Shown here piece after piece: positions 1 through 64,000 of a stretch of 64,000 nt of DNA; the first letter of the stretch is position 1, and every line of letters begins with the position of its first letter. The translations under genes and the position numbers were made by a program. The notes beneath the pieces were generated by a model. That model was given only the letters and a program-made list of their open reading frames with translations. It did no database searches and was not told the origin of the DNA. This DNA comes from Haematococcus lacustris. Taxonomy: Eukaryota > Chlorophyta > Chlorophyceae > Chlamydomonadales > Haematococcaceae. The stretch covers positions 62,001 to 126,000 of the forward strand of contig JASKMD010000016.1 in NCBI GenBank assembly GCA_030144725.1, written 5' to 3'.

Positions 1-446
1 CTGGTGCCCTGCACGCCGAGCCTCCCACTCCTCAGAGCTGGAACCGGAAGAGAGAATGCCATACCGGCGCCGGCTAGGCCCCCCTCTGGCTGGCTGGGTA
101 GCTTGCTGCGTGTTGCCTCGCCTCGACCTACACTGAGCCACCCGCTGCCGCTCCTCCCGCCTAGCCCTCCTGTCATACGGGGAGGGGCGCGGAGGTGCCC
201 TCGCGGCGGTGTCAAGCCAGCGGGGAGGCTGACTACCCTGCAGCTCACAGGACCCAACCCGCACCGTGCCGAGCCGGGTGCCCAGCCCGGTAGAGGGACC
301 AAGCTCCTGGGCTGGGAGATGGGCAACTGCGTTAGGCCTCGTGACCTCCGTGCGGCAAGGGGCGGTGGGGGCCGCTATCATGACGGAGAGGAGCATTACA
401 AGAGAGAGAGAGACTAAAGAAAAGAAGAAAAGAGAAGACTACAACA
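1..446 (-). mobile_element. LINE array unit 0 (5' end only, cut by window edge)
   Basis: This is the 5' end of an L1-like LINE unit on the minus strand, containing the start of its first open frame (ATG at about 396) and running off the left edge of the window. It is nearly identical to the equivalent starts at 15,023, 22,099, 26,675 and 30,820. A pyrimidine-rich tract on the coding strand marks the junction with the 3' end of the next unit, showing head-to-tail tandem packing. Confidence 0.75.
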
Positions 447-892
447 AACATGGGTCCCCCATACACGAGTCCCAAGCACCCCACCCCGAAAATAGCGGTC
501 CACACACCCCAAGCAAAGGTCCACACACCCCAAGGAAAACCCCTCCCTAGGACAACGTCAAGACACCCCCCCACACCAACGCCCTCCACCCTAGCTCTAC
601 ACACCTCCCCAGACCCTCCTCACAATACTACTCACACGAGTCTAAGCCCAGCCACACGACCTGAACGCACTAAGCCCCCACCAGCAAACCTACAGCTCAG
701 GCTGGCTCGACGGGGAAGGGGACAGGCCACTGCAAGGAGAGGCGAACCACTAGCTCTCCCCCCCCCTTCCGCCCTGCCCTCCCCAAGCCTAGGCCTCCCT
801 GCTGCCCTCTCCTCCTCCACTCCTCCTGCCCCAACCCTCCCCTCTGCCCCCTCCTGCCCTCCCCTCCGCTCCCTCCTAGCCTGCTTGGCAAA

Positions 893-1780
893 CTAGCCCC
901 CCGACACCTCGGGCCACAGCTGATCGAAGTGGGCAGCGTCCAGCTCCGGTTCCTTGCCCTTGAACCAGGTGGAGGGCACAGCGCCGCAGAGGCCCACGCG
1001 GATGTCCCTCCCCACCCGATGCCAGTCACGCTTGACGGCCGTGGCGAGGGTGGAGATGATCTCCTCCACGACCCGCCTCGCCACCTGTTGTGGCTGTAGG
1101 GCTGTAGCGGCTCCTGAGCTGCGGAGGCGCCAAACTGCGCCCAGGTAGGCCACGCGCAGCCGCAGCCACAGTAGGCTGTCAGGGGGCTGGAAGGGGGGGG
1201 CCTCGCCGCGGGTGGGGCGCCCACTGAGGAGCAGCATGGCGTCGCCTGAGGGGGGGCGGGTGCCTGTGAGGCGGCCGTACACGTCCAGCACCCACTCCCA
1301 GGCTGGGACCACGGCGGAGCAGGTCAGGAAGGCGTGGGTGAGAGTCTCCAGGTGCCCCGGCTGGCAGAAGCGGCAGGTGGACGAGCCCGGGGCAGCCGCC
1401 TCCTTGAGGATGTGGCCCCACAAGGCCCCCACCATGAGGCTGGCGTGAAGCACTCGCCAGGCCACGATGACATGCTCCCGACAGGGGGGTGAGGGCATGA
1501 GCAGGGGGGTGCGCCGCATCACAAACCCCACCCCTAACCCAACCCTCATGCACTCCCACTCCGGCTGTGGAGGCTGCAAGCGGTCCACCATGCCCTGCCA
1601 GGGCTCGGGGCGGCAAGCCCGGACCAGATCCGCAGCCCAGCGGGCCTCCCCCTCTAGCTGGGGGCTGTGGAGGGCCTCCCTCACGTGGCGGACGTGGGTC
1701 CAACCCTGCTCAGCTGCTGCCTCCCTTGCTGCTGGGTTCATGCGGACATGCGCGTTGTACCACAGCGGCTCCGCCAGCAC
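893..1780 (-). pseudogene. LINE ORF2 C-terminal part (zf-RVT region), unit 1
   Basis: This 295-codon open segment corresponds to the C-terminal third of an L1-like ORF2 product. It carries a zinc-binding cluster with Cys-x2-Cys followed by His and Cys (CRFCQPGH...FLTC), as in zf-RVT domains after plant and algal LINE reverse transcriptases, then a Trp/Leu-rich tail. It is not a free gene: there is no independent start context, and the upstream reverse-transcriptase palm that should precede it is missing in every copy of the array. The segment is almost identical to 27,171-28,058. Confidence 0.7.
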
Positions 1781-1805
1781 CGAGAAGAAGGATTGGCCAG
1801 CGGGG

Positions 1806-2782
1806 TCACCGCACGGAACAGCTTGAGCTCAGCCAGTGCCGGTACGTGAGCTTGCAGCCGCGGGCTGATGCCTCGCGAGGGGGGGGCGGTGGGGTCGGTG
1901 ATGACCCACGTGCTGAGGCCGTAGGAGGGGTCTGCCAGCAGGCTGTGGGTGAGAGGCTCGGCTTGCCAGCCTTGGGCACGAGGGTGATGATGCCTGTCAG
2001 GAACTCAGCCAGAGGGGTAGGGTCAGCAGTGTCTGCCAGGGCCTCTTGCAACATGGCCCGCAGCGGCCGCCCCAGCTCCACCCACAGCCGGTCATAGACC
2101 TCCATGGGCAGCCCATCTAGCCCCGGGGCCTTGCTGTGCGCGCAGCCCTGCTGAGCCCAGCCCAGCTCCTCTTTTGACAGCATAGGGCTGCCATCGGGGC
2201 CCTCGGCAACCCTGGCCTGGGTGGGGGTGAGGTGGAAGGTGAGGCTGCCGAGCAGCGTGGCGCGCGCAGCTGTGTCCACCGGCTTGGCTGCGTAGACTCC
2301 GGTTGGCTTGGCGGCTGAGTAGTGCTGCTGGAAAGCCCTGCACGCTTCACCCCGGACGGCGTGGTAAGGTCTGCTGGCTGACCTGGCTGGCCGGGGAGCT
2401 GGAGAGAGGAGATGAGGGTGGGGGTGTGCGCGGGCTGGTCGCGATGGTAGAAGTAGAAGGAGGAGCGGTCGCCGTAGTACTGGTCGAGGACTGCGCTGGC
2501 CTGCAGGGACTGCTGGGCCCCCTGCTCCCTCGCCCCCACACCCGCCAGGGCTGCGGCCTCTCCCAGGTGCTGCGCCGCCTGCACCTCTGCCTCCCCCTCT
2601 CGCTCCACCCGCACCAGCTGCCGCACGAGGTGAGCCCTGGCCACTGCTGCCGCCTTCTCCCTGCGCTGCTGCAGGTCACGCTACGCGCGGCGCTGGGCCC
2701 GCAGGAAGTGCTGGGCACGCATGGCCATGCCCTGCTTGATGCGGGCCCACCTGGCCCTGTGCCCATCCCTAGGCAGCCCCAG
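1806..2782 (-). pseudogene. LINE ORF2 linker and RT-fingers fragment, unit 1
   Basis: This segment encodes the region between endonuclease and reverse transcriptase (Ala/Arg/Gln-rich, helical) and the first RT motifs: SKAPGLDGLPMEVY and then FLTGIITLVPKAGKP, typical of L1-clade RT fingers. The sequence then passes directly into the C-terminal region; no YxDD catalytic box is present. Compared with the copies at 24,470 and 28,615, a 4-base loss near 2,347 shifts the frame. The segment ends at the MITE insertion. The product cannot be a working polymerase. Confidence 0.7.
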
Positions 2783-3058
2783 CACTCCTACAATTTAGTC
2801 CCTGCGTTTGTCCCTGCGTTCTTTCGACCTTGTCCGATCGGGCTGTAATTTTGATAGATGGTAGTTTGCAGAAAATAAAACACTTTTTCAGAAAAAATAT
2901 TTTGAAAAAATCAGAGGCGGCTGCGCTGTGGCCCTGGGGCGTAGGTGCAGGGATAAGTGCAGGGATAGGTTGAAAACTACCATCTATCAAATTTTCAGCC
3001 CGATCGGACAAGGTCGGTAGAACGCAGGGACAAACGCAGGGACTAAATTGTAGGAGTG
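2783..3058. mobile_element. 276-bp CACTA-like MITE with 2-bp AG target duplication
   Basis: The ends are inverted repeats: CACTCCTACAATTTAGTCCC at the left and its complement ending GGAGTG at the right. A longer inverted match (GATCGGACAAGGTC, ACTACCATCTATCAAA) continues inside, so most of the element can fold on itself. It is flanked by AG on both sides, and removing it rebuilds the uninterrupted LINE sequence found at 24,918. There is no coding capacity. The CACTC terminus and the 2-bp duplication match the two larger elements in this window, so it is probably mobilised by the same kind of transposase. Confidence 0.85.
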
Positions 3059-3269
3059 AGCTGACTCGCAGCCTCGTGGTGTAGGGCCTCCGCCTTTAGG
3101 AAGTCACTCGTGTAAAAGATGCCACTATTAGTGCCACCTAAGGGTACTTTTTTTTTAGCTGGCTGGCTTCTATTGTCCATTTGCAAGCCAACGCACTTGA
3201 AAAAAAAATCATATCTCAGTGGTTGATGAGATACCGTGTGCCTGTCATTCAGTGCTGAATGCCTAGGCT

Positions 3270-4720
3270 TAGTGCCTATCAGTACTTACTGCTTGTCACT
3301 ACTGACTGCTTATCAGTACTGAATCCTTGTCAGTACTGACTACTTGTCAGTACTGACTGCTTGTCAGTACTGAATACTTGTCAGTACTGAATGACCGTGA
3401 TTTTTGACTTTTTGATACATATTGCTTTTCAGTACTGAATGACGGTAACGTTTGCCAGATGGCCTGTCAGTACATACAGTCTTTCAGTGAACGCCTGTCA
3501 GTACCGACCCATTTATTACTGTATGTTTGTAGGGCTAGGGCTAGTGATGGGCTGGGGCTAGGGCTAAGCAAGGGTTAAGGTAAAAGTTAGGGTTAGGGCA
3601 AGTGACGGGCTATGGCTAGGCTAGGGTTAGGGCTAGACTAAGGGATAATACGAGCGTGGGTTAAGATAAGGGTTGAGGCTGGGCTTAGGGACAATGTGAG
3701 GGTGGGTTAAGGTTAGGGCTAGGGATACGGTCAAGGCCAGGGCTAGGGCTAGGACTACGGAATGGATTGGTAATGAATATCTATTACACAGATAGTACGG
3801 AACAGAACTGGATGGCGCAGAATACTTACAAAGTGTTCCTTACAGAACACTAACAACCATTCAGCACTAACAACCATTCATTACTGACCATTAGTAAGCA
3901 TTTACAACCATAACAGCTCTGACAATATTCAGTCAGCACCGACAATCATAAGCACTGATAACTAGTTAGCACTGACAATATTCAGTTCTAACAATTACCA
4001 GCACTTGTATTTATCAGCGCTGACAACTATCATAGCTGACATTTATGAGCACTGACAACTAGTCAGCCCTGAAAATTATCAGAGTTGACAATTATCAGCA
4101 CTGACAACTAATCAGCACTGACAATATTCAGCACTGACAGTTTCAGCACTGGCAAATTATCAGCACTGGCAATTATCAGCACTGACAATTATCAGCACTG
4201 ACAGATAGTCAGCACTGACACCTAGTCAGCACTGACAACTAGTCTGCACTGACAGCTAGTTAGCACTGACAGCCAGTCAGCACTGTCAGCCAGTCAGTAC
4301 TGACAGCCAGTCAGCACTGACAGCCAGTCAGCACTGACAGCCAGTCAGCACTGACAGCCAGTCAGCACTGACAGCCATCAGCACTGACAACTAGTCAGCA
4401 CTGACACCTAGTCAGCACTGTCAGCCAGTCAGCACTGTCAGCTAGTCAGCACTGACAGCCAATCAGCACTGACAGCCAGTCAGCACTGTCAGCCAGTCAG
4501 CACTGTCAGCTAGTCAGCACTGACAGCCAGTCAGCACGGACAACTAGTCAGCACTGACAGCTAGTCAGCACGGACAGCTAGTCAGCACGGACAGCTAGTC
4601 AGCACTGACAGCTAGTCAGCACGGACAGCTAGTCAGCACTGACAGCTAGTCAGCACTGACAGCCAGTCAGCACTGACAGCCAGTCAGCACTGTCAGCCAG
4701 TCAGCACTGACAGCCAGCAC
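3270..4720. repeat. Left subterminal minisatellite (GTCAGCACTGAC type)
   Basis: The sequence starts with spaced GTCAGTACTGAC-like palindromes (3,280-3,500), passes through a degenerate telomere-like stretch, and becomes a regular array from about 3,860. From about 4,230 the unit is 17 bp (CAGTCAGCACTGACAGC) with occasional single-base variants. The core is close to a perfect palindrome. Position just inside the element end suggests transposase- or accessory-protein binding sites, as in the shorter subterminal repeats of plant CACTA elements. Confidence 0.85.
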
Positions 4721-4929
4721 AGGGGGGGGCAGCAGCAGCAGCATCAGGGGGGGCAGCAGCAGGGGGTCAACAGAAGTAGCAGGGGGGCCAGCAGCAGCAG
4801 TAGGGGGGGCGGCAGCAGTAGAAGGGGAGGGGCAACAGCGGCGGCAGCAGGGGGGGCAGCAGCATCTGTGGCAGCAACATCCATGGCAGCAGCATCCGTG
4901 GCAGCAACATACGTGCCAGCAGCAGCAGC

Positions 4930-7900
4930 AAGGCAAGTGGTACTCTTACTCAAGTGCATGGAAACCTGTCTACCTGGCAATCACAAGTCGCATGCCAATG
5001 GCATTTACCTTGCAAGGGCGGCGGAGGGAGTATGCCATGTTTCATTGTATATGCTCCAACTGCCTCCTACTGCATGCAACCAACGGGCAGCTAAGGATGA
5101 GCAATCACAGTAACGACGACATGCCTAACAGGAGGCAACAGATCACATGCAATGGCAGACAGGAAGGAAGGCAGGTAGGGGGCTAACCACTCACCGGAGC
5201 AAAGGAGAGCGATGTAATCGTGTGGAGTACGAATGTGCACTAAGGAGTTTAACATGTGCTTCTGGCGCTCCTGTCCTAGGACGAGGATGGGAAATTACAC
5301 ATGTGAGGGGAGGGGATGGGAAGGCTTGAGGCTGGCAGGCTTGAGGCGGGTGGAGGATGAGTTGGGGAGGGGTGGTTGTGTAGGGGAAGGAAAGGGGAGC
5401 GAGGGAGCGAAGGGAGGGAGCGAAGGGAGGGAGCGAGGGCTGGCCACTCACCGCTTGCTCCGTGCTCTTCTGTGCTCCTCCATGCTTCATCCCAGTTTGC
5501 TCTTACCTTTGTAGTGGGCCGGGCTGCAATGGGGAGGGTACAGGGTGGTGAAGGTGGGGGAGGGTAGGGAGAGAGGGGAGGGGAGGGAGGGGCGGGGGGG
5601 GGGGACAGGGAAGGGGAGTGAAGGAGGAAGGAGGGTAAAGGAATGTGTAGGGGACCTGCGAAACAAAGGGTGACAAGTTGTCAAGGGAGGAGCAATGTAT
5701 GGTGGGTACAAGATGCACTCACCAACAGAGGATGTAGATGTAGGAGCTGATGTGGGAGGACAGGCTCGGAGATGGTGGTTTCGACATGTCAAAGGCATAG
5801 AGGTGGGTCAAAGTAGACTACGTCGCTAGCTCGTTGCGTGGGCTGCGTGGCTGAGCGTGCGAGGTATTGCGTTGCAATCTCGAGGCTGGTTGCTACGTCT
5901 GCAAGGTCTGCCAGGCAGCTGCTAGCTGCGTGCAAGAGTGGTTGCGAAGCACCGTGCATTGCGTTGCGTTGCGATGTATTGCGTTGCGATCTCGAGGGTG
6001 GCTGCTACGTCTGCTAGATCTACTAGGCTAGCTGCTGCTAGCTGCGTGCGAGAGGGGCTGCGAAGTACTCTGCTACGTGGCTGCAAAATGGCTGGGAGGC
6101 TAGCCGCTGAGATGTGGCTGGTTGGCTGCAGTGTGGCTGCCTGGCTGCGATGTGGCATGCGAAAGTGGCTGCCTGGCTGCGATGTTGTTTCTCTTGAAGA
6201 GGTCGGTTTTAGAGCTTGGCGCCCACTTGGCTACTTACCTTAACGTTAACGAGCACCGACGCTAGACGTTGTGTACAGGGCACTGAGTTTAGTTTTTCAT
6301 ATTTCTGACTTGCATGCCGATTTGCAGGCTCGTGCCGCCCCACCCCGCTTTGCCCTCTACTCAGACTCAGCCGAACTGTCCTCAATTCGCGGCACGCTTC
6401 TAGGGGGCAACGCGGCCACCAAGCCATGCAACCAACGTTCGGCCTTGCCGACAACCCCACAGCCACGCGGACAGCCTTGCAAATGTGAGCCCCCGACATA
6501 GCTAGCACCTTAGTAGCAAGATCTCACGTCCCGCCTCGAAGACAGCCAAGAGCGCACAACCTCGCGACTTATTTAGCATGCAACATAGTCACGCAGCGCT
6601 ACGCAACCGTAGCGGTCATTTTATTGGCTCTTGCTACTAGCCTCTTGCTTCCAGCTTCCGTTGCTCTCAGCCAAAACCCTCCCATGCCCCTTGTTTGTTG
6701 CAGGTCTGACCCCTCTCTCACTCACCAGCCTAAAGCCTGGGGCGGGAGCCAAGAGCAACAGCAACAACCAGCATGAGGAGACGGGGGAGGAGGTTGAGTC
6801 AGCCCTCGCACATCGCACCTCACATTCGCAGCAGTGGCAGCAGTGGCGCATTACTTGCATGTTGCTATGCAACCAATAGCATATCCATCCTCCCTTTCCC
6901 CATCCCACCACCTCCCTACCCATCTCTCCCAAGCTGATGCCTCCCCTCCCGCTCCCCCTTCTGCCATTCCCCCCTTCCGCCTTGAGACCCCTGCTGCCCT
7001 CCTCCCCTTCTCCCAGCCCCTTCCCTCCCCATCGCAGCCCCTGTCTTGGGCATGCACTACCTCCCAAGCCATCATTAGCTCCCTCTCCCTCACTATCATC
7101 GTCCCTCTCCCTCCCCCTTTCCCCACGGAGAAGCGTCACACAGTCAAGAATGGTCACACACCCCTACACCAGCAAATGGTAACCTCAGCCCCCAGCTAAC
7201 CTTGCAGTTATGTGCCTCTATGTACCCAGTCTAAACGCTTGCATGCCCCTTGTTTGTTGCAGGATCAATAGTCACACCCTTCACCCTCTGCCCCGCCACA
7301 CTTCCCTCACCCTACTAACCTCCCCCCACCTGCACTATGATGCAACCCCCTCCCTACCTACCTACCGTGAAGCCTGGAGATGGCCCCCCACCCCCCTAAA
7401 CCCCCCACCCCCCTAAACCTCCCAAGCCATCAGTAGCAGTCAGGAGCCCAGGAGGTATAGCGACTAGACAGACTAGACAGGAGGTATCGCGACAGGACTA
7501 GCGCTAGCATAGGCTACTACAACCATACTCCCCACCCCATCGTGGTCATAGCACTTTGATCCATGCAGGTGCAACATGGTGTGCGTTAAGGCAGGCTATG
7601 AGGCAGGTTGTGCATGGAGCGAGAAGCCATGAGTCGACTGTTATGTGGTATTGCGACGATGCAACCCCTGTATACTTGCAGCCATGAGCAGCAGCCAAGT
7701 GCAGCCAGGAGCAGCGGCCAACAAACAGCCAAGGGGAACAGCCAAGATGTGCAGCAAGGAGGCTCATCTAGGAGCCGCCGCCATAAGTCATACGGCGCAG
7801 CTACCTAGGTGGCGCATGACGTGAGCAGCTACCATGAGGCAGGTGGTGCATGACGTGTGCAGCCAGAAGTCAGCTGCTGTGTGGTAGCTGAAGGGTGGCG

Positions 7901-8090
7901 TCAGCAACCAGGAGCTTGGAGCCCAGCCTAGCTATGTTGTTACTTTGTGGTTCTGGTGGCAGTCACCTCGTTGTGTGTTGTATTGTCCCCTTGTTGTGTT
8001 GTTGTTGTTGTTGTCGCCTTTCTTTCAAGACATGTGCTTAACATCCCCGTGAAGTGGTGGTGCATCATGCAGGTGTTTAGCAATCCATAA
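4930..8090. other. Internal non-coding region of the CACTA-like element
   Basis: About 3.1 kb without a supportable gene. It includes repeats of GCGTTGC/CTGGCTGCGATGTG (5,820-6,200), pyrimidine-rich CCCTCC stretches (6,880-7,420), and two TTGTTTGTTGCAGG motifs followed by purine-poor sequence (6,690 and 7,250). The latter motif recurs near 33,125 in another element, so it is a family-specific module rather than a gene. Short open frames here are low-complexity and lack start or splice context. Confidence 0.6.
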
Positions 8091-11000
8091 GTTAGTAAGT
8101 CAACATAGTTAGTTAGTTTAGTAAGTCAGCACTAAAAGTTAGTCGGTCAGCATTAAAAGTTAGTTAGTCAGCACTGACATTTAGGTAGTCAGCGCTGACA
8201 GTGGGTCAGTCAGTACTGACAGTGGGTCAGTACTGACAATGACAATGACAGTGGGTCAGTCAGCATAGAATGTAGCTAGTCAGCACTGAAAGTTAGGTAG
8301 TCAGCACTGAAAGTTAGTGAGTTAAGTCAGTCAGCACTGAAAGTTAGGTAGTCAGCACTGAAAGTTAGTCAGTCAGCACTGAAAATAAGGTAGTCAGCAC
8401 TGTAAGTTAGTCAGTCAGCACTGAGAATTAGGTAGTCGACAATGAAAGTTAGTGCGTTAAGTAAGTCAGCTCTGAAAGTTAGTCAGTCAGCACTGAAAGG
8501 TAGTCAGTCAGCATTGACAGTTAGGTAGTCAGCACTGACAATGGGTCGGTCAGCACTGACAGTGGGTCAGTCAGCACTGACAATGGGTCGGTCAGCACTG
8601 AAAGTTAGGTAGTCAGCACTGAAAGTTAGGTAGTCAGCACTGAAAGTGGCTCAGTCAGCACTGACTGTTAGGTAGTCAGCACTGAAAATTAGCCAGTCAG
8701 CACTGACAGCTAGTGAGTCAGCACTGAAAACTAGCCAGTCAGCACTGAATATCAAAGAGTCAGCACTGACAAAAAGTATGTCAGCACTGTAAGTAAGGTA
8801 GTCAGCACTGACAGCTGGTCAGTCAGCACTGCATAATAACCAGTCAGCACTGAATATAAATCAGTCAGCACTGACAATGGGTCAGTCAGCACTGAATAAT
8901 AACCAGTCAGCACTGAATATTAAAGAGTCAGCACTGACAAAAAGTCTGTCAGCACTGTAAGTAAGATAGTCAGCACTGACAACTGGTCAGTCAGCACTGC
9001 ATAATAACCAGTCAGCACTGAATATAAATCAGTCAGCACTGACAATGGGTCCGTCAGCACTGAATAATAACCAGTCAGCACTGAATATTAAAGAGTCAGC
9101 ACTGACAAAAAGTCTGTCAGCACTGTAAGTAAGATAGTCAGCACTGACAACTGGTCAGTCAGCACTGCATAATAACCAGTCAGCACTGAATATAAATCAG
9201 TCAGCACTGACAATGGGTCAGTCAGCACTGAATTTAATCAATCAGCACTGACAATGGGTCAGTCAGCACTGAATATTAATCAGTCAGCACTGAAAGTGGG
9301 TTTGTCAGCACTGATAATGGGTCATTCAGCACTGAAGGTGGGTCATTCAGCACTGTAAATTAGGTAGTCAGCACTGAAAGTTAGTAAGTCAGCACTGCAA
9401 GTGGGTCAGTCAGCACTGACTTGGGGGTCTGTCAGTACTGACAACTCTGTATCTCCTCAGCCCGATTTTTCCTCGATTTTAGGTTTTCACCATAACTCTT
9501 ACAATGTTGTAAAAATGCTATGTGCCAAGTTTCATGTCAAAATATTGAACTTTGCGTGTGCTAGTTTCTACGAGTGGTCCTTGAGGCAGTCCAGCAGGTC
9601 AGGGTGTCGAGGTGGGCGGGGTGCAGCTGCCATGGAGCGGGGACGGTGAGAGGCAGGTCGGGGGGGCACACTGCCACTGACACGGGCCTGTGGTCGGTGG
9701 GCACTGGCAGCACCCCCTGGATGGCGCTGTCCATGTGCCATTGCACCAGCTCCTCCGAGATGTACCACCGGTCGAGGCGCGCACCCGTCTGCCAACGCTT
9801 GCTGAAGTGGGTGAGGTCTCTCTTGGAGGGGTGCAGATGCTGAGATGTGGCTGGTTGGCTGCAGTGTGGCTGCCTGGCTGCGATGTGGCATGCGAAAGTG
9901 GCTGCCTGGCTGCGATGTTGTTTCTCTTGAAGAGGTCGGTTTTAGAGCTTGGCGCCCACTTGGCTACTTACCTTAACGTTAACGAGCACCGACGCTAGAC
10001 GTTGTGTACAGGGCACTGAGTTTAGTTTTTCATATTTCTGACTTGCATGCCGATTTGCAGGCTCGTGCCGCCCCACCCCGCTTTGCCCTCTACTCAGACT
10101 CAGCCGAACTGTCCTCAATTCGTGGCACGCTTCTAGGGGGCAACGCGGCCACCAAGCCATGCAACCAACGTTCGGCCTTGCCGACAACCCCACAGCCACG
10201 CGGACAGCCTTGCAAATGTGAGCCCCCGACATAGCTAGCACCTTAGTAGCAAGATCTCACGTCCCGCCTCGAAGACAGCCAAGAGCGCACAACCTCGCGA
10301 CTTATTTAGCATGCAACATAGTCACGCAGCGCTACGCAACCGTAGCGGTCATTTTATTGGCTCTTGCTACTAGCCTCTTGCTTCCAGCTTCCGTTGCTCT
10401 CAGCCAAAACCCTCCCATGCCCCTTGTTTGTTGCAGGTCTGACCCCTCTCTCACTCACCAGCCTAAAGCCTGGGGCGGGAGCCAAGAGCAACAGCAACAA
10501 CCAGCATGAGGAGACGGGGGAGGAGGTTGAGTCAGCCCTCGCACATCGCACCTCACATTCGCAGCAGTGGCAGCAGTGGCGCATTACTTGCATGTTGCTA
10601 TGCAACCAATAGCATATCCATCCTCCCTTTCCCCATCCCACCACCTCCCTACCCATCTCTCCCAAGCTGATGCCTCCCCTCCCGCTCCCCCTTCTGCCAT
10701 TCCCCCCTTCCGCCTTGAGACCCCTGCTGCCCTCCTCCCCTTCTCCCAGCCCCTTCCCTCCCCATCGCAGCCCCTGTCTTGGGCATGCACTACCTCCCAA
10801 GCCATCATTAGCTCCCTCTCCCTCACTATCATCGTCCCTCTCCCTCCCCCTTTCCCCACGGAGAAGCGTCACACAGTCAAGAATGGTCACACACCCCTAC
10901 ACCAGCAAATGGTAACCTCAGCCCCCAGCTAACCTTGCAGTTATGTGCCTCTATGTACCCAGTCTAAACGCTTGCATGCCCCTTGTTTGTTGCAGGATCA

Positions 11001-13572
11001 ATAGTCACACCCTTCACCCTCTGCCCCGCCACACTTCCCTCACCCTACTAACCTCCCCCCACCTGCACTATGATGCAACCCCCTCCCTACCTACCTACCG
11101 TGAAGCCTGGAGATGGCCCCCCACCCCCCTAAACCCCCCACCCCCCTAAACCTCCCAAGCCATCAGTAGCAGTCAGGAGCCCAGGAGGTATAGCGACTAG
11201 ACAGACTAGACAGGAGGTATCGCGACAGGACTAGCGCTAGCATAGGCTACTACAACCATACTCCCCACCCCATCGTGGTCATAGCACTTTGATCCATGCA
11301 GGTGCAACATGGTGTGCGTTAAGGCAGGCTATGAGGCAGGTTGTGCATGGAGCGAGAAGCCATGAGTCGACTGTTATGTGGTATTGCGACGATGCAACCC
11401 CTGTATACTTGCAGCCATGAGCAGCAGCCAAGTGCAGCCAGGAGCAGCGGCCAACAAACAGCCAAGGGGAACAGCCAAGATGTGCAGCAAGGAGGCTCAT
11501 CTAGGAGCCGCCGCCATAAGTCATACGGCGCAGCTACCTAGGTGGCGCATGACGTGAGCAGCTACCATGAGGCAGGTGGTGCATGACGTGTGCAGCCAGA
11601 AGTCAGCTGCTGTGTGGTAGCTGAAGGGTGGCGTCAGCAACCAGGAGCTTGGAGCCCAGCCTAGCTATGTTGTTACTTTGTGGTTCTGGTGGCAGTCACC
11701 TCGTTGTGTGTTGTATTGTCCCCTTGTTGTGTTGTTGTTGTTGTTATCGCCTTTCTTTCAAGACATGTGCTTAACATCCCCGTGAAGTGGTGGTGCATCA
11801 TGCAGGTGTTTAGCAATCCATAAGTTAGTAAGTCAACATAGTTAGTTAGTTTAGTAAGTCAGCACTAAAAGTTAGTCGGTCAGCATTAAAAGTTAGTTAG
11901 TCAGCACTGACATTTAGGTAGTCAGCGCTGACAGTGGGTCAGTCAGTACTGACAGTGGGTCAGTACTGACAATGACAATGACAGTGGGTCAGTCAGCATA
12001 GAATGTAGCTAGTCAGCACTGAAAGTTAGGTAGTCAGCACTGAAAGTTAGTGAGTTAAGTCAGTCAGCACTGAAAGTTAGGTAGTCAGCACTGAAAGTTA
12101 GTCAGTCAGCACTGAAAATAAGGTAGTCAGCACTGTAAGTTAGTCAGTCAGCACTGAGAATTAGGTAGTCGACAATGAAAGTTAGTGCGTTAAGTAAGTC
12201 AGCTCTGAAAGTTAGTCAGTCAGCACTGAAAGGTAGTCAGTCAGCATTGACAGTTAGGTAGTCAGCACTGACAATGGGTCGGTCAGCACTGACAGTGGGT
12301 CAGTCAGCACTGACAATGGGTCGGTCAGCACTGAAAGTTAGGTAGTCAGCACTGAAAGTTAGGTAGTCAGCACTGACAGTGGCTCAGTCAGCACTGACTG
12401 TTAGGTAGTCAGCACTGAAAATTAGCCAGTCAGCACTGACAGCTAGTGAGTCAGCACTGAAAACTAGCCAGTCAGCACTGAATATCAAAGAGTCAGCACT
12501 GACAAAAAGTATGTCAGCACTGTAAGTAAGGTAGTCAGCACTGACAGCTGGTCAGTCAGCACTGCATAATAACCAGTCAGCACTGAATATAAATCAGTCA
12601 GCACTGACAATGGGTCAGTCAGCACTGAATAATAACCAGTCAGCACTGAATATTAAAGAGTCAGCACTGACAAAAAGTCTGTCAGCACTGTAAGTAAGAT
12701 AGTCAGCACTGACAACTGGTCAGTCAGCACTGCATAATAACCAGTCAGCACTGAATATAAATCAGTCAGCACTGACAATGGGTCCGTCAGCACTGAATAA
12801 TAACCAGTCAGCACTGAATATTAAAGAGTCAGCACTGACAAAAAGTCTGTCAGCACTGTAAGTAAGATAGTCAGCACTGACAACTGGTCAGTCAGCACTG
12901 CATAATAACCAGTCAGCACTGAATATAAATCAGTCAGCACTGACAATGGGTCAGTCAGCACTGAATTTAATCAATCAGCACTGACAATGGGTCAGTCAGC
13001 ACTGAATATTAATCAGTCAGCACTGAAAGTGGGTTTGTCAGCACTGATAATGGGTCATTCAGCACTGAAGGTGGGTCATTCAGCACTGTAAATTAGGTAG
13101 TCAGCACTGAAAGTTAGTAAGTCAGCACTGCAAGTGGGTCAGTCAGCACTGACTTGGGGGTCTGTCAGTACTGACAACTCTGTATCTCCTCAGCCCGATT
13201 TTTCCTCGATTTTAGGTTTTCACCATAACTCTTACAATGTTGTAAAAATGCTATGTGCCAAGTTTCATGTCAAAATATTGAACTTTGCGTGTGCTAGTTT
13301 CTACGAGTGGTCCTTGAGGCAGTCCAGCAGGTCAGGGTGTCGAGGTGGGCGGGGTGCAGCTGCCATGGAGCGGGGACGGTGAGAGGCAGGTCGGGGGGGC
13401 ACACTGCCACTGACACGGGCCTGTGGTCGGTGGGCACTGGCAGCACCCCCTGGATGGCGCTGTCCATGTGCCATTGCACCAGCTCCTCCGAGATGTACCA
13501 CCGGTCGAGGCGCGCACCCGTCTGCCAACGCTTGCTGAAGTGGGTGAGGTCTCTCTTGGAGGGGTGCAGATG
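6107..13572. repeat. 3,733-bp direct tandem duplication
   Basis: Positions 6,107-9,839 are repeated as 9,840-13,572. The two copies differ at only a few positions that I can see (for example near 6,393/10,126 and 8,015/11,748). The unit contains the right-hand 3.5 kb of the CACTA-like element plus the first 260 bp of LINE beyond its right boundary. The junction at 9,839/9,840 joins LINE sequence to the interior of the element with at most one base of homology. This fits a recent end-joining or replication-based duplication, or an assembly duplication. Confidence 0.85.
8090..9440. repeat. Right subterminal minisatellite (AGTCAGCACTGA type)
   Basis: The array has units of about 18-21 bp built on AGTCAGCACTGA followed by a variable spacer (AAGTTAGGT, CAATGGGTC, ATAATAACC). 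Higher-order repeats of five or six units are visible between 8,750 and 9,230. The core is the one used in the left array of the same element. It is copied at 11,823-13,173 by the tandem duplication. Open frames through it are by-products of the period. Confidence 0.85.
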
Positions 13573-14199
13573 GCGCCATGGGTCCACCAACCCCCGCTCA
13601 CCCACCAGCTGCTGCAGCTGCTCCGCCCCTTGGCCCCGGCTGCCCACCCAGGCCTACCCATGCTGCGACCCCTGCGGGATGCCCACTCTGTCCACGGGGG
13701 CTAGGATGCAGTTGAAGTCGCCCCCCATGAGGAGGAGGATGCGGTCGGCGGCTGGCGGCAGGCAAGCGGGGAGGCACTCTGCGTAGAACGCTAGCCGCTC
13801 TGCCTGCTGCGTTGAGGCGTACACGCACACTAGGGACACCGGCCTCCCTGCGAGCTCCCCGTCTACCCGCAGCACCCGCCCCTGGGCCCCCTCTGCCTGC
13901 AGCTGCACCTGGGTGCACCCCTGGAGGATGGTGGAGGGCTTGACCACAAGCAGACAGCCTTGGGAGCTGCCGGTGCCAGGGGTGTAAAACCACTGCCCCC
14001 GCTACGCGGGCTTGGCCCTCGAGTGGGCTTCTGCCCACTGCCACACGCTGTCCGCCCTATGGCACTCTTGAAGGAATATCACTTGCGCCGGGCTGTCAGC
14101 GGCCCAGTCAAGCAGGGCCTGCAGTTTGTGCGGCTGGGCAAGGCCCTGCACGTTGAGGGTGACTGCCAAGAACCTGGCGGCCACACCTGGGCGCTGCAT
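13310..14199 (-). pseudogene. LINE ORF2 endonuclease part, unit 1
   Basis: This is an endonuclease/exonuclease/phosphatase-fold region. The N-terminus reads TLNVQGLAQPHKLQALL followed by FLQECH, the middle has GGDFNCILAPVDR, and the C-terminus has TDHRPV. These are the metal-binding Asn, Glu, Asp and His motifs of L1-type nickases. Two in-frame TAG codons interrupt it, one after AHSRAKPA and one after GSQHG, and the frame shifts near the end. The same stops occur in units 2 and 3. The fragment ends at the CACTA-like insertion. Confidence 0.75.
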
Positions 14200-14201
14200 G
14201 G

Positions 14202-15023
14202 CTAGTCCTGGCTTGCCCCCGCGTGGGCTGCGCGTGTGTGGAGGAGGGTGGGTGAGCTGGGAAGGGGAGGCGGACCTGGCAAAGGAGGAGGGCCGGGGGG
14301 GGGGGGCGGGGTGGCCTCAATGCACGCCAACTTGGCCCCCGGGCGGCGCAGGCAGACCCGAGGCTCTCGTGAATAGATGGCCAGAGGGGGACGCAGGGGC
14401 AGAGGACCGAGCTGCTCGACCTCCTCCCAAAGCTGAGCTGCCTGCTCGGGCTGCTGCCGCTTAGGCACCCTCAACCTCCCCTCCCGGGGCCCTGCTGACT
14501 CAACTACAGGGCTATCACAGGAGGCCCCCAGCGAGCTGGCCAGGCTAGCAGAGGGGCTTAGCAAACCGTAGCGCCGCACGTGTGGGGACCCATGGCCAAG
14601 CTGCGCAACACGCTGCCTGCCGGCTTGCTGGTGCCCTGCACGCCGAGCCTCCCACTCCTCAGAGCTGGAACCGGAAGAGAGAATGCCATACCGGCGCCGG
14701 CTAGGCCCCCCTCTGGCTGGCTGGGTAGCTGGCTGCGTGTTGCCTCGCCTCGACCTACACTGAGCCACCCGCTGCCGCTCCTCCCGCCTAGCCCTCCTGT
14801 CATCCGGGGAGGGGCGCGGAGGTGCCCTCGCGGCGGTGTCAAGCCAGCGGGGAGGCTGACTACCCTACAGCTCACAGGACCCAACCCGCACCGTGCCGAG
14901 CCGGGTGCCCAGCCCGGTAGAGGGACCAAGCTCCTGGGCTGGGAGATGGGCAACTGCGTTAGGCCTCATGACCTCCGTGCGGCAAGGGGCGGTGGGGGCC
15001 GCTATCATGACGGAGAGGAGCAT
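14202..15023 (-). pseudogene. LINE ORF1-like frame, unit 1 (nonsense mutation)
   Basis: This is equivalent to the 273-codon frames at 25,854-26,675 and 29,999-30,820, which precede the endonuclease frame by a few bases. The product is Arg/Pro/Ser-rich with a poly-Pro stretch before the C-terminus and no CCHC knuckle that I can see, so an RNA-binding role is only implied by position. Here a C-to-T change relative to the other copies creates a TAG at 14,865-14,867, where the others read Gln. Confidence 0.6.
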
Positions 15024-15518
15024 TACAAGAGAGAGAGAGACTAAAGAAAAGAAGAAAAGAGAAGACTACAACAAACATGGGTCCCCCATACACGAGTCCC
15101 AAGCACCCCACCCCGAAAATAGCGGTCCACACACCCCAAGCAAAGGTCCACACACCCCAAGGAAAACCCCTCCCTAGGACAACGTCAAGACACCCCCCCA
15201 CACCAACGCCCTCCACCCTAGCTCTACACACCTCCCCAGACCCTCCTCACAATACTACTCACACGAGTCTAAGCCCAGCCACACGATCTGAACGCACTAA
15301 GCCCCCACCAGCAAACCTACAGCTCAGGCTGGCTCGACGGGGAAGGGGACAGGCCACTGCAAGGAGAGGCGAACCACTAGCTCTCCCCCCCCCTGCGCCC
15401 TGCCCTCCCCAAGCCTAGGCCTCCCTGCTGCCCTCTCCTCCTCCACTCCTCCTGCCCCAACCCTCCCCTCTGCCCCTTCCTGCCCTCCCCTCCGCTCCCT
15501 CCTAGGCTGCTTGGCAAA

Positions 15519-15926
15519 CTAGCCCCCCGACGCCTCGGGCCACAGCTGATCGAAGTGGGCAGCGTCCAGCTCCGGGTCCTTGCCCTTGAACCAGGTGGAG
15601 GGCACAGCGCCGCAGAGGCCCACGCGGATGTCCCTCCCCACCCGATGCCAGTCACGCTTGACGGCCGTGGCGAGGGTGGAGATGATCTCCTCCACGACCC
15701 GCCTCGCCACCTGCTGTGGCTGTAGGGCTGTAGCGGCTCCCGAGCTGCGGAGGCGCCAAACTGCGCCCAGGTAGGCCACGCGCAGCCGCAGCCACAGTAG
15801 GCTGTCAGGGGGCTGGAAGGGGGGGTCCTCGCCGCGGGTGGGGCGCCCACTGAGGAGCAGCATGGCGTCGCCTGAGGGGGGGCGGGTGCCTGTGAGGCGG
15901 CCGTACACGTCCAGCACCCACTCCCA
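15519..15926 (-). pseudogene. LINE ORF2 C-terminal fragment left of the chromovirus
   Basis: This 3' part of the zinc-finger/tail region of ORF2 ends with WPEASGG and a TAG stop. It is severed at its upstream side by the gypsy LTR at 15,932. The same fragment recurs at 22,616-23,023, where the neighbouring sequence is the solo LTR. Confidence 0.7.
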
Positions 15927-15931
15927 GGCTG

Positions 15932-16336
15932 TGTAACAGTGCTACTGGGTCGCTGGGGTGCATGGCTAATTAGCGGCTTGCACGGCTGGCGGCACTACAG
16001 CGACAACACAACAGTAGCTGATTTGACGCGTTGCTAGACTACTACTATTGGTAGCGTACTCTTTAAGGACGCGACGCGGTGAACGATACTCGTCCAGGGA
16101 AGATCAGATGCGATGGCGGCCGGGAGGCTGCAATTCGATGTTCTGTAGAGACAGCGTTAGATGACTGTGCTTACAATGTAGGTCTCTCGTTAACTCTGTA
16201 AACAAGTGTCGGAAAACCATCTGGACTCCTCTCATGACGATGCAAAATCAAATCTCACAAGATCCTGCATGGAGATCCTACAATGAAAATATGCAGCCTG
16301 TTCCATGCATCCTAGCTAGGCCTGTGAACTGTTACA
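15932..16336 (-). repeat. 3' LTR of the chromovirus (405 bp)
   Basis: The LTR begins TGTAACAG and ends CTGTTACA, an 8-bp inverted terminus with the canonical TG...CA. It differs at about three positions from the 405-bp solo LTR at 23,029-23,433. The adjacent internal sequence, read on the minus strand, is GAGTGGGGGAGAG, a typical polypurine tract. Confidence 0.9.
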
Positions 16337-16351
16337 CTCTCCCCCACTCCG
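16337..16351 (-). other. Polypurine tract of the chromovirus
   Basis: On the minus strand GAGTGGGGGAGAG immediately precedes the 3' LTR. The same tract with the flanking GCTCCGGGACGTAGC motif stands next to the two LTR remnants at 53,569 and 54,428, showing that they belong to related families. Confidence 0.75.
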
Positions 16352-16488
16352 AAAGAGCTACGTCCCGGAGCGTATCTGTTGAAAACATCATGTCATAAGT
16401 AATCAGGAAGCAAGTATGCATGACAGGCAAGACAGGTATGACAGGCAAGACAGGCATGCCAGGCAAGACAAGCATGCATGCATGCAGG

Positions 16489-18003
16489 CTAAGATTTAAA
16501 CTTCATCCATGCTCTAGGCTGCTTAGTGCGCCTCTCGTATGCCTTCACGATCTTGTTAAGGAAGCCCTTGGAGAGATCTTCTTGTAGTTGAGTCAAAGGA
16601 AGCCAGCTGTTCTCGTGGTCCGGGTGTCCCTTCCACTTCACCTGCAATTGCAATGCCCCTCGCTGGAAGCGGTGGTTTCTGATCTCCTGCACCTCATAAT
16701 GTGCCTCGCCATCGATGATGTCAGGGTCTGGCGGTGGAGCAGGGTTGCGTGTGGGGAATAAGGCGGAGCCGTCATTGTGAAGCTTGACATGGGACACGTG
16801 CACTACAGGGTGGATGTTCTTCCAGACTTCTGGGAACTGTAGCTTTAGTGCCACTGGCGTGACGACCTCCAGGACTTTGAATGGACCGTGTTGCCTGGGA
16901 GTGAACTTGTGTGTGGCATGCTCTGCTCGTGCATTGGAAGGTGATGTGTGTGCAAAGAAGCTGTCAGCCAGGTAAACCTGGTCACCAACATGGAATGTGT
17001 GCTCTGTGCGCTTGGCATTTGCGTGCTTGGCCTGCCTCTCTTGAGCTTTCAGCAGGTGCTGCTTTGCAGCTGTGATGTCTCTGGCCATGCGCTCCAGGAA
17101 TGCAGGTGCAGTCTCACTGTCGGCTGAAGCTGTGCCTGCAGTGGGTGCCGCTAAGGACAGTGGCGTGTGTGGCTCCTGACCGTAGTTTAGGCGGAAAGGG
17201 CTGAAGCCTGTGCTGGCCTGCACCGACGCGTTGTAAGCGAACTCCGCAGCGGTGAGGTGCTCATCCCAGTCATCGTGGTGTGGTGATACGAAATTGCGAA
17301 GCATGTCCTCGAGCGTCCGGTTAGCACGCTCGGTCTGCCCGTCGGTTTGAGGGTGGTTGGCAGTAGACATGTTGAGATGGGTTCCGGTGAGTCGAAAGAG
17401 CTCTTGCCAGAAGGCTGATGTGAAGCGTGGGTCTCGGTCTGACACAATGACCTTTGGCAGGCCATGCAGCCGGAAAACGTTGTCAAAGAAGAGACGTGCC
17501 AATGCGGGTGTAGTGATAGAAGTGGTGGTAGGCACGGCATGGATCATTTTAGTTAGCTTGTCCACGAAAACGACGATAGCATCATTTCCAGGAGATGAAA
17601 CTGGCAGCTGGGTGATTAAGTCCATGCTGACCTGCTCCCAACGGTGCTGGGGGACAGGTAGAGGCTGCAATAAGCCGATGGGTTTAGATGTGTTGGTCTT
17701 GCTACGCTGACAGCTGTTGCAGGTGCGGACATAGTCATGCACCGATGCTGACATGCGCGGCCAAAAGAAATGGCGGGATAGACGATGGTATGTCTTGTCC
17801 CTACCGAGATGACCAGAGATGGGTATGTCATGTGCCTCACGTAGCAGGTCGGTGCGCAGTGGGCCGGCAGGGATGTAAAGCCTGCGGAGCCCCCGGCCTG
17901 TGTGGTACAACAGACTGCCCTCGATTTCGAACTGGCGTGCTTTGCCAGCAAGTACAGCAGCGATGCTGGTACTGTGCGTCAGCTGCGGCAGTGGTGCCGA
18001 CAG
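16489..18003 (-). CDS. Chromovirus integrase with GPY/F region and chromodomain
   Basis: This frame encodes the integrase end of a Ty3/gypsy pol. In order: an HHCC zinc-binding domain ([17 protein letters not shown]...CNSCQ), the DDE core with Asp in MDLITQLP, Asp in VSDRDPRF and Glu in [13 protein letters not shown], a GPY/F-like stretch ([11 protein letters not shown]), and a C-terminal chromodomain ([11 protein letters not shown]...[13 protein letters not shown]). The frame is open from a TGA at about 18,003 and lies +1 relative to the RT frame, overlapping it. The homologous text passes from one frame to the other at about 17,930-18,000. I read this as a one-base indel rather than programmed frameshifting. 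The stop is TAG. Confidence 0.9.
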
Positions 18004-20186
18004 TGTTCAGGATTTGTTGGGTGACAGAGACGTGCGAGTGTTCTGTGCCCTGGGCGGTGCCCGATTTGAGTGTGTGCAGCTGCATGATGTGAGCATACAC
18101 GTGATAGTCAGGCCTACGGGATAGCGCGTCCGCCACCACGTTGTGTTTGCCTGGAATATGGTCGATTTGACAGTTGTATTGCTGTAGCACTTCCATCCAG
18201 CGAGCTTGGCGCTTGCTATCAAGTCGTGGCTGTGTTTGCAGATGTTTGTTTGCCCAGTTGTCAGTGAGCAGGGTGAAGTTGACGCCTAGGAGGTAGTGAC
18301 GCCAAACCTTGAGTGCCTCCACCAAAGAGAGTAGCTCTTGCTCATGGGTGGGATAGTTTCTCTCTGCTGGGAGCAGCTTCCTAGAGTGGTAAGCTACTAC
18401 ACGTTCAGCAGGACCTGTGCCTTGTGTGAGGACGGCGCCAATGCCAATGCCAGAGGCGTCACAGCGGAGTGTGTATGGTTGTGTGGGGTCTGGTGCAATG
18501 AGCACCGGTGCAGTGGTGAGTGCATGCTTCAGAGCATCAAAAGCTGACTGCTGGGTAGAGGTCCATGTCACCTTGCCCTGCTTGTCATGCCCATCAGCCT
18601 GAGTCAATGCAGTGAGAGGTGCTGCTATATCAGAGAAGTTCTTGATGAAACGGCGGTAAAAGTTAGCAAGTCCCAGAAAGCTGCGCACATCATGCACAGT
18701 GGTAGGAACAGGCCATGTCTCGACAGCAGCTACCTTGGCAGGGTCGCATGCAATGCCGGCAGATGAAATGATGTGACCTAAGAACTCTGTCTTGTCCAGG
18801 CCAAATTCGCACTTTGATAGCTTTGCGTAGAGCTTGTGTTCTTGCAGCAGGTCTAGTACTCGCCGCAGATGCTGTGCGTGCTCTTGCTGGTTGCGTGAGA
18901 AGATGAGAATATCGTCCAGGTACACAATGACACAGTCGTCCAGTTCCTTGCGGAAAATGTCGTTCATGAGGCGCTGAAAAGTGGCAGGTGCGTTGCACAA
19001 GCCGAATGGCAGGACTGTAAACTCGAAATGCCCATAGCGTGTGCGGAATGCGGTTTTGGGAATGTCCTCAGGGGCGATACGGATTTGATGGTACCCCTGG
19101 CGAAGGTCGATTTTGCTGAACACTGTGGCTCCGTGGAGGCGGTCTAACAGGTTGTCTACCCGAGGTAAGGGATACTTGTTCTTGACTGTGATCCTGTTGA
19201 GCGGCCTGTAGTCGACACACATGCGGAAGGAGCCGTCTTTCTTGCGCACGAATAGCACGCCTGCGCCATATGGTGATGTGCTAGGCCTGATGAAACCTTT
19301 CTCCTGCATCTCTGTGATCTGCTTCTTGAGTTCTGCAAGCTCACAGGTGGACATGTTGTAGGTGGCTCTCACCGGTGGACGGTGGCTTGGCTCCAGGTCA
19401 ATGTGATGGTCTACAGCCCGCTGGGGTGGCAGGCCCGCTGGCAGGTCGTCTGGGAACACAGAGGCGTAGTCCTGGAGGATGGTCGTGCAGTCCATGACCT
19501 GGTGCGGATGCTTCTCAGCTGGAGCAGTGTCAGCTGGCGTGATGTTGACAAGGAACATGGGTTGCTTGGTGCGGACGGCGGCATACAAGCCAGATGTGCT
19601 GATGGTGTAGCGGTCTCGGTCAGGGTCCCTAGGAGGTGGTGGTGCCCTGAGTGTGTGCCGTTTGCCACCGTGCTTGAAGGTCATGATGTTGCGTTTCCAG
19701 TCAATGTGTGGGTTAAGCTCAGCCAGCCACGGCATGCCTAGAATGATGTCAAAGCCGTGCAGTTTGGTGCAATGTAATGTCTGCTTTCCCTTGTAAGTGC
19801 TCATTCTGATACGAGCGTCAGGGATGAGTGCTGTGCTCTCCTGCTGGTGCCCATCAGCAAGACGGATCCAGTCAGGGTCATGCTTTGTGGCTGTGTCGAC
19901 TGCATGGCGTGTGCAAAAGTCGGTGTCTATGAACGACGCAGTTGCTCCTCCATCTATCAAGATGCGTGTGGGGTGGCCCTTGTAAGAGCCCGCAAAGATG
20001 AGAAGGTCGGCATCAGCCTGGTCTGCAGCGCTGCTGAGCTTTGTGATGCGAAATCGCGGTTTAGGCTCTACAGCTGCGGGTGCTTCTTGGGTCTCAGCTG
20101 GGATTGCTGGGATTACTTCAGTGGTCTCAGCTTGGGTTGCTGGGCGTACTTCTTGGCAGGTTAATGCCGCGCAAGCTATTTTTTTG
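17837..20186 (-). CDS. Chromovirus protease, reverse transcriptase and RNase H
   Basis: This pol frame is entered from gag by a -1 shift at a seven-A run. It carries a retropepsin-like protease with [12 protein letters not shown] (DGG in place of the usual DSG/DTG), then RT motifs including [25 protein letters not shown] and the catalytic [10 protein letters not shown], and then RNase H ([29 protein letters not shown]). The order and the chromodomain downstream define a chromovirus. The last 50 or so codons are read in the wrong frame, after the indel noted for the integrase. Confidence 0.92.
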
Positions 20187-21168
20187 GAACTCCATCCCTG
20201 TAGCGATTCTTCTTGGGATGCGTGCAGTCTCGCAGGATGTGGCCCTCCTTGCGGCAGAATGTGCATTTGTTGTTGGCTGTGTACTGCTCCTTTTCCTCTG
20301 CAGTTAGCGGGCGCCACTCAGGTTTAGGTTTGGCTGGTGCGGCGTTGTACGCTGCAGGGCGTGTAGATGGTGTTGCAGGCTGTGAGTTGCGATGCCAAGG
20401 TGTCCTGGACTGTTTCATGGTACCCAGCTGCATTGGGACTGCAGTGGACATGCCAGCGTCTCTGTAAGCTGAATCATGAGCCACAGCTATGTTTACAGCG
20501 TTGGCAAAGGTCTCTGGTGCATGGATGTCAACCATAGCACGCAGGGTGGGGTGCAGGCCTCGGCGGAACCGGTCTAGCTGCTCATCCTCAATTATGTTAG
20601 GGATCTGAAGGAACAGGTGTCTCAGCTGTGTGGCAAAGGATAGTGCTGTCTGGTTGGCTTTCTGAGAGGCCTCATGCAGCTGGTCCCTTGCTTTAGCTAC
20701 CTCAGACTTAGTACGGAAGGCTGCTCTTAGTCCAGCTGTGAAGGTGCTCCATGAGAGGAACAGGGAAGGGTCACCTCGAACTGAACGGTACCACGCTTTA
20801 GCCAAGCCATCCAATCTTACACTGGTGCTCACACTCTTCTGCTCATCAGACAAACTGTGATACAAAGAAAAGATGTCCTCCACCTGGAAAAGGAAGCTGT
20901 TCACATCCCCCTTGCCATCAAACTCCTTCACTTCACTCAACTTGATCAGGCCTTGCACTGATGAGGCAGTGTGTACAGCTGGGGGTGGGGGTGGGGTGGG
21001 AGGTGATGGGACAGGGGCAGGAGTGGTAAGATAGTGCAATGCCTGCATCACGGTGCTATTGTTTTGTGACACTACTTGTACCTCAGCCCGCAATGCATTC
21101 AAGGCAGCCATGACTGTTAACATGTCTGGTGTGGCTGGTTGGTCATAAGTCTGAGCCTGGGTCTCCAT
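20176..21168 (-). CDS. Chromovirus Gag (CCHC zinc knuckle)
   Basis: This is a 330-residue capsid-type protein starting at ATG. It has a helical retrotransposon-gag domain (about residues 70-210, with [21 protein letters not shown] and [13 protein letters not shown]) and one zinc knuckle, [14 protein letters not shown], near the C-terminus. The last codons before the UAG stop read CCA AAA AAA. The ATG directly follows the UAG of the upstream frame and is in the same phase, so termination/reinitiation or UAG readthrough could both occur. Confidence 0.88.
20179..20185 (-). promoter_or_regulatory. -1 frameshift slippery heptamer between gag and pol
   Basis: On the coding strand A AAA AAA sits immediately before the gag UAG, in the X XXY YYZ register required for simultaneous slippage. 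Shifting back one base continues as Lys-Lys-Ile-Ala-Cys and enters the long pol frame. The downstream GC-containing sequence could provide a structure, but I did not fold it. Confidence 0.75.
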
Positions 21169-21711
21169 CTATGGCTGGATTCTGGCTGCTTTGCGAGCTC
21201 TGCGTGCTACGACAAATGCCGTGTTAGGGTGTGGCTGCGGCTGTGTGTTGATGACAATAGGCTGTGCCGCAGCACCTGGATTCTGAGGCGTCGTGTGTTG
21301 CTTGAGCAAAGCGTACAGGTTGTCCTTCTCCTTCTCTAGAGCTCGGTTGACGGTGTGTAGTTGGTCAGCTGTCTGCTTGTAGTGCTTGCAGCGCGGGCAG
21401 TCTTGCTCGAACTGACGTTTAGGGTGGTGGCGGGGCTGTGGTGGAGCTGGAGGTTGGGCTGCCGTACTTGATGTACCTCGCTCTTGGCGTGGTGGTATGA
21501 AGTCTCGCTCCTTGCGGGGCGGAGTTCTCGCAGTTGCCTGCGGCGGTGCCTCCGCGAAGTGCGGGATGGGAATAGGCGTGAAACGCCTCTCTGCTCGTGG
21601 AGCAGGCTTCTCTGCTCTGGGAGCAGGCTCAGCGGTAGCCGCTGGGTCGTCCGGGTCCTCGCTGTTGAGGATGTCGTCGACCGTCCAGTCTCCGGATCGC
21701 TTGTGGGTCAC
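21169..21711 (-). CDS. Leader ORF upstream of gag in the chromovirus
   Basis: This is an open frame of about 180 codons between the 5' LTR remnant and gag, ending in UAG and directly followed in phase by the gag ATG. The product is Pro/Ala/Arg-rich at the N-terminus, then has CPRCKHY and a short heptad-like coiled-coil stretch (LHTVNRALEKEKDNLYALL). No in-frame ATG lies between the LTR and this frame, so it would need a non-AUG start or an upstream ATG lost with the LTR. Readthrough would give Gag an N-terminal extension. Function unknown. Confidence 0.5.
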   Translation of the reverse strand: MTHKRSGDWTVDDILNSEDPDDPAATAEPAPRAEKPAPRAERRFTPIPIPHFAEAPPQATARTPPRKERDFIPPRQERGTSSTAAQPPAPPQPRHHPKRQFEQDCPRCKHYKQTADQLHTVNRALEKEKDNLYALLKQHTTPQNPGAAAQPIVINTQPQPHPNTAFVVARRARKAARIQP

Positions 21712-21751
21712 TGCGCAAACAGGTCACGATGATCGAACTGAGGAAACCAAA

Positions 21752-21798
21752 TGTAACAGTGCTACTGGGTCGCTGGGGTGCATGGCTAATTAGCGGCT
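21752..21798 (-). repeat. Truncated 5' LTR remnant (47 bp)
   Basis: The first 47 bp of the plus-strand LTR sequence (TGTAACAGTGCTACTGGG...) then switch at GGCT into LINE sequence at GGGTAGCTGGCTG. Just inside it, on the minus strand, TGGTTTCCTCAG follows two T residues and is a reasonable primer-binding site, but I could not name the tRNA. Confidence 0.8.
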
Positions 21799-22099
21799 GG
21801 GTAGCTGGCTGCGTGTTGCCTCGCCTCGACCTACACTGAGCCACCCGCTGCCGCTCCTCCCGCCTAGCCCTCCTGTCATCCGGGGAGGGGCGCGGAGGTG
21901 CCCTCGCGGCGGTGTCAAGCCAGCGGGGAGGCTGACTACCCTGCAGCTCACAGGACCCAACCCGCACCGTGCCGAGCCGGGTGCCCAGCCCGGTAGAGGG
22001 ACCAAGCTCCTGGGCTGGGAGATGGGCAACTGCGTTAGGCCTCATGACCTCCGTGCGGCAAGGGGCGGTGGGGGCCGCTATCATGACGGAGAGGAGCAT
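21795..22099 (-). pseudogene. LINE ORF1 5' fragment (duplicated copy)
   Basis: This is the first 100 or so codons of the LINE first ORF, identical in arrangement to 14,720-15,023 and cut at its downstream end by the LTR remnant. Next to it, near 22,225, the 3' region of unit 2 carries an additional copy of the AAGGTCCACAC repeat that is absent from other units, which distinguishes this duplicate. Confidence 0.65.
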
Positions 22100-22615
22100 T
22101 ACAAGAGAGAGAGAGACTAAAGAAAAGAAGAAAAGAGAAGACTACAACAAACATGGGTCCCCCATACACGAGTCCCAAGCACCCCACCCCGAAAATAGCG
22201 GTCCACACACCCCAAGCAAAGGTCCACACCCCACATGCAAAGGTCCACACAACCCAAGGAAAACCCCTCCCTAGGACAACGTCAAGACACCCCCCCACAC
22301 CAACGCCCTCCACCCTAGCTCTACACACCTCCCCAGACCCTCCTCACAATACTACTCACACGAGTCTAAGCCCAGCCACACGATCTGAACGCACTAAGCC
22401 CCCACCAGCAAACCTACAGCTCAGGCTGGCTCGACGGGGAAGGGGACAGGCCACTGCAAGGAGAGGCGAACCACTAGCTCTCCCCCCCCCTGCGCCCTGC
22501 CCTCCCCAAGCCTAGGCCTCCCTGCTGCCCTCTCCTCCTCCACTCCTCCTGCCCCAACCCTCCCCTCTGCCCCTTCCTGCCCTCCCCTCCGCTCCCTCCT
22601 AGGCTGCTTGGCAAA

Positions 22616-23023
22616 CTAGCCCCCCGACGCCTCGGGCCACAGCTGATCGAAGTGGGCAGCGTCCAGCTCCGGGTCCTTGCCCTTGAACCAGGTGGAGGGC
22701 ACAGCGCCGCAGAGGCCCACGCGGATGTCCCTCCCCACCCGATGCCAGTCACGCTTGACGGCTGTGGCGAGGGTGGAGATGATCTCCTCCACGACCCGCC
22801 TCGCCACCTGCTGTGGCTGTAGGGCTGTAGCGGCTCCCGAGCTGCGGAGGCGCCAAACTGCGCCCAGGTAGGCCACGCGCAGCCGCAGCCACAGTAGGCT
22901 GTCAGGGGGCTGGAAGGGGGGGTCCTCGCCGCGGGTGGGGCGCCCACTGAGGAGCAGCATGGCGTCGCCTGAGGGGGGGCGGGTGCCTGTGAGGCGGCCG
23001 TACACGTCCAGCACCCACTCCCA
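22616..23023 (-). pseudogene. LINE ORF2 C-terminal fragment (duplicated copy) left of solo LTR
   Basis: This matches 15,519-15,926 almost exactly. It joins the solo LTR through GGTTG, a one-base variant of the GGCTG target. Removal of the LTR and one target copy rebuilds a continuous zinc-finger region with 23,434-23,913. Confidence 0.7.
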
Positions 23024-23028
23024 GGTTG

Positions 23029-23433
23029 TGTAACAGTGCTACTGGGTCGCTGGGGTGCATGGCTAATTAGCGGCTTGCACGGCTGGCGGCACTACAGCGA
23101 CAACACAACAGTAGCTGATTTGACGCGTTGCTAGACTACTACTATTGGTAGCGTACTCTTTAAGGACGCGACGCGGTGAACGATACTCGTCCAGGGAAGA
23201 TCAGATGCGATGGCGGCCGGGAGGCTGCAATTCGATGTTCTGTAGAGACAGCGTTAGATGACTGTGCTTACAATGTAGGTCTCTCGTTAACTCTGTAAAC
23301 ATGTGTCGGAAAACCATCTGGACTCCTCTCAAGACGATGCAAAATCAACTCTCACAAGATCCTGCATGGAGATCCTACAATGAAAATATGCAGCCTGTTC
23401 CATGCATCCTAGCTAGGCCTGTGAACTGTTACA
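23029..23433 (-). repeat. Solo LTR of the chromovirus with 5-bp target duplication
   Basis: This is a complete 405-bp LTR (TGTAACAG...CTGTTACA) with no internal region. It is flanked by GGTTG on the left and GGCTG on the right, that is, a 5-bp target duplication with one later substitution. The insertion site is the same LINE position used by the full element at 15,932. Confidence 0.9.
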
Positions 23434-25851
23434 GGCTGGGACCACGGCGGAGCAGGTCAGGAAGGCGTGGGTGAGAGTCTCCAGGTGCCCCGGCTGGCAG
23501 AAGCGGCAGGTGGACGAGCCCGGGGCAGCCGCCTCCTTGAGGATGTGGCCCCACAAGGCCCCCACCATGAGGCTGGCGTGAAGCACTCGCCAGGCCACGA
23601 TGACATGCTCCCGACAGGGGGGTGAGGGCATGAGCAGGGGGGTGCGCCGCATCACAAACCCCACCCCTGGCCCAACCCTCAGGCACTCCCACTCCGGCTG
23701 TGGAGGCTGCAAGCGGTCCACCATGCCCTGCCAGGGCTCGGGGCGGCAAGCCCGGACCAGATCCGCAGCCCAGCGGGCCTCCCCCTCTAGCTGGGGGCTG
23801 TGGAGGGCCTCCCTCACGTGGCGGACGTGGGTCCAACCCTGCTCAGCTGCTGCCTCCCTTGCTGCTGGGTTCATGCGGACTTGCGCGTTGTACCACAGCG
23901 GCTCCGCCAGCACCGAGAAGAAGGATTGGCCAGCGGGGTCACCGCACGGAACAGCTTGAGCTCAGCCAGTGCCGGTACGTGAGCTTGCAGCCGCGGGCTG
24001 ATGCCTCGCGAGGGGGGGGCGGTGGGGTCGGTGATGACCCACGTGCTGAGGCCGTAGGAGGGGTCTGCCAGCAGGCTGTGGGTGAGAGGCTCGGCTTGCC
24101 AGCCTTGGGCACGAGGGTGATGATGCCTGTCAGGAACTCAGCCAGAGGGGTAGGGTCAGCAGTGTCTGCCAGGGCCTCTTGCAACATGGCCCGCAGCGGC
24201 CGCCCCAGCTCCACCCACAGCCGGTCATAGACCTCCATGGGCAGCCCATCTAGCCCCGGGGCCTTGCTGTGCGCGCAGCCCTGCTGAGCCCAGCCCAGCT
24301 CCTCTTCTGACAGCATAGGGCTGCCATCGGGGCCCTCGGCAACCCTGGCCTGGGTGGGGGTGAGGTGGAAGGTGAGGCTGCCGAGCAGCGTGGCGCGCGC
24401 AGCTGTGTCCACCGGCTTGGCTGCGTAGACTCCGGTTGGCTTGGCGGCTGAGTAGTGCTGCTGGAAAGCCCTGCACGCTGCCTTCACCCCGGACGGCGTG
24501 GTAAGGTCTGCTGGCTGACCTGGCTGGCCGGGGAGCTGGAGAGAGGAGATGAGGGTGGGGGTGTGCGCGGGCTGGTCGCGATGGTAGAAGTAGAAGGAGG
24601 AGCGGTCGCCGTAGTACTGGTCGAGGACTGCGCTGGCCTGCAGGGACTGCAGGGCCCCCTGCTCCCTCGCCCCCACACCCGCCAGGGCTGCGGCCTCTCC
24701 CATGTGCTGCGCCGCCTGCACCTCTGCCTCCCCCTCTCGCTCCACCCGCACCAGCTGCCGCACGAGGTGAGCCCTGGCCACTGCTGCCGCCTTCTCCCTG
24801 CGCTGCTGCAGGTCACGCTGCGCGCGGCGCTGGGCCCGCAGGAAGTGCTGGGCACGCATGGCCATGCCCTGCTTGATGCGGGCCCACCTGGCCCTGTGCC
24901 CATCCCTAGGCAGCCCCAGCTGACTCGCAGCCTCGTGGTGTAGGGCCTCCGCCTTTAGGAAGTCCTTGAGGCAGTCCAGCAGGTCAGGGTGTCGAGGTGG
25001 GCGGGGTGCAGCTGCCATGGAGCGGGGACGGTGAGAGGCAGGTCGGGGGGGCACACTGCCACTGACACGGGCCTGTGGTCGGTGGGCACTGGCAGCACCC
25101 CCTGGATGGCGCTGTCCATGTGCCACTGCACCAGCTCCTCCGAGATGTACCACCGGTCGAGGCGCGCACCCGTCTGCCAACGCTTGCTGAAGTGGGTGAG
25201 GTCTCTCTTGGAGGGGTGCAGATGGCGCCATGGGTCCACCAACCCCCGCTCACCCACCAGCTGCTGCAGCTGCTCCGCCCCTTGGCCCCGGCTGCCCACC
25301 CAGGCCTACCCATGCTGCGAGCCCTGCGGGATGCCCACTCTGTCCACGGGGGCTAGGATGCAGTTGAAGTCGCCCCCCATGAGGAGGAGGATGCGGTCGG
25401 CGGCTGGCAGCAGGCAAGCGGGGAGGCACTCTGCGTAGAACGCTGGCCGCTCTGCCTGCTGCGCCGGGGCGTACACGCACACTAGGGACACCGGCCTGCC
25501 TGCAAGCTCCCCGTCTACCCGCAGCACCCGCCCCTGGGCCCCCTCTGCCTGCAGCTGCACCTGGGTGCACCCCTGGAGGATGGTGGAGGGCTTGACCACA
25601 AGCAGACAGCCTTGGGAGCTGCCGGTGCCAGGGGTGTAAAACCACTGCCCCCGCTACGCGGGCTTGGCCCTCGAGTGGGCTTCTGCCCACTGCCACACGC
25701 TGTCCGCCCTATGGCATTCTTGAAGGAGTATCACTTGCGCCGGGCTGTCAGCGGCCCAGTCAAGCAGGGCCTGCAGTTTGTGCGGCTGGGCAAGGCCCTG
25801 CACGTTGAGGGTGACTGCCAAGAACCTGGCGGCCACACCTGGGCGCTGCAT
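23434..25851 (-). pseudogene. LINE ORF2 of unit 2 (endonuclease, RT fingers, zinc finger 5' part)
   Basis: Read from 25,851: endonuclease with LNVQGLAQPHK, LQECH, GGDFNCILAPVDR and TDHRPV, interrupted by the same two TAG codons as the other copies. Then a frame change, a helical linker and RT fingers (SKAPGLDGLPMEVY, FLTGIITLVPKAG) lead directly into the LAEPLWYNAQVRMN region. The catalytic palm and thumb are absent. The zinc-finger part runs to the solo LTR. No functional protein is expected. Confidence 0.75.
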
Positions 25852-25853
25852 GG

Positions 25854-26675
25854 CTAGTCCTGGCTTGCCCCCGCGTGGGCTGCGCGTGTGTGGAGGAGGG
25901 TGGGTGAGCTGGGAAGGGGAGGCGGACCTGGCAAAGGAGGAGGGCCGGGGGGGGGGGGCGGGGTGGCCTCAATGCACGCCAACTTGGCCCCCGGGCGGCG
26001 CAGGCAGACCCGAGGCTCTCGTGAATAGATGGCCAGAGGGGGACGCAGGGGCAGAGGACCGAGCTGCTCGACCTCCTCCCCAAGCTGAGCTGCCTGCTCG
26101 GGCTGCTGCCGCTTAGGCACCCTCAACCTCCCCTCCCGGGGCCCTGCTGACTCAACTACAGGGCTATCACAGGAGGCCCCCAGCGAGCTGGCCAGGCTAG
26201 CAGAGGGGCTGAGCAAACCGTAGCGCCGCACGTGTGGGGACCCATGGCCAAGCTGCGCAACACGCTGCCTGCCGGCTTGCTGGTGCCCTGCACGCCGAGC
26301 CTCCCACTCCTCAGAGCTGGAACCGGAAGAGAGAATGCCATACCGGCGCCGGCTAGGCCCCCCTCTGGCTGGCTGGGTAGCTGGCTGCGTGTTGCCTCGC
26401 CTCGACCTACACTGAGCCACCCGCTGCCGCTCCTCCCGCCTAGCCCTCCTGTCGTCCGGGGAGGGGCGCGGAGGTGCCCTCGCGGCGGTGTCAAGCCAGC
26501 GGGGAGGCTGACTACCCTGCAGCTCACAGGACCCAACCCGCACCGTGCCGAGCCGGGTGCCCAGCCCGGTAGAGGGACCAAGCTCCTGGGCTGGGAGATG
26601 GGCAACTGCGTTAGGCCTCGTGACCTCCGTGCGGCAAGGGGCGGTGGGGGCCGCTATCATGACGGAGAGGAGCAT
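25854..26675 (-). CDS. LINE ORF1-like protein, unit 2
   Basis: This is a 273-codon open frame immediately upstream of the endonuclease frame (a few bases between its TAG and the next ATG, in another phase). The product is Arg/Ser/Pro-rich: a central basic region, GILSSGSSSEEWEARR, and a poly-Pro/Gly stretch of about 25 residues before the end. I see no CCHC knuckle or RRM signature, so the assignment to LINE ORF1 rests on position and on its repetition with each unit. Confidence 0.55.
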   Translation of the reverse strand: MLLSVMIAAPTAPCRTEVTRPNAVAHLPAQELGPSTGLGTRLGTVRVGSCELQGSQPPRWLDTAARAPPRPSPDDRRARREERQRVAQCRSRRGNTQPATQPARGGPSRRRYGILSSGSSSEEWEARRAGHQQAGRQRVAQLGHGSPHVRRYGLLSPSASLASSLGASCDSPVVESAGPREGRLRVPKRQQPEQAAQLGEEVEQLGPLPLRPPLAIYSREPRVCLRRPGAKLACIEATPPPPPGPPPLPGPPPLPSSPTLLHTRAAHAGASQD

Positions 26676-27170
26676 TACAAGAGAGAGAGAGACTAAAGAA
26701 AAGAAGAAAAGAGAAGACTACAACAAACATGGGTCCCCCATACACGAGTCCCAAGCACCCCACCCCGAAAATAGCGGTCCACACACCCCAAGCAAAGGTC
26801 CACACACCCCAAGGAAAACCCCTCCCTAGGACAACGTCAAGACACCCCCCCACACCAACGCCCTCCACCCTAGCTCTACACACCTCCCCAGACCCTCCTC
26901 ACAATACTACTCACACGAGTCTAAGCCCAGCCACACGACCTGAACGCACTAAGCCCCCACCAGCAAACCTACAGCTCAGGCTGGCTCGACGGGGAAGGGG
27001 ACAGGCCACTGCAAGGAGAGGCGAACCACTAGCTCTCCCCCCCCCTGCGCCCTGCCCTCCCCAAGCCTAGGCCTCCCTGCTGCCCTCTCCTCCTCCACTC
27101 CTCCTGCCCCAACCCTCCCCTCTGCCCCCTCCTGCCCTCCCCTCCGCTCCCTCCTAGGCTGCTTGGCAAA

Positions 27171-28058
27171 CTAGCCCCCCGACGCCTCGGGCCACAGCTG
27201 ATCGAAGTGGGCAGCGTCCAGCTCCGGGTCCTTGCCCTTGAACCAGGTGGAGGGCACAGCGCCGCAGAGGCCCACGCGGATGTCCCTCCCCACCCGATGA
27301 CAGTCACGCTTGACGGCCGTGGCGAGGGTGGAGATGATCTCCTCCACGACCCGCCTCGCCACCTGCTGTGGCTGTAGGGCTGTAGCGGCTCCTGAGCTGC
27401 GGAGGCGCCAAAATGCGCCCAGGTAGGCCACGCGCAGCCGCAGCCACAGTAGGCTGTCAGGGGGCTGGAAGGGGGGGTCCTCGCCGCGGGTGGGGCGCCC
27501 ACTGAGGAGCAGCATGGCGTCGCCTGAGGGGGGGCGGGTGCCTGTGAGGCGGCCGTACACGTCCAGCACCCACTCCCAGGCTGGGACCACGGCGGAGCAG
27601 GTCAGGAAGGCGTGGGTGAGAGTCTCCAGGTGCCCCGGCTGGCAGAAGCGGCAGGCGCACGAGCCCGGGGCAGCCGCCTCCTTGAGGATGTGGCCCCACA
27701 AGGCCCCCACCATGAGGCTGGCGTGAAGCACTCGCCAGGCCACGATGACATGCTCCCGACAGGGGGGTGAGGGCATGAGCAGGGGGGTGCGCCGCATCAC
27801 AAACCCCACCCCTGGCCCAACCCTCAGGCACTCCCACTCCGGCTGTGGAGGCTGCAAGCGGTCCACCATGCCCTGCCAGGGCTCGGGGCGGCAAGCCCGG
27901 ACCAGATCCGCAGCCCAGCGGGCCTCCCCCTCTAGCTGGGGGCTGTGGAGGGCCTCCCTCACGTGGCGGACGTGGGTCCAACCCTGCTCAGCTGCTGCCT
28001 CCCTTGCTGCTGGGTTCATGCGGACTTGCGCGTTGTACCACAGCGGCTCCGCCAGCAC
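27171..28058 (-). pseudogene. LINE ORF2 C-terminal zinc-finger region, unit 3
   Basis: A 295-codon open segment containing CRFCQPGHLETLTHAFLTC, the zf-RVT-type cluster. It is continuous in phase with the short remainder of the RT region upstream only after the internal deletion. It is the cleanest copy in the array and helps to recognise the interrupted ones. Confidence 0.7.
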
Positions 28059-28110
28059 CGAGAAGAAGGATTGGCCAGCGGGGTCACCGCACGGAACAGC
28101 TTGAGCTCAG

Positions 28111-29996
28111 CTAGTGCCGGTACGTGAGCTTGCAGCCGCGGGCTGATGCCTCGCGAGGGGGGGGCGGTGGGGTCGGTGATGACCCACGTGCTGAGGCCGT
28201 AGGAGGGGTCTGCCAGCAGGCTGTGGGTGAGAGGCTCGGCTTGCCAGCCTTGGGCACGAGGGTGATGATGCCTGTCAGGAACTCAGCCAGAGGGGTAGGG
28301 TCAGCAGTGTCTGCCAGGGCCTCTTGCAACATGGCCCGCAGCGGCCGCCCCAGCTCCACCCACAGCCGGTCATAGACCTCCATGGGCAGCCCATCTAGCC
28401 CCGGGGCCTTGCTGTGCGCGCAGCCCTGCTGAGCCCAGCCCAGCTCCTCTTCTGACAGCATAGGGCTGCCATCGGGGCCCTCGGCAACCCTGGCCTGGGT
28501 GGGGGTGAGGTGGAAGGTGAGGCTGCCGAGCAGCGTGGCGCGCGCAGCTGTGTCCACCGGCTTGGCTGCGTAGACTCCGGTTGGCTTGGCGGCTGAGTAG
28601 TGCTGCTGGAAAGCCCTGCACGCTGCCTTCGCCCCGGACGGCGTGGTAAGGTCTGCTGGCTGACCTGGCTGGCCGGGGAGCTGGAGAGAGGAGATGAGGG
28701 TGGGGGTGTGCGCGGGCTGGTCGCGATGGTAGAAGTAGAAGGAGGAGCGGTCGCCGTAGTACTGGTCGAGGACTGCGCTGGCCTGCAGGGACTGCTGGGC
28801 CCCCTGCTCCCTCGCCCCCACACCCGCCAGGGCTGCGGCCTCTCCCAGGTGCTGCGCCGCCTGCACCTCTGCCTCCCCCTCTCGCTCCACCCGCACCAGC
28901 TGCCGCACGAGGTGAGCCCTGGCCACTGCTGCCGCCTTCTCCCTGCGCTGTTGCAGGTCACGCTGCGCGCGGCGCTGGGCCCGCAGGAAGTGTTGGGCAC
29001 GCATGGCCATGCCCTGCTTGATGCGGGCCCACCTGGCCCTGTGCCCATCCCTAGGCAGCCCCAGCTGACTCGCAACCTCGTGGTGTAGGGCCTCCGCCTT
29101 TAGGAAGTCCTTGAGGCAGTCCAGTAGGTCAGGGTGTCGAGGTGGGCGGGGTGCAGCTGCCATGGAGCGGGGACGGTGAGAGGCAGGTCGGGGGGGCACA
29201 CTGCCACTGACACGGGCCTGTGGTCGGTGGGCACTGGCAGCACCCCCTGGATGGCGCTGTCCATGTGCCACTGCACCAGCTCCTCCGAGATGTACCACCG
29301 GTCGAGGCGCGCACCCGTCTGCCAACGCTTGCTGAAGTGGGTGAGGTCTCTCTTGGAGGGGTGCAGATGGCGCCATGGGTCCACCAACCCCCGCTCACCC
29401 ACCAGCTGCTGCAGCTGCTCCGCCCCTTGGCCCCGGCTGCCCACCCAGGCCTACCCATGCTGCGAGCCCTGCGGGATGCCCACTCTGTCCACGGGGGCTA
29501 GGATGCAGTTGAAGTCGCCCCCCATGAGGAGGAGGATGCGGTCGGCGGCTGGCGGCAGGCAAGCGGGGAGGCACTCTGCGTAGAACGCTGGCCGCTCTGC
29601 CTGCTGCGCCGGGGCGTACACGCACACTAGGGACACCGGCCTGCCTGCGAGCTCCCCGTCTACCCGCAGCACCCGCCCCTGGGCCCCCTCTGCCTGCAGC
29701 TGCACCTGGGTGCACCCCTGGAGGATGGTGGAGGGCTTGACCACAAGCAGACAGCCTTGGGAGCTGCCGGTGCCAGGGGTGTAAAACCACTGCCCCCGCT
29801 ACGCGGGCTTGGCCCTCGAGTGGGCTTCTGCCCACTGCCACACGCTGTCCGCCCTATGGCACTCTTGAAGGAATATCACTTGCGCCGGGCTGTCAGCGGC
29901 CCAGTCAAGCAGGGCCTGCAGTTTGTGCGGCTGGGCAAGGCCCTGCACGTTGAGGGTGACTGCCAAGAACCTGGCGGCCACACCTGGGCGCTGCAT
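28111..29996 (-). pseudogene. LINE ORF2 endonuclease and RT-fingers region, unit 3
   Basis: The endonuclease starts at about 29,996 (LNVQGLAQPHK, FLQECH), continues past a TAG into GGDFNCILAPVDR, past a second TAG into the TDHRPV segment, then changes frame into a helical linker (LLDCLKDFLKAEALHH) and RT fingers (SKAPGLDGLPMEVY; FLTGIITLVPKAGKP). The YxDD palm is absent. Identical lesions in units 1 and 2 show that the copies descend from one defective ancestor. Confidence 0.78.
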
Positions 29997-29998
29997 GG

Positions 29999-30820
29999 CT
30001 ACTCCTGGCTTGCCCCCGCGTGGGCTGCGCGTGTGTGGAGGAGGGTGGGTGAGCTGGGAAGGGGAGGCGGACCTGGCAAAGGAGGAGGGCCGGGGAGGGG
30101 GGGCGGGGTGGCCTCAATGCACGCCAACTTGGCCCCCGGGCGGCGCAGGCAGACCCGAGGCTCTCGTGAATAGATGGCCAGAGGGGGACGCAGGGGCAGA
30201 GGACCGAGCTGCTCGACCTCCTCCCCAAGCTGAGCTGCCTGCTCGGGCTGCTGCCGCTTAGGCACCCTCAACCTCCCCTCCCGGGGCCCTGCTGACTCAA
30301 CTACAGGGCTATCACAGGAGGCCCCCAGCGAGCTGGCCAGGCTAGCAGAGGGGCTGAGCAAACCGTAGCGTCGCACGTGTGGGGACCCATGGCCAAGCTG
30401 CGCAACACGCTGCCTGCCGGCTTGCTGGTGCCCTGCACGCCGAGCCTCCCACTCCTCAGAGCTGGAACCGGAAGAGAGAATGCCATATCGGCGCCGGCTA
30501 GGCCCCCCTCTGGCTGGCTGGGTAGCTGGCTGCGTGTTGCCTCGCCTCGACCTACACTGAGCCACCCGCTGCCGCTCCTCCCGCCTAGCCCTCCTGTCAT
30601 CCGGGGAGGGGCGCGGAGGTGCCCTCGCGGCGGTGTCAAGCCAGCGGGGAGGCTGACTACCCTGCAGCTCACAGGACCCAACCCGCACTGTGCCGAGCCG
30701 GGTGCCCAGCCCGGTAGAGGGACCAAGCTCCTGGGCTGGGAGATGGGCAACTGCGTTAGGCCTCGTGACCTCCGTGCGGCAAGGGGCGGTGGGGGCCGCT
30801 ATCATGACGGAGAGGAGCAT
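29999..30820 (-). CDS. LINE ORF1-like protein, unit 3
   Basis: A 273-codon frame equivalent to that of unit 2, with only a few substitutions (for example the C-terminal residue is Glu rather than Asp). It starts about 20 bases downstream of a CT-rich tract on the coding strand and ends just before the endonuclease start. Composition: basic and Pro-rich, low complexity near the end. No recognised domain. Confidence 0.55.
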   Translation of the reverse strand: MLLSVMIAAPTAPCRTEVTRPNAVAHLPAQELGPSTGLGTRLGTVRVGSCELQGSQPPRWLDTAARAPPRPSPDDRRARREERQRVAQCRSRRGNTQPATQPARGGPSRRRYGILSSGSSSEEWEARRAGHQQAGRQRVAQLGHGSPHVRRYGLLSPSASLASSLGASCDSPVVESAGPREGRLRVPKRQQPEQAAQLGEEVEQLGPLPLRPPLAIYSREPRVCLRRPGAKLACIEATPPPLPGPPPLPGPPPLPSSPTLLHTRAAHAGASQE

Positions 30821-30870
30821 TACAAGAGAGAGAGAGACTAAAGAAAAGAAGAAAAGAGAAGACTACAACA

Positions 30871-31904
30871 AACATGGGTCCCCCATACACGAGTCCCAAG
30901 CACCCCACCCCGAAAATAGCGTTCCACACACCCCAAGCAAAGGTCCACACACCCCAAGGAAAACCCCTCCCTAGGACAACGTCAAGACACCCCCCCACAC
31001 CAACGCCCTCCACCCTAGCTCTACACACCTCCCCAGACCCTCCTCACAATACTACTCACACGAGTCTAAGCCCAGCCACACGACCTGAACGCACTAAGCC
31101 CCCACCAGCAAACCTACAGCTCAGGCTGGCTCGACGGGGAAGGGGACAGGCCACTGCAAGGAGAGGCGAACCACTAGCTCTCCCCCCCCCTGCGCCCTGC
31201 CCTCCCCAAGCCTAGGCCTCCCTGCTGCCCTCTCCTCCTCCACTCCTCCTGCCCCAACCCTCCCCTCTGCCCCCTCCTGCCCTCCCCTCCGCTCCCTCCT
31301 AGGCTGCTTGGCAAACTAGCCCCCCGACGCCTCGGGCCACAGCTGATCGAAGTGGGCAGCGTCCAGCTCCGGTTCCTTGCCCTTGAACCAGGTGGAGGGC
31401 ACAGCGCCGCAGAGGCCCACGCGGATGTCCCTCCCCACCCGATGCCAGTCACGCTTGACGGCCGTGGCGAGGGTGGAGATGATCTCCTCCACGACCCGCC
31501 TCGCCACCTGCTGTGGCTGTAGGGCTGTAGCGGCTCCTGAGCTGCGGAGGCGCCAAAATGCGCCCAGGTAGGCCACGCGCAGCCGCAGCCACAGTAGGCT
31601 GTCAGGGGGCTGGAAGGGGGGGTCCTCGCCGCGGGTGGGGCGCCCACTGAGGAGCAGCATGGCGTCGGCTGAGGGGGGCGGGTGCCTGTGAGGCGGCCGT
31701 ACACGTCCATCACCCACTCCCAGGCTGGGACCACGGCGGAGCAGGTCAGGAAGGCGTGGGTGAGAGTCTCCAGGTGCCCCGGCTGGCTGAAGCGGCAGGC
31801 GCACGAGCCCGGGGCAGCCGCCTCCTTGAGGATGTGGCCCCACAAGGCCCCCACCATGAGGCTGGCGTGAAGCACTCGCCAGGCCACGATGACATGCTCC
31901 CGAC
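30871..31904 (-). mobile_element. LINE array unit 4 (3' end only)
   Basis: The 3' region and zinc-finger C-terminus of a further unit. At 31,904 it breaks off inside ORF2 and continues into a diverged LINE-like sequence. A shorter G-run near 31,675 shifts its frame relative to other copies. This is the right edge of the tandem array. Confidence 0.75.
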
Positions 31905-32366
31905 GGAGGGTGGGGTCTAGCAGCTCCTTTCACACCTTCGCACACGGCTGGCCCGCCTGATCACCCACAGCCAGCTGGTCCACGGTGTCGGCCCGGGGAG
32001 CGGGCTGAGCAGCTGGCTGCCTGCCCCCACGCCGCTGTTGGGCCTCCAGCTGCCGCTCAGCCTGCTGGGCCGCCCTCATCTGCGGCGAGGGTCGTTGGTG
32101 CGCCCTGTCGGAGGTGTCAAGCCAGCGAGGCGGTTGGCTGCCCTGCACCTCTTCGGGGAGCCGCTCCTCCACATCCTTGCCCTGCTGCTCCCGCTCCCCC
32201 GCTGCCCCCTGGCCTGCCACCTGCTGCGCGCTAGCCTCCCACTTGAGCTCCAGCTCTCTCAGGGCTCCATCAGCCACCGCTGCCGCCTCCGGTTCGCCCG
32301 CTGCCCGGGGGGGGCGCCCACCCCACAGCGCAGGCCACAAGCCCCCACTGGGTGGGTAGAGGGGGT
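31905..32366 (-). pseudogene. Diverged LINE ORF1 fragment up to assembly gap
   Basis: On the minus strand the frame contains VQGSQPPRWLDTSDRAHQRP, clearly related to the LQGSQPPRWLDTAARAPPRP segment of the array ORF1, followed by a Gln/Arg-rich tail and a stop. The divergence is much greater than between array units, so this is another subfamily. Its upstream part is lost in the N gap. Confidence 0.6.
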
Positions 32367-32866
32367 NNNNNNNNNNNNNNNNNNNNNNNNNNNNNNNNNN
32401 NNNNNNNNNNNNNNNNNNNNNNNNNNNNNNNNNNNNNNNNNNNNNNNNNNNNNNNNNNNNNNNNNNNNNNNNNNNNNNNNNNNNNNNNNNNNNNNNNNNN
32501 NNNNNNNNNNNNNNNNNNNNNNNNNNNNNNNNNNNNNNNNNNNNNNNNNNNNNNNNNNNNNNNNNNNNNNNNNNNNNNNNNNNNNNNNNNNNNNNNNNNN
32601 NNNNNNNNNNNNNNNNNNNNNNNNNNNNNNNNNNNNNNNNNNNNNNNNNNNNNNNNNNNNNNNNNNNNNNNNNNNNNNNNNNNNNNNNNNNNNNNNNNNN
32701 NNNNNNNNNNNNNNNNNNNNNNNNNNNNNNNNNNNNNNNNNNNNNNNNNNNNNNNNNNNNNNNNNNNNNNNNNNNNNNNNNNNNNNNNNNNNNNNNNNNN
32801 NNNNNNNNNNNNNNNNNNNNNNNNNNNNNNNNNNNNNNNNNNNNNNNNNNNNNNNNNNNNNNNNNN
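32367..32866. other. Assembly gap of exactly 500 N
   Basis: A run of 500 N, a length commonly used as a placeholder. The sequence on the two sides (LINE fragment; CACTA-like non-coding sequence) does not need to be 500 bp apart in the genome. Confidence 0.99.
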
Positions 32867-34366
32867 GTGAGTGCACATGCTTGCTGGCTGATGTTTGCTT
32901 GCAGTTGTCGACAGCTGGAGCATGGCAGGTGTAGCATGGCCTGAATGATTGCAAGCAAGGCGGTAGAGCAGCAACAAACAAGGAGCCAGCAAGTACCGTA
33001 CCCTCCCCGTACCCCGTAACCCGTACCCTACCCCGGCGGCGTGACACGGAGCGTAACTGTAAGTGGCCAGTCCTTGCACATGAGTGGTCCCCAATGCCAA
33101 GCCTAAATGCAAGGATGCCTCTTGCTGCCGCAGGTCTGATGGTCACACTGCTGCCCCTTGCCCCCTTCCCCCTTCCCCCTTCCCTGCCCAAGCCCACCAC
33201 CACCACTTCCGAGTCTGCCACCTACCTACCCTCCTCCCCTCCTCCCCCTCCTCCCCTCTTCTCTCCTCTCCCCCACCCAATGGCACCCAGCAGCCCTTGG
33301 CGTAGCAGCATGGAGCGGGCAGCCTGGAGCGGGCAGCCCGGAGTGGGCAGCATGGAGCGGGCAGCCTGGAGCGGGCAGCCTGGAGCGGGCAGCCTGGAGC
33401 GGGCAGCCTAGAGCGGGCAGCCTGAAGCGGGCAGCCTGGAGCGGGCAACCTGGAGTGGGCAACCTGGAGCCAAGCCTAGCCCAGCCTACCCCAGCCTAGC
33501 CTAGCCTAGCATACCCCAGCCTAGCCTAGCCTAGCCTACCCCAGGCTAGCCTTGCCTAGGCTAGCCTACCCTAGCCTACCCTAGCCTAGCCTACCCCAGG
33601 CTAGCCCAGCCTAGCCTAGCCCAGCCTGATTTGGTGCCATGGGGCATAGGCAGCAAGGCAAAGTGCTTAGCAGTCCCGTGATAAGGTGTTAGCCCATAGC
33701 AATGAGGTGCAGCCTGTCCTTGTGGTCGTTGTGTCGTTGTGTTGTTGTTGTAGTGATGTTGTGTGGTGTTGTTGTGTGGTGTTGTCACCTTCCATCAATG
33801 CATGTGCTTAGCACCAGCAATACATGCCGTTTGTTGTGGTGTTGCGAGGTGTTCTGGCGTCGTTGCATACGTTGTGGCAGAACCCTGTAGCCGTGCGGCA
33901 TGACCCTGTGAACGTGTGTCGTAGGACCCTGTAGCCGTGCGGCAGGACCCTATGAGAATATGTGGTAGGACCCGGTAGCCGTGCGACAGAACCCTGTAGA
34001 CGTGTATCGTACGACCCTGTAGCCGTGCGGCACAACCCTGTAAGAATGTGTCGCAGAACCCTGTAGCCGTGCGGCAGAACCCTGTAGACGTGTGTCGTAC
34101 GACCCTGTAGCCGTGCGGCAGAACCCTGTAGACTAATGTCGTAGGACCCTGTCGGCGTGCGGCAGAACCCTGTAGCCTAATGTCGCAGGACCCTGTAGCC
34201 GTGCGGCAGAACCCTGTGAGAATGTGACGCAGGACCCTGTAGGCGTGCGGCAGAACCCTGTAAAACTGTGTCGTAGGACCCTGTAGCCGTGCGGCAGAAC
34301 CCTGTGGCCCAGGACCCTGTACAGGGTCGGTAGGACCCTGTACAGGTTCGGGCGATTTTTCAAATA
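32867..34366. mobile_element. Probable right part of another non-autonomous CACTA-like element
   Basis: The non-coding sequence shares modules with the element at 3,105-9,576: the TTGCTGCCGCAGGTCTGATGG motif near 33,125, a GTTGTTGTTGT stretch followed by CATGTGCTTA near 33,800, and then a subterminal-type array. It also holds a 14-bp GGAGCGGGCAGCCT repeat (33,305-33,470) and a CCTAGC microsatellite (33,475-33,640). It is interrupted at 34,366 by the 17.7-kb element and appears to continue at 52,069. A GCGCGAGTG at 52,196-52,204 could be its right terminus. No gene seen. Confidence 0.5.
33875..34335. repeat. Minisatellite of CCGTGCGGCAGAACCCTGTAG type
   Basis: The array alternates a CCCTGTAGCCGTGCGGCAGAA unit with a more variable AACGTGTGTCGTA unit, giving a period of about 42 bp (two 21-bp halves). 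It lies where the subterminal array of the host element would be, and uses a motif different from all other arrays in the window. Confidence 0.85.
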
Positions 34367-34482
34367 CACTCGTAGGAATTAGCAGCCAGGCGCCTGGACC
34401 GACTTTGGCCGTTGTGGCTGAAACTTAGCCGGTTGAAAGCTGTACGCAATCCAACCCAAAAAGAATCAGGTCATAAAAATGT
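34367..34482. repeat. Left terminal inverted repeat of the 17.7-kb element
   Basis: Starts CACTCGTAGGAATTAGCAGC and contains GGACCGACTTTGGCCGTTG and CAATCCAACCCAAAA. It matches the complement of 51,950-52,068 with scattered differences and one 5-bp indel. The outermost 20 bp are identical. Confidence 0.9.
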
Positions 34483-34496
34483 AAGGCTAGGGTTGT

Positions 34497-36290
34497 GTGG
34501 CATCGTTCAGGGTGTTCAGGTTTGTGTTCAGGGTGTTCAGGTTTTTTGTTCAGTGTGTTCAGTGTTTTAGTTCAGGCTGTTCAGGGCTGGTGTTCAGGTT
34601 GTTCAGGTCTGTGTTCAGTGTGTTCAGTGCTATGTTCAGTGTGTTCAGGTTTGTGTTCTGTGTGTTCAGGGCTTGTGTTCAGTGAGTTCAGGGCTATTTT
34701 CAGGGTGTTCAGGTCTATGTTCAGTGTGTTCAGGTCTATGTTCAGGTTGTTCAGGTCTTGGTTCAGGTTGCTTATGTCTATGTTCAGGGTGCTCAGGTTT
34801 ATGTTCAGGTTGCTCAGGTCTATGTTCAGGTGGTTCAGGCTGTGGTTCAGGGTGTTCAGGCTGTGGTTCAGGGCGTTCAGGCTGTGCTTCAGGGTGTTCA
34901 GGTTTGTGTTCAGGGTGTTCAGGGCTGTGGTTCAGGGTGTTCAGGGCTAGGGTTCAGGGTGTTCAGGTTTGTGTTCAGGGTGTTCAGGGCTGTGGTTCAG
35001 GGTGTTCAGGGCTTTGGTTCAGGGTGCTCAGGCTGTGGTTCAGGGCGTTCAGGTTTGTGTTCAGGGTGTTTTAGGGCTGTGGTTCAGGGTGTTCAGGGCT
35101 GTGGTTCAGGGTGTTCAGGTTTGTGTTCAGGGTGTTCAGGGCTAAGGTTCAGGGTGTTCAGGGCTATGGTTCAAGGTGTTCAGGCTGTGGTTCAGGGTGT
35201 TCAGGGCTATGGTTCAGGGTGTTCAGGTTTGTGTTCAGGGTGTTCAGGGCTGTGGTTCAGGGTGTTCAGGTTTGTGTTCAGGGTGTTCAGGCTGTGGTTC
35301 AGGGCGTTCAGGTTTGTGTTCAGGGTGTTCAGGGCTGTGGTTCAGGGTGTTCAGGCTGTGGTTCAGTGTGCTCAGGTTTGTGTTCAGGGTGTTCAGGCTG
35401 TGGTTCAGGGTGTTCAGGGCTATGGTTCAGGGTGTTCAGGTTTGTGTTCAGGGTGTTGAGGGCTGAGGTTCAGGGTGTTCAGGTTTGTGTTCAGGGTGTT
35501 CAGGCTGTGGTTCAGGGCGTTCAGGTTTGTGTTCAGGGTGTTCAGGGCTGTGGTTCAGGGTGTTCAGGGCTATGGTTCAGGGTGTTCAGGCTGTGGTTCA
35601 GGGTGTTCAGGGCTAAGGTTCAGGGTGTTCAGGGCTATGGTTCAAGGTGTTCAGGCTGTGGTTCAGGGTGTTCAGGGCTATGGTTCAGGGTGTTCAGGTT
35701 TGTGTTCAGGGTGTTCAGGGCTGTGGTTCAGGGTGTTCAGGGCTATGGTTCAGGGTGTTCAGGTTTGTGTTCAGGGTGTTCAGGGCTGTGGTTCAGGGTG
35801 TTCAGGTTTGTGTTCAGGGTGTTCAGGTTTGTGTTCAGGGTGTTCAGGGCTGAGGTTCAGGGTGTTCAGGGCTATGGTTCAGGGTGTTCAGGCTGTGGTT
35901 CAGGGTGTTCAGGGCTATGGTTCAGGGTGTTCAGGTTTGTGTTCAGGGCGTTCAGGGCTGTGGTTCAGGGTGTTCAGGCTGTGGTTCAGGGCGTTCAGGT
36001 TTGTGTTCAGGGTGTTCAGGTTTGTGTACAGGGTGTTAAGGGCTGTGGTTCAGGGTGTTCAGGGCTTTGGTTCAGGGTGTTCAGGTTTGTGTTCAGGGTG
36101 TTCAGGGTTGAGGTTCAGGGTGTTCAGGGCTGTGGTTCAGGGTGTTCAGGGCTGTTGTTCAGGGTGTTCAGTGCTGTGGTTCAGGGTGTTCAGGCTGTGG
36201 TTCAGTGTGCTCAGCATGTGGTTCAGGGTGTTCAGGCTGTGGTTCAGTGTGCTCAGCATGTGGTTCAGGGTGCTAAGCATGTGCAAGCCT
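34497..36290. repeat. Left subterminal minisatellite (TTCAGGGTGTTCAGG type)
   Basis: About 80 units of 21-22 bp, built on GTTCAGGGTGTTCAGG with a variable TTTGTG/GCTGTGG/GCTATGG half. The outermost units (34,700-34,850) include GTCTATGTTCAGGTGGTTCA, which is the complement of the right array unit, so the two arrays are inverted copies that have diverged. The period of 21 bp equals two helical turns. Long open frames through it are by-products of a period divisible by three. Confidence 0.9.
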
Positions 36291-36306
36291 ATTGTTAATC
36301 AGAGTG

Positions 36307-37437
36307 CTAAGCATGAGTAACGCCATGAATGAAGATGCAGTAGCGTGGCTCAAGGGATTCGCCCACTGCCAATACAAACACAACACATCACACCATGTTA
36401 ATACAACTAATGTATGCTGTATTTCATGTTGTGTAACGGAACACCATTACGCTGTGTAATAGAACATGGGACATGGATAGGCTAGGAGGTGGTGGTATGA
36501 AGTACATGGCCTGAGGTGGCTGTGCCCTCACCCTTCATAAAGCGGGGTGTCTGACATGTGGGGCACACTTCATCTTTGTGATCCTTCCATTTGTCCCTGT
36601 GATAAGGACTTATAAGACAGTTGCCACCAGTCAAGCGTGACCACATCCACAATCACATACGACCTACCGAGGAAGGTACTCGAAGGCATGGCCTCCACAC
36701 CCCTTGCTGTTGCAGACGTGTACACGTTGTCCCTCTTGCTCCTCTGCTCCAAGCACACCATATAATTGATGTGGGGTCGCAGGATGCCATGTCTTGCCTG
36801 GGCCCAAGCTGTTGTTCATGAGCTTCAACACCCTCATGACGTCCTGTTCTGACGGGCAGGCGGTGACGAGGTACTCACAGATCGACGCCAGGTGACCTCT
36901 CAAAGACGTGTCTGGAGGACTATGGAACAAGGGCGCGCCCTCTGCCAGTTGCTGCTGGATGGTGGACACCTTGCTCTTGCGATGGACCACACCGCCACCT
37001 AAGGCGGCTGCCCTAACAGCCGCCCCTCCCACGCCCCCTCCTCCTCCCCCACCACCACCGCCACCTCCTCCACCTCCACCGCCGCCCCCGCCCCCCCCCC
37101 CATCACCTCCTCCGCCACCTCCCCCTCCACCTCCCCCGCCACCCCCGCCTCCCCTCCCGCCGTCAACATCCTCGCCCGCTCCCCCAGCGCTCTCATTGTA
37201 ATCCCCATCACCGGCTCCCCTGAGAACCTCATCGCCTCCCTCACCACCATGGCCCCCACTCCCATCGCCTTGACTCGATCCTTCCCCCCTCCTTTGGGTG
37301 CTGTGGCGTTCTCCCTCCTCATCTGCCCCACCCACAGCCACACCACGTAACCCAACATCCCGACCATTCCCTCCGCCTGCACCCCTCACTCCCACATACT
37401 CATCAACCCCTTCCCTGCTGCAGCTGCCCAGAGACAC
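36307..37437 (-). pseudogene. Truncated CACTA-type transposase (N-terminal exons only)
   Basis: Three exons are recognisable by comparison with the gene at 55,316-62,365. A large exon (acceptor at about 37,437, end 36,668) has a poly-Gly tract and ends in VHVCNSKGCGGHAFEYLPR. The next (36,532-36,596) encodes DKWKDHKDEVCPTCQTPRF, and the third (from 36,365) is broken off by a TAG at 36,307-36,309, just before the subterminal array. Intron phases (2, then 1) are the same as in the intact homologue, where the matching text is LHVCNG...HTFGHLPR and [19 protein letters not shown]. The catalytic region is lost. Exons upstream of 37,437 were not resolved. A short protein with the zinc-binding motifs might still be made. 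Confidence 0.75.
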
Positions 37438-38314
37438 CTGAGGAACATCAACACACATGCATTTATGACACACATACACACAATCATGATTGATGTCACA
37501 AATCTTTGCACGCTGTGAGTTCACTCCATACCTTTGTCCTCTTGGGGACTGACTGATGTGGTGTTGAGCAACCTCTTTTGGGCATGTCGAAAGGATGCTG
37601 TTGCCTGTATCACACATGTGCACAGCATAACAGTGTGTTTCCTTCACCAGTACCTATTTAGCAAGCTTGCACACATGTGTCACCTTGAGGGGTGGTACTT
37701 GCAATGGTGTTGGCGGCCCAGGCATGTTTTTTGGTTCAGTACCAGCCACACTCTTGTGCAGCTTGTCTCCGTAATATGCCTGCATTCAAGGATACAATGG
37801 TGTCATGCCGACTTGCTAGATGGTGTACATTTACAAGTGTCCACCTCACATCGACCCATTTCACAAACTCGTACATGTGCTGATTATACGATTGACCCGG
37901 TTGCCGAACCTGCGTACATTGAGACATGTTGTCGAGAGCTCCCAGGCAAGGGCCCAGCCCCATAGCACTGGCCAGCATGCCGTCCAGCATACCGGCACTG
38001 GCAACAGCGGAGGCGGGGGCGATCGCTTGCACGCTTCCCCTCTGCCGTCTGATGCCGTCTTCGCCGTCTGATGCTTGTCATCGGGCAGGGCCGTCATCGC
38101 ACTAGTACTAGCCCAATCGACGTCGATGTATCAACCAGCAACCGGACATCGCTTGTATGTACGTCCCATCCTCCTCCTTCGCGACACACAGTTTATGTTG
38201 CTGCTTACCGACTCCTACCTAGCCTCCTCAATATCCCCTCAAGTCCTGCCGGGCTTCAATCATCTCACATTTTTGCTGAACGGACATTTTGCAACGGAAC
38301 ACGGACGCTGTAAC
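37438..38314. other. Region between the divergent transposase and accessory genes
   Basis: About 880 bp separating the resolved transposase exon from the accessory-gene start. It probably holds a first transposase exon or 5' UTR on the minus strand and a bidirectional promoter. No clear TATA box or repeat was seen. The corresponding spacer in the second element is 486 bp (62,366-62,851). Confidence 0.4.
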
Positions 38315-41063
38315 ATGTCGCTGGATGTTGTTGTGCGTGATTTGCATAACAAGGAAATAACTCGTTTCGCAGCAAACACATTCCTCGCTGCAAAGTATCT
38401 AAAGAATGCACTTGAGGAGCACCAACTGTGGAAGGTCGACATTAACGACGATGGCAGCGTCCGCCTGTTACAAAAGTTTGCTGATGTTGACTACAACCGG
38501 TTAGCTCGAGTACTCTGGCGCAACCGCTACGACAAGGCCTGGGAGGCTTCGGGCGCACAAAACAAGTGGGGCATGTTCTCCACAGCGGGCGAGGTTGTGG
38601 AGGCCGTCATCTACTCCCATGCCCATGATGAGGTACAGTATGTGGTCTTGTAGTAACTGCTGCCTCATGTTTAGACTCTGTAGTGTCCGTATACACTCAG
38701 GCACCATCTCAGACGCCACCTGCCAGCCTAGAATTGCTTCCACCTCTCCAGCAAAGTGAAGGCAAGAAGCAGACCAAGGTGTGTTGCTGTCATGCGACCC
38801 AGTTGTACATGCACACCTAAGCTGCTTATAGCCACTGTAAAGTACACGTGCACGTTGACATGACCAGGGCTTGATACGCAAGCGAATTGCCAGCCCCTTA
38901 CCCTCTAGTTCAGAAGATGAAGGTGAGGTGGAAGAGGAAGAGGAGGAAGAGAATGAGGAGGATGAGGACCAGTACGAGGAGGAGGGGGTGGAGGACAACC
39001 AGCCCCTTCCACTGGTAGGCCTCTCCATGTTGTTAACTATGCTAATGTCCAACACCCATGTTAACTAGGCCATTGTTAACTAGGCTGGGTCCAATGATTC
39101 CTCAAAAGTCTGTGTCTTTGTGCGTGCCCTATTGCATGGATGCAGTTGCTATCAGAAGCTGCAGGTCAGCCAGGTGCCACCCCAAGCAGGCCCAACAAGC
39201 AGGTGCGCCTATAAGTTGTATGGACCAGTCCATTACGACAATGTGACTTGTTTCTCCAAGGGGCTGCTTGTATCCTCACAGGCCAAGCGCACTAGTGACA
39301 GCGGTGCCAAGAGCAAGAGCAGGACCAAGAAGGAGGCTGTGGTCAAGCCCAAGCCCAAGCCAAAGCCCAAGGCTACGAGGCAGACAGCTCGGTCTCACAA
39401 CCCTTTTGGGGAAGAGAACGAGAAGGTGGGTGTGTGCATGCTAACCCATGCCTGCATTTCCTAGCCATGCCACAAGCAAATACAATCTGACCATAAACAT
39501 CCACTTTGCAGGTGTATGACATTGCGCGCACCGCGAGTAATCAAGTTGCTGGCATGTACACCATGCGAGCAGTCAAACCTGTGAGTGTTGATATAGTAGA
39601 AGATGTGCCCCCACTGTGTTTAATGCGTCTATATGATGAGCTTGGTTCATGCAGCTCCACCCCATTGGCAATGAGCCTCATGGGAAGTACTGCACGTGGG
39701 CGACGAAGGATCCCAATGCCAAGTGGGAAGCGGCAGAGATCACGGCAGTGGGGGCTGTGACCTTGGTCATCGAGGCTAAACATGATGGCATCCTGCCCAA
39801 GTGTGTGACTTATGGGGGCGTAGAGGCCGTCTTATGTCAGTGAGTGTCCATCTCCGTGCTAGGTAGGGATGTTATGAACGCTCTTGTGTCATGTACAAAA
39901 ACAAGCACATTTTTCCTTAATGATGCAGCGTCGTCCACACGAGGCGCACCACTCATGACAGCTATGTCAGGAAGAACCCTGGCAAGGAGTGCAGCCCAAC
40001 ATTTGCCGAAGAGGCCAGAGTCTTCGAGAGATACGCCAAACTCAGAAAAGATCATGGCACCCACCACGTTCCTGCTGGATGGGACGTTGAGCATGCTCGT
40101 GGTTTGGCTTTGAAGCAACTGACCGGTGAGCACGCTGTTCAAATGGTAGAGGGCACACATGGGAGCTTACATCTAATGTAGTCACTTTACCTATTGTGCA
40201 ATGCGACATGTATATGCAGGGAGGACGCCTGTGAAGCGCAGCCCTGCAGCCAAGACACGTGGCCAGCCCAGCAATGCGCCAGGCACCCAGCCATCTGTGT
40301 CCACCTGCATTGAGCATTTGTTGAGCGCCCAGGCAGCAGAAGTGGCGTGGAAGCTTGGTGTATCGGTGAGCGTGGGCACCATTTGGCTACCACGTCATGT
40401 ACACATCTATCATGAGCTCAAACAGTACATCAAACATCCTATAATATTTGAGGTGTAGGCGTCAGTATCGTATATCCTATCGTGTTTGATGTTGTTTGCC
40501 TAACAGGTGTCCACCGTCAGCAATGCCATTCCTGGGGTATTGGCAGCGAAGCTCCCCAAGCTTGAGGTGTGTGACCTGGTCACCTTGTTCTACTGCCCAT
40601 CACTGACCATCTTGCTTATAATGGTCATAATACCCCCCATTGATTGTTGTAGGCCTTGATTGCCACCTTCATCACTGAGGCGGTGTCCTCATTGCATGAG
40701 GTCGTGGAGAGGCAGACAAGCGTGGGACTCGGGCTTGCTCCACAGCCTGCCAACCAGCAGGCCATCCAGTGTGCCCCCCAGCATGCCCACCAGCCGGCAG
40801 ATGAGGGGGTGCCAAGCGGCAAGGGTGGATCCCAGCAGCTGCTACCAGCGGAGCCGCCGGCGGCCGGGCCGGAGAAGAAGATGGAGGGGAAGGAGATGGA
40901 CAAGGAAGATAAAGATGAGGGGGAGGACGAGGTTGGGGAGGGGGAGGACGAGGTTGGGGAGGGGGAGGCTGGGGACGAGGATCCTTTTGCAGCGATCAAC
41001 GAAGCTGTGCAAGGCACCCAGGCCCATGGCATGATGCATCAGGCCTCGTCCCCAGAAATCTGA
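38315..41063 (+). CDS. Transposon accessory gene A, multi-exon, possible TnpA-like protein
   Basis: Eleven exons with GT-AG borders can be joined in one frame to about 600 residues. The first exon (38,315-38,632, 106 codons, phase-0 end) gives a globular domain (TRFAANTFLAAKYLKNALEE, WKVDINDDGSVRLL, WGMFSTAGEVVEAVIY). An acidic exon (38,870-39,014), a Lys/Pro basic segment (KPKPKPKPKATRQTARS), a domain rich in His, Trp and Cys (HPIGNEPHGKYCTWATK through KECSPTFAEEARVFERY), and an acidic C-terminus follow. I do not recognise a named family. The first exon has a diverged homologue at 62,852 in the second element, in the same position relative to the transposase. A DNA-binding role at the subterminal arrays is inferred from CACTA biology, not seen directly. 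Confidence 0.75.
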
Positions 41064-41411
41064 TCCAATGTGGCGTGTGAGACCAGCAGAGACATGGGCC
41101 TTGCATGACTTGCAGATCTTACATGGCTTGCATGTGACATGTGCATCCAAGTTCGCAGCACATGTCTAGAACAGGATTAAGGTCATGTAGCATGAGTTGG
41201 GAACGCTATCAAACAAAGCCTGTTGTTGCAGTGCATCCGACCTCTCAACATACCTATGAACTTATGAATGCAGGTCGATGATACTCATGGTTGACACTGA
41301 AACTCATTACCTAATGATGCCAATGATGGTGATGTTGAGGGACTATGTTCACCCTGAGAAACGTCCATCCCAATGCAAAGCACACCACATCACAAGAAGG
41401 GCCCCTCCAGG

Positions 41412-42536
41412 TCACCAGAACCGTTGTCCCACCTGCAGCCCCGGGGCCATCCCTGACAAGACCTGCACACACCGGCTGGAAAGCGGACCTGCGAGCCTTA
41501 TGAACTGGACAGCTGCACACCCCTGCAATAGTGGTGCCACAGACAGCGCCACCTGCTCATCCCTCAACCTGCCATTAGCATTGCGCACCCCAAGCTCCAC
41601 CTGGACCTTCTTATAGCACCCTACCAGAGGCAATAGGGCTGCTATTGACGCCTCTCCTGCTCCTTCCAGGCTGGTGAAGGACAGCTGCAGCTGCCCAATG
41701 TGCAGCTTCTCAAACCACCCATCCCTGACCGCTTCAATCCCAGTAGCCAATTCCGCCTGATCCAGCTCTGGTAGGATGGCACAGAGGTCAGAGATATGCA
41801 GCTCTGTGATGGACTGGGGGAGCTTGCAGACATCTTTCACTAGCACCTCTGTGACGTTGACCACCTTGAGGTTGCTGGGTTGTTCTCGTAGGGAGTGGGG
41901 CAAGGGACCCAACTTGAAGGCGTGCAAGGTAGTCAGGAACAAAGCATAACCATCCCAAGCAATGCCTCCCTCATACGTCATGCAGTGGCGGCCTCCATTC
42001 CGAATGTCCAGGTGCTTGATGTGCTTCACAACCAGGCTGTCGCTCAGGAAATTCACCAGCTCTGCTGAGTAGCAGACAAAACCGCTGAAACGGAGCGTCT
42101 CACAATAGGGGAAGTTGGACAGCAGCCTGTCCGCGAACCATGCCCCCACCGGCAAATGCTCATAGCTCGCCGCCGGCTGCCTGTCGACGTATCGGAACTC
42201 CACGCTTCTGATTGCCTCACAGTAGCCCAGAATCGCTATGACGCCCTCCACCATGCACCGATTCTTGTATGCACTGCGTTGCTTGTCTTGGGTCAGCCTA
42301 AGCGCCATAGGCAGGGTACGCCGACGCAATGCCGTCTGGATGCGAGTGGAGAGGTGGGCGTTGATGGCTTTTGTGTTGATGTTCAGCGTGAGGGATTCGC
42401 ACGAGGCGAGGCACGCCTCGTGGCACTTCCTGCTGACCAGGCTGAATTTACGGCCCTGACGGTACCGGACGAGGTAACCAGCGATTGAAGCTAACGCATC
42501 GTCGGGGAGGCTGAGAAGGCGTGACTCGTGAGCCAT
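41412..42536 (-). CDS. F-box/leucine-rich-type protein within the transposon
   Basis: A single-exon gene of about 374 residues; the ATG at 42,536 is chosen because it directly precedes the F-box and upstream in-frame codons lack ATG. The N-terminal F-box reads LLSLPDDALASIAGYLVRYRQG followed by FSLVSRKCHEAC, matching the LPxxxLxxI pattern. The rest consists of leucine-rich stretches at irregular spacing (VKHIKHLDIRNG, LHAFKLGPLP, LKVVNVTEVLVKDV, ITELHISDL), as in F-box/LRR substrate receptors. Such proteins normally bind Skp1 in SCF ubiquitin ligases. It is antisense to and between genes A and B, and 284 bp from the start of gene B. It may be a captured host gene or a family gene; no counterpart is visible in the second element as far as the window goes. 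Stop TGA. Confidence 0.7.
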   Translation of the reverse strand: MAHESRLLSLPDDALASIAGYLVRYRQGRKFSLVSRKCHEACLASCESLTLNINTKAINAHLSTRIQTALRRRTLPMALRLTQDKQRSAYKNRCMVEGVIAILGYCEAIRSVEFRYVDRQPAASYEHLPVGAWFADRLLSNFPYCETLRFSGFVCYSAELVNFLSDSLVVKHIKHLDIRNGGRHCMTYEGGIAWDGYALFLTTLHAFKLGPLPHSLREQPSNLKVVNVTEVLVKDVCKLPQSITELHISDLCAILPELDQAELATGIEAVRDGWFEKLHIGQLQLSFTSLEGAGEASIAALLPLVGCYKKVQVELGVRNANGRLRDEQVALSVAPLLQGCAAVQFIRLAGPLSSRCVQVLSGMAPGLQVGQRFW

Positions 42537-42820
42537 TGTAGTTTTCTGTGGCGGTACGGCAGTCCTGGCGCCTACTCGTGCGCTTGCACCATGCACTTGC
42601 ACACACAAAACATATGAAGCATCAGGGATGAGGGTTCCCGCATCCGTTGTATGAAGTTATAATCCCGGCTCTTGTAGTGTAGTGGACCACTACAGGTGGA
42701 GGAAGCAGTATTCGTGTTTTGTATTAGACTTGCATGGTGATTCCACAGTTTCGGGCCTCAGGCCTGCTACTATCACCATCGAGTAGCGTTTACCATCAAA
42801 CCTAAACCGCATCGCTGCAA

Positions 42821-45800
42821 ATGTCTCAATCGAAGGCAAGCTCATTTCCGGCCAAGTTCACCACCGGGGATATGACCGGAATCAGTGCGTCAGGCGCTAC
42901 AGTCCCGTTAGCGTCGGTGGCGGAGACAATGGTGAAGAGAATAATTGACATGAAGGTAATAGAAGTTCCATTAGGTTGCATCAATGTTGGACTAAGGAGC
43001 ACTGTGACCCACTACCTGCCTCTTGCAATGCAGAATCCAGCACAGGACCAGGAGAGGATCAAATACATAGTGGCTCTCATGGTTGGCTGCATGGACCTCG
43101 CTAACAGCAACAACCCGCCCAGCAAGGAAATGATGGCTAAGGAGGTGTTAAGGTGTGGCGTACATGGCAGAGTACAGCATACAAGAGGCTGCAGTATACA
43201 CCACCATGTATGGACTTTTACACAGGCAAGTGTTAAAGGCACGAGCAACCTGGAACAAGCTGACAGAGGAGGGCCAGAAGGAATACTCCAAGGGATATGT
43301 CGCGGCCACCAAACACTACCCAGGCCTGTCTGCCGTGGGAGTATATGGGGCAGGCGTCCCCGAGGGCATGGAGTGCCTGATGACGCTGTATGACATTTAC
43401 TCAAACTCCAGTGGGTGATAGCATCAGGGAGTGTAAGCCACCTAATCACACAGCAACCAAGCCTCTCAGCCACCCATCTACCGCATGCTGTGGTTATTGC
43501 AGAGAAGCCCATTCAGAGCACACCCGAGCTGTTGGCCACAGTGAGGGCTGTCACAGCTGTGTCATGCACCTTGGTGACTGGTAACACACCAAAGAGAAAG
43601 ACACAACCTGCGACACAGGTATTCATTACCTGCCCATGCAGGTGTACATGATGCATGCACCAACAACATGTAATGATATGATGTAGTTGTGCAAATGCAG
43701 ACAACCAAGCGCCCAAGGAACTCAGCATCCCCCGCAACACAGACATCAACCCCAGTGGTGTGTGTGCCTGGCACGTTACAAGTGTCACATGTGTGATGAG
43801 GTCAGCATGAAGCGTAACCCTGTTCTAACGCAGGTCATTGAGGGTGTCCAATACACTCCACAGTCAAAGGACTGTGTCGCAGCGATCCTGAATGGACTGG
43901 AGGACAAGGTGAAGCACACATACAGAGCTTATAGCAATGCAAGTTGTGATAGAACAAATGATCAACTACCCTGACCGGTACTCTACATGTGTGCAGTTCA
44001 GAGCGACAATTGAGCAGAAGGACTTGGATGACATGGGCAGAGATGGGTTCGTGTCATGCGGATTATTGGATGTGTGCTGTGCCGCCATGAAGGTGACATG
44101 CACAGGATCCTGATGCATGCATGCAAATGTCTCATTAGCACTGTAGTGAAGGACGACTTGGGTTGTTTGTGCGCTTACAGATCGAAGGGGGACTGGACCC
44201 AGCACTGGAGTTTGTCACCATCCTCCGTACCCAAGCCTTTGATAAACTGACGCGCACCTGGGAGTCATCAACTGCCCCACCCATGACAGAGGAGGATTGG
44301 GTGGCGTACAGCACGTATTGCAGCACATATGACAGATTGGCTGAGCGCAAGGTGGTCTTGGCGCCTATGTTCGTGACCAATCACTTCATCCTGTTTGCCT
44401 TCTTCCCAGACACCATGCAGGTGGTGTACTTCAACTCTATGCTGAAGGGTCCGCCGGTACGTGACCATCACCTAAGCTGTCATACACAGCATCCACCTCA
44501 CCGTATGAAGGGTAGATTGCAGACATGTCTAACCACTTGTACAAATGCAGGCCCACCGCCAAGTGGCCCTGATAACAGAGTTGGCAGCTAGGTGCATCAA
44601 GGCTGGCTCATGGAGGTTTGAGGTGGGCACCGTGGAGCAGCAGTCGGACGGTATCAACTGCGCACACTATGTCCTGGCCATGGTGTACGCTTTTGTCAAC
44701 CAGCTTGACATGTAAGGGAGGAGATGAACACATTGTGCACAGGTTGTGAAGATCAGGCAAATGCATGGCACAATTGAACCCACATGTGCTGTGAGTCACG
44801 CAGGGGCTATGCCAACAAGGTTGACCTGTCTCGTGTGAACATCACAAAACAGCGCCAAGACGTGACGGAGTGCATCAAAGATGCAATGGCGGTCATTGGG
44901 CCCGAGGCGGCAATGTTTCCAACAGCACCGGTGGCCTCCCCTCCACAATACAAGGACGTGTTGCGAGGTACGCAGCATGCTGTGGTGTTGTTTCATTCAT
45001 GCAAGTTGTATCTCCCCAAGACATGTAACCTTGGTGTACTGAGCACCTTGCATGGTTGACCTGATTTTAAACTGCAACCCGTACACAGGGTCTCCAGCTG
45101 CTGCCTCAACGTCCCAGCAACAGCCCTCAGCCTCCGCCCCTGGCAGGGTCTCGCCACGTACACCCACCCCTGCCCATTCATCGCAGCCTGCCCCAGCCCC
45201 TACCACCGCCTGCTCCCAGCCTCCTGCAACCGCATTGCCCCTGGCCAATACCTCAGCCTGCACCCCTGGCCCATCAGCGGCGCCTGCCCCTGCCCTTATC
45301 CTTGCCCCCACCAGCCTCCCAGCGACACCAGCCCCTACCCCGGCCCCAGCACCAGCTCCTGTCCTGGATGCATGCACATCTCCGCCACTTGCTCCCAGCA
45401 AGCAGCCAGCAACACCAGCCCAAGACCTGAACACCGCACCAGTTCCCGCCCTTGACACTTCCCTTGCCACTACCACTAGAGCCGTGTCACCCATGGGCAG
45501 CGGCCGGATGACTGGTGCTAAGCACAGTGGCAGTGGAGGTATGCCATGGGCGGTGCTAATAGCAGCAACATATTGCTTGTTGTTGTGTACGGCATGGACG
45601 TTGCAAGTTGAACATGCGGGACATGTGTGGCAGTAGCATGATGCCTTGTTCCAACAATTCATGTCACGTTAGCCATTATCTGCATTTGACCACAGGTCCT
45701 CCAGCACCAAGACGGACAAAAAAAGGAATACGCCATTCTAATGATACACATGTGAGTACCTAGCCATGTGAAGCTCATTTGTGACTCAATACTCTTGGCA

Positions 45801-48800
45801 GTGCAATGTTTTTTATGCTATTGCAGCGCATCGCAAGAGATTACTGCCCTGATGACAAGTTCCATGACGCCATAACCCAGGATCCTGTGTGGCTGTCAGA
45901 TGACACAATGGATCTAGCCCTGGAACTTATTCAGGTCAGTAACTGTGAGGCTTACGGCATCACGGCGTGGATGAGCACAATAAGTAGTACTCATTGGTGG
46001 CCCAGATTCATGTATAACATGCCTTGTGCACTGCCTTTCCAGGCGACCCGCTATGACCCACAACTCAACAACTTTGCGTTGTTTAAGTTCGAGATGGGTT
46101 TGGCAATAAGGAACAGCAAGGCAGAGGTGGCCAGCAGGGCTAACCAATTCTGCTTGACAGGTGGCCGCCGCTTGGTTGGCCAAGGAGCGTCAGGAGTACA
46201 GGGTGCATCAAATGTCCTAATCCCTTTCAACTTCTCAGGGAATCACTGGACGCTGGCAGCTGCTTATCCCAGCACACAAAAGGTCGTGTATTGGGACCCA
46301 TTGGGGGTAAGAACATCAGATGTGATATTGCAACGCATACATGATACCAACTCATAGATACTCATTGCCGCATACCTGTGCATGCTTGTAGGATGGTAAA
46401 CTTGAGGCTGAGCAGTGGGAGAAGTTGCACTCCTTTCTGCAACAGTATGTCAGCGCAGGAGATTGGAGTTGGGAGTGCGGCACTTGCCCCCGCCAGCACG
46501 ATGGCTGGAGCTGCGGCGACCGCATGCTGCTGCACATAGACTACATAACTGGGAATATGCAGAGGCATGTACTTGTTTGTAATATTACACAATATTACAC
46601 AATTACTTGTTTGTAATATTAAACAATATTACATTATTGTGTGCTTGTGCAATCATGTGGATGGGCTTGTGCAGGTATGCATGTCAGCATGTGTGCAGGG
46701 ACATGTGTGGTGTGTGTTCATGTGAATGTGAAGTGAGATGCATGTGACCTTGCCTCTCAACATAACATGTCATGATGTTAGGCACCTAGTAAGTGGTATC
46801 TTGATTAATGCATGCTGTGCAGAGACGCGTCCATGGTCACCAACATCAACTACGATGACAAATCGTGGCTGGCAAGGCGTATGTGCTTGAAGGACGCGGT
46901 GCAGGGTCTGGCGGCAATGAGTGACTCTGATGACAAGTACATCTGGCATGGTCTGGTAAGAGCAACATCATCAGCTAGAGGCACATGCAACAACAAATCA
47001 CAAGCACATGGCAGCAACAACCATGTTGTAAGATGTGATGCTCGCAGGTCAAGCTTGACCTGCGTTGGAAGACAGCGGCAGCCTCAAGGGTGTTGGAAGG
47101 CGCCTACAGAAGAAAGTACGGAGGAAAACCTGTGGTGGGTGGCCCGGCAACTAACTATGTATAGAACATGAGGCAACAACACATCACAGCATGACCATGC
47201 ATGGGGTAACCCTTGTCACAATGAACATTGAACAATTGTGACTAACAGAGTATGTCCGCATGCTTGATCACAGGCTAAGAAGGCTGAGCCCCAACAGGAT
47301 GCGTCAGCGAAAGTGTACGTAGATCTAACAGTGAGTATGAGTGAAGAGTTAGATAACCATGACCACAATCAGCAGCTCACCATCAAATGATGGTTTACAT
47401 TGCTTATTTGTTTGCAGGTAGCTAGCCAAGAGGTTGGCGTGCAGGAGCAGATTAAAACGTTGGCCAAGGACATTGCTGTGAGTTATCAGATGCAAATATA
47501 TACTTGCAGCTCAACATTGTAAGTAGTATAAATGATAAGGATAAAACCTCATTGTTTGAATTTCAGGACATCAAGAATCAGGGAACCGTGAACACAGCTA
47601 AGCTGGACCTGGTGTGTGACAGACTGCAGCAACTGTGGGACATTGTGCGAGGCAAAGAGGGGGAGAAGAAGAAGGAGAGCCATGATCCTAAGGTTGGTAA
47701 GCAAGCATGAAAACCATCCCACAATAACATTTTAGGGCAAAGGTATTGATGGTACTGTTTTTTTTATGATGGCATTAGTGCAGGTTGACGACCCAACACT
47801 GAAGAAGGGCCCTGACACCGAGTGGCAGCTGCCTAAGTTTCAGGATAAAGCAGTTCATGTGTGGCAACCCGGGCAGGAGAAGGAGTTCAAGGCCACTGTC
47901 CACAGCGATGGCTATGCTGTAATGAAAGTGGGGGAGGAGTTCATGCCTAGCCGCATGGAGATGTGGGCCTTGTTGGAGCTGACCATGAGCTATGCAGACA
48001 TCATCTTCAAGGAGGGCGCCATCAACCGTGAGGGGGAGGTACGAACCCAGAAGCGCAAGACAAGCAATGTGAGTAGGTAGCGTCCATAACTAGCCTTAGC
48101 CCTAGTCCTAACCCTAGCCCTAACCCTAGTCCTAACCCTAGCCCTAACACTAACCCAACCCCATCCCTTCTTCCATGCATAGCCCTAGCCCTAGCCCTAA
48201 CCCTAGCCCTAGCCCTAACCCTAACCCTAACCCAACCCCATCCCCTCTTCCATGCATAGCCCTAGCCCTAGCCCTAGCCCTAGCCCTAGCCCTAGCCCTA
48301 GCCCTAGCCCTAGCCCTAGCCCTAGCCCTAGCCCTAGCCCTAGCCCTAGCCCTAGCCCTAGACCTAGCCCTAGCCCTAGCCCTAGACCTAGCCCTAGCCC
48401 TAGCCCTAGCCCTAGCCGTAGCCCTAGCCCTAGCCCTAGCCCTAGCCCTAGCCCTAGCCCTAGCCCTAGCCCTAACCCTAGCCATAACCCTAACCCAACA
48501 GAACTTCTATATGCTGACATGCATGCAGGTGGTGGTCACGGAGTACGGAACCGGGCAACGCAAGCAGCTGCTGTTCACTACCCCACAGCAGGATGGCAGC
48601 CTGGCTGACGAGGTGTCCATGGCGGGGGTGATGGGCGTGAGGCAGCTGGAGCTGTTCATGAACAAGCCGGCACACATCAAGGCTCGCCACCTGGCTGCCA
48701 AGGTGTGGGCTAAGGCCTGCTTGCAGCGCCTCCAGGCAAGGGCCAGGCAGCTAGTCTCCTCTCCTCTCCGCGGTGGCACGATCCTATGCAACGACCCATA

Positions 48801-49868
48801 CACACAGAGGATCAAGGTCCCAAAGCAGCCGGGGCTGACAGAGGTACCAGCAGAGTGCTTGGTGCCGCCTCAATGCTTGCATGTGGATGTGCGGCCAGAG
48901 CTCACGGATGCGGAGGAGGCAGCCCTTGCAGCGCAGCAAGACAACCATGCTGCAGCCCAGGCGCCCCACCCGCCCACCATGTCAGCCCCCACCCCCTCAA
49001 GCCCACAGAACCAGCCCCACCCACCTGTCCCAACAGCTGCTGCCACATCTCTGCCCCGGGCCCCATCCTCAGCAGCATGCAGCAGCCCATCAGCACCAGG
49101 TGCTGGACACAGCCAGCTGCCCCCCCCCCAGCTGTCCACAAATGACCGGGATGGCATGGTCCTCATCATGGCCATGCAGTTGGTGAGCATACTGCTCATC
49201 CCCAAGAGTCACGAGTGGGTGCAGCTGGTTGAGCGGATCTGGAATGGGCCTGGAAAGAATGGCGAGATAGATGCAGCGCTTGACCTTGCGCTGCAGGGCA
49301 TGCCTCCCCAGGAGGTGGTGCGGGTGACCTTGCAGCCAGGTCAGGTGTTGGGGATGCGTGGGTATACGATCCACGCTGGGGATGTGGGCAGAGAGGGGAC
49401 TGGTTCGGTGCGTGTTCACTTCTACGCCTCCACAGCTTTTGTGTCCAACACCACCACCTTCGTGCATGAGTTTGGCACCAGGTTTGACAGCCTGTGCCAG
49501 CCCACTACTGAGCCCAAGCGAGACAGCAACCCCAAGGTGTCAGCCTGGCGTAAGCCAGAAGCAGGTGGCGAGTATGTGCCAAGGCGCCCATACCATCCCC
49601 CCACTAGGCTGGAGACTGATGAGCTCTGGGAGGCTGGGTGGGAGTCACGCTTGCCTAACAGCAATGACGTGGTGTTACTGGAAAAGAAATGGGAGACAGC
49701 ACTAATGGCAGAGGCTGCTTCTCAAGCTGCTGAAGCTGCAATGTCACGGGCAGAACAGTTGCAAGCTAAGTCAGAGGAAGCTGAGTCCACGAAGGGGGCA
49801 AAGGCAGCAGCAAGGGCAGCAAAGGCTGCATCATCGAAAGCAGCAGCAGCAACAGCAGCAGAAGCAGC

Positions 49869-49919
<51 letters not shown>

Positions 49920-49947
49920 GGCAATGGAGGAGAAGGGGGAGGCATAG
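42821..49947 (+). CDS. Accessory gene B: two Ulp1-type protease domains and a 2OG-oxygenase-like domain
   Basis: About 20 exons give a protein of roughly 1,550-1,600 residues. Order: an unrecognised N-terminal domain (42,821-43,420), a linker, a first Ulp1/C48-like domain (43,992-44,713), a Pro/Ala-rich linker (45,090-45,540), a second Ulp1-like domain (45,829-46,575), a Lys-rich and coiled-coil part (46,820-47,690), a domain with [20 protein letters not shown] (47,784-48,038), a repeat-filled intron, and a large last exon with a double-stranded-beta-helix signature and an Ala/Glu-rich helical tail. Domain two has His (GNHWTL), Asp (WDPLG), Gln and Cys ([10 protein letters not shown]). Domain one has His (TNHFILF), Asn for Asp (YFNSM), Gln and Cys ([11 protein letters not shown]). 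A one-base frame problem near 43,155 needs checking. TGTAA follows the stop by about 115 bp. Confidence 0.75.
43992..44713 (+). other. First Ulp1/C48-like domain of gene B (Asp replaced by Asn)
   Basis: Exons 43,992-44,091, 44,180-44,456 and 44,551-44,713. The start resembles the Ulp1 entry motif ([20 protein letters not shown]), then [21 protein letters not shown] gives the His and, two strands later, Asn at the usual Asp position. [17 protein letters not shown] supplies the Gln and Cys. The Asn may weaken or alter the triad; similar substitutions occur in thiol proteases. Confidence 0.65.
45829..46575 (+). other. Second Ulp1/C48-like domain of gene B (complete triad)
   Basis: The entry motif [17 protein letters not shown] is the classical Ulp1 WLxD pattern. 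[11 protein letters not shown] and VVYWDPLG give His and Asp, and [19 protein letters not shown] gives the oxyanion Gln and nucleophile Cys. Introns fall after LIQ, after DPLG and after the Cys-containing block, the same three places as in the first domain. Confidence 0.75.
48069..48528 (+). repeat. Intron of gene B built of CCCTAG/CCCTAA hexamers
   Basis: Nearly the entire 460-bp intron is CCCTAG, CCCTAA and related hexamers, interrupted twice by CCCAACCCCATCCC-CTTCCATGCAT spacers. The donor is GTGAGT at 48,069 (an alternative GTACGA at 48,039 keeps the same phase) and the acceptor is ATGCAG at 48,523-48,528. The coding strand carries the C-rich strand of a telomere-like repeat. Chlamydomonas telomeres use TTTTAGGG, so this is not simply that repeat. 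Confidence 0.85.
48529..49947 (+). other. Last exon of gene B with 2OG-Fe(II) oxygenase-like fold
   Basis: After a helical segment the exon has CLHVDVRPE (HxD, at about 48,880-48,888), a Pro/Ser-rich insert, then [38 protein letters not shown] (second metal His at 49,371) and SVRVHFYAS (Arg for the 2OG carboxylate). This is the HxD...H...R order of 2OG-Fe(II) dioxygenases. The 70-residue low-complexity insert between HxD and the next strand is unusual. Target unknown. The last 90 residues are Ala/Glu/Lys helix, with a GCA microsatellite. Confidence 0.6.
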
Positions 49948-50061
49948 GTGGTGTATGCATGATCATGCCATATGTCTGACATGCGTGTGTAGTGGGATAG
50001 GGGACTTAAAGTTAGAGCAAATTGATGCAATGCTGAACAACATGGCAATGACTTGGTGTTA

Positions 50062-50066
50062 TGTAA
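50062..50066 (+). promoter_or_regulatory. TGTAA poly(A) signal after gene B
   Basis: TGTAA occurs about 115 bp after the gene B stop and again in a short repeat at about 50,091. It is the standard polyadenylation signal of chlamydomonadalean algae, and supports both the gene end and the taxonomic placement. Confidence 0.5.
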
Positions 50067-50096
50067 TGTTCTAGACATGGATTGGTGTTATGTAAT

Positions 50097-51937
50097 GTTC
50101 TTGACCTGAACCACCTGAACATAGACCTGAACCACCTGAACATAGACCTGAACCACCTGAACCAAGACCTGAATCACCTGAACCAAGACCTGAACCACCT
50201 GAACATAGACCTGAACCACCTGAACATTGACCAGAACCACCTGAACCAAGACCTGAACCACCTGGACCAAGACCTGAATCACATGAACCAAGACCTGAAC
50301 CACCTGAACATAGACCTGAACCACCTGAACATAGACCTGAACCACCTGAACATAGACCTGAACCACCTGAACATAGACCTGAACCACCTGAACATAGACC
50401 TGAACCACCTGAACATAGACCTGAACCACCTGATCCAAGACCTGAACCACCTGAACATAGACCTGCACCACCTGAACCAAGACCTGAACCACCTGAACAT
50501 AGACCTGAACCACCTGATCCAAGACCTGAACCACCTGAACATAGACCTGAACCACCTGAACATAGACCTGAACCACCTGATCCAAGACCTGAACCACCTG
50601 AACATAGACCTGCACCACCTGAACCAAGACCTGAACCACCTGAACATAGACCGGAACCACCTGAACCAAGACCTGAACCACCTGAACATAGACCTGAACC
50701 ACCTGAACATAGACCTGAACCACCTGATCCAAGACCTGAACCACCTGAACATAGACCTGCACCACCTGAACCAAGACCTGAACCACCTGAACATAGACCG
50801 GAACCACCTGAACCAAGACCTGAACCACCTGAACATAGACCTGAACCACCTGAACATAGACCTGAACCACCTGAACATAGACCTGAACCACCTGAACATA
50901 GACCTGCACCACCTGAACCAAGACCTGAACCACCTGAACATGGACCTGAACCACCTGAACATAGACCTGAACCACCTGAACCAAGACCTGAACCACCTGA
51001 ACATAGACCTGAACCACCTGAACATAGACCTGAACCACCTGAACCAAGACCTGAATCACCTGAACCATGACCTGAACCACCTGAACATAGACCTGCACCA
51101 CCTGAACCAAGACCTGAACCACCTGAACATAGACCTGAACCACCTGAACATAGACCTGAACCACCTGAACCAAACCTGAAACACCTGAACATAGACCTGA
51201 ACCACCTGAACATAGACCTGAATCACCTGAACATAGACCTGAACCACCTGAACATAGACCTGAACCACCTGAACATAGACCTGAACCACCTAAACATTGA
51301 CCTGAACCACCTGAACATAGACCTGCACCACCTGAACCAAACATGAACCACCTGAACATAGACCTGAACCACCTGAACATAGACCTGAACCACCTGAACA
51401 TAGACCTGAACCACCTGAACCAAGACCTGAACCACCTGAACCAAGACCTGAATCACCTGAACCAAGACCTGAACCACCTGAACATAGACCTGAACCACCT
51501 GAACATAGACCTGAACCACCTGAACATAGACCTGAACCACCTGAACCAAGACCTGAACCACCTGTACCAAGACCTGAACCACCTGAACCAAGACCTGAAC
51601 CACCTGAACATAGACCTGAACCACCTGAACATAGACCTGAACCACCTGAACATAGACCTGAACCACCTGAACATAGACCTGAACCACCTGAACATAGACC
51701 TGAACCACCTGATCCAAGACCTGAACCACCTGAACATAGACCTGCACCACCTGAACCAAGACCTGAACCACCTGAACATAGACCTGAACCACCTGAACAT
51801 AGACCTGAACCACCTGAACATAGACCTGAACCACCTGAACCAAGACCTAAACCACCTGAACATAGACCTGAACAACCTGAACAAAGACCTGAACCACCTG
51901 AACCAAGACCTGAACAACCTGAACACAGCCACCCAGC
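50097..51937. repeat. Right subterminal minisatellite (CTGAACCACCTGAACATAG type)
   Basis: About 85 units of 21 bp alternating CTGAACCAC with CTGAACATAGA or CTGAACCAAGA. It is the complement of the left array type. Higher-order blocks of 3-6 units recur (for example 50,400-50,640 and 50,640-50,820), suggesting growth by unequal exchange. Changes such as ATCCAAGA or CTGCACC are shared between blocks. Open frames in both strands are by-products. Confidence 0.92.
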
Positions 51938-51949
51938 TCCAGCCTTTGG

Positions 51950-52068
51950 CTTTTATAGCCTGATTTCTTTTGGGTTGGATTGCGTACATTACAAGCTTTC
52001 AACCGGCTAAGTTTCAGCCACAACGGCCAAAGTCGGTCCAGGCGCTTGGCTGCTAATTCCTACGAGTG
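51950..52068. repeat. Right terminal inverted repeat of the 17.7-kb element
   Basis: Ends GCTGCTAATTCCTACGAGTG at 52,068, followed by TA. It contains the complement of the left repeat, with one 5-bp insertion near 51,990 and a few substitutions. Confidence 0.9.
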
Positions 52069-52070
52069 TA

Positions 52071-53290
52071 GTTATAACATCGCAGCAACTTTGAGTTTTT
52101 CAATGATTACAACGGCGATGAGTCGGCCTTTCCTGGGGCTATCTGCAGTATGCCTCCCGGGAGGAAATGACGTAGGCGACTTCCGGCCTTAATCGGCGCG
52201 AGTGTTTGGGGGCTCTATGTAGGGCACGGAGTTAATGGCACGCTATGCACAGTGGCGGCTACTGCTGACGGTGACGGCGCATTGGAGTAGGTGGGATGGA
52301 TGACAATGCAATGGGCGCAGAAGTCGACGGGCAGGGAAGGGGTGGGGAGGGTTGTGGTTGCGGGTAGGATGGGCAGGGCAGTGGATGGCACAATATGTTG
52401 CTGGTGTGGCAGCATACGGTTGCCTCCCTCTGCCTGATTTTGCTTGCACGGTTAAGTTCCGCTGATCTGCGGCTCCCCCACTATGCTTGGTTGCTTTGGA
52501 TGTGCTTGGGGTGTCCACCATTGTTTATGACTGCTTTGCTCAGTGCATGTTGTATCCCTTGCTCCTTGTCCGTTGGGAAAGCATGCCTATGTCACCAGAG
52601 GTGGTGAGGGAGAAGACAACGAGGAGCAAGAAAACTGGGATGCGGATCTGGGACTGGGGACGCGCAAGATCAGCCTCGTGGCATTCGCCGAAGATGGAAA
52701 TCATGCGTTTAAAAGAAGGGGGGGTTTTGTGGCAGTTCATTGCTTAGGGGGCTGTAAACAGAGATGCGCTTTTTAGGTTTGTGGCTGTTAGTTGCTTAGG
52801 GGGCTGTAAACATAGATGCACTTTTTGGGTGTGTGGCTCTTAGTTCAGCAAGGGCCTCGTACTAAACGTTTTAAGGATAGGGCTGCTAACGTTTTTAAAC
52901 GCGTGAAAACGCCACTACTATGAGCTATTACGCTATTTTTGGCTCGGAGCTAATATTAGCGGACACGCCCTAGTCACCATAATCTTCAGGCGTAGGCCCC
53001 AAGTACGGCTCGGGCAACATGGCCCGAAATAAACCTGGCAGCACTGAGCAAACACAAAATCAGAAAGTTATACGAAATGTGTGACATACAGATGTCGCGG
53101 CTCCGCCTCGCTGCATAGCTGCTGGTACGTCGCTACGCTCCGCGACCGCTGGCTTCGGTCTCGAGCTGTTACGCTCCAGGGCCTCGGCCTCGCGTTTTTA
53201 GGGCGCCTAAAACTACCGGCGCTTCCACTATCTACTACATAATCTAATACCTAATATTAGGCGGGGGGAGCCGCGCCCTAGCTACCACTA
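52071..53290. other. Intergenic, no gene seen
   Basis: The first 130 bp probably continue the element interrupted by the 17.7-kb insertion. The rest has an imperfect 50-bp direct repeat (GCTTAGGGGGCTGTAAACA at about 52,743 and 52,796) and GC-rich stretches such as CGTCGCTACGCTCCGCGACC. Short open frames are not supported. Confidence 0.55.
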
Positions 53291-53920
53291 TCTTTGCTTT
53301 CTTATGTTTCTCTCCATTCGGCTCATTTCATCCCTGGATGATGTCTTCACCGTCAGCTGACACAAGCTCTACTGTGGACACCGAGACAACATCAAGACCT
53401 TTAGCTCGTGCTCTCTTGCATGAGACTTGCATGAGGTTTGCATGATTGCTTGTTTGCATGTAGCCTGTGCATGCCTGCTTTTCACTTGCCTGCTTGCTCT
53501 GTGATCGCATGACTGTTTTTCATAGACACTGGAAGCTCCGGGACGTAGCTTTTTGGAGTGGGGGAGAGTGTTACAGTTCAACTTCAGACCTGGTATGCAT
53601 GAGCTTTGAATGCGCTTGCAAGTCTTTTTAGCCTTGCATGCGTAAGATGTGATTTTCGGTTTACTTAAGCTAAGGCTAGGCAGGATTCGGGATTCGCCGA
53701 GGATGGGCTTCACACAGACTACTTGGGATCACTGATTTGAGAGCTGAGAAGAATGTAGAGACATGTAAGGATGGATCCTGGCCACTCGATGTCTGAAGCG
53801 CGCTACTTCCAGAGTACGAAAGCATCAGCAACAGCCATTAAGCAGCCACTATCACTGTCGGAATAGATGCTAGCCTCCGCCGCCAGTCATGTATACTGCT
53901 TCCCCGGCTATCCTCTAACA
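53290..53920 (+). mobile_element. Ty3/gypsy 3' end remnant, plus orientation
   Basis: The end of a coding region (ETTSRPLARALLH at about 53,390-53,430), then the family motif GCTCCGGGACGTAGC, a polypurine tract GGAGTGGGGGAGAG, and an LTR-like sequence from 53,569 (TGTTACAG) to about 53,920 (CTCTAACA). The rest of the element is absent. Confidence 0.65.
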
Positions 53921-54028
53921 CGTCCTACTACCAGGGGTAGGTTTTCTGTTAGTTGGGGCGCCCGACCGTAAGGGGGCCCATGCAAGCATGCGGGGCATCT
54001 AATTCGCTTCTCCCCTTCCGCCTTCCTT

Positions 54029-54715
54029 TGTTACAGTGCTGCTGCGCGGTCAGGATGCATGGCTGGCTGCGAACTAAACTCCGGCTGCAGCCGCCAGATA
54101 CATGCTGCCGCTGTGGCTGACTACGTTCTCGTAGACAGCTTCCGACTAGCGTGGCGGTGCATTGTACTTACATCGTCAAGAAGATGGCATCAGTAAGAAC
54201 AGTTATCATCGCATTCCAGTCCGCTGAACCAGTCATCCGATCCAGAGTCTCCAGAAGTCCTTCCATCCCCGACACTAAGCAGCGCACAGGCTTAAGTAAG
54301 CCCAGAACAACTAACAACCGTCATGACAAAGTATGACATGACAAATCCAGATCTCGCATGCAGGGCTGAAAAGATCTGCATGCGCATTTCAAAACACTGC
54401 ATTCTAGATTCAAAGCAGGACTGTAACACTCTCCCCCACTCCAAAAAGCTACGTCCCGGAGCTTGCATCGTCTGGGTGAGACAGTCATACGAACACAAAG
54501 CAGGCAGGCAGTTAGAAGCAGACATGCACAGGCTACATGCAAACAAGCAGTCATGCAACGCGCTACATGCACACCACGTGCAAGAGAGCACGAGCTAAGG
54601 GTCTCGATGTTGTCTTGTTCTTCACTCCAGGGCTGGCGTCAGCTGGCGGTGGTGACATGTCCTGACGTGAATTCAGCAGCCGAATGATGCATAAGAAAGC
54701 AAGAGAAGGTGGTAG
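54029..54715 (-). mobile_element. Ty3/gypsy 3' end remnant, minus orientation
   Basis: A 400-bp LTR at 54,029-54,428 (TGTTACAG...CTGTAACA) with the polypurine tract and the GCTCCGGGACGTAGC motif on its right, then the end of a coding region reading KTTSRPLARALLH on the minus strand. It is a diverged homologue of the remnant at 53,290-53,920 in opposite orientation, and its LTR start (TGTTACAGTGCTGCTG) resembles that of the chromovirus at 15,932. Confidence 0.7.
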
Positions 54716-54944
54716 CAAGAGAAGTTGGTAGATGTTGTGATTGATAGAGGTGGTGGTGAACGTGACCAGTTGGGTGAACCAAACTGTTGTGCACATGGAA
54801 GACACCCACACAGGCAAATTAGCGCGAATATTCGTCATCCTAGGGGGGTAGTTTTTTGATGGGGTTCGCCTCGGATTGTCCTTGCGACTCCAACGCCACT
54901 TGGCGCGTGATGAAAATCTGAGTGTGTGAGCAGTTGGAGTGGAG

Positions 54945-55036
54945 GTACCAACAGTACTGTAGATACCTACAGTACTGTAGACATCTACAGTACTGTAGGG
55001 GTCTACAGTACTGTAGAGGTCTACAGTACTGTAGGT
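54945..55036. repeat. Short array of TACAGTACTGTA palindromes near the transposase 3' end
   Basis: Five units of about 18 bp, CTACAGTACTGTAG plus a variable 4-base spacer, at the position of a subterminal repeat. It is the same unit as the long array at 57,160-58,320. Confidence 0.85.
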
Positions 55037-55247
55037 AATTCTTAAGCTGTTTTTAGAGGTCATATATTTTAATCGTTCCTTTGCTTTTCATGGTGACTCT
55101 GCTTGTCTTGGCGACTAGTACAAGCACATGGGATTCGGCGGCTGACAGTTGTGGTTATGAGATGTGTTCATGAGATGTATGAATGAATCATGTCGTGTGC
55201 TGGCGCGCAAAGTAATAGACGAAGGAGCTTGTAAGAGCCATTCATAC

Positions 55248-55252
55248 TTACA
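55248..55252 (-). promoter_or_regulatory. TGTAA poly(A) signal after the transposase
   Basis: On the minus strand TGTAA occurs about 65 bases after the transposase stop codon. It matches the algal signal seen after gene B. Confidence 0.5.
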
Positions 55253-55315
55253 CCATGATTGACAGACATTGCAAGGTCATTCAACATGTCTGTGACTCAT
55301 GCATGCCCCTGTTGC

Positions 55316-58300
55316 CTACTTGTCCATGGATTTGTTGCTGAATGGAACAAAGTACATGTCTCCCCCACCCTCCTTGTGCGGGAAGAAGGGCACCAGCAGG
55401 TGTGTGAGCTTAGCCCCATCTACCGCAAACCAGTTGTGAGGGCCAGCTGCTGAGTAAAGAGTGGATGGGTGCCGGCCAACAAGTGAGCGCTGCTGGCGCA
55501 CCGGTGTGGGAAGAGGAGCCTGGTAAAGCTGCCTCTGGCTTGGCTTGCGTCCTGAACGCCTGACCTGTGTTGGGGCCTCGTCCCATTGGCTGTCTGACTC
55601 ATGGCCATCACCTTGTGTGCCTGGGGGTGCAGCTGAAGGAACTATAGCCGGTTGCTGATCCGCTTTCTGCTTCTTGCTGCGCTGTGTAGGTCGTGAAGGC
55701 TGCTTCCTTTTTGCTGGTACCCGCTTCTCTGCTGTTGCTGAGTCGTCCTCAGCAAGGGGTGTGCCTCGTGCTACCGCTAACGTGTCTAGTTGTGGAACAG
55801 GGGTGGTGCGGTACAGGCGTGCAATTGCCAGGCGCAGGAAAACACCTTGCTTGTGTGGGTGCTCCACCCGCACCCAGAACTGGATATGTGATGCATATGG
55901 TACCTCCCCCCACACCGCAACCAACTCATGCTCCCCTGTGTATTGCCCGGGTATGATCTGTAGGTTCATTACCCAGTTGCTGTTACGCACATGGACTTTG
56001 GTGTAGTCCACACTGTGCATGACCTGCCCGTTGCACTCTGCACGCTTGAAGTACTTGACACGCTGGGGCACTGCTGGGCTGGCACCACTGACAGGATCTG
56101 CAAACACTGCATTGAAGTCCGCATCGCTCCACTCTATGCTCTCAGCCAAGAACTCCTCCCTGAACTTGATGCATGCCTGGCGCACCCACTCCTCGCCTTC
56201 CCCACCATTCGGGCACTCACTGTAACCACACCCCAAGAGTTGGCACACTTCCTCCGCAGGCACCGGCTTAGCATCCCTGACACCCTTGCTCTTCTTCCGC
56301 CCCTGCTGGCCAGCTGCCTCTCTGCCCTCCTCATTCTCTTCACCCTCCTCATCCATTCCCTCACCCTCCTGCTCTTCAGCCCATGCATCCCTCCCATGCT
56401 TATGCCTGTGTGTGTTGAACCACTGCTGCATCTGTCGGCTCAAGCGCTCCCGCAAACACATGGCCAAGGTCACCTGCAGCCCAGCAGCATGGGAGCCACT
56501 GAAGTGCTTGGCACGCTGCATGGCGCGCTCCACGAAGAACTCCGTCACCCAGCAAGCACGCCCGCGCTCACGCTCTTGATCAGGCAACCTGCATGCATAG
56601 CATATGCACACCATACCGAATGTATCAGCGTATTTGTGACCTGTTGTATGCAATGGCCAATGGTTGGTGGAGCATGGTGACACGCACCGGCAGCACAACA
56701 TATGGAGGTTGCTGGAGAACAAGGAGATCGGCACGTCCTCTCCAAGCCAGTCCTTCTCAGCCAGCAGGTAGGCATAGGTGTGAATGGCGTCAGCGCCCTC
56801 GTCCATACCCGCCTTCAGCCGAGCCTCATACAGTGCCTCAGCCTCCGGTGTCATGTCTGGGCTACGCTGCGGGTCTCCCTCTGTAGGGCATGATGACAGG
56901 GCCATGCAGTACTTCATTGTGTACACGCATGGTGCAGCTGTTGTGGCAATCTTGGTTACCTGATGTCAGGTAGTGCAGCACAGCCTTCACCAATGCCTTC
57001 CAAATGGGCAGGTGACCGTTCTCCACTGTCACGATGTCTCGAAACACGTACTGCCAGCCATACCGAACGAAATGCATGAAGTCATCCATGATCCACCCCC
57101 TGCAGCAAGATGACTCACATCAGTGTTGTGAAGGTGAAGCTGTTTAAATGTGTCATTTGACACCTACAGTACTGTAGAGGTCTACAGTACTGTAGACCCT
57201 CAGAGTACTGTAGACCTCAACAGTACTGTAGACCCCTACAGTACTGTGGACCTCTACAGTACTGTAGAAGTCTACAGTACTGTAGACCTCTACAGTACTG
57301 TAGACCTCTACAGTACTGTGGACCTTTACAGTACTGTGGACCTCTACAGTACTGTAGACTTCTACAGTACTGTGGACCTCTACAGTACTGTGGACCTCTA
57401 CAGTACTGTGGACCTCTACAGTACTGTGGACCTCTACAGTACTGTAGAACTCTACAGTACTGTGGACTTCTACAGTACTGTGGACCTTTACAGTACTGTG
57501 GACCTCTACAGTACTGTGGACCTCTACAGTACTGTAGACCTCTACAGTACTGTAGAACTCTACAGTACTGTAGACCTCTACAGTACTGTAGACCTCTACA
57601 GTACTGTGGACCTCTAAAGGACTGTGGACCTCTACAGTACTGTAGACTTCTACAGTACTGTGAACCTCTACAGTACTGTAGACTTTTACAGTACTGTGGA
57701 CCTTTACAATACTGTAGACCTCTACAGTACTGTAGACCTCTACAGTACTGTAGACCTCTACAGTACTGTGGACCTCTACAGTACTGTGGACCTTTACAGT
57801 ACTGTGGACCTCTACAGTACTGTGGACCTCTACAGTACTGTGAACCTCTACAGTACTGTGGACCTCTACAGTACTGTGGACCTCTACAGTACTGTAGACC
57901 TCTACAGTACTGTAGACCTCTACAGTACTGTAGACCTCTACAGTACTGTAGACCTCTACAGTACTGTGGACCTCTACAGTACTGTAGACCTCTACAGTAC
58001 TGTGGACCTCTACAGTACTGTGGACCTCTATAGTACTGTGGACCTCTACAGTACTGTAGACCTCTACAGTACTGTAGACATATAAGAGTACTGTAGACTC
58101 CAAGAGTACTGTAGACCTTTTCAGTACTGTAGGCATATAAGAGTACTGTAGACCTCTACAGTACTGTAGACCATCACAGTACTAAAGACCCTAAATGTAC
58201 TGTAGACCTCTACAGTACTGTAGACCTCTACAGTACTGCTGACCCCAGGAGTACTGTAGACCTCTACAGTACTGTAGACTCCAAGAGTACTGTAGACCCT

Positions 58301-61300
58301 GCCAGCACTGTAGACGCCTTTCAGACCATGCCCCACACAGATCAGCACACTCACGTGAAATCCTCTGTGTGCTTCAGTCGTCGTCCAAACGTCACAGGGA
58401 AGTGCATGTCCTGGAAGCGCTTGATCATCGTCTCACGTGGACTCTCCTTGTCGTTGCCTTGGCGCTTGCTGAAAGGCCCGCTCTTGGAAAACAGCCACTG
58501 CATATGGTGCTTCACAACACCAAACAGGAAGGCGTGCGCGATGGGCACCACATGCAGCCACTTGGCCTGCACGTACTTGAGGTACTTGGTCACTATAGGC
58601 CGGCCCCAGCACCCGATGTCTGTGCCCTTCACCCAGCCCCCCTCAACGGCTGCGCCACGAGTCTGCATGTCCCCCTCTGACAAACGGTTCCGACGATCCC
58701 ACATCCAAGCCTCAAACCATTCGCCCACCACACCCCTGCCCACCACGGGTTCGCCATCATGCCCCTGGCCACCAGCAGCCCCTCCACCAACCTCGCCACC
58801 ACCACCCTCTGCCTCCTCATCTCGCCCTTCAAACCGATCAGCCTGCCCACCCTGATCACCTTGTGGTGCAGCCAAGCCCGCACCCTGGCTCGCACCCTGG
58901 TTTGCACCCTGGCCAACGCCCTGACCTCCACCCTGGCCTGCACCCTGGCTTCTCAATCCTTCACGCCCTGGGCCATTAACCACCCCAGCCGCCCTGCCCG
59001 TATGGCGACCACCTCTCCCCACCCCAGCACCCACACCAGCATCTTCTTCTGGGGGGGGAGGAGGATAGCGGCTCAGGTCTGGCACCAACACCTCCACCGG
59101 CAGCCAGTACCCCTTGGGGTGCACACCACCGTCACCAGGGGTCCGCAGCCAGCACCAGGCACAGTTCATGCAAGCACCATGGCCAAGACTCTTCATCAAA
59201 CACATCCTGCAAAGCACCATGCATCATTGGCCTTACACCCAACTAGTTGGTGGTGTATATGTTACCCTTACTCACCGAGCCGGAGTGTCCGCCACCACGC
59301 TGGCCAGCATAGGGTATAGCCGGATCTTCGTGGCCTCATTGGCACCACGGTAGCCTTTGGGGGCGTGCAGGTGGACCCAACAGTCGCGCTTGCTTTCATC
59401 AAGCGAGTCACGGAGGTCCACCAGCAACTGCTAAACACACACTGCTATCTGTTAGTCATGTATCATTCTGTTGTGGTTCTGAGAACATATGCCTCAGCTT
59501 GTTCACCTGGTTCACGTAGCCCTCCACAAACTTGGACTTGTCAGCACCCAAGATCACACCCACAATAGCCCAGGTCTCGTCCTTGCTCATGTACTTGGTG
59601 GGCACATCCATGACCTGGGGTGGACATGCTTCATTTGTATGGGCTAGAGCTCAGGCTCAGGCTAGGGCTAGGGCTAGGGCTAGGGCTACGGCTGGGGCTA
59701 GGGCTAGGGCTAGGGACAGGGATAGGGATAGGGACAGGGCTAGGGCTAGGGCCAGGACTAGGGCTAGGGCCAGGGCTAGGGCTAGGGCTAGGGCTAGGGC
59801 TAGGGCTAGGGCTAGGGCTAGGGCTAGGGCTAGGGCTAGGGCTAGGGCTAGGGCTAGGGCTAGGGCTGGGCATGGACGTGGGGATGGGGTTAGGTTGGGG
59901 TTAGGGATAGGGATAGGGATAGGGATAGGGATAGGGATAGGGTTAGGGTTAGGGTTAGGGTTAGGGTTAGGGTTAGGGTTAGGGTTAGGGTTAGGGCTAG
60001 GGCTAGGGCTTTTTGCTCATACCTAGACGGACTGTGTTTCAGTGATCTTCACCCAATCGATGCCCAGGCTCAAGCGCACTGCGTACGGGTTGTCGAACTG
60101 GTCAGCTCCCACGCTGTCTCGCATGAACTTGCCAGCCTCACCTGTGCCCATCAAGCAATCCGTTAAGTGTGTTCTATTCAACCACGTTGCATCCCATTAA
60201 CGTTCACTCACTGGCATAGAAAGATCCCGGGCCCTTGTCCACGTCTCGGTTGAACCACATTTGCATCCCGGGGCTGAGGAGCATGGTATTAAGGGTCTCC
60301 TCCAGTTCCAGGTAGAAAAGTTCTGCTCGAGGCCGCAGGTTATCGCGGTCACCTATAACATCATGCATGAGCACCGCCTGTTCACACCACATCCTTGCCC
60401 TCTGTGGTATTGGCCATGCATGTTGACTCACCCTCAAAACGTGTGAGCTTGCACTTGGGGCACACCTCCTTCTTGTGCAGAGTCCACTGATCTCTGCAAC
60501 GCATGGCACAAAGTCATGGGTTCACACCTAACCCTCCGCTTGTTTTGGCATGGCAACATATACAACTTGTGGCAAAGGACATGGGTCGTGGGTCATGGGT
60601 ACTTGGGAAAACATAGCACCCACCGGGGCAGGTGGCCAAAGGTGTGCCCACAGGGACGCTCAGCCGTGCCGTTGCAGACATGGAGCCGACTCTCTGGCTG
60701 GTCAAAGGTCTCCAAGGTTTGTCGGTACAGGTACGGAGTGCTGGGGTGGTTGTGAGGCGTACGTAGCTCCCCTTGTCCGAACATGTAGCCCAGCTCCAGC
60801 AGGTGCGCCTTAAACACCTTGGCGTCAGGAGTGATGGCCTTCATCCAGTTGTGGATCCTCTCCACGTTGTCATACGTAGTGGTCATAGGGTGCCATGCAG
60901 ACACAGGCTCACTCAAGCGTCGCTGGATGTCTGTTGTCCTGCAACGCCTCCGCCCCTTCTCCAGACGGGGGCCCCTGTCTCTGCTGTCCCCCCCCCTCCT
61001 ACTGTTACGAGGGCGGCCAACACTACGCCCACGGGACCGGCCCCGGCCTCGACCTCTGTCCACACTGCCGCCCCTGCTGCCTCGTCCACCCCTGGCAACA
61101 CCTTCACCTCGCTGTGCATGCCGGGCTCCCCTGTTGCCTCTGTTGTTGCGTTTTCCACTGTCATCAGAGCTGCTACCTGTGTCCATTGACTGCTCAGATA
61201 CAATTTCAGACTCAGACTGGGAGGTGGTGGTGGAGGATTGGGAGGTGGTGGAGGATGCATGGGGGCAGCCCATGGAGCAGCTGGCACCAACACAACAACC

Positions 61301-62365
61301 CTTTGCATTGCCGCTGGGTGAACTGCCTGTTGCATTGCCGCTGGGTGGGCTGCATGTTGCATGGGGTGAGGGGGGAAGGGGCGGGGGAGGGAACGGAGGG
61401 GAGGGGGGATTCACAGGGCTCAATCCAGGTGATGCCATGCCACGAACTGCCGTGGGCCCACTAACACCGGCCCTCCTTGGCTGCTCCCCCTCATCTGTCT
61501 CCATGTCGTCATTGCCTCCCAACCAACCTTCTTCTCGTCTGCTCCTTGACTCCACCTCTGGCCGGAGAACAAGGTCATCGTCATAGTGACGGGCCAGCAG
61601 GCGCCCTGCATCTCCTGGTCGCAGTGGAGCCTTTTCTGGCCGAAGAACAAGGTCGTCCTCATAGTGACGGGCCAGCAGCCGCCCTGCATCTCCTGGGCAC
61701 AATGGCGCCACCTCTGGCCGTAGAACAAGGTCGTCCTCATAGTGACGGGCCAGCAGCCGCCCTGCATCTCCTGGCCTTAGTGGAGCCTCCTCTGGCCGAA
61801 GAACAAGGTCGTCCTTGCATTGACGGGTCAACAGGAGCCTTTCATGTCCTGGGCGCAGTGGCTCTCCATTTGACAGACGGTGAAGGTGGGATTGTAGAGG
61901 CGGAGTTGTGGGATGGGAGGGTTGAGGAGCAGGGGGGGGAGGTGGGGGGGGGTTGGGAGGCTTTGGGTTCCTACCGGGACGTTGTGGCGGCGTTGGAGAG
62001 CAGGGAGTTGGGTGGGATGAATCAGGGGGTAGGGGTGGTACCGGGCGGCCTAGGAAGGTGGTGGTGGAAGGCCGGGGCGGCCACACCTGGGAGGGAGGTG
62101 GCCAATCTACTGGTGGACGCGTTGGCCTCAGCGGTGTGGGTGGCAGGCCTGGGAGCGGTGAGGGTGAGGGAGGAGGCCAATCTGGTGGGGGATGAGCTGG
62201 CATGGGGGGTGTGGGGGGCCGTGGCAGGGGACTAGGCGAGGGAGGAGGCCACACTGGCTTGGAACGGGGTGGGGAACGGGGTGGGTGTGGGATCCCCGCT
62301 TGGGATTGTTGTCGAGCATGCTGCAATCGATGAAGTACATAGGGTAAATTGCGCTTCGTCAGCAT
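55316..62365 (-). CDS. CACTA/Tnp2-type transposase, 10 exons
   Basis: Exons: 62,365-60,624; 60,493-60,432; 60,352-60,212; 60,141-60,023; 59,614-59,507; 59,427-59,276; 59,206-58,355; 57,099-56,960; 56,937-56,688; 56,588-55,316. All phases agree, giving about 1,612 residues. The N-terminus is Pro-rich, with four 28-residue repeats ([16 protein letters not shown]). Then VHVCNG-type and [11 protein letters not shown] zinc motifs, LSLGIDW (probable first acid), [17 protein letters not shown] and [24 protein letters not shown] (position of the DxMHNxxLG motif, but without the Asp), [30 protein letters not shown] (probable catalytic Glu), and a C-terminal domain like those after CACTA cores ([25 protein letters not shown]). 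A TAG ends exon 4 unless a weaker donor 6 bases upstream is used. This TAG and the missing Asp leave its activity open. Confidence 0.8.
57160..58320. repeat. Palindromic minisatellite inside a transposase intron
   Basis: About 60 units of 18 bp (CTACAGTACTGTAGACCT), each with the 12-bp perfect palindrome TACAGTACTGTA, in the intron 57,100-58,354. The flanking exons join in frame (phase 2, AC|G) across it. It ends with degenerate units near 58,085-58,320. Every unit can pair with every other on both strands, so a transcript could form multiple short hairpins. Confidence 0.92.
59615..60022 (-). repeat. Transposase intron built of telomere-like hexamers
   Basis: Most of this 408-bp intron, read on the coding strand, is CCCTAG and CCCTAA hexamers, in blocks: about nine CCCTAA, six CCCTAT-type, then many CCCTAG. 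As in gene B, the C-rich strand is the sense strand. The acceptor CCACCCCAG lies just before 59,614 and the donor GTATGA begins at 60,022. Confidence 0.85.
61535..61855 (-). repeat. Four 84-bp in-frame repeats in transposase exon 1
   Basis: Each unit encodes about 28 residues around [24 protein letters not shown], with the first more diverged. The unit length is divisible by three and the frame stays open, so these are part of the protein. The truncated transposase in the 17.7-kb element has a poly-Gly tract in this region instead. Confidence 0.8.
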
Positions 62366-62851
62366 AAAGTCAGTCCAATGTGACAAAGCGCGATGCCTGC
62401 AACCAACGTCGACCGCCGTAAGTAAACGCCGCCTACTTTTAGCATCGCCATGTCGGCCACATACGAGGGTTGGGAGCGCGTCTCCGGTGGTTCTTGTGAT
62501 GGCTGGGCGATGTTGGGACGACGAGGAGACCGGGTTGGGTCTGCATCAGACCAATCACGAGTCACCACTGTTTTAGACTTTGGCCTAGCCGCTAGCTGTC
62601 ACTATGGGTCCTGCGTGGTTGCCCCACCTGGCCGTGGCCGTGGCATTTATTTGTGATGGGCCGTGCTAGACAAGGCTTTCAGCTAGTATGTGGTAGTGTG
62701 GGTCGCCCCTTGCGCTGTCGGCGGTGGCTGATGCGGGTCGCGACTGTTGGGTTGGGTGTGGTGTTTGATGCAATACACAAGCGCAAAAATCGGACCCGCA
62801 CTCATTGCTGTGTGCACTATCCTTCCCTCGTTGTTCAGCCTATAATCACCA
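62366..62851. promoter_or_regulatory. Shared 5' region of the divergent transposase and accessory genes
   Basis: This 486-bp spacer between two divergent ATG codons must contain the promoters of both genes. I see no repeats of the element-specific array motif here, and no convincing TATA box. Confidence 0.5.
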
Positions 62852-64000
62852 ATGGCCGCCTCAACCATCATCGATGTAGAGGTCATCTTCAATGTTGGCG
62901 GTAGTGAAAGCGACCCGATGAGCATTCATCGCGGCCAAGAGTCATTCACCGCTGAAGCCATGGAAGAGTTGCTGAAGAAAACGGGGAACTTGTATCGTGT
63001 GTCCCTCGATGAAGATCGTGAGCCGCTTCTTGAGGTGCCCTATACTCTAGAGGACTACACCACCATGGCAGCCCTCATAGTTAACCTGGGGACCAGCCTG
63101 ATTACTTGGCGTAATCTGTTTGACACGACTGGCCTAGCGTTCGTGACATGGAGGAATGAGACCGGTGGCATCGTCATCGAGGTGTACCTGTACCCCTTGT
63201 CCACGTCTCAGCAGGTGAGGTGGCTCCTTGGTGCTTGCCTCATCCCCCCTACATGCATTCAAAGCCTGATGTGGTAGGCGTATGTTGACTTTGCATGTGA
63301 TTGTGCAGGGACCTGGTGAGGAACAGGCAGCAAAGCCCCTACTGGACGCCATGTCGCAGGGGGCAGCCAGAGCACAACCTGTCAGCCCACAGTCAGGTGC
63401 CGACAGGGCCTTAGCTCCCCCTGCAGCCCCCCTGCAGCCCCTACCCCAGCCGTCAGCCGCCAGCAGGCAGCGGAGACAGAAGGATGCCGCTGGCCCCTCG
63501 AAAGAGGCAGCCCAACCCCAGCCGCCCAGCTCAGCAGCTGCAGCAGCAGGACGTAAACCTGGTCCTGCAGCAGCGGTGCATGTGGGAGGGACTAAGCGTG
63601 GCTCAGCCCAGGTAGTGAGGCAGGTGTGTGAATCACAGGGTGCATGCCAGTGTCTGTACATGTGCTCATGTTCCAGCTGCCAGCTGCCCAACACTCCACG
63701 GCCATTGTGTCCTGTTGGCCATGCTGCACCATTATGGTGGTCGTGTGTGGCTGCAGCCGGCGGGGGACAGTGGCGAAGGCATGGTCGAGACCCAGCCTTT
63801 GCTTAAGAGGGTGGCTGGGAGTCGGCGTCCCGTGGGGTCCCCAGCAGGACCCCATGCTCATGGTGCAACCGGGAGCCGTGGTGCCAGTAAGGTGTGCCTG
63901 TGTGTGTGTTGTACGGTTATGTATGTGGGTATGAACCACATGTTACCACATGTTGAACCACATGTTGAGTGTGGCCTTGTATGGTTGCTGATGTAGGCAC
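62852..64000 (+). CDS. Accessory gene A homologue of the second element (3' part outside window)
   Basis: Exons 62,852-63,214, 63,309-63,611 and 63,757-63,886 join in frame; the rest lies beyond the window. The first exon encodes 121 residues (EAMEELLKKTGNLYRVSLDED, LEDYTTMAALIVNL, WRNETGGIVIEVYLYPLS) that align in order with the first exon of the gene at 38,315, including the phase-0 end. The second and third exons are Ala/Pro/Gln-rich with basic residues, like the linker exons of that gene. It starts 486 bp from and divergent to the transposase. No named family recognised; a DNA-binding TnpA-like role is an inference. Confidence 0.65.

Follow-up and report, generated by a model that had tools for sequence, protein, structure and literature searches.

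A window of 64,000 nucleotides from the alga Haematococcus lacustris (JASKMD010000016.1, 62,001-126,000, forward strand; all coordinates below are positions in this window) contains, on our best reading, a member of a CACTA/EnSpm-like (CMCT) transposon lineage that bears an old accessory module. The module itself is demonstrated; we infer that it acts on the host, where it may counter silencing. The anatomy of the element is practically certain. As an explanation of the whole, we favor, with moderate confidence, a CMCT-group cut-and-paste transposon equipped with an accessory module against silencing or restraint.

Ends and copies of the element

The element begins at 34367 with CACTCGTAGG... 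and ends at 52068 with the reverse complement of CACTCGTAGG... (Table 1). In an alignment of 118 columns, the left and right terminal inverted repeats are 90.7% identical, differing by 5 mismatches and a single gap of 6 bases (E 1e-43); TA stands on either side. This gives exact coordinates to the long inverted repeats starting with CACTCG and to the TA duplication that a preliminary description of this DNA had reported. The TA could be read as part of the inverted repeat, a reading that we ruled out since other copies are flanked by different 2-bp letters. Indeed, the duplications at these copies are TG, TT, AG, AC, TC, and AT.

Table 1. Features of the element, as positions in the window
Feature	Position	Strand	Remarks
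Target-site duplication, left copy (TA)	34365..34366	.	
Left terminal inverted repeat	34367..34478	+	Begins CACTCGTAGGAATTAGCAGCC; 90.7% vs right repeat; own-genome matches
Left subterminal array	34505..36272	+	Unit ~21 bp
Deletion junction	36272..36319	.	C476 and C90_6441 hold ~4.4 kb and ~2 kb more there
Transposase remnant	36532..36969	-	Two N-terminal exons with approximate limits; contains a Cys-rich finger but no catalytic core
p1	38126..41063	+	Modelled with 11 exons (636 aa in total); no known domain
F-box-like gene	41412..42536	-	Single exon, intact ORF, 374 aa; probably with leucine-rich repeats
p2	42821..49947	+	Model of 23 exons, 1508 aa
C48a domain	43834..44967	+	p2 aa 205-461 (H329, N346, Q383/Q384, C390)
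C48b domain	45827..46564	+	p2 aa 631-786 (H709, D726, Q764, C770)
p2 last exon, 2OG-oxygenase-like domain	48529..49947	+	H1154, D1156, H1318, R1331
Right subterminal array, inverted	50103..51925	-	21-bp unit
Right terminal inverted repeat	51951..52068	-	
Target-site duplication, right copy (TA)	52069..52070	.	

The CACTCG...CGAGTG termini of the window copy conform to those of CACTA/EnSpm (CMCT) elements (CA...TG, typically CACT). Of the 13 end pairs that we inspected in this genome, two depart from the standard termini: C182_11923, one of whose ends reads CACCCG, and C420, whose final base is altered. Subterminal repeats, another trait of this group, are present in the window copy and likewise in C182. 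When the left end was used as a query against the alga's own genome (518 candidates, 40 scored), at least 40 matches, which include the window's own two ends, covered at least 231 of 234 bases each (E <1e-55); other copies, on which the earlier proposal depended, thus exist in number. Matching 2-bp flanks were found in 9 of the 13 pairs, the remaining 4 being without a matching duplication. At 1/16 each, the binomial chance of the 8 matched flanks among the first 12 pairs is 9e-8. A 2-bp duplication lies within the 2-5 bp range given for the CMCT clade (PMC12730594), and the many ends together with these duplications bear out a mobile CACTA-like unit.

A complete sister copy (C182:4077897-4100227, 22,331 bp, AT/AT flanks) carries the cargo genes between its ends, in the order of the window copy: transposase segments (leftward), p1 (rightward), the F-box-like gene (leftward), and p2 (rightward). 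Because this same order stands beside transposase segments, the cargo belongs to the element, as had been claimed when these genes were placed inside one mobile unit. The CACTA-type transposase of the preliminary description was recovered in sister copies, but the window copy retains an N-terminal remnant alone. The core is found in C476, C64, and C182, where the motifs SLGLDW, VADTPAR, MNCMWC, NLHMCVC, and AEFWLERAMQ resemble, by eye, those of the CMCT group; a DDE transposase of this kind is expected to have C(2)C and H(3-4)H between its second D and its last E, and on the same reading the second His is a Cys. No Pfam profile recognises this transposase. We considered, and rejected, that the window copy might encode an entire transposase; the core lies in sister copies. 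The zinc-finger exons left there match the neighbouring transposase gene (E 7e-6 and 3e-4) and the sister copies (96-99% and 91-95%). Having lost the transposase core, the window copy is therefore non-autonomous and mobile only with help in trans. Other copies are damaged in p2, with ~8.4 kb inserted within its last exon in C312_443 and its start missing from both C476 and C312_443. Elsewhere in the window, Element B (3105-9576) is a guess.

Genes carried between the arrays

The p1 gene is a long gene inside the element that was absent from the earlier reading. Its relatives occur in C90_6441, where it carries a stop, in C182, where it is without the start codon of the window copy and has extra bases in exon 1, and in the C1 locus. 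Its dN/dS values (0.52 and 0.74) correspond to weak constraint.

The F-box-like gene shows a dN/dS of 0.212 over 374 codons and belongs to a family of at least 110 members in this genome (110 scored of 982 candidates), 7 of the 110 carrying stops. An F-box gene had been announced inside the element; the intact ORF stands, but no profile calls an F-box, the SKP1-binding domain, and the label comes only from the appearance of the N-terminus. F-box profiles matched none of 5 family proteins, 4 of which were scanned as pieces lacking their N-terminal residues. The protein may still work like an F-box protein. Structure predictions of this protein (single-sequence) and of the 2OG-like domain were unusable (pLDDT 40 and 32).

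The Ulp1 protein and the oxygenase, listed as distinct items in the preliminary description, are modelled here as a single protein, p2, in which two Ulp1/C48-like domains are followed by a 2-oxoglutarate-oxygenase-like domain of the PhyH type. Its splice sites are kept, where aligned, in four copies (21/21, 15/15, 14/14, and 22/22). As judged by comparing the sequences of its copies, p2 is under purifying selection, with a dN/dS of 0.307 over its whole length (1505 codons). Measured against the His, Asp/Asn, Gln, and Cys of the C48 fold, the two Ulp1 domains claimed earlier are of unequal standing. C48b is recognised by Pfam PF02902 above the cut-off (E 4.2e-6) and by PDB 6dg4 (E 7e-5), with the four catalytic residues aligned; its catalytic set is kept in the copies aligned and in the diverged C1 model, and its dN/dS is 0.29-0.34. 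C48a is identified through its similarity to C48b alone (alignment score 111, against 31 +/- 5.5 for 500 shuffles), a profile search with it giving no match. It has Asn where Asp is expected, it is missing from the diverged C1 model, and three comparisons give it a dN/dS of 0.41 and 0.59-0.60, in addition to a value of 0.19. A protein search with p2 residues 631-1140 (7263 candidates) returned none at E up to 1.

In the 2OG-like domain, the PhyH profile matches 10 of 12 family members, weakly (best E 2.9e-4); the window's own sequence, taken alone, gives an E of 0.038. The motif HxD...H...R, with its distal Arg as in oxygenases of the double-stranded beta-helix fold, is present in 17 of 17 sequences, in a domain broken up by a Pro-rich insert. 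PDB profile searches gave one match each (E 1.4 and 0.63), neither an oxygenase. Across 6 copies (15 pairs), the dN/dS of the last exon is 0.172-0.323, and 19 of its 104 matches carry stops. No relatives of this exon were found in the phage collection or in the viral contigs. Gene order is kept at the diverged C1 locus (~29-66% identity), and 29 of the 104 oxygenase matches have an F-box-like match no more than 20 kb away, always in divergent orientation; shifted positions gave a mean of 1.1 and a maximum of 6.

Proposed action of the module and alternatives

We propose that the transposase would bind the subterminal arrays and cut the element ends, the window copy being mobilised in trans, and that p2 and the F-box-like protein would form an accessory module preventing silencing or restraint of the element. 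The C48 domains could act on the transposase or on proteins of the silencing machinery, freeing them of SUMO-like conjugates. The substrate oxidised by the 2OG domain could be either a methyl mark or an amino-acid residue of a protein, and the F-box-like LRR protein could bring to an SCF ubiquitin ligase some host factor that restrains the element. Effects on host SUMO, ubiquitin, or oxidation marks, as foreseen in the preliminary description, are predictions of this kind. That p2 is active in at least one domain is a prediction we consider likely; anti-silencing as the main role is predicted with confidence a shade below even. Rather doubtful is the widest version, an old green-algal lineage with a full anti-silencing kit, i.e., a SUMO-stripping and oxidising p2 and expanded F-box-like/LRR receptors against host restraint factors, amplified genome-wide beside the transposase.

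In classical CACTA elements, a second protein binds the subterminal repeats. By this parallel, p2, p1, and the F-box-like protein could be TnpA-like transposition machinery, binding the arrays and regulating or recycling the transposase, with no role in silencing; their conserved position between the arrays and their linkage with the transposase fit such a function. We nevertheless find it unlikely: the C48 and 2OG domains, having kept catalytic residues, suggest enzymes acting on modified substrates. The same residues bear on the idea that the domains persist as catalytically dead structural or binding modules. The Asn of C48a and a 2OG fold unsupported by structure prediction speak for it, but diverged copies retain the catalytic residues in both C48b and the 2OG-like domain, whereas the linkers show free variation, and we judge it improbable.

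A chance, Pack-CACTA-style capture of host genes by the window copy, with no function for the element, would agree with the gene capture known in plants (PMC13317346) and with the very large F-box-like family (at least 110, as scored above). It is made very improbable by the same genes standing in the same order in C182 and at the C1 locus despite ~29-66% identity, by the 29 of 104 co-located and invariably divergent pairs, and by purifying selection. Finally, tandem and segmental duplications abound in this region, which could favor a duplicated host gene cluster or an integrated virus. Such an origin without any transposon is scarcely credible, given the exact ends, the differing 2-bp duplications at separate sites, the transposase in other copies, and the lack of relatives of the p2 last exon in the phage collection or viral contigs; it would need the duplications to arise by chance (9e-8 for 8 of 12, at 1/16 each). 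A CMCT transposon with an accessory module is the reading that we retain.

Comparison with known systems

Literature searches did not find described a CACTA-like transposon with an F-box-like, two C48-like, and one 2OG-like component, in line with the preliminary description, which knew of no element with this combination. Target duplications are 3 bp in plant EnSpm, 8-9 bp in MULEs, and 6 bp in Polintons; the 2 bp found here agree with neither MULE (KIU) nor Polinton lengths. The Ulp1-bearing MULE protein has one C48 domain, and Zisupton has a Ulp1-type domain. KDZ duplications are 7-8 bp, against 2 bp in the element, and no KDZ transposase was found by profile.

The CMCT clade includes EnSpm, Plavaka, ESTA, Transib, and others (PMC12730594). 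CACTA/EnSpm and their relatives share with our element CAC...GTG ends, a short duplication, and subterminal repeats, and the transposase motifs D, D, CxxC, His-rich, and E seem, on reading by eye, to follow the same order; ESTA and EnSpm members can also bear an oxygenase gene. The element differs by a 2-bp duplication of free sequence, that of ESTA being TA (PMC12730594), and by the second His replaced by Cys, the absence of a Pfam match, the F-box-like gene, and the C48-C48-2OG fusion protein. TET/JBP oxygenases, likewise Fe(II)/2OG enzymes, are carried by CMCT, KDZ, and other DNA transposons, fungal ones in particular (PMC12730594); the domain found here is PhyH-like, has a Pro-rich insert, and is fused to C48 domains. 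Within KDZ (Zisupton, Kyakuja, Dileera), these fungal members and the F-box isoform of fish Zisupton (PMC12062965) are a further likeness.

Ulp1-bearing MULEs (KIU/VANC, Vandal) also carry a selected Ulp1/C48 protease beside the transposase, with an anti-silencing role proposed as it is here; their VANC proteins (KIU) have been associated with hypomethylation in related Vandal elements (PMC13317346). They belong to a different superfamily and are not known to have a 2OG domain. Some transposons are known to carry one SUMO protease and others one oxygenase; the element joins C48 and 2OG-like domains in one modelled fusion beside an F-box-like family. Part of the alga's very large F-box-like family is carried by transposons, and a module kept by selection while diverging to ~29-66% identity gives direct access to the question of how DNA transposons cope with host control in green algae.

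Ends and copies of the element

We demonstrated that the transposon at 34367-52068, hereafter the window copy, belongs to a mobile family, and established the anatomy of this element. Its limits are exact to the single base, as the preliminary description had placed them: the terminal inverted repeats align over 118 columns with 90.7% identity (E 1e-43), and TA flanks the copy on the left and on the right. A search of the Haematococcus lacustris genome with 234 bases of the left end gave 518 candidates, and all 40 that were scored, including both ends of the window copy, are near full-length end matches. Further copies had been proposed as a check, and many other end matches exist: both ends are present at 11 of the 13 further loci examined first, and C90_6441 and C100 show a single end within 20 kb. 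C64 has one end within 10 kb, and C182:4077897 has both. Identical 2-bp flanks border 9 of 13 end pairs (window, 11 loci, C182), namely TA, TG, TT, TG, AG, AC, TA, TC and AT; C312_2533, C182_11923, C175 and C420 (4/13) are without matching flanks. The ends of an internally deleted 4.4-kb sister copy (C56:139408-143776) are 99.6% and 98.6% identical to those of the window copy, and this near-identity suggests recent movement.

The claim that the cargo genes lie inside one mobile unit was borne out by the complete copy C182:4077897-4100227 (22,331 bp, AT/AT flanks), which has both ends and both arrays and, between the ends, segments of the transposase together with p1, p2 and the F-box-like gene (98.9%). 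A single C182 block matches window 36319-50083 at 93.7%, and splice-site letters are kept in 22/22 p2 and 10/10 p1 introns. Over 1505 codons compared, C182 p2 presents zero stops and 3 gapped codons; the region of one gapped codon includes a 1-base insertion (exon 12). C182 p1 lacks the modelled start codon, and its exon 1 contains 5 additional bases; the start of our p1 model may therefore be wrong. Models came from a purpose-written splice-aware predictor, with exon limits then placed by hand.

Features of the window copy and of its surroundings
Feature	Position	Strand	Description
Inverted repeats	34367-34478; 51951-52068		element ends
Subterminal arrays	34505-36272; 50103-51925		21-bp unit, mutually inverted, inside element
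Transposase N-terminus	~36532-36969	-	two exons, Cys-rich finger
p1	38126-41063	+	predicted 636 aa, 11 exons
F-box-like gene	41412-42536	-	predicted 374 aa, single exon
p2	42821-49947	+	predicted 1508 aa, 23 exons; frame continuous over 22 introns, one with GC donor
CTAGCC/GGGCTA hexamer arrays	48090-48496; 59641-60010		introns of p2 and of neighbouring transposase gene
Neighbouring transposase gene	55320-61176	-	predicted, same broad type; 95% relative annotated in H. lacustris
Palindromic array	57164-58315		long, 18-bp unit, in intron of neighbouring gene
Small element	2783-3058		276 bp, ends CACTCCTAC...GTAGGAGTG, flanks AG/AG
Possible further CACTCG element	3105-9576		candidate left end 3105; right end CACTCGTAGAAAC reversed at 9576, recurring at 13309 in tandem duplicate; GT at both ends; subterminal-like arrays
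Tandem duplicate	6106-9839; 9839-13572		99.9%
Predicted polyprotein	16489-21168	-	1333 aa, Gypsy-type retrotransposon-like by eye
Repeated blocks	1-2783; 13310-15931; 21795-31915		97-99% identity; seemingly non-LTR retrotransposon pieces, by eye from predicted proteins

Intronic hexamer arrays also occur in the C182, C476 and C1 copies. In another copy (L009-L010, C312:443187-461893), about 8.4 kb is inserted into the last exon of p2.

The transposase

A CACTA-type transposase had also been placed inside the element. The window copy keeps only N-terminal exons, which match the N-terminus of the neighbouring gene (E 7e-6, 3e-4) and shortly beyond which the left array lies; the core is present in C476, C64 and C182. 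At the junction 36272/36319, the window copy is shorter than C476 by about 4.4 kb and than C90_6441 by about 2 kb. The additional sequence in C476 codes for the remainder of the transposase, which reaches 33-60%, depending on the segment, against the protein of the neighbouring gene; C64 and C182 also carry the missing part. A 168-aa core exon is identical in C476 and C64 and gives dN/dS of 0.24 and 0.28 against C182. By eye, we recognized the motifs SLGLDW, VADTPAR, MNCMWC, NLHMCVC and AEFWLERAMQ; relative to the transposase motifs described by Kojima (PMC12730594), the second His is a Cys. No Pfam model matches the protein. We class the transposase as CACTA/EnSpm-like rather than as an established member of that group.

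About 5.8 billion proteins were searched, with shared 5-residue words and similar length as requirements; for the transposase of the neighbouring gene, this yielded two proteins, both from H. lacustris. One public H. lacustris gene model (protein P0002) joins the transposase to a C-terminal tail, which we take to resemble TnpB/Fanzor proteins; this is perhaps a gene-model fusion.

Cargo proteins, selection and diverged relatives

Of the two Ulp1 domains announced, which our model places in p2, the second, C48b, scores above cut-off against Pfam Peptidase_C48 (E 4.2e-6); it also matches the solved Ulp1-like SUMO protease 6dg4 (E 7e-5), and the alignment pairs the His, Asp, Gln and Cys residues. 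The first, C48a, has no profile match of its own and was recognized by alignment to C48b (score 111 vs. 31 ± 5.5 for shuffles, reached by 0/500); it carries Asn at the Asp position. The oxygenase-like (2OG) domain in the last exon shows HxD (H1154, D1156), H1318 and R1331, kept in 17/17 sequences (the window and 16 hand-picked relatives, about 59-71% identical), with a variable Pro-rich stretch between HxD and the remaining residues. The oxygenase profile PhyH matches 10/12 family members (best E 2.9e-4) and the window sequence alone weakly (E 0.038 or 0.16). For the F-box-like family, none of five proteins scanned, four of them as pieces short of N-terminal residues, matched an F-box profile, and the best PDB match of the F-box-like protein is the leucine-rich-repeat protein 1g9u (E 0.0023).

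Codon comparisons of the predicted genes demonstrate that p2 and the F-box-like gene are under selection. The last exon of p2 gives dN/dS of 0.172-0.323 (15 pairs, 6 copies), with no stop or gap in the codons compared, and these are still stop-free in C312_443, where about 8.4 kb splits the exon. Against the window copy, values are 0.128-0.275 for the 2OG part, 0.586-0.958 for the linker, 0.307-0.337 (3 copies) and 0.292 (C182) for C48b, and 0.191 (C90_6441, 257 codons) and 0.413 (C182) for C48a, which reaches 0.593 (C476) and 0.603 (C312_443) on the 112 and 64 codons remaining. The F-box-like gene gives 0.212 (374 codons) and 0.164 (77 codons). For p1, with 0.52 and 0.737 and a stop in C90_6441, constraint judged from these ratios is weak or none.

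Across the genome, the F-box-like protein has at least 110 scored matches (982 candidates); those listed comprise 8 at 95-100% and 102 at 40-47%, 103/110 being stop-free. The last exon has at least 104 (23,630 candidates, 103 scored), listed as 33 at 85-100%, 1 at 71% and 70 at 55-68%, with 85/104 stop-free. Among the matches listed, 29/104 last-exon matches have an F-box-like match within 20 kb; 200 random shifts of the F-box-like matches averaged 1.1 such cases and never exceeded 6. All 29 pairs are divergent, the F-box-like match lies upstream of p2 in 28, the separation is 5.0-7.3 kb in 20, and 20/29 belong to the diverged group; in one (C312), the ends of the element do not enclose the F-box-like match. 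At the diverged locus C1:4360500-4378499, order and orientation are unchanged: a transposase N-terminus is followed by p1, two F-box-like genes and p2, with segment identities of 29-66%, and beyond p2 come an array with a different unit and the end GTAGGAGTG. C48b, with its H, D, Q and C, and the 2OG-like domain are retained in the p2 model of this locus, from which C48a is missing. The cargo is, on these sequence comparisons, an old module. Among about 5.8 billion proteins, searched by shared 5-residue words and similar length, one relative of the last exon was found among the 7996 scored candidates with most words in common; it is an H. lacustris protein matching at 72% across 178 aa. For p2 residues 631-1140, the search found none.

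The ends of the small element at 2783-3058 match the right end of the C1 locus (79% over 87 bp), and it therefore looks like a small non-autonomous relative. An 8.7-kb inverted duplication (L033-L034, C22:9527500-9547499; 99.6%) contains ten F-box-like protein matches (26-43%), five per arm, with no p1, p2 or transposase matches.

Possible roles and known transposons

By analogy with the family, the CACTCG ends would be where the transposase acts, and the window copy would depend on transposase supplied in trans. With less certainty than these steps, p2 and the F-box-like protein might counter host restraint; the main rival is that both work within the transposition machine. A role against host restraint has precedents: Ulp1-bearing VANC (KIU) proteins are tied to hypomethylation of related Vandal elements (PMC13317346), CMCT and KDZ transposons carry TET/JBP (PMC12730594), and a Zisupton isoform has an F-box (PMC12062965). 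Our literature search, with most subscription papers and Repbase outside its scope, found no description of this domain/gene combination.
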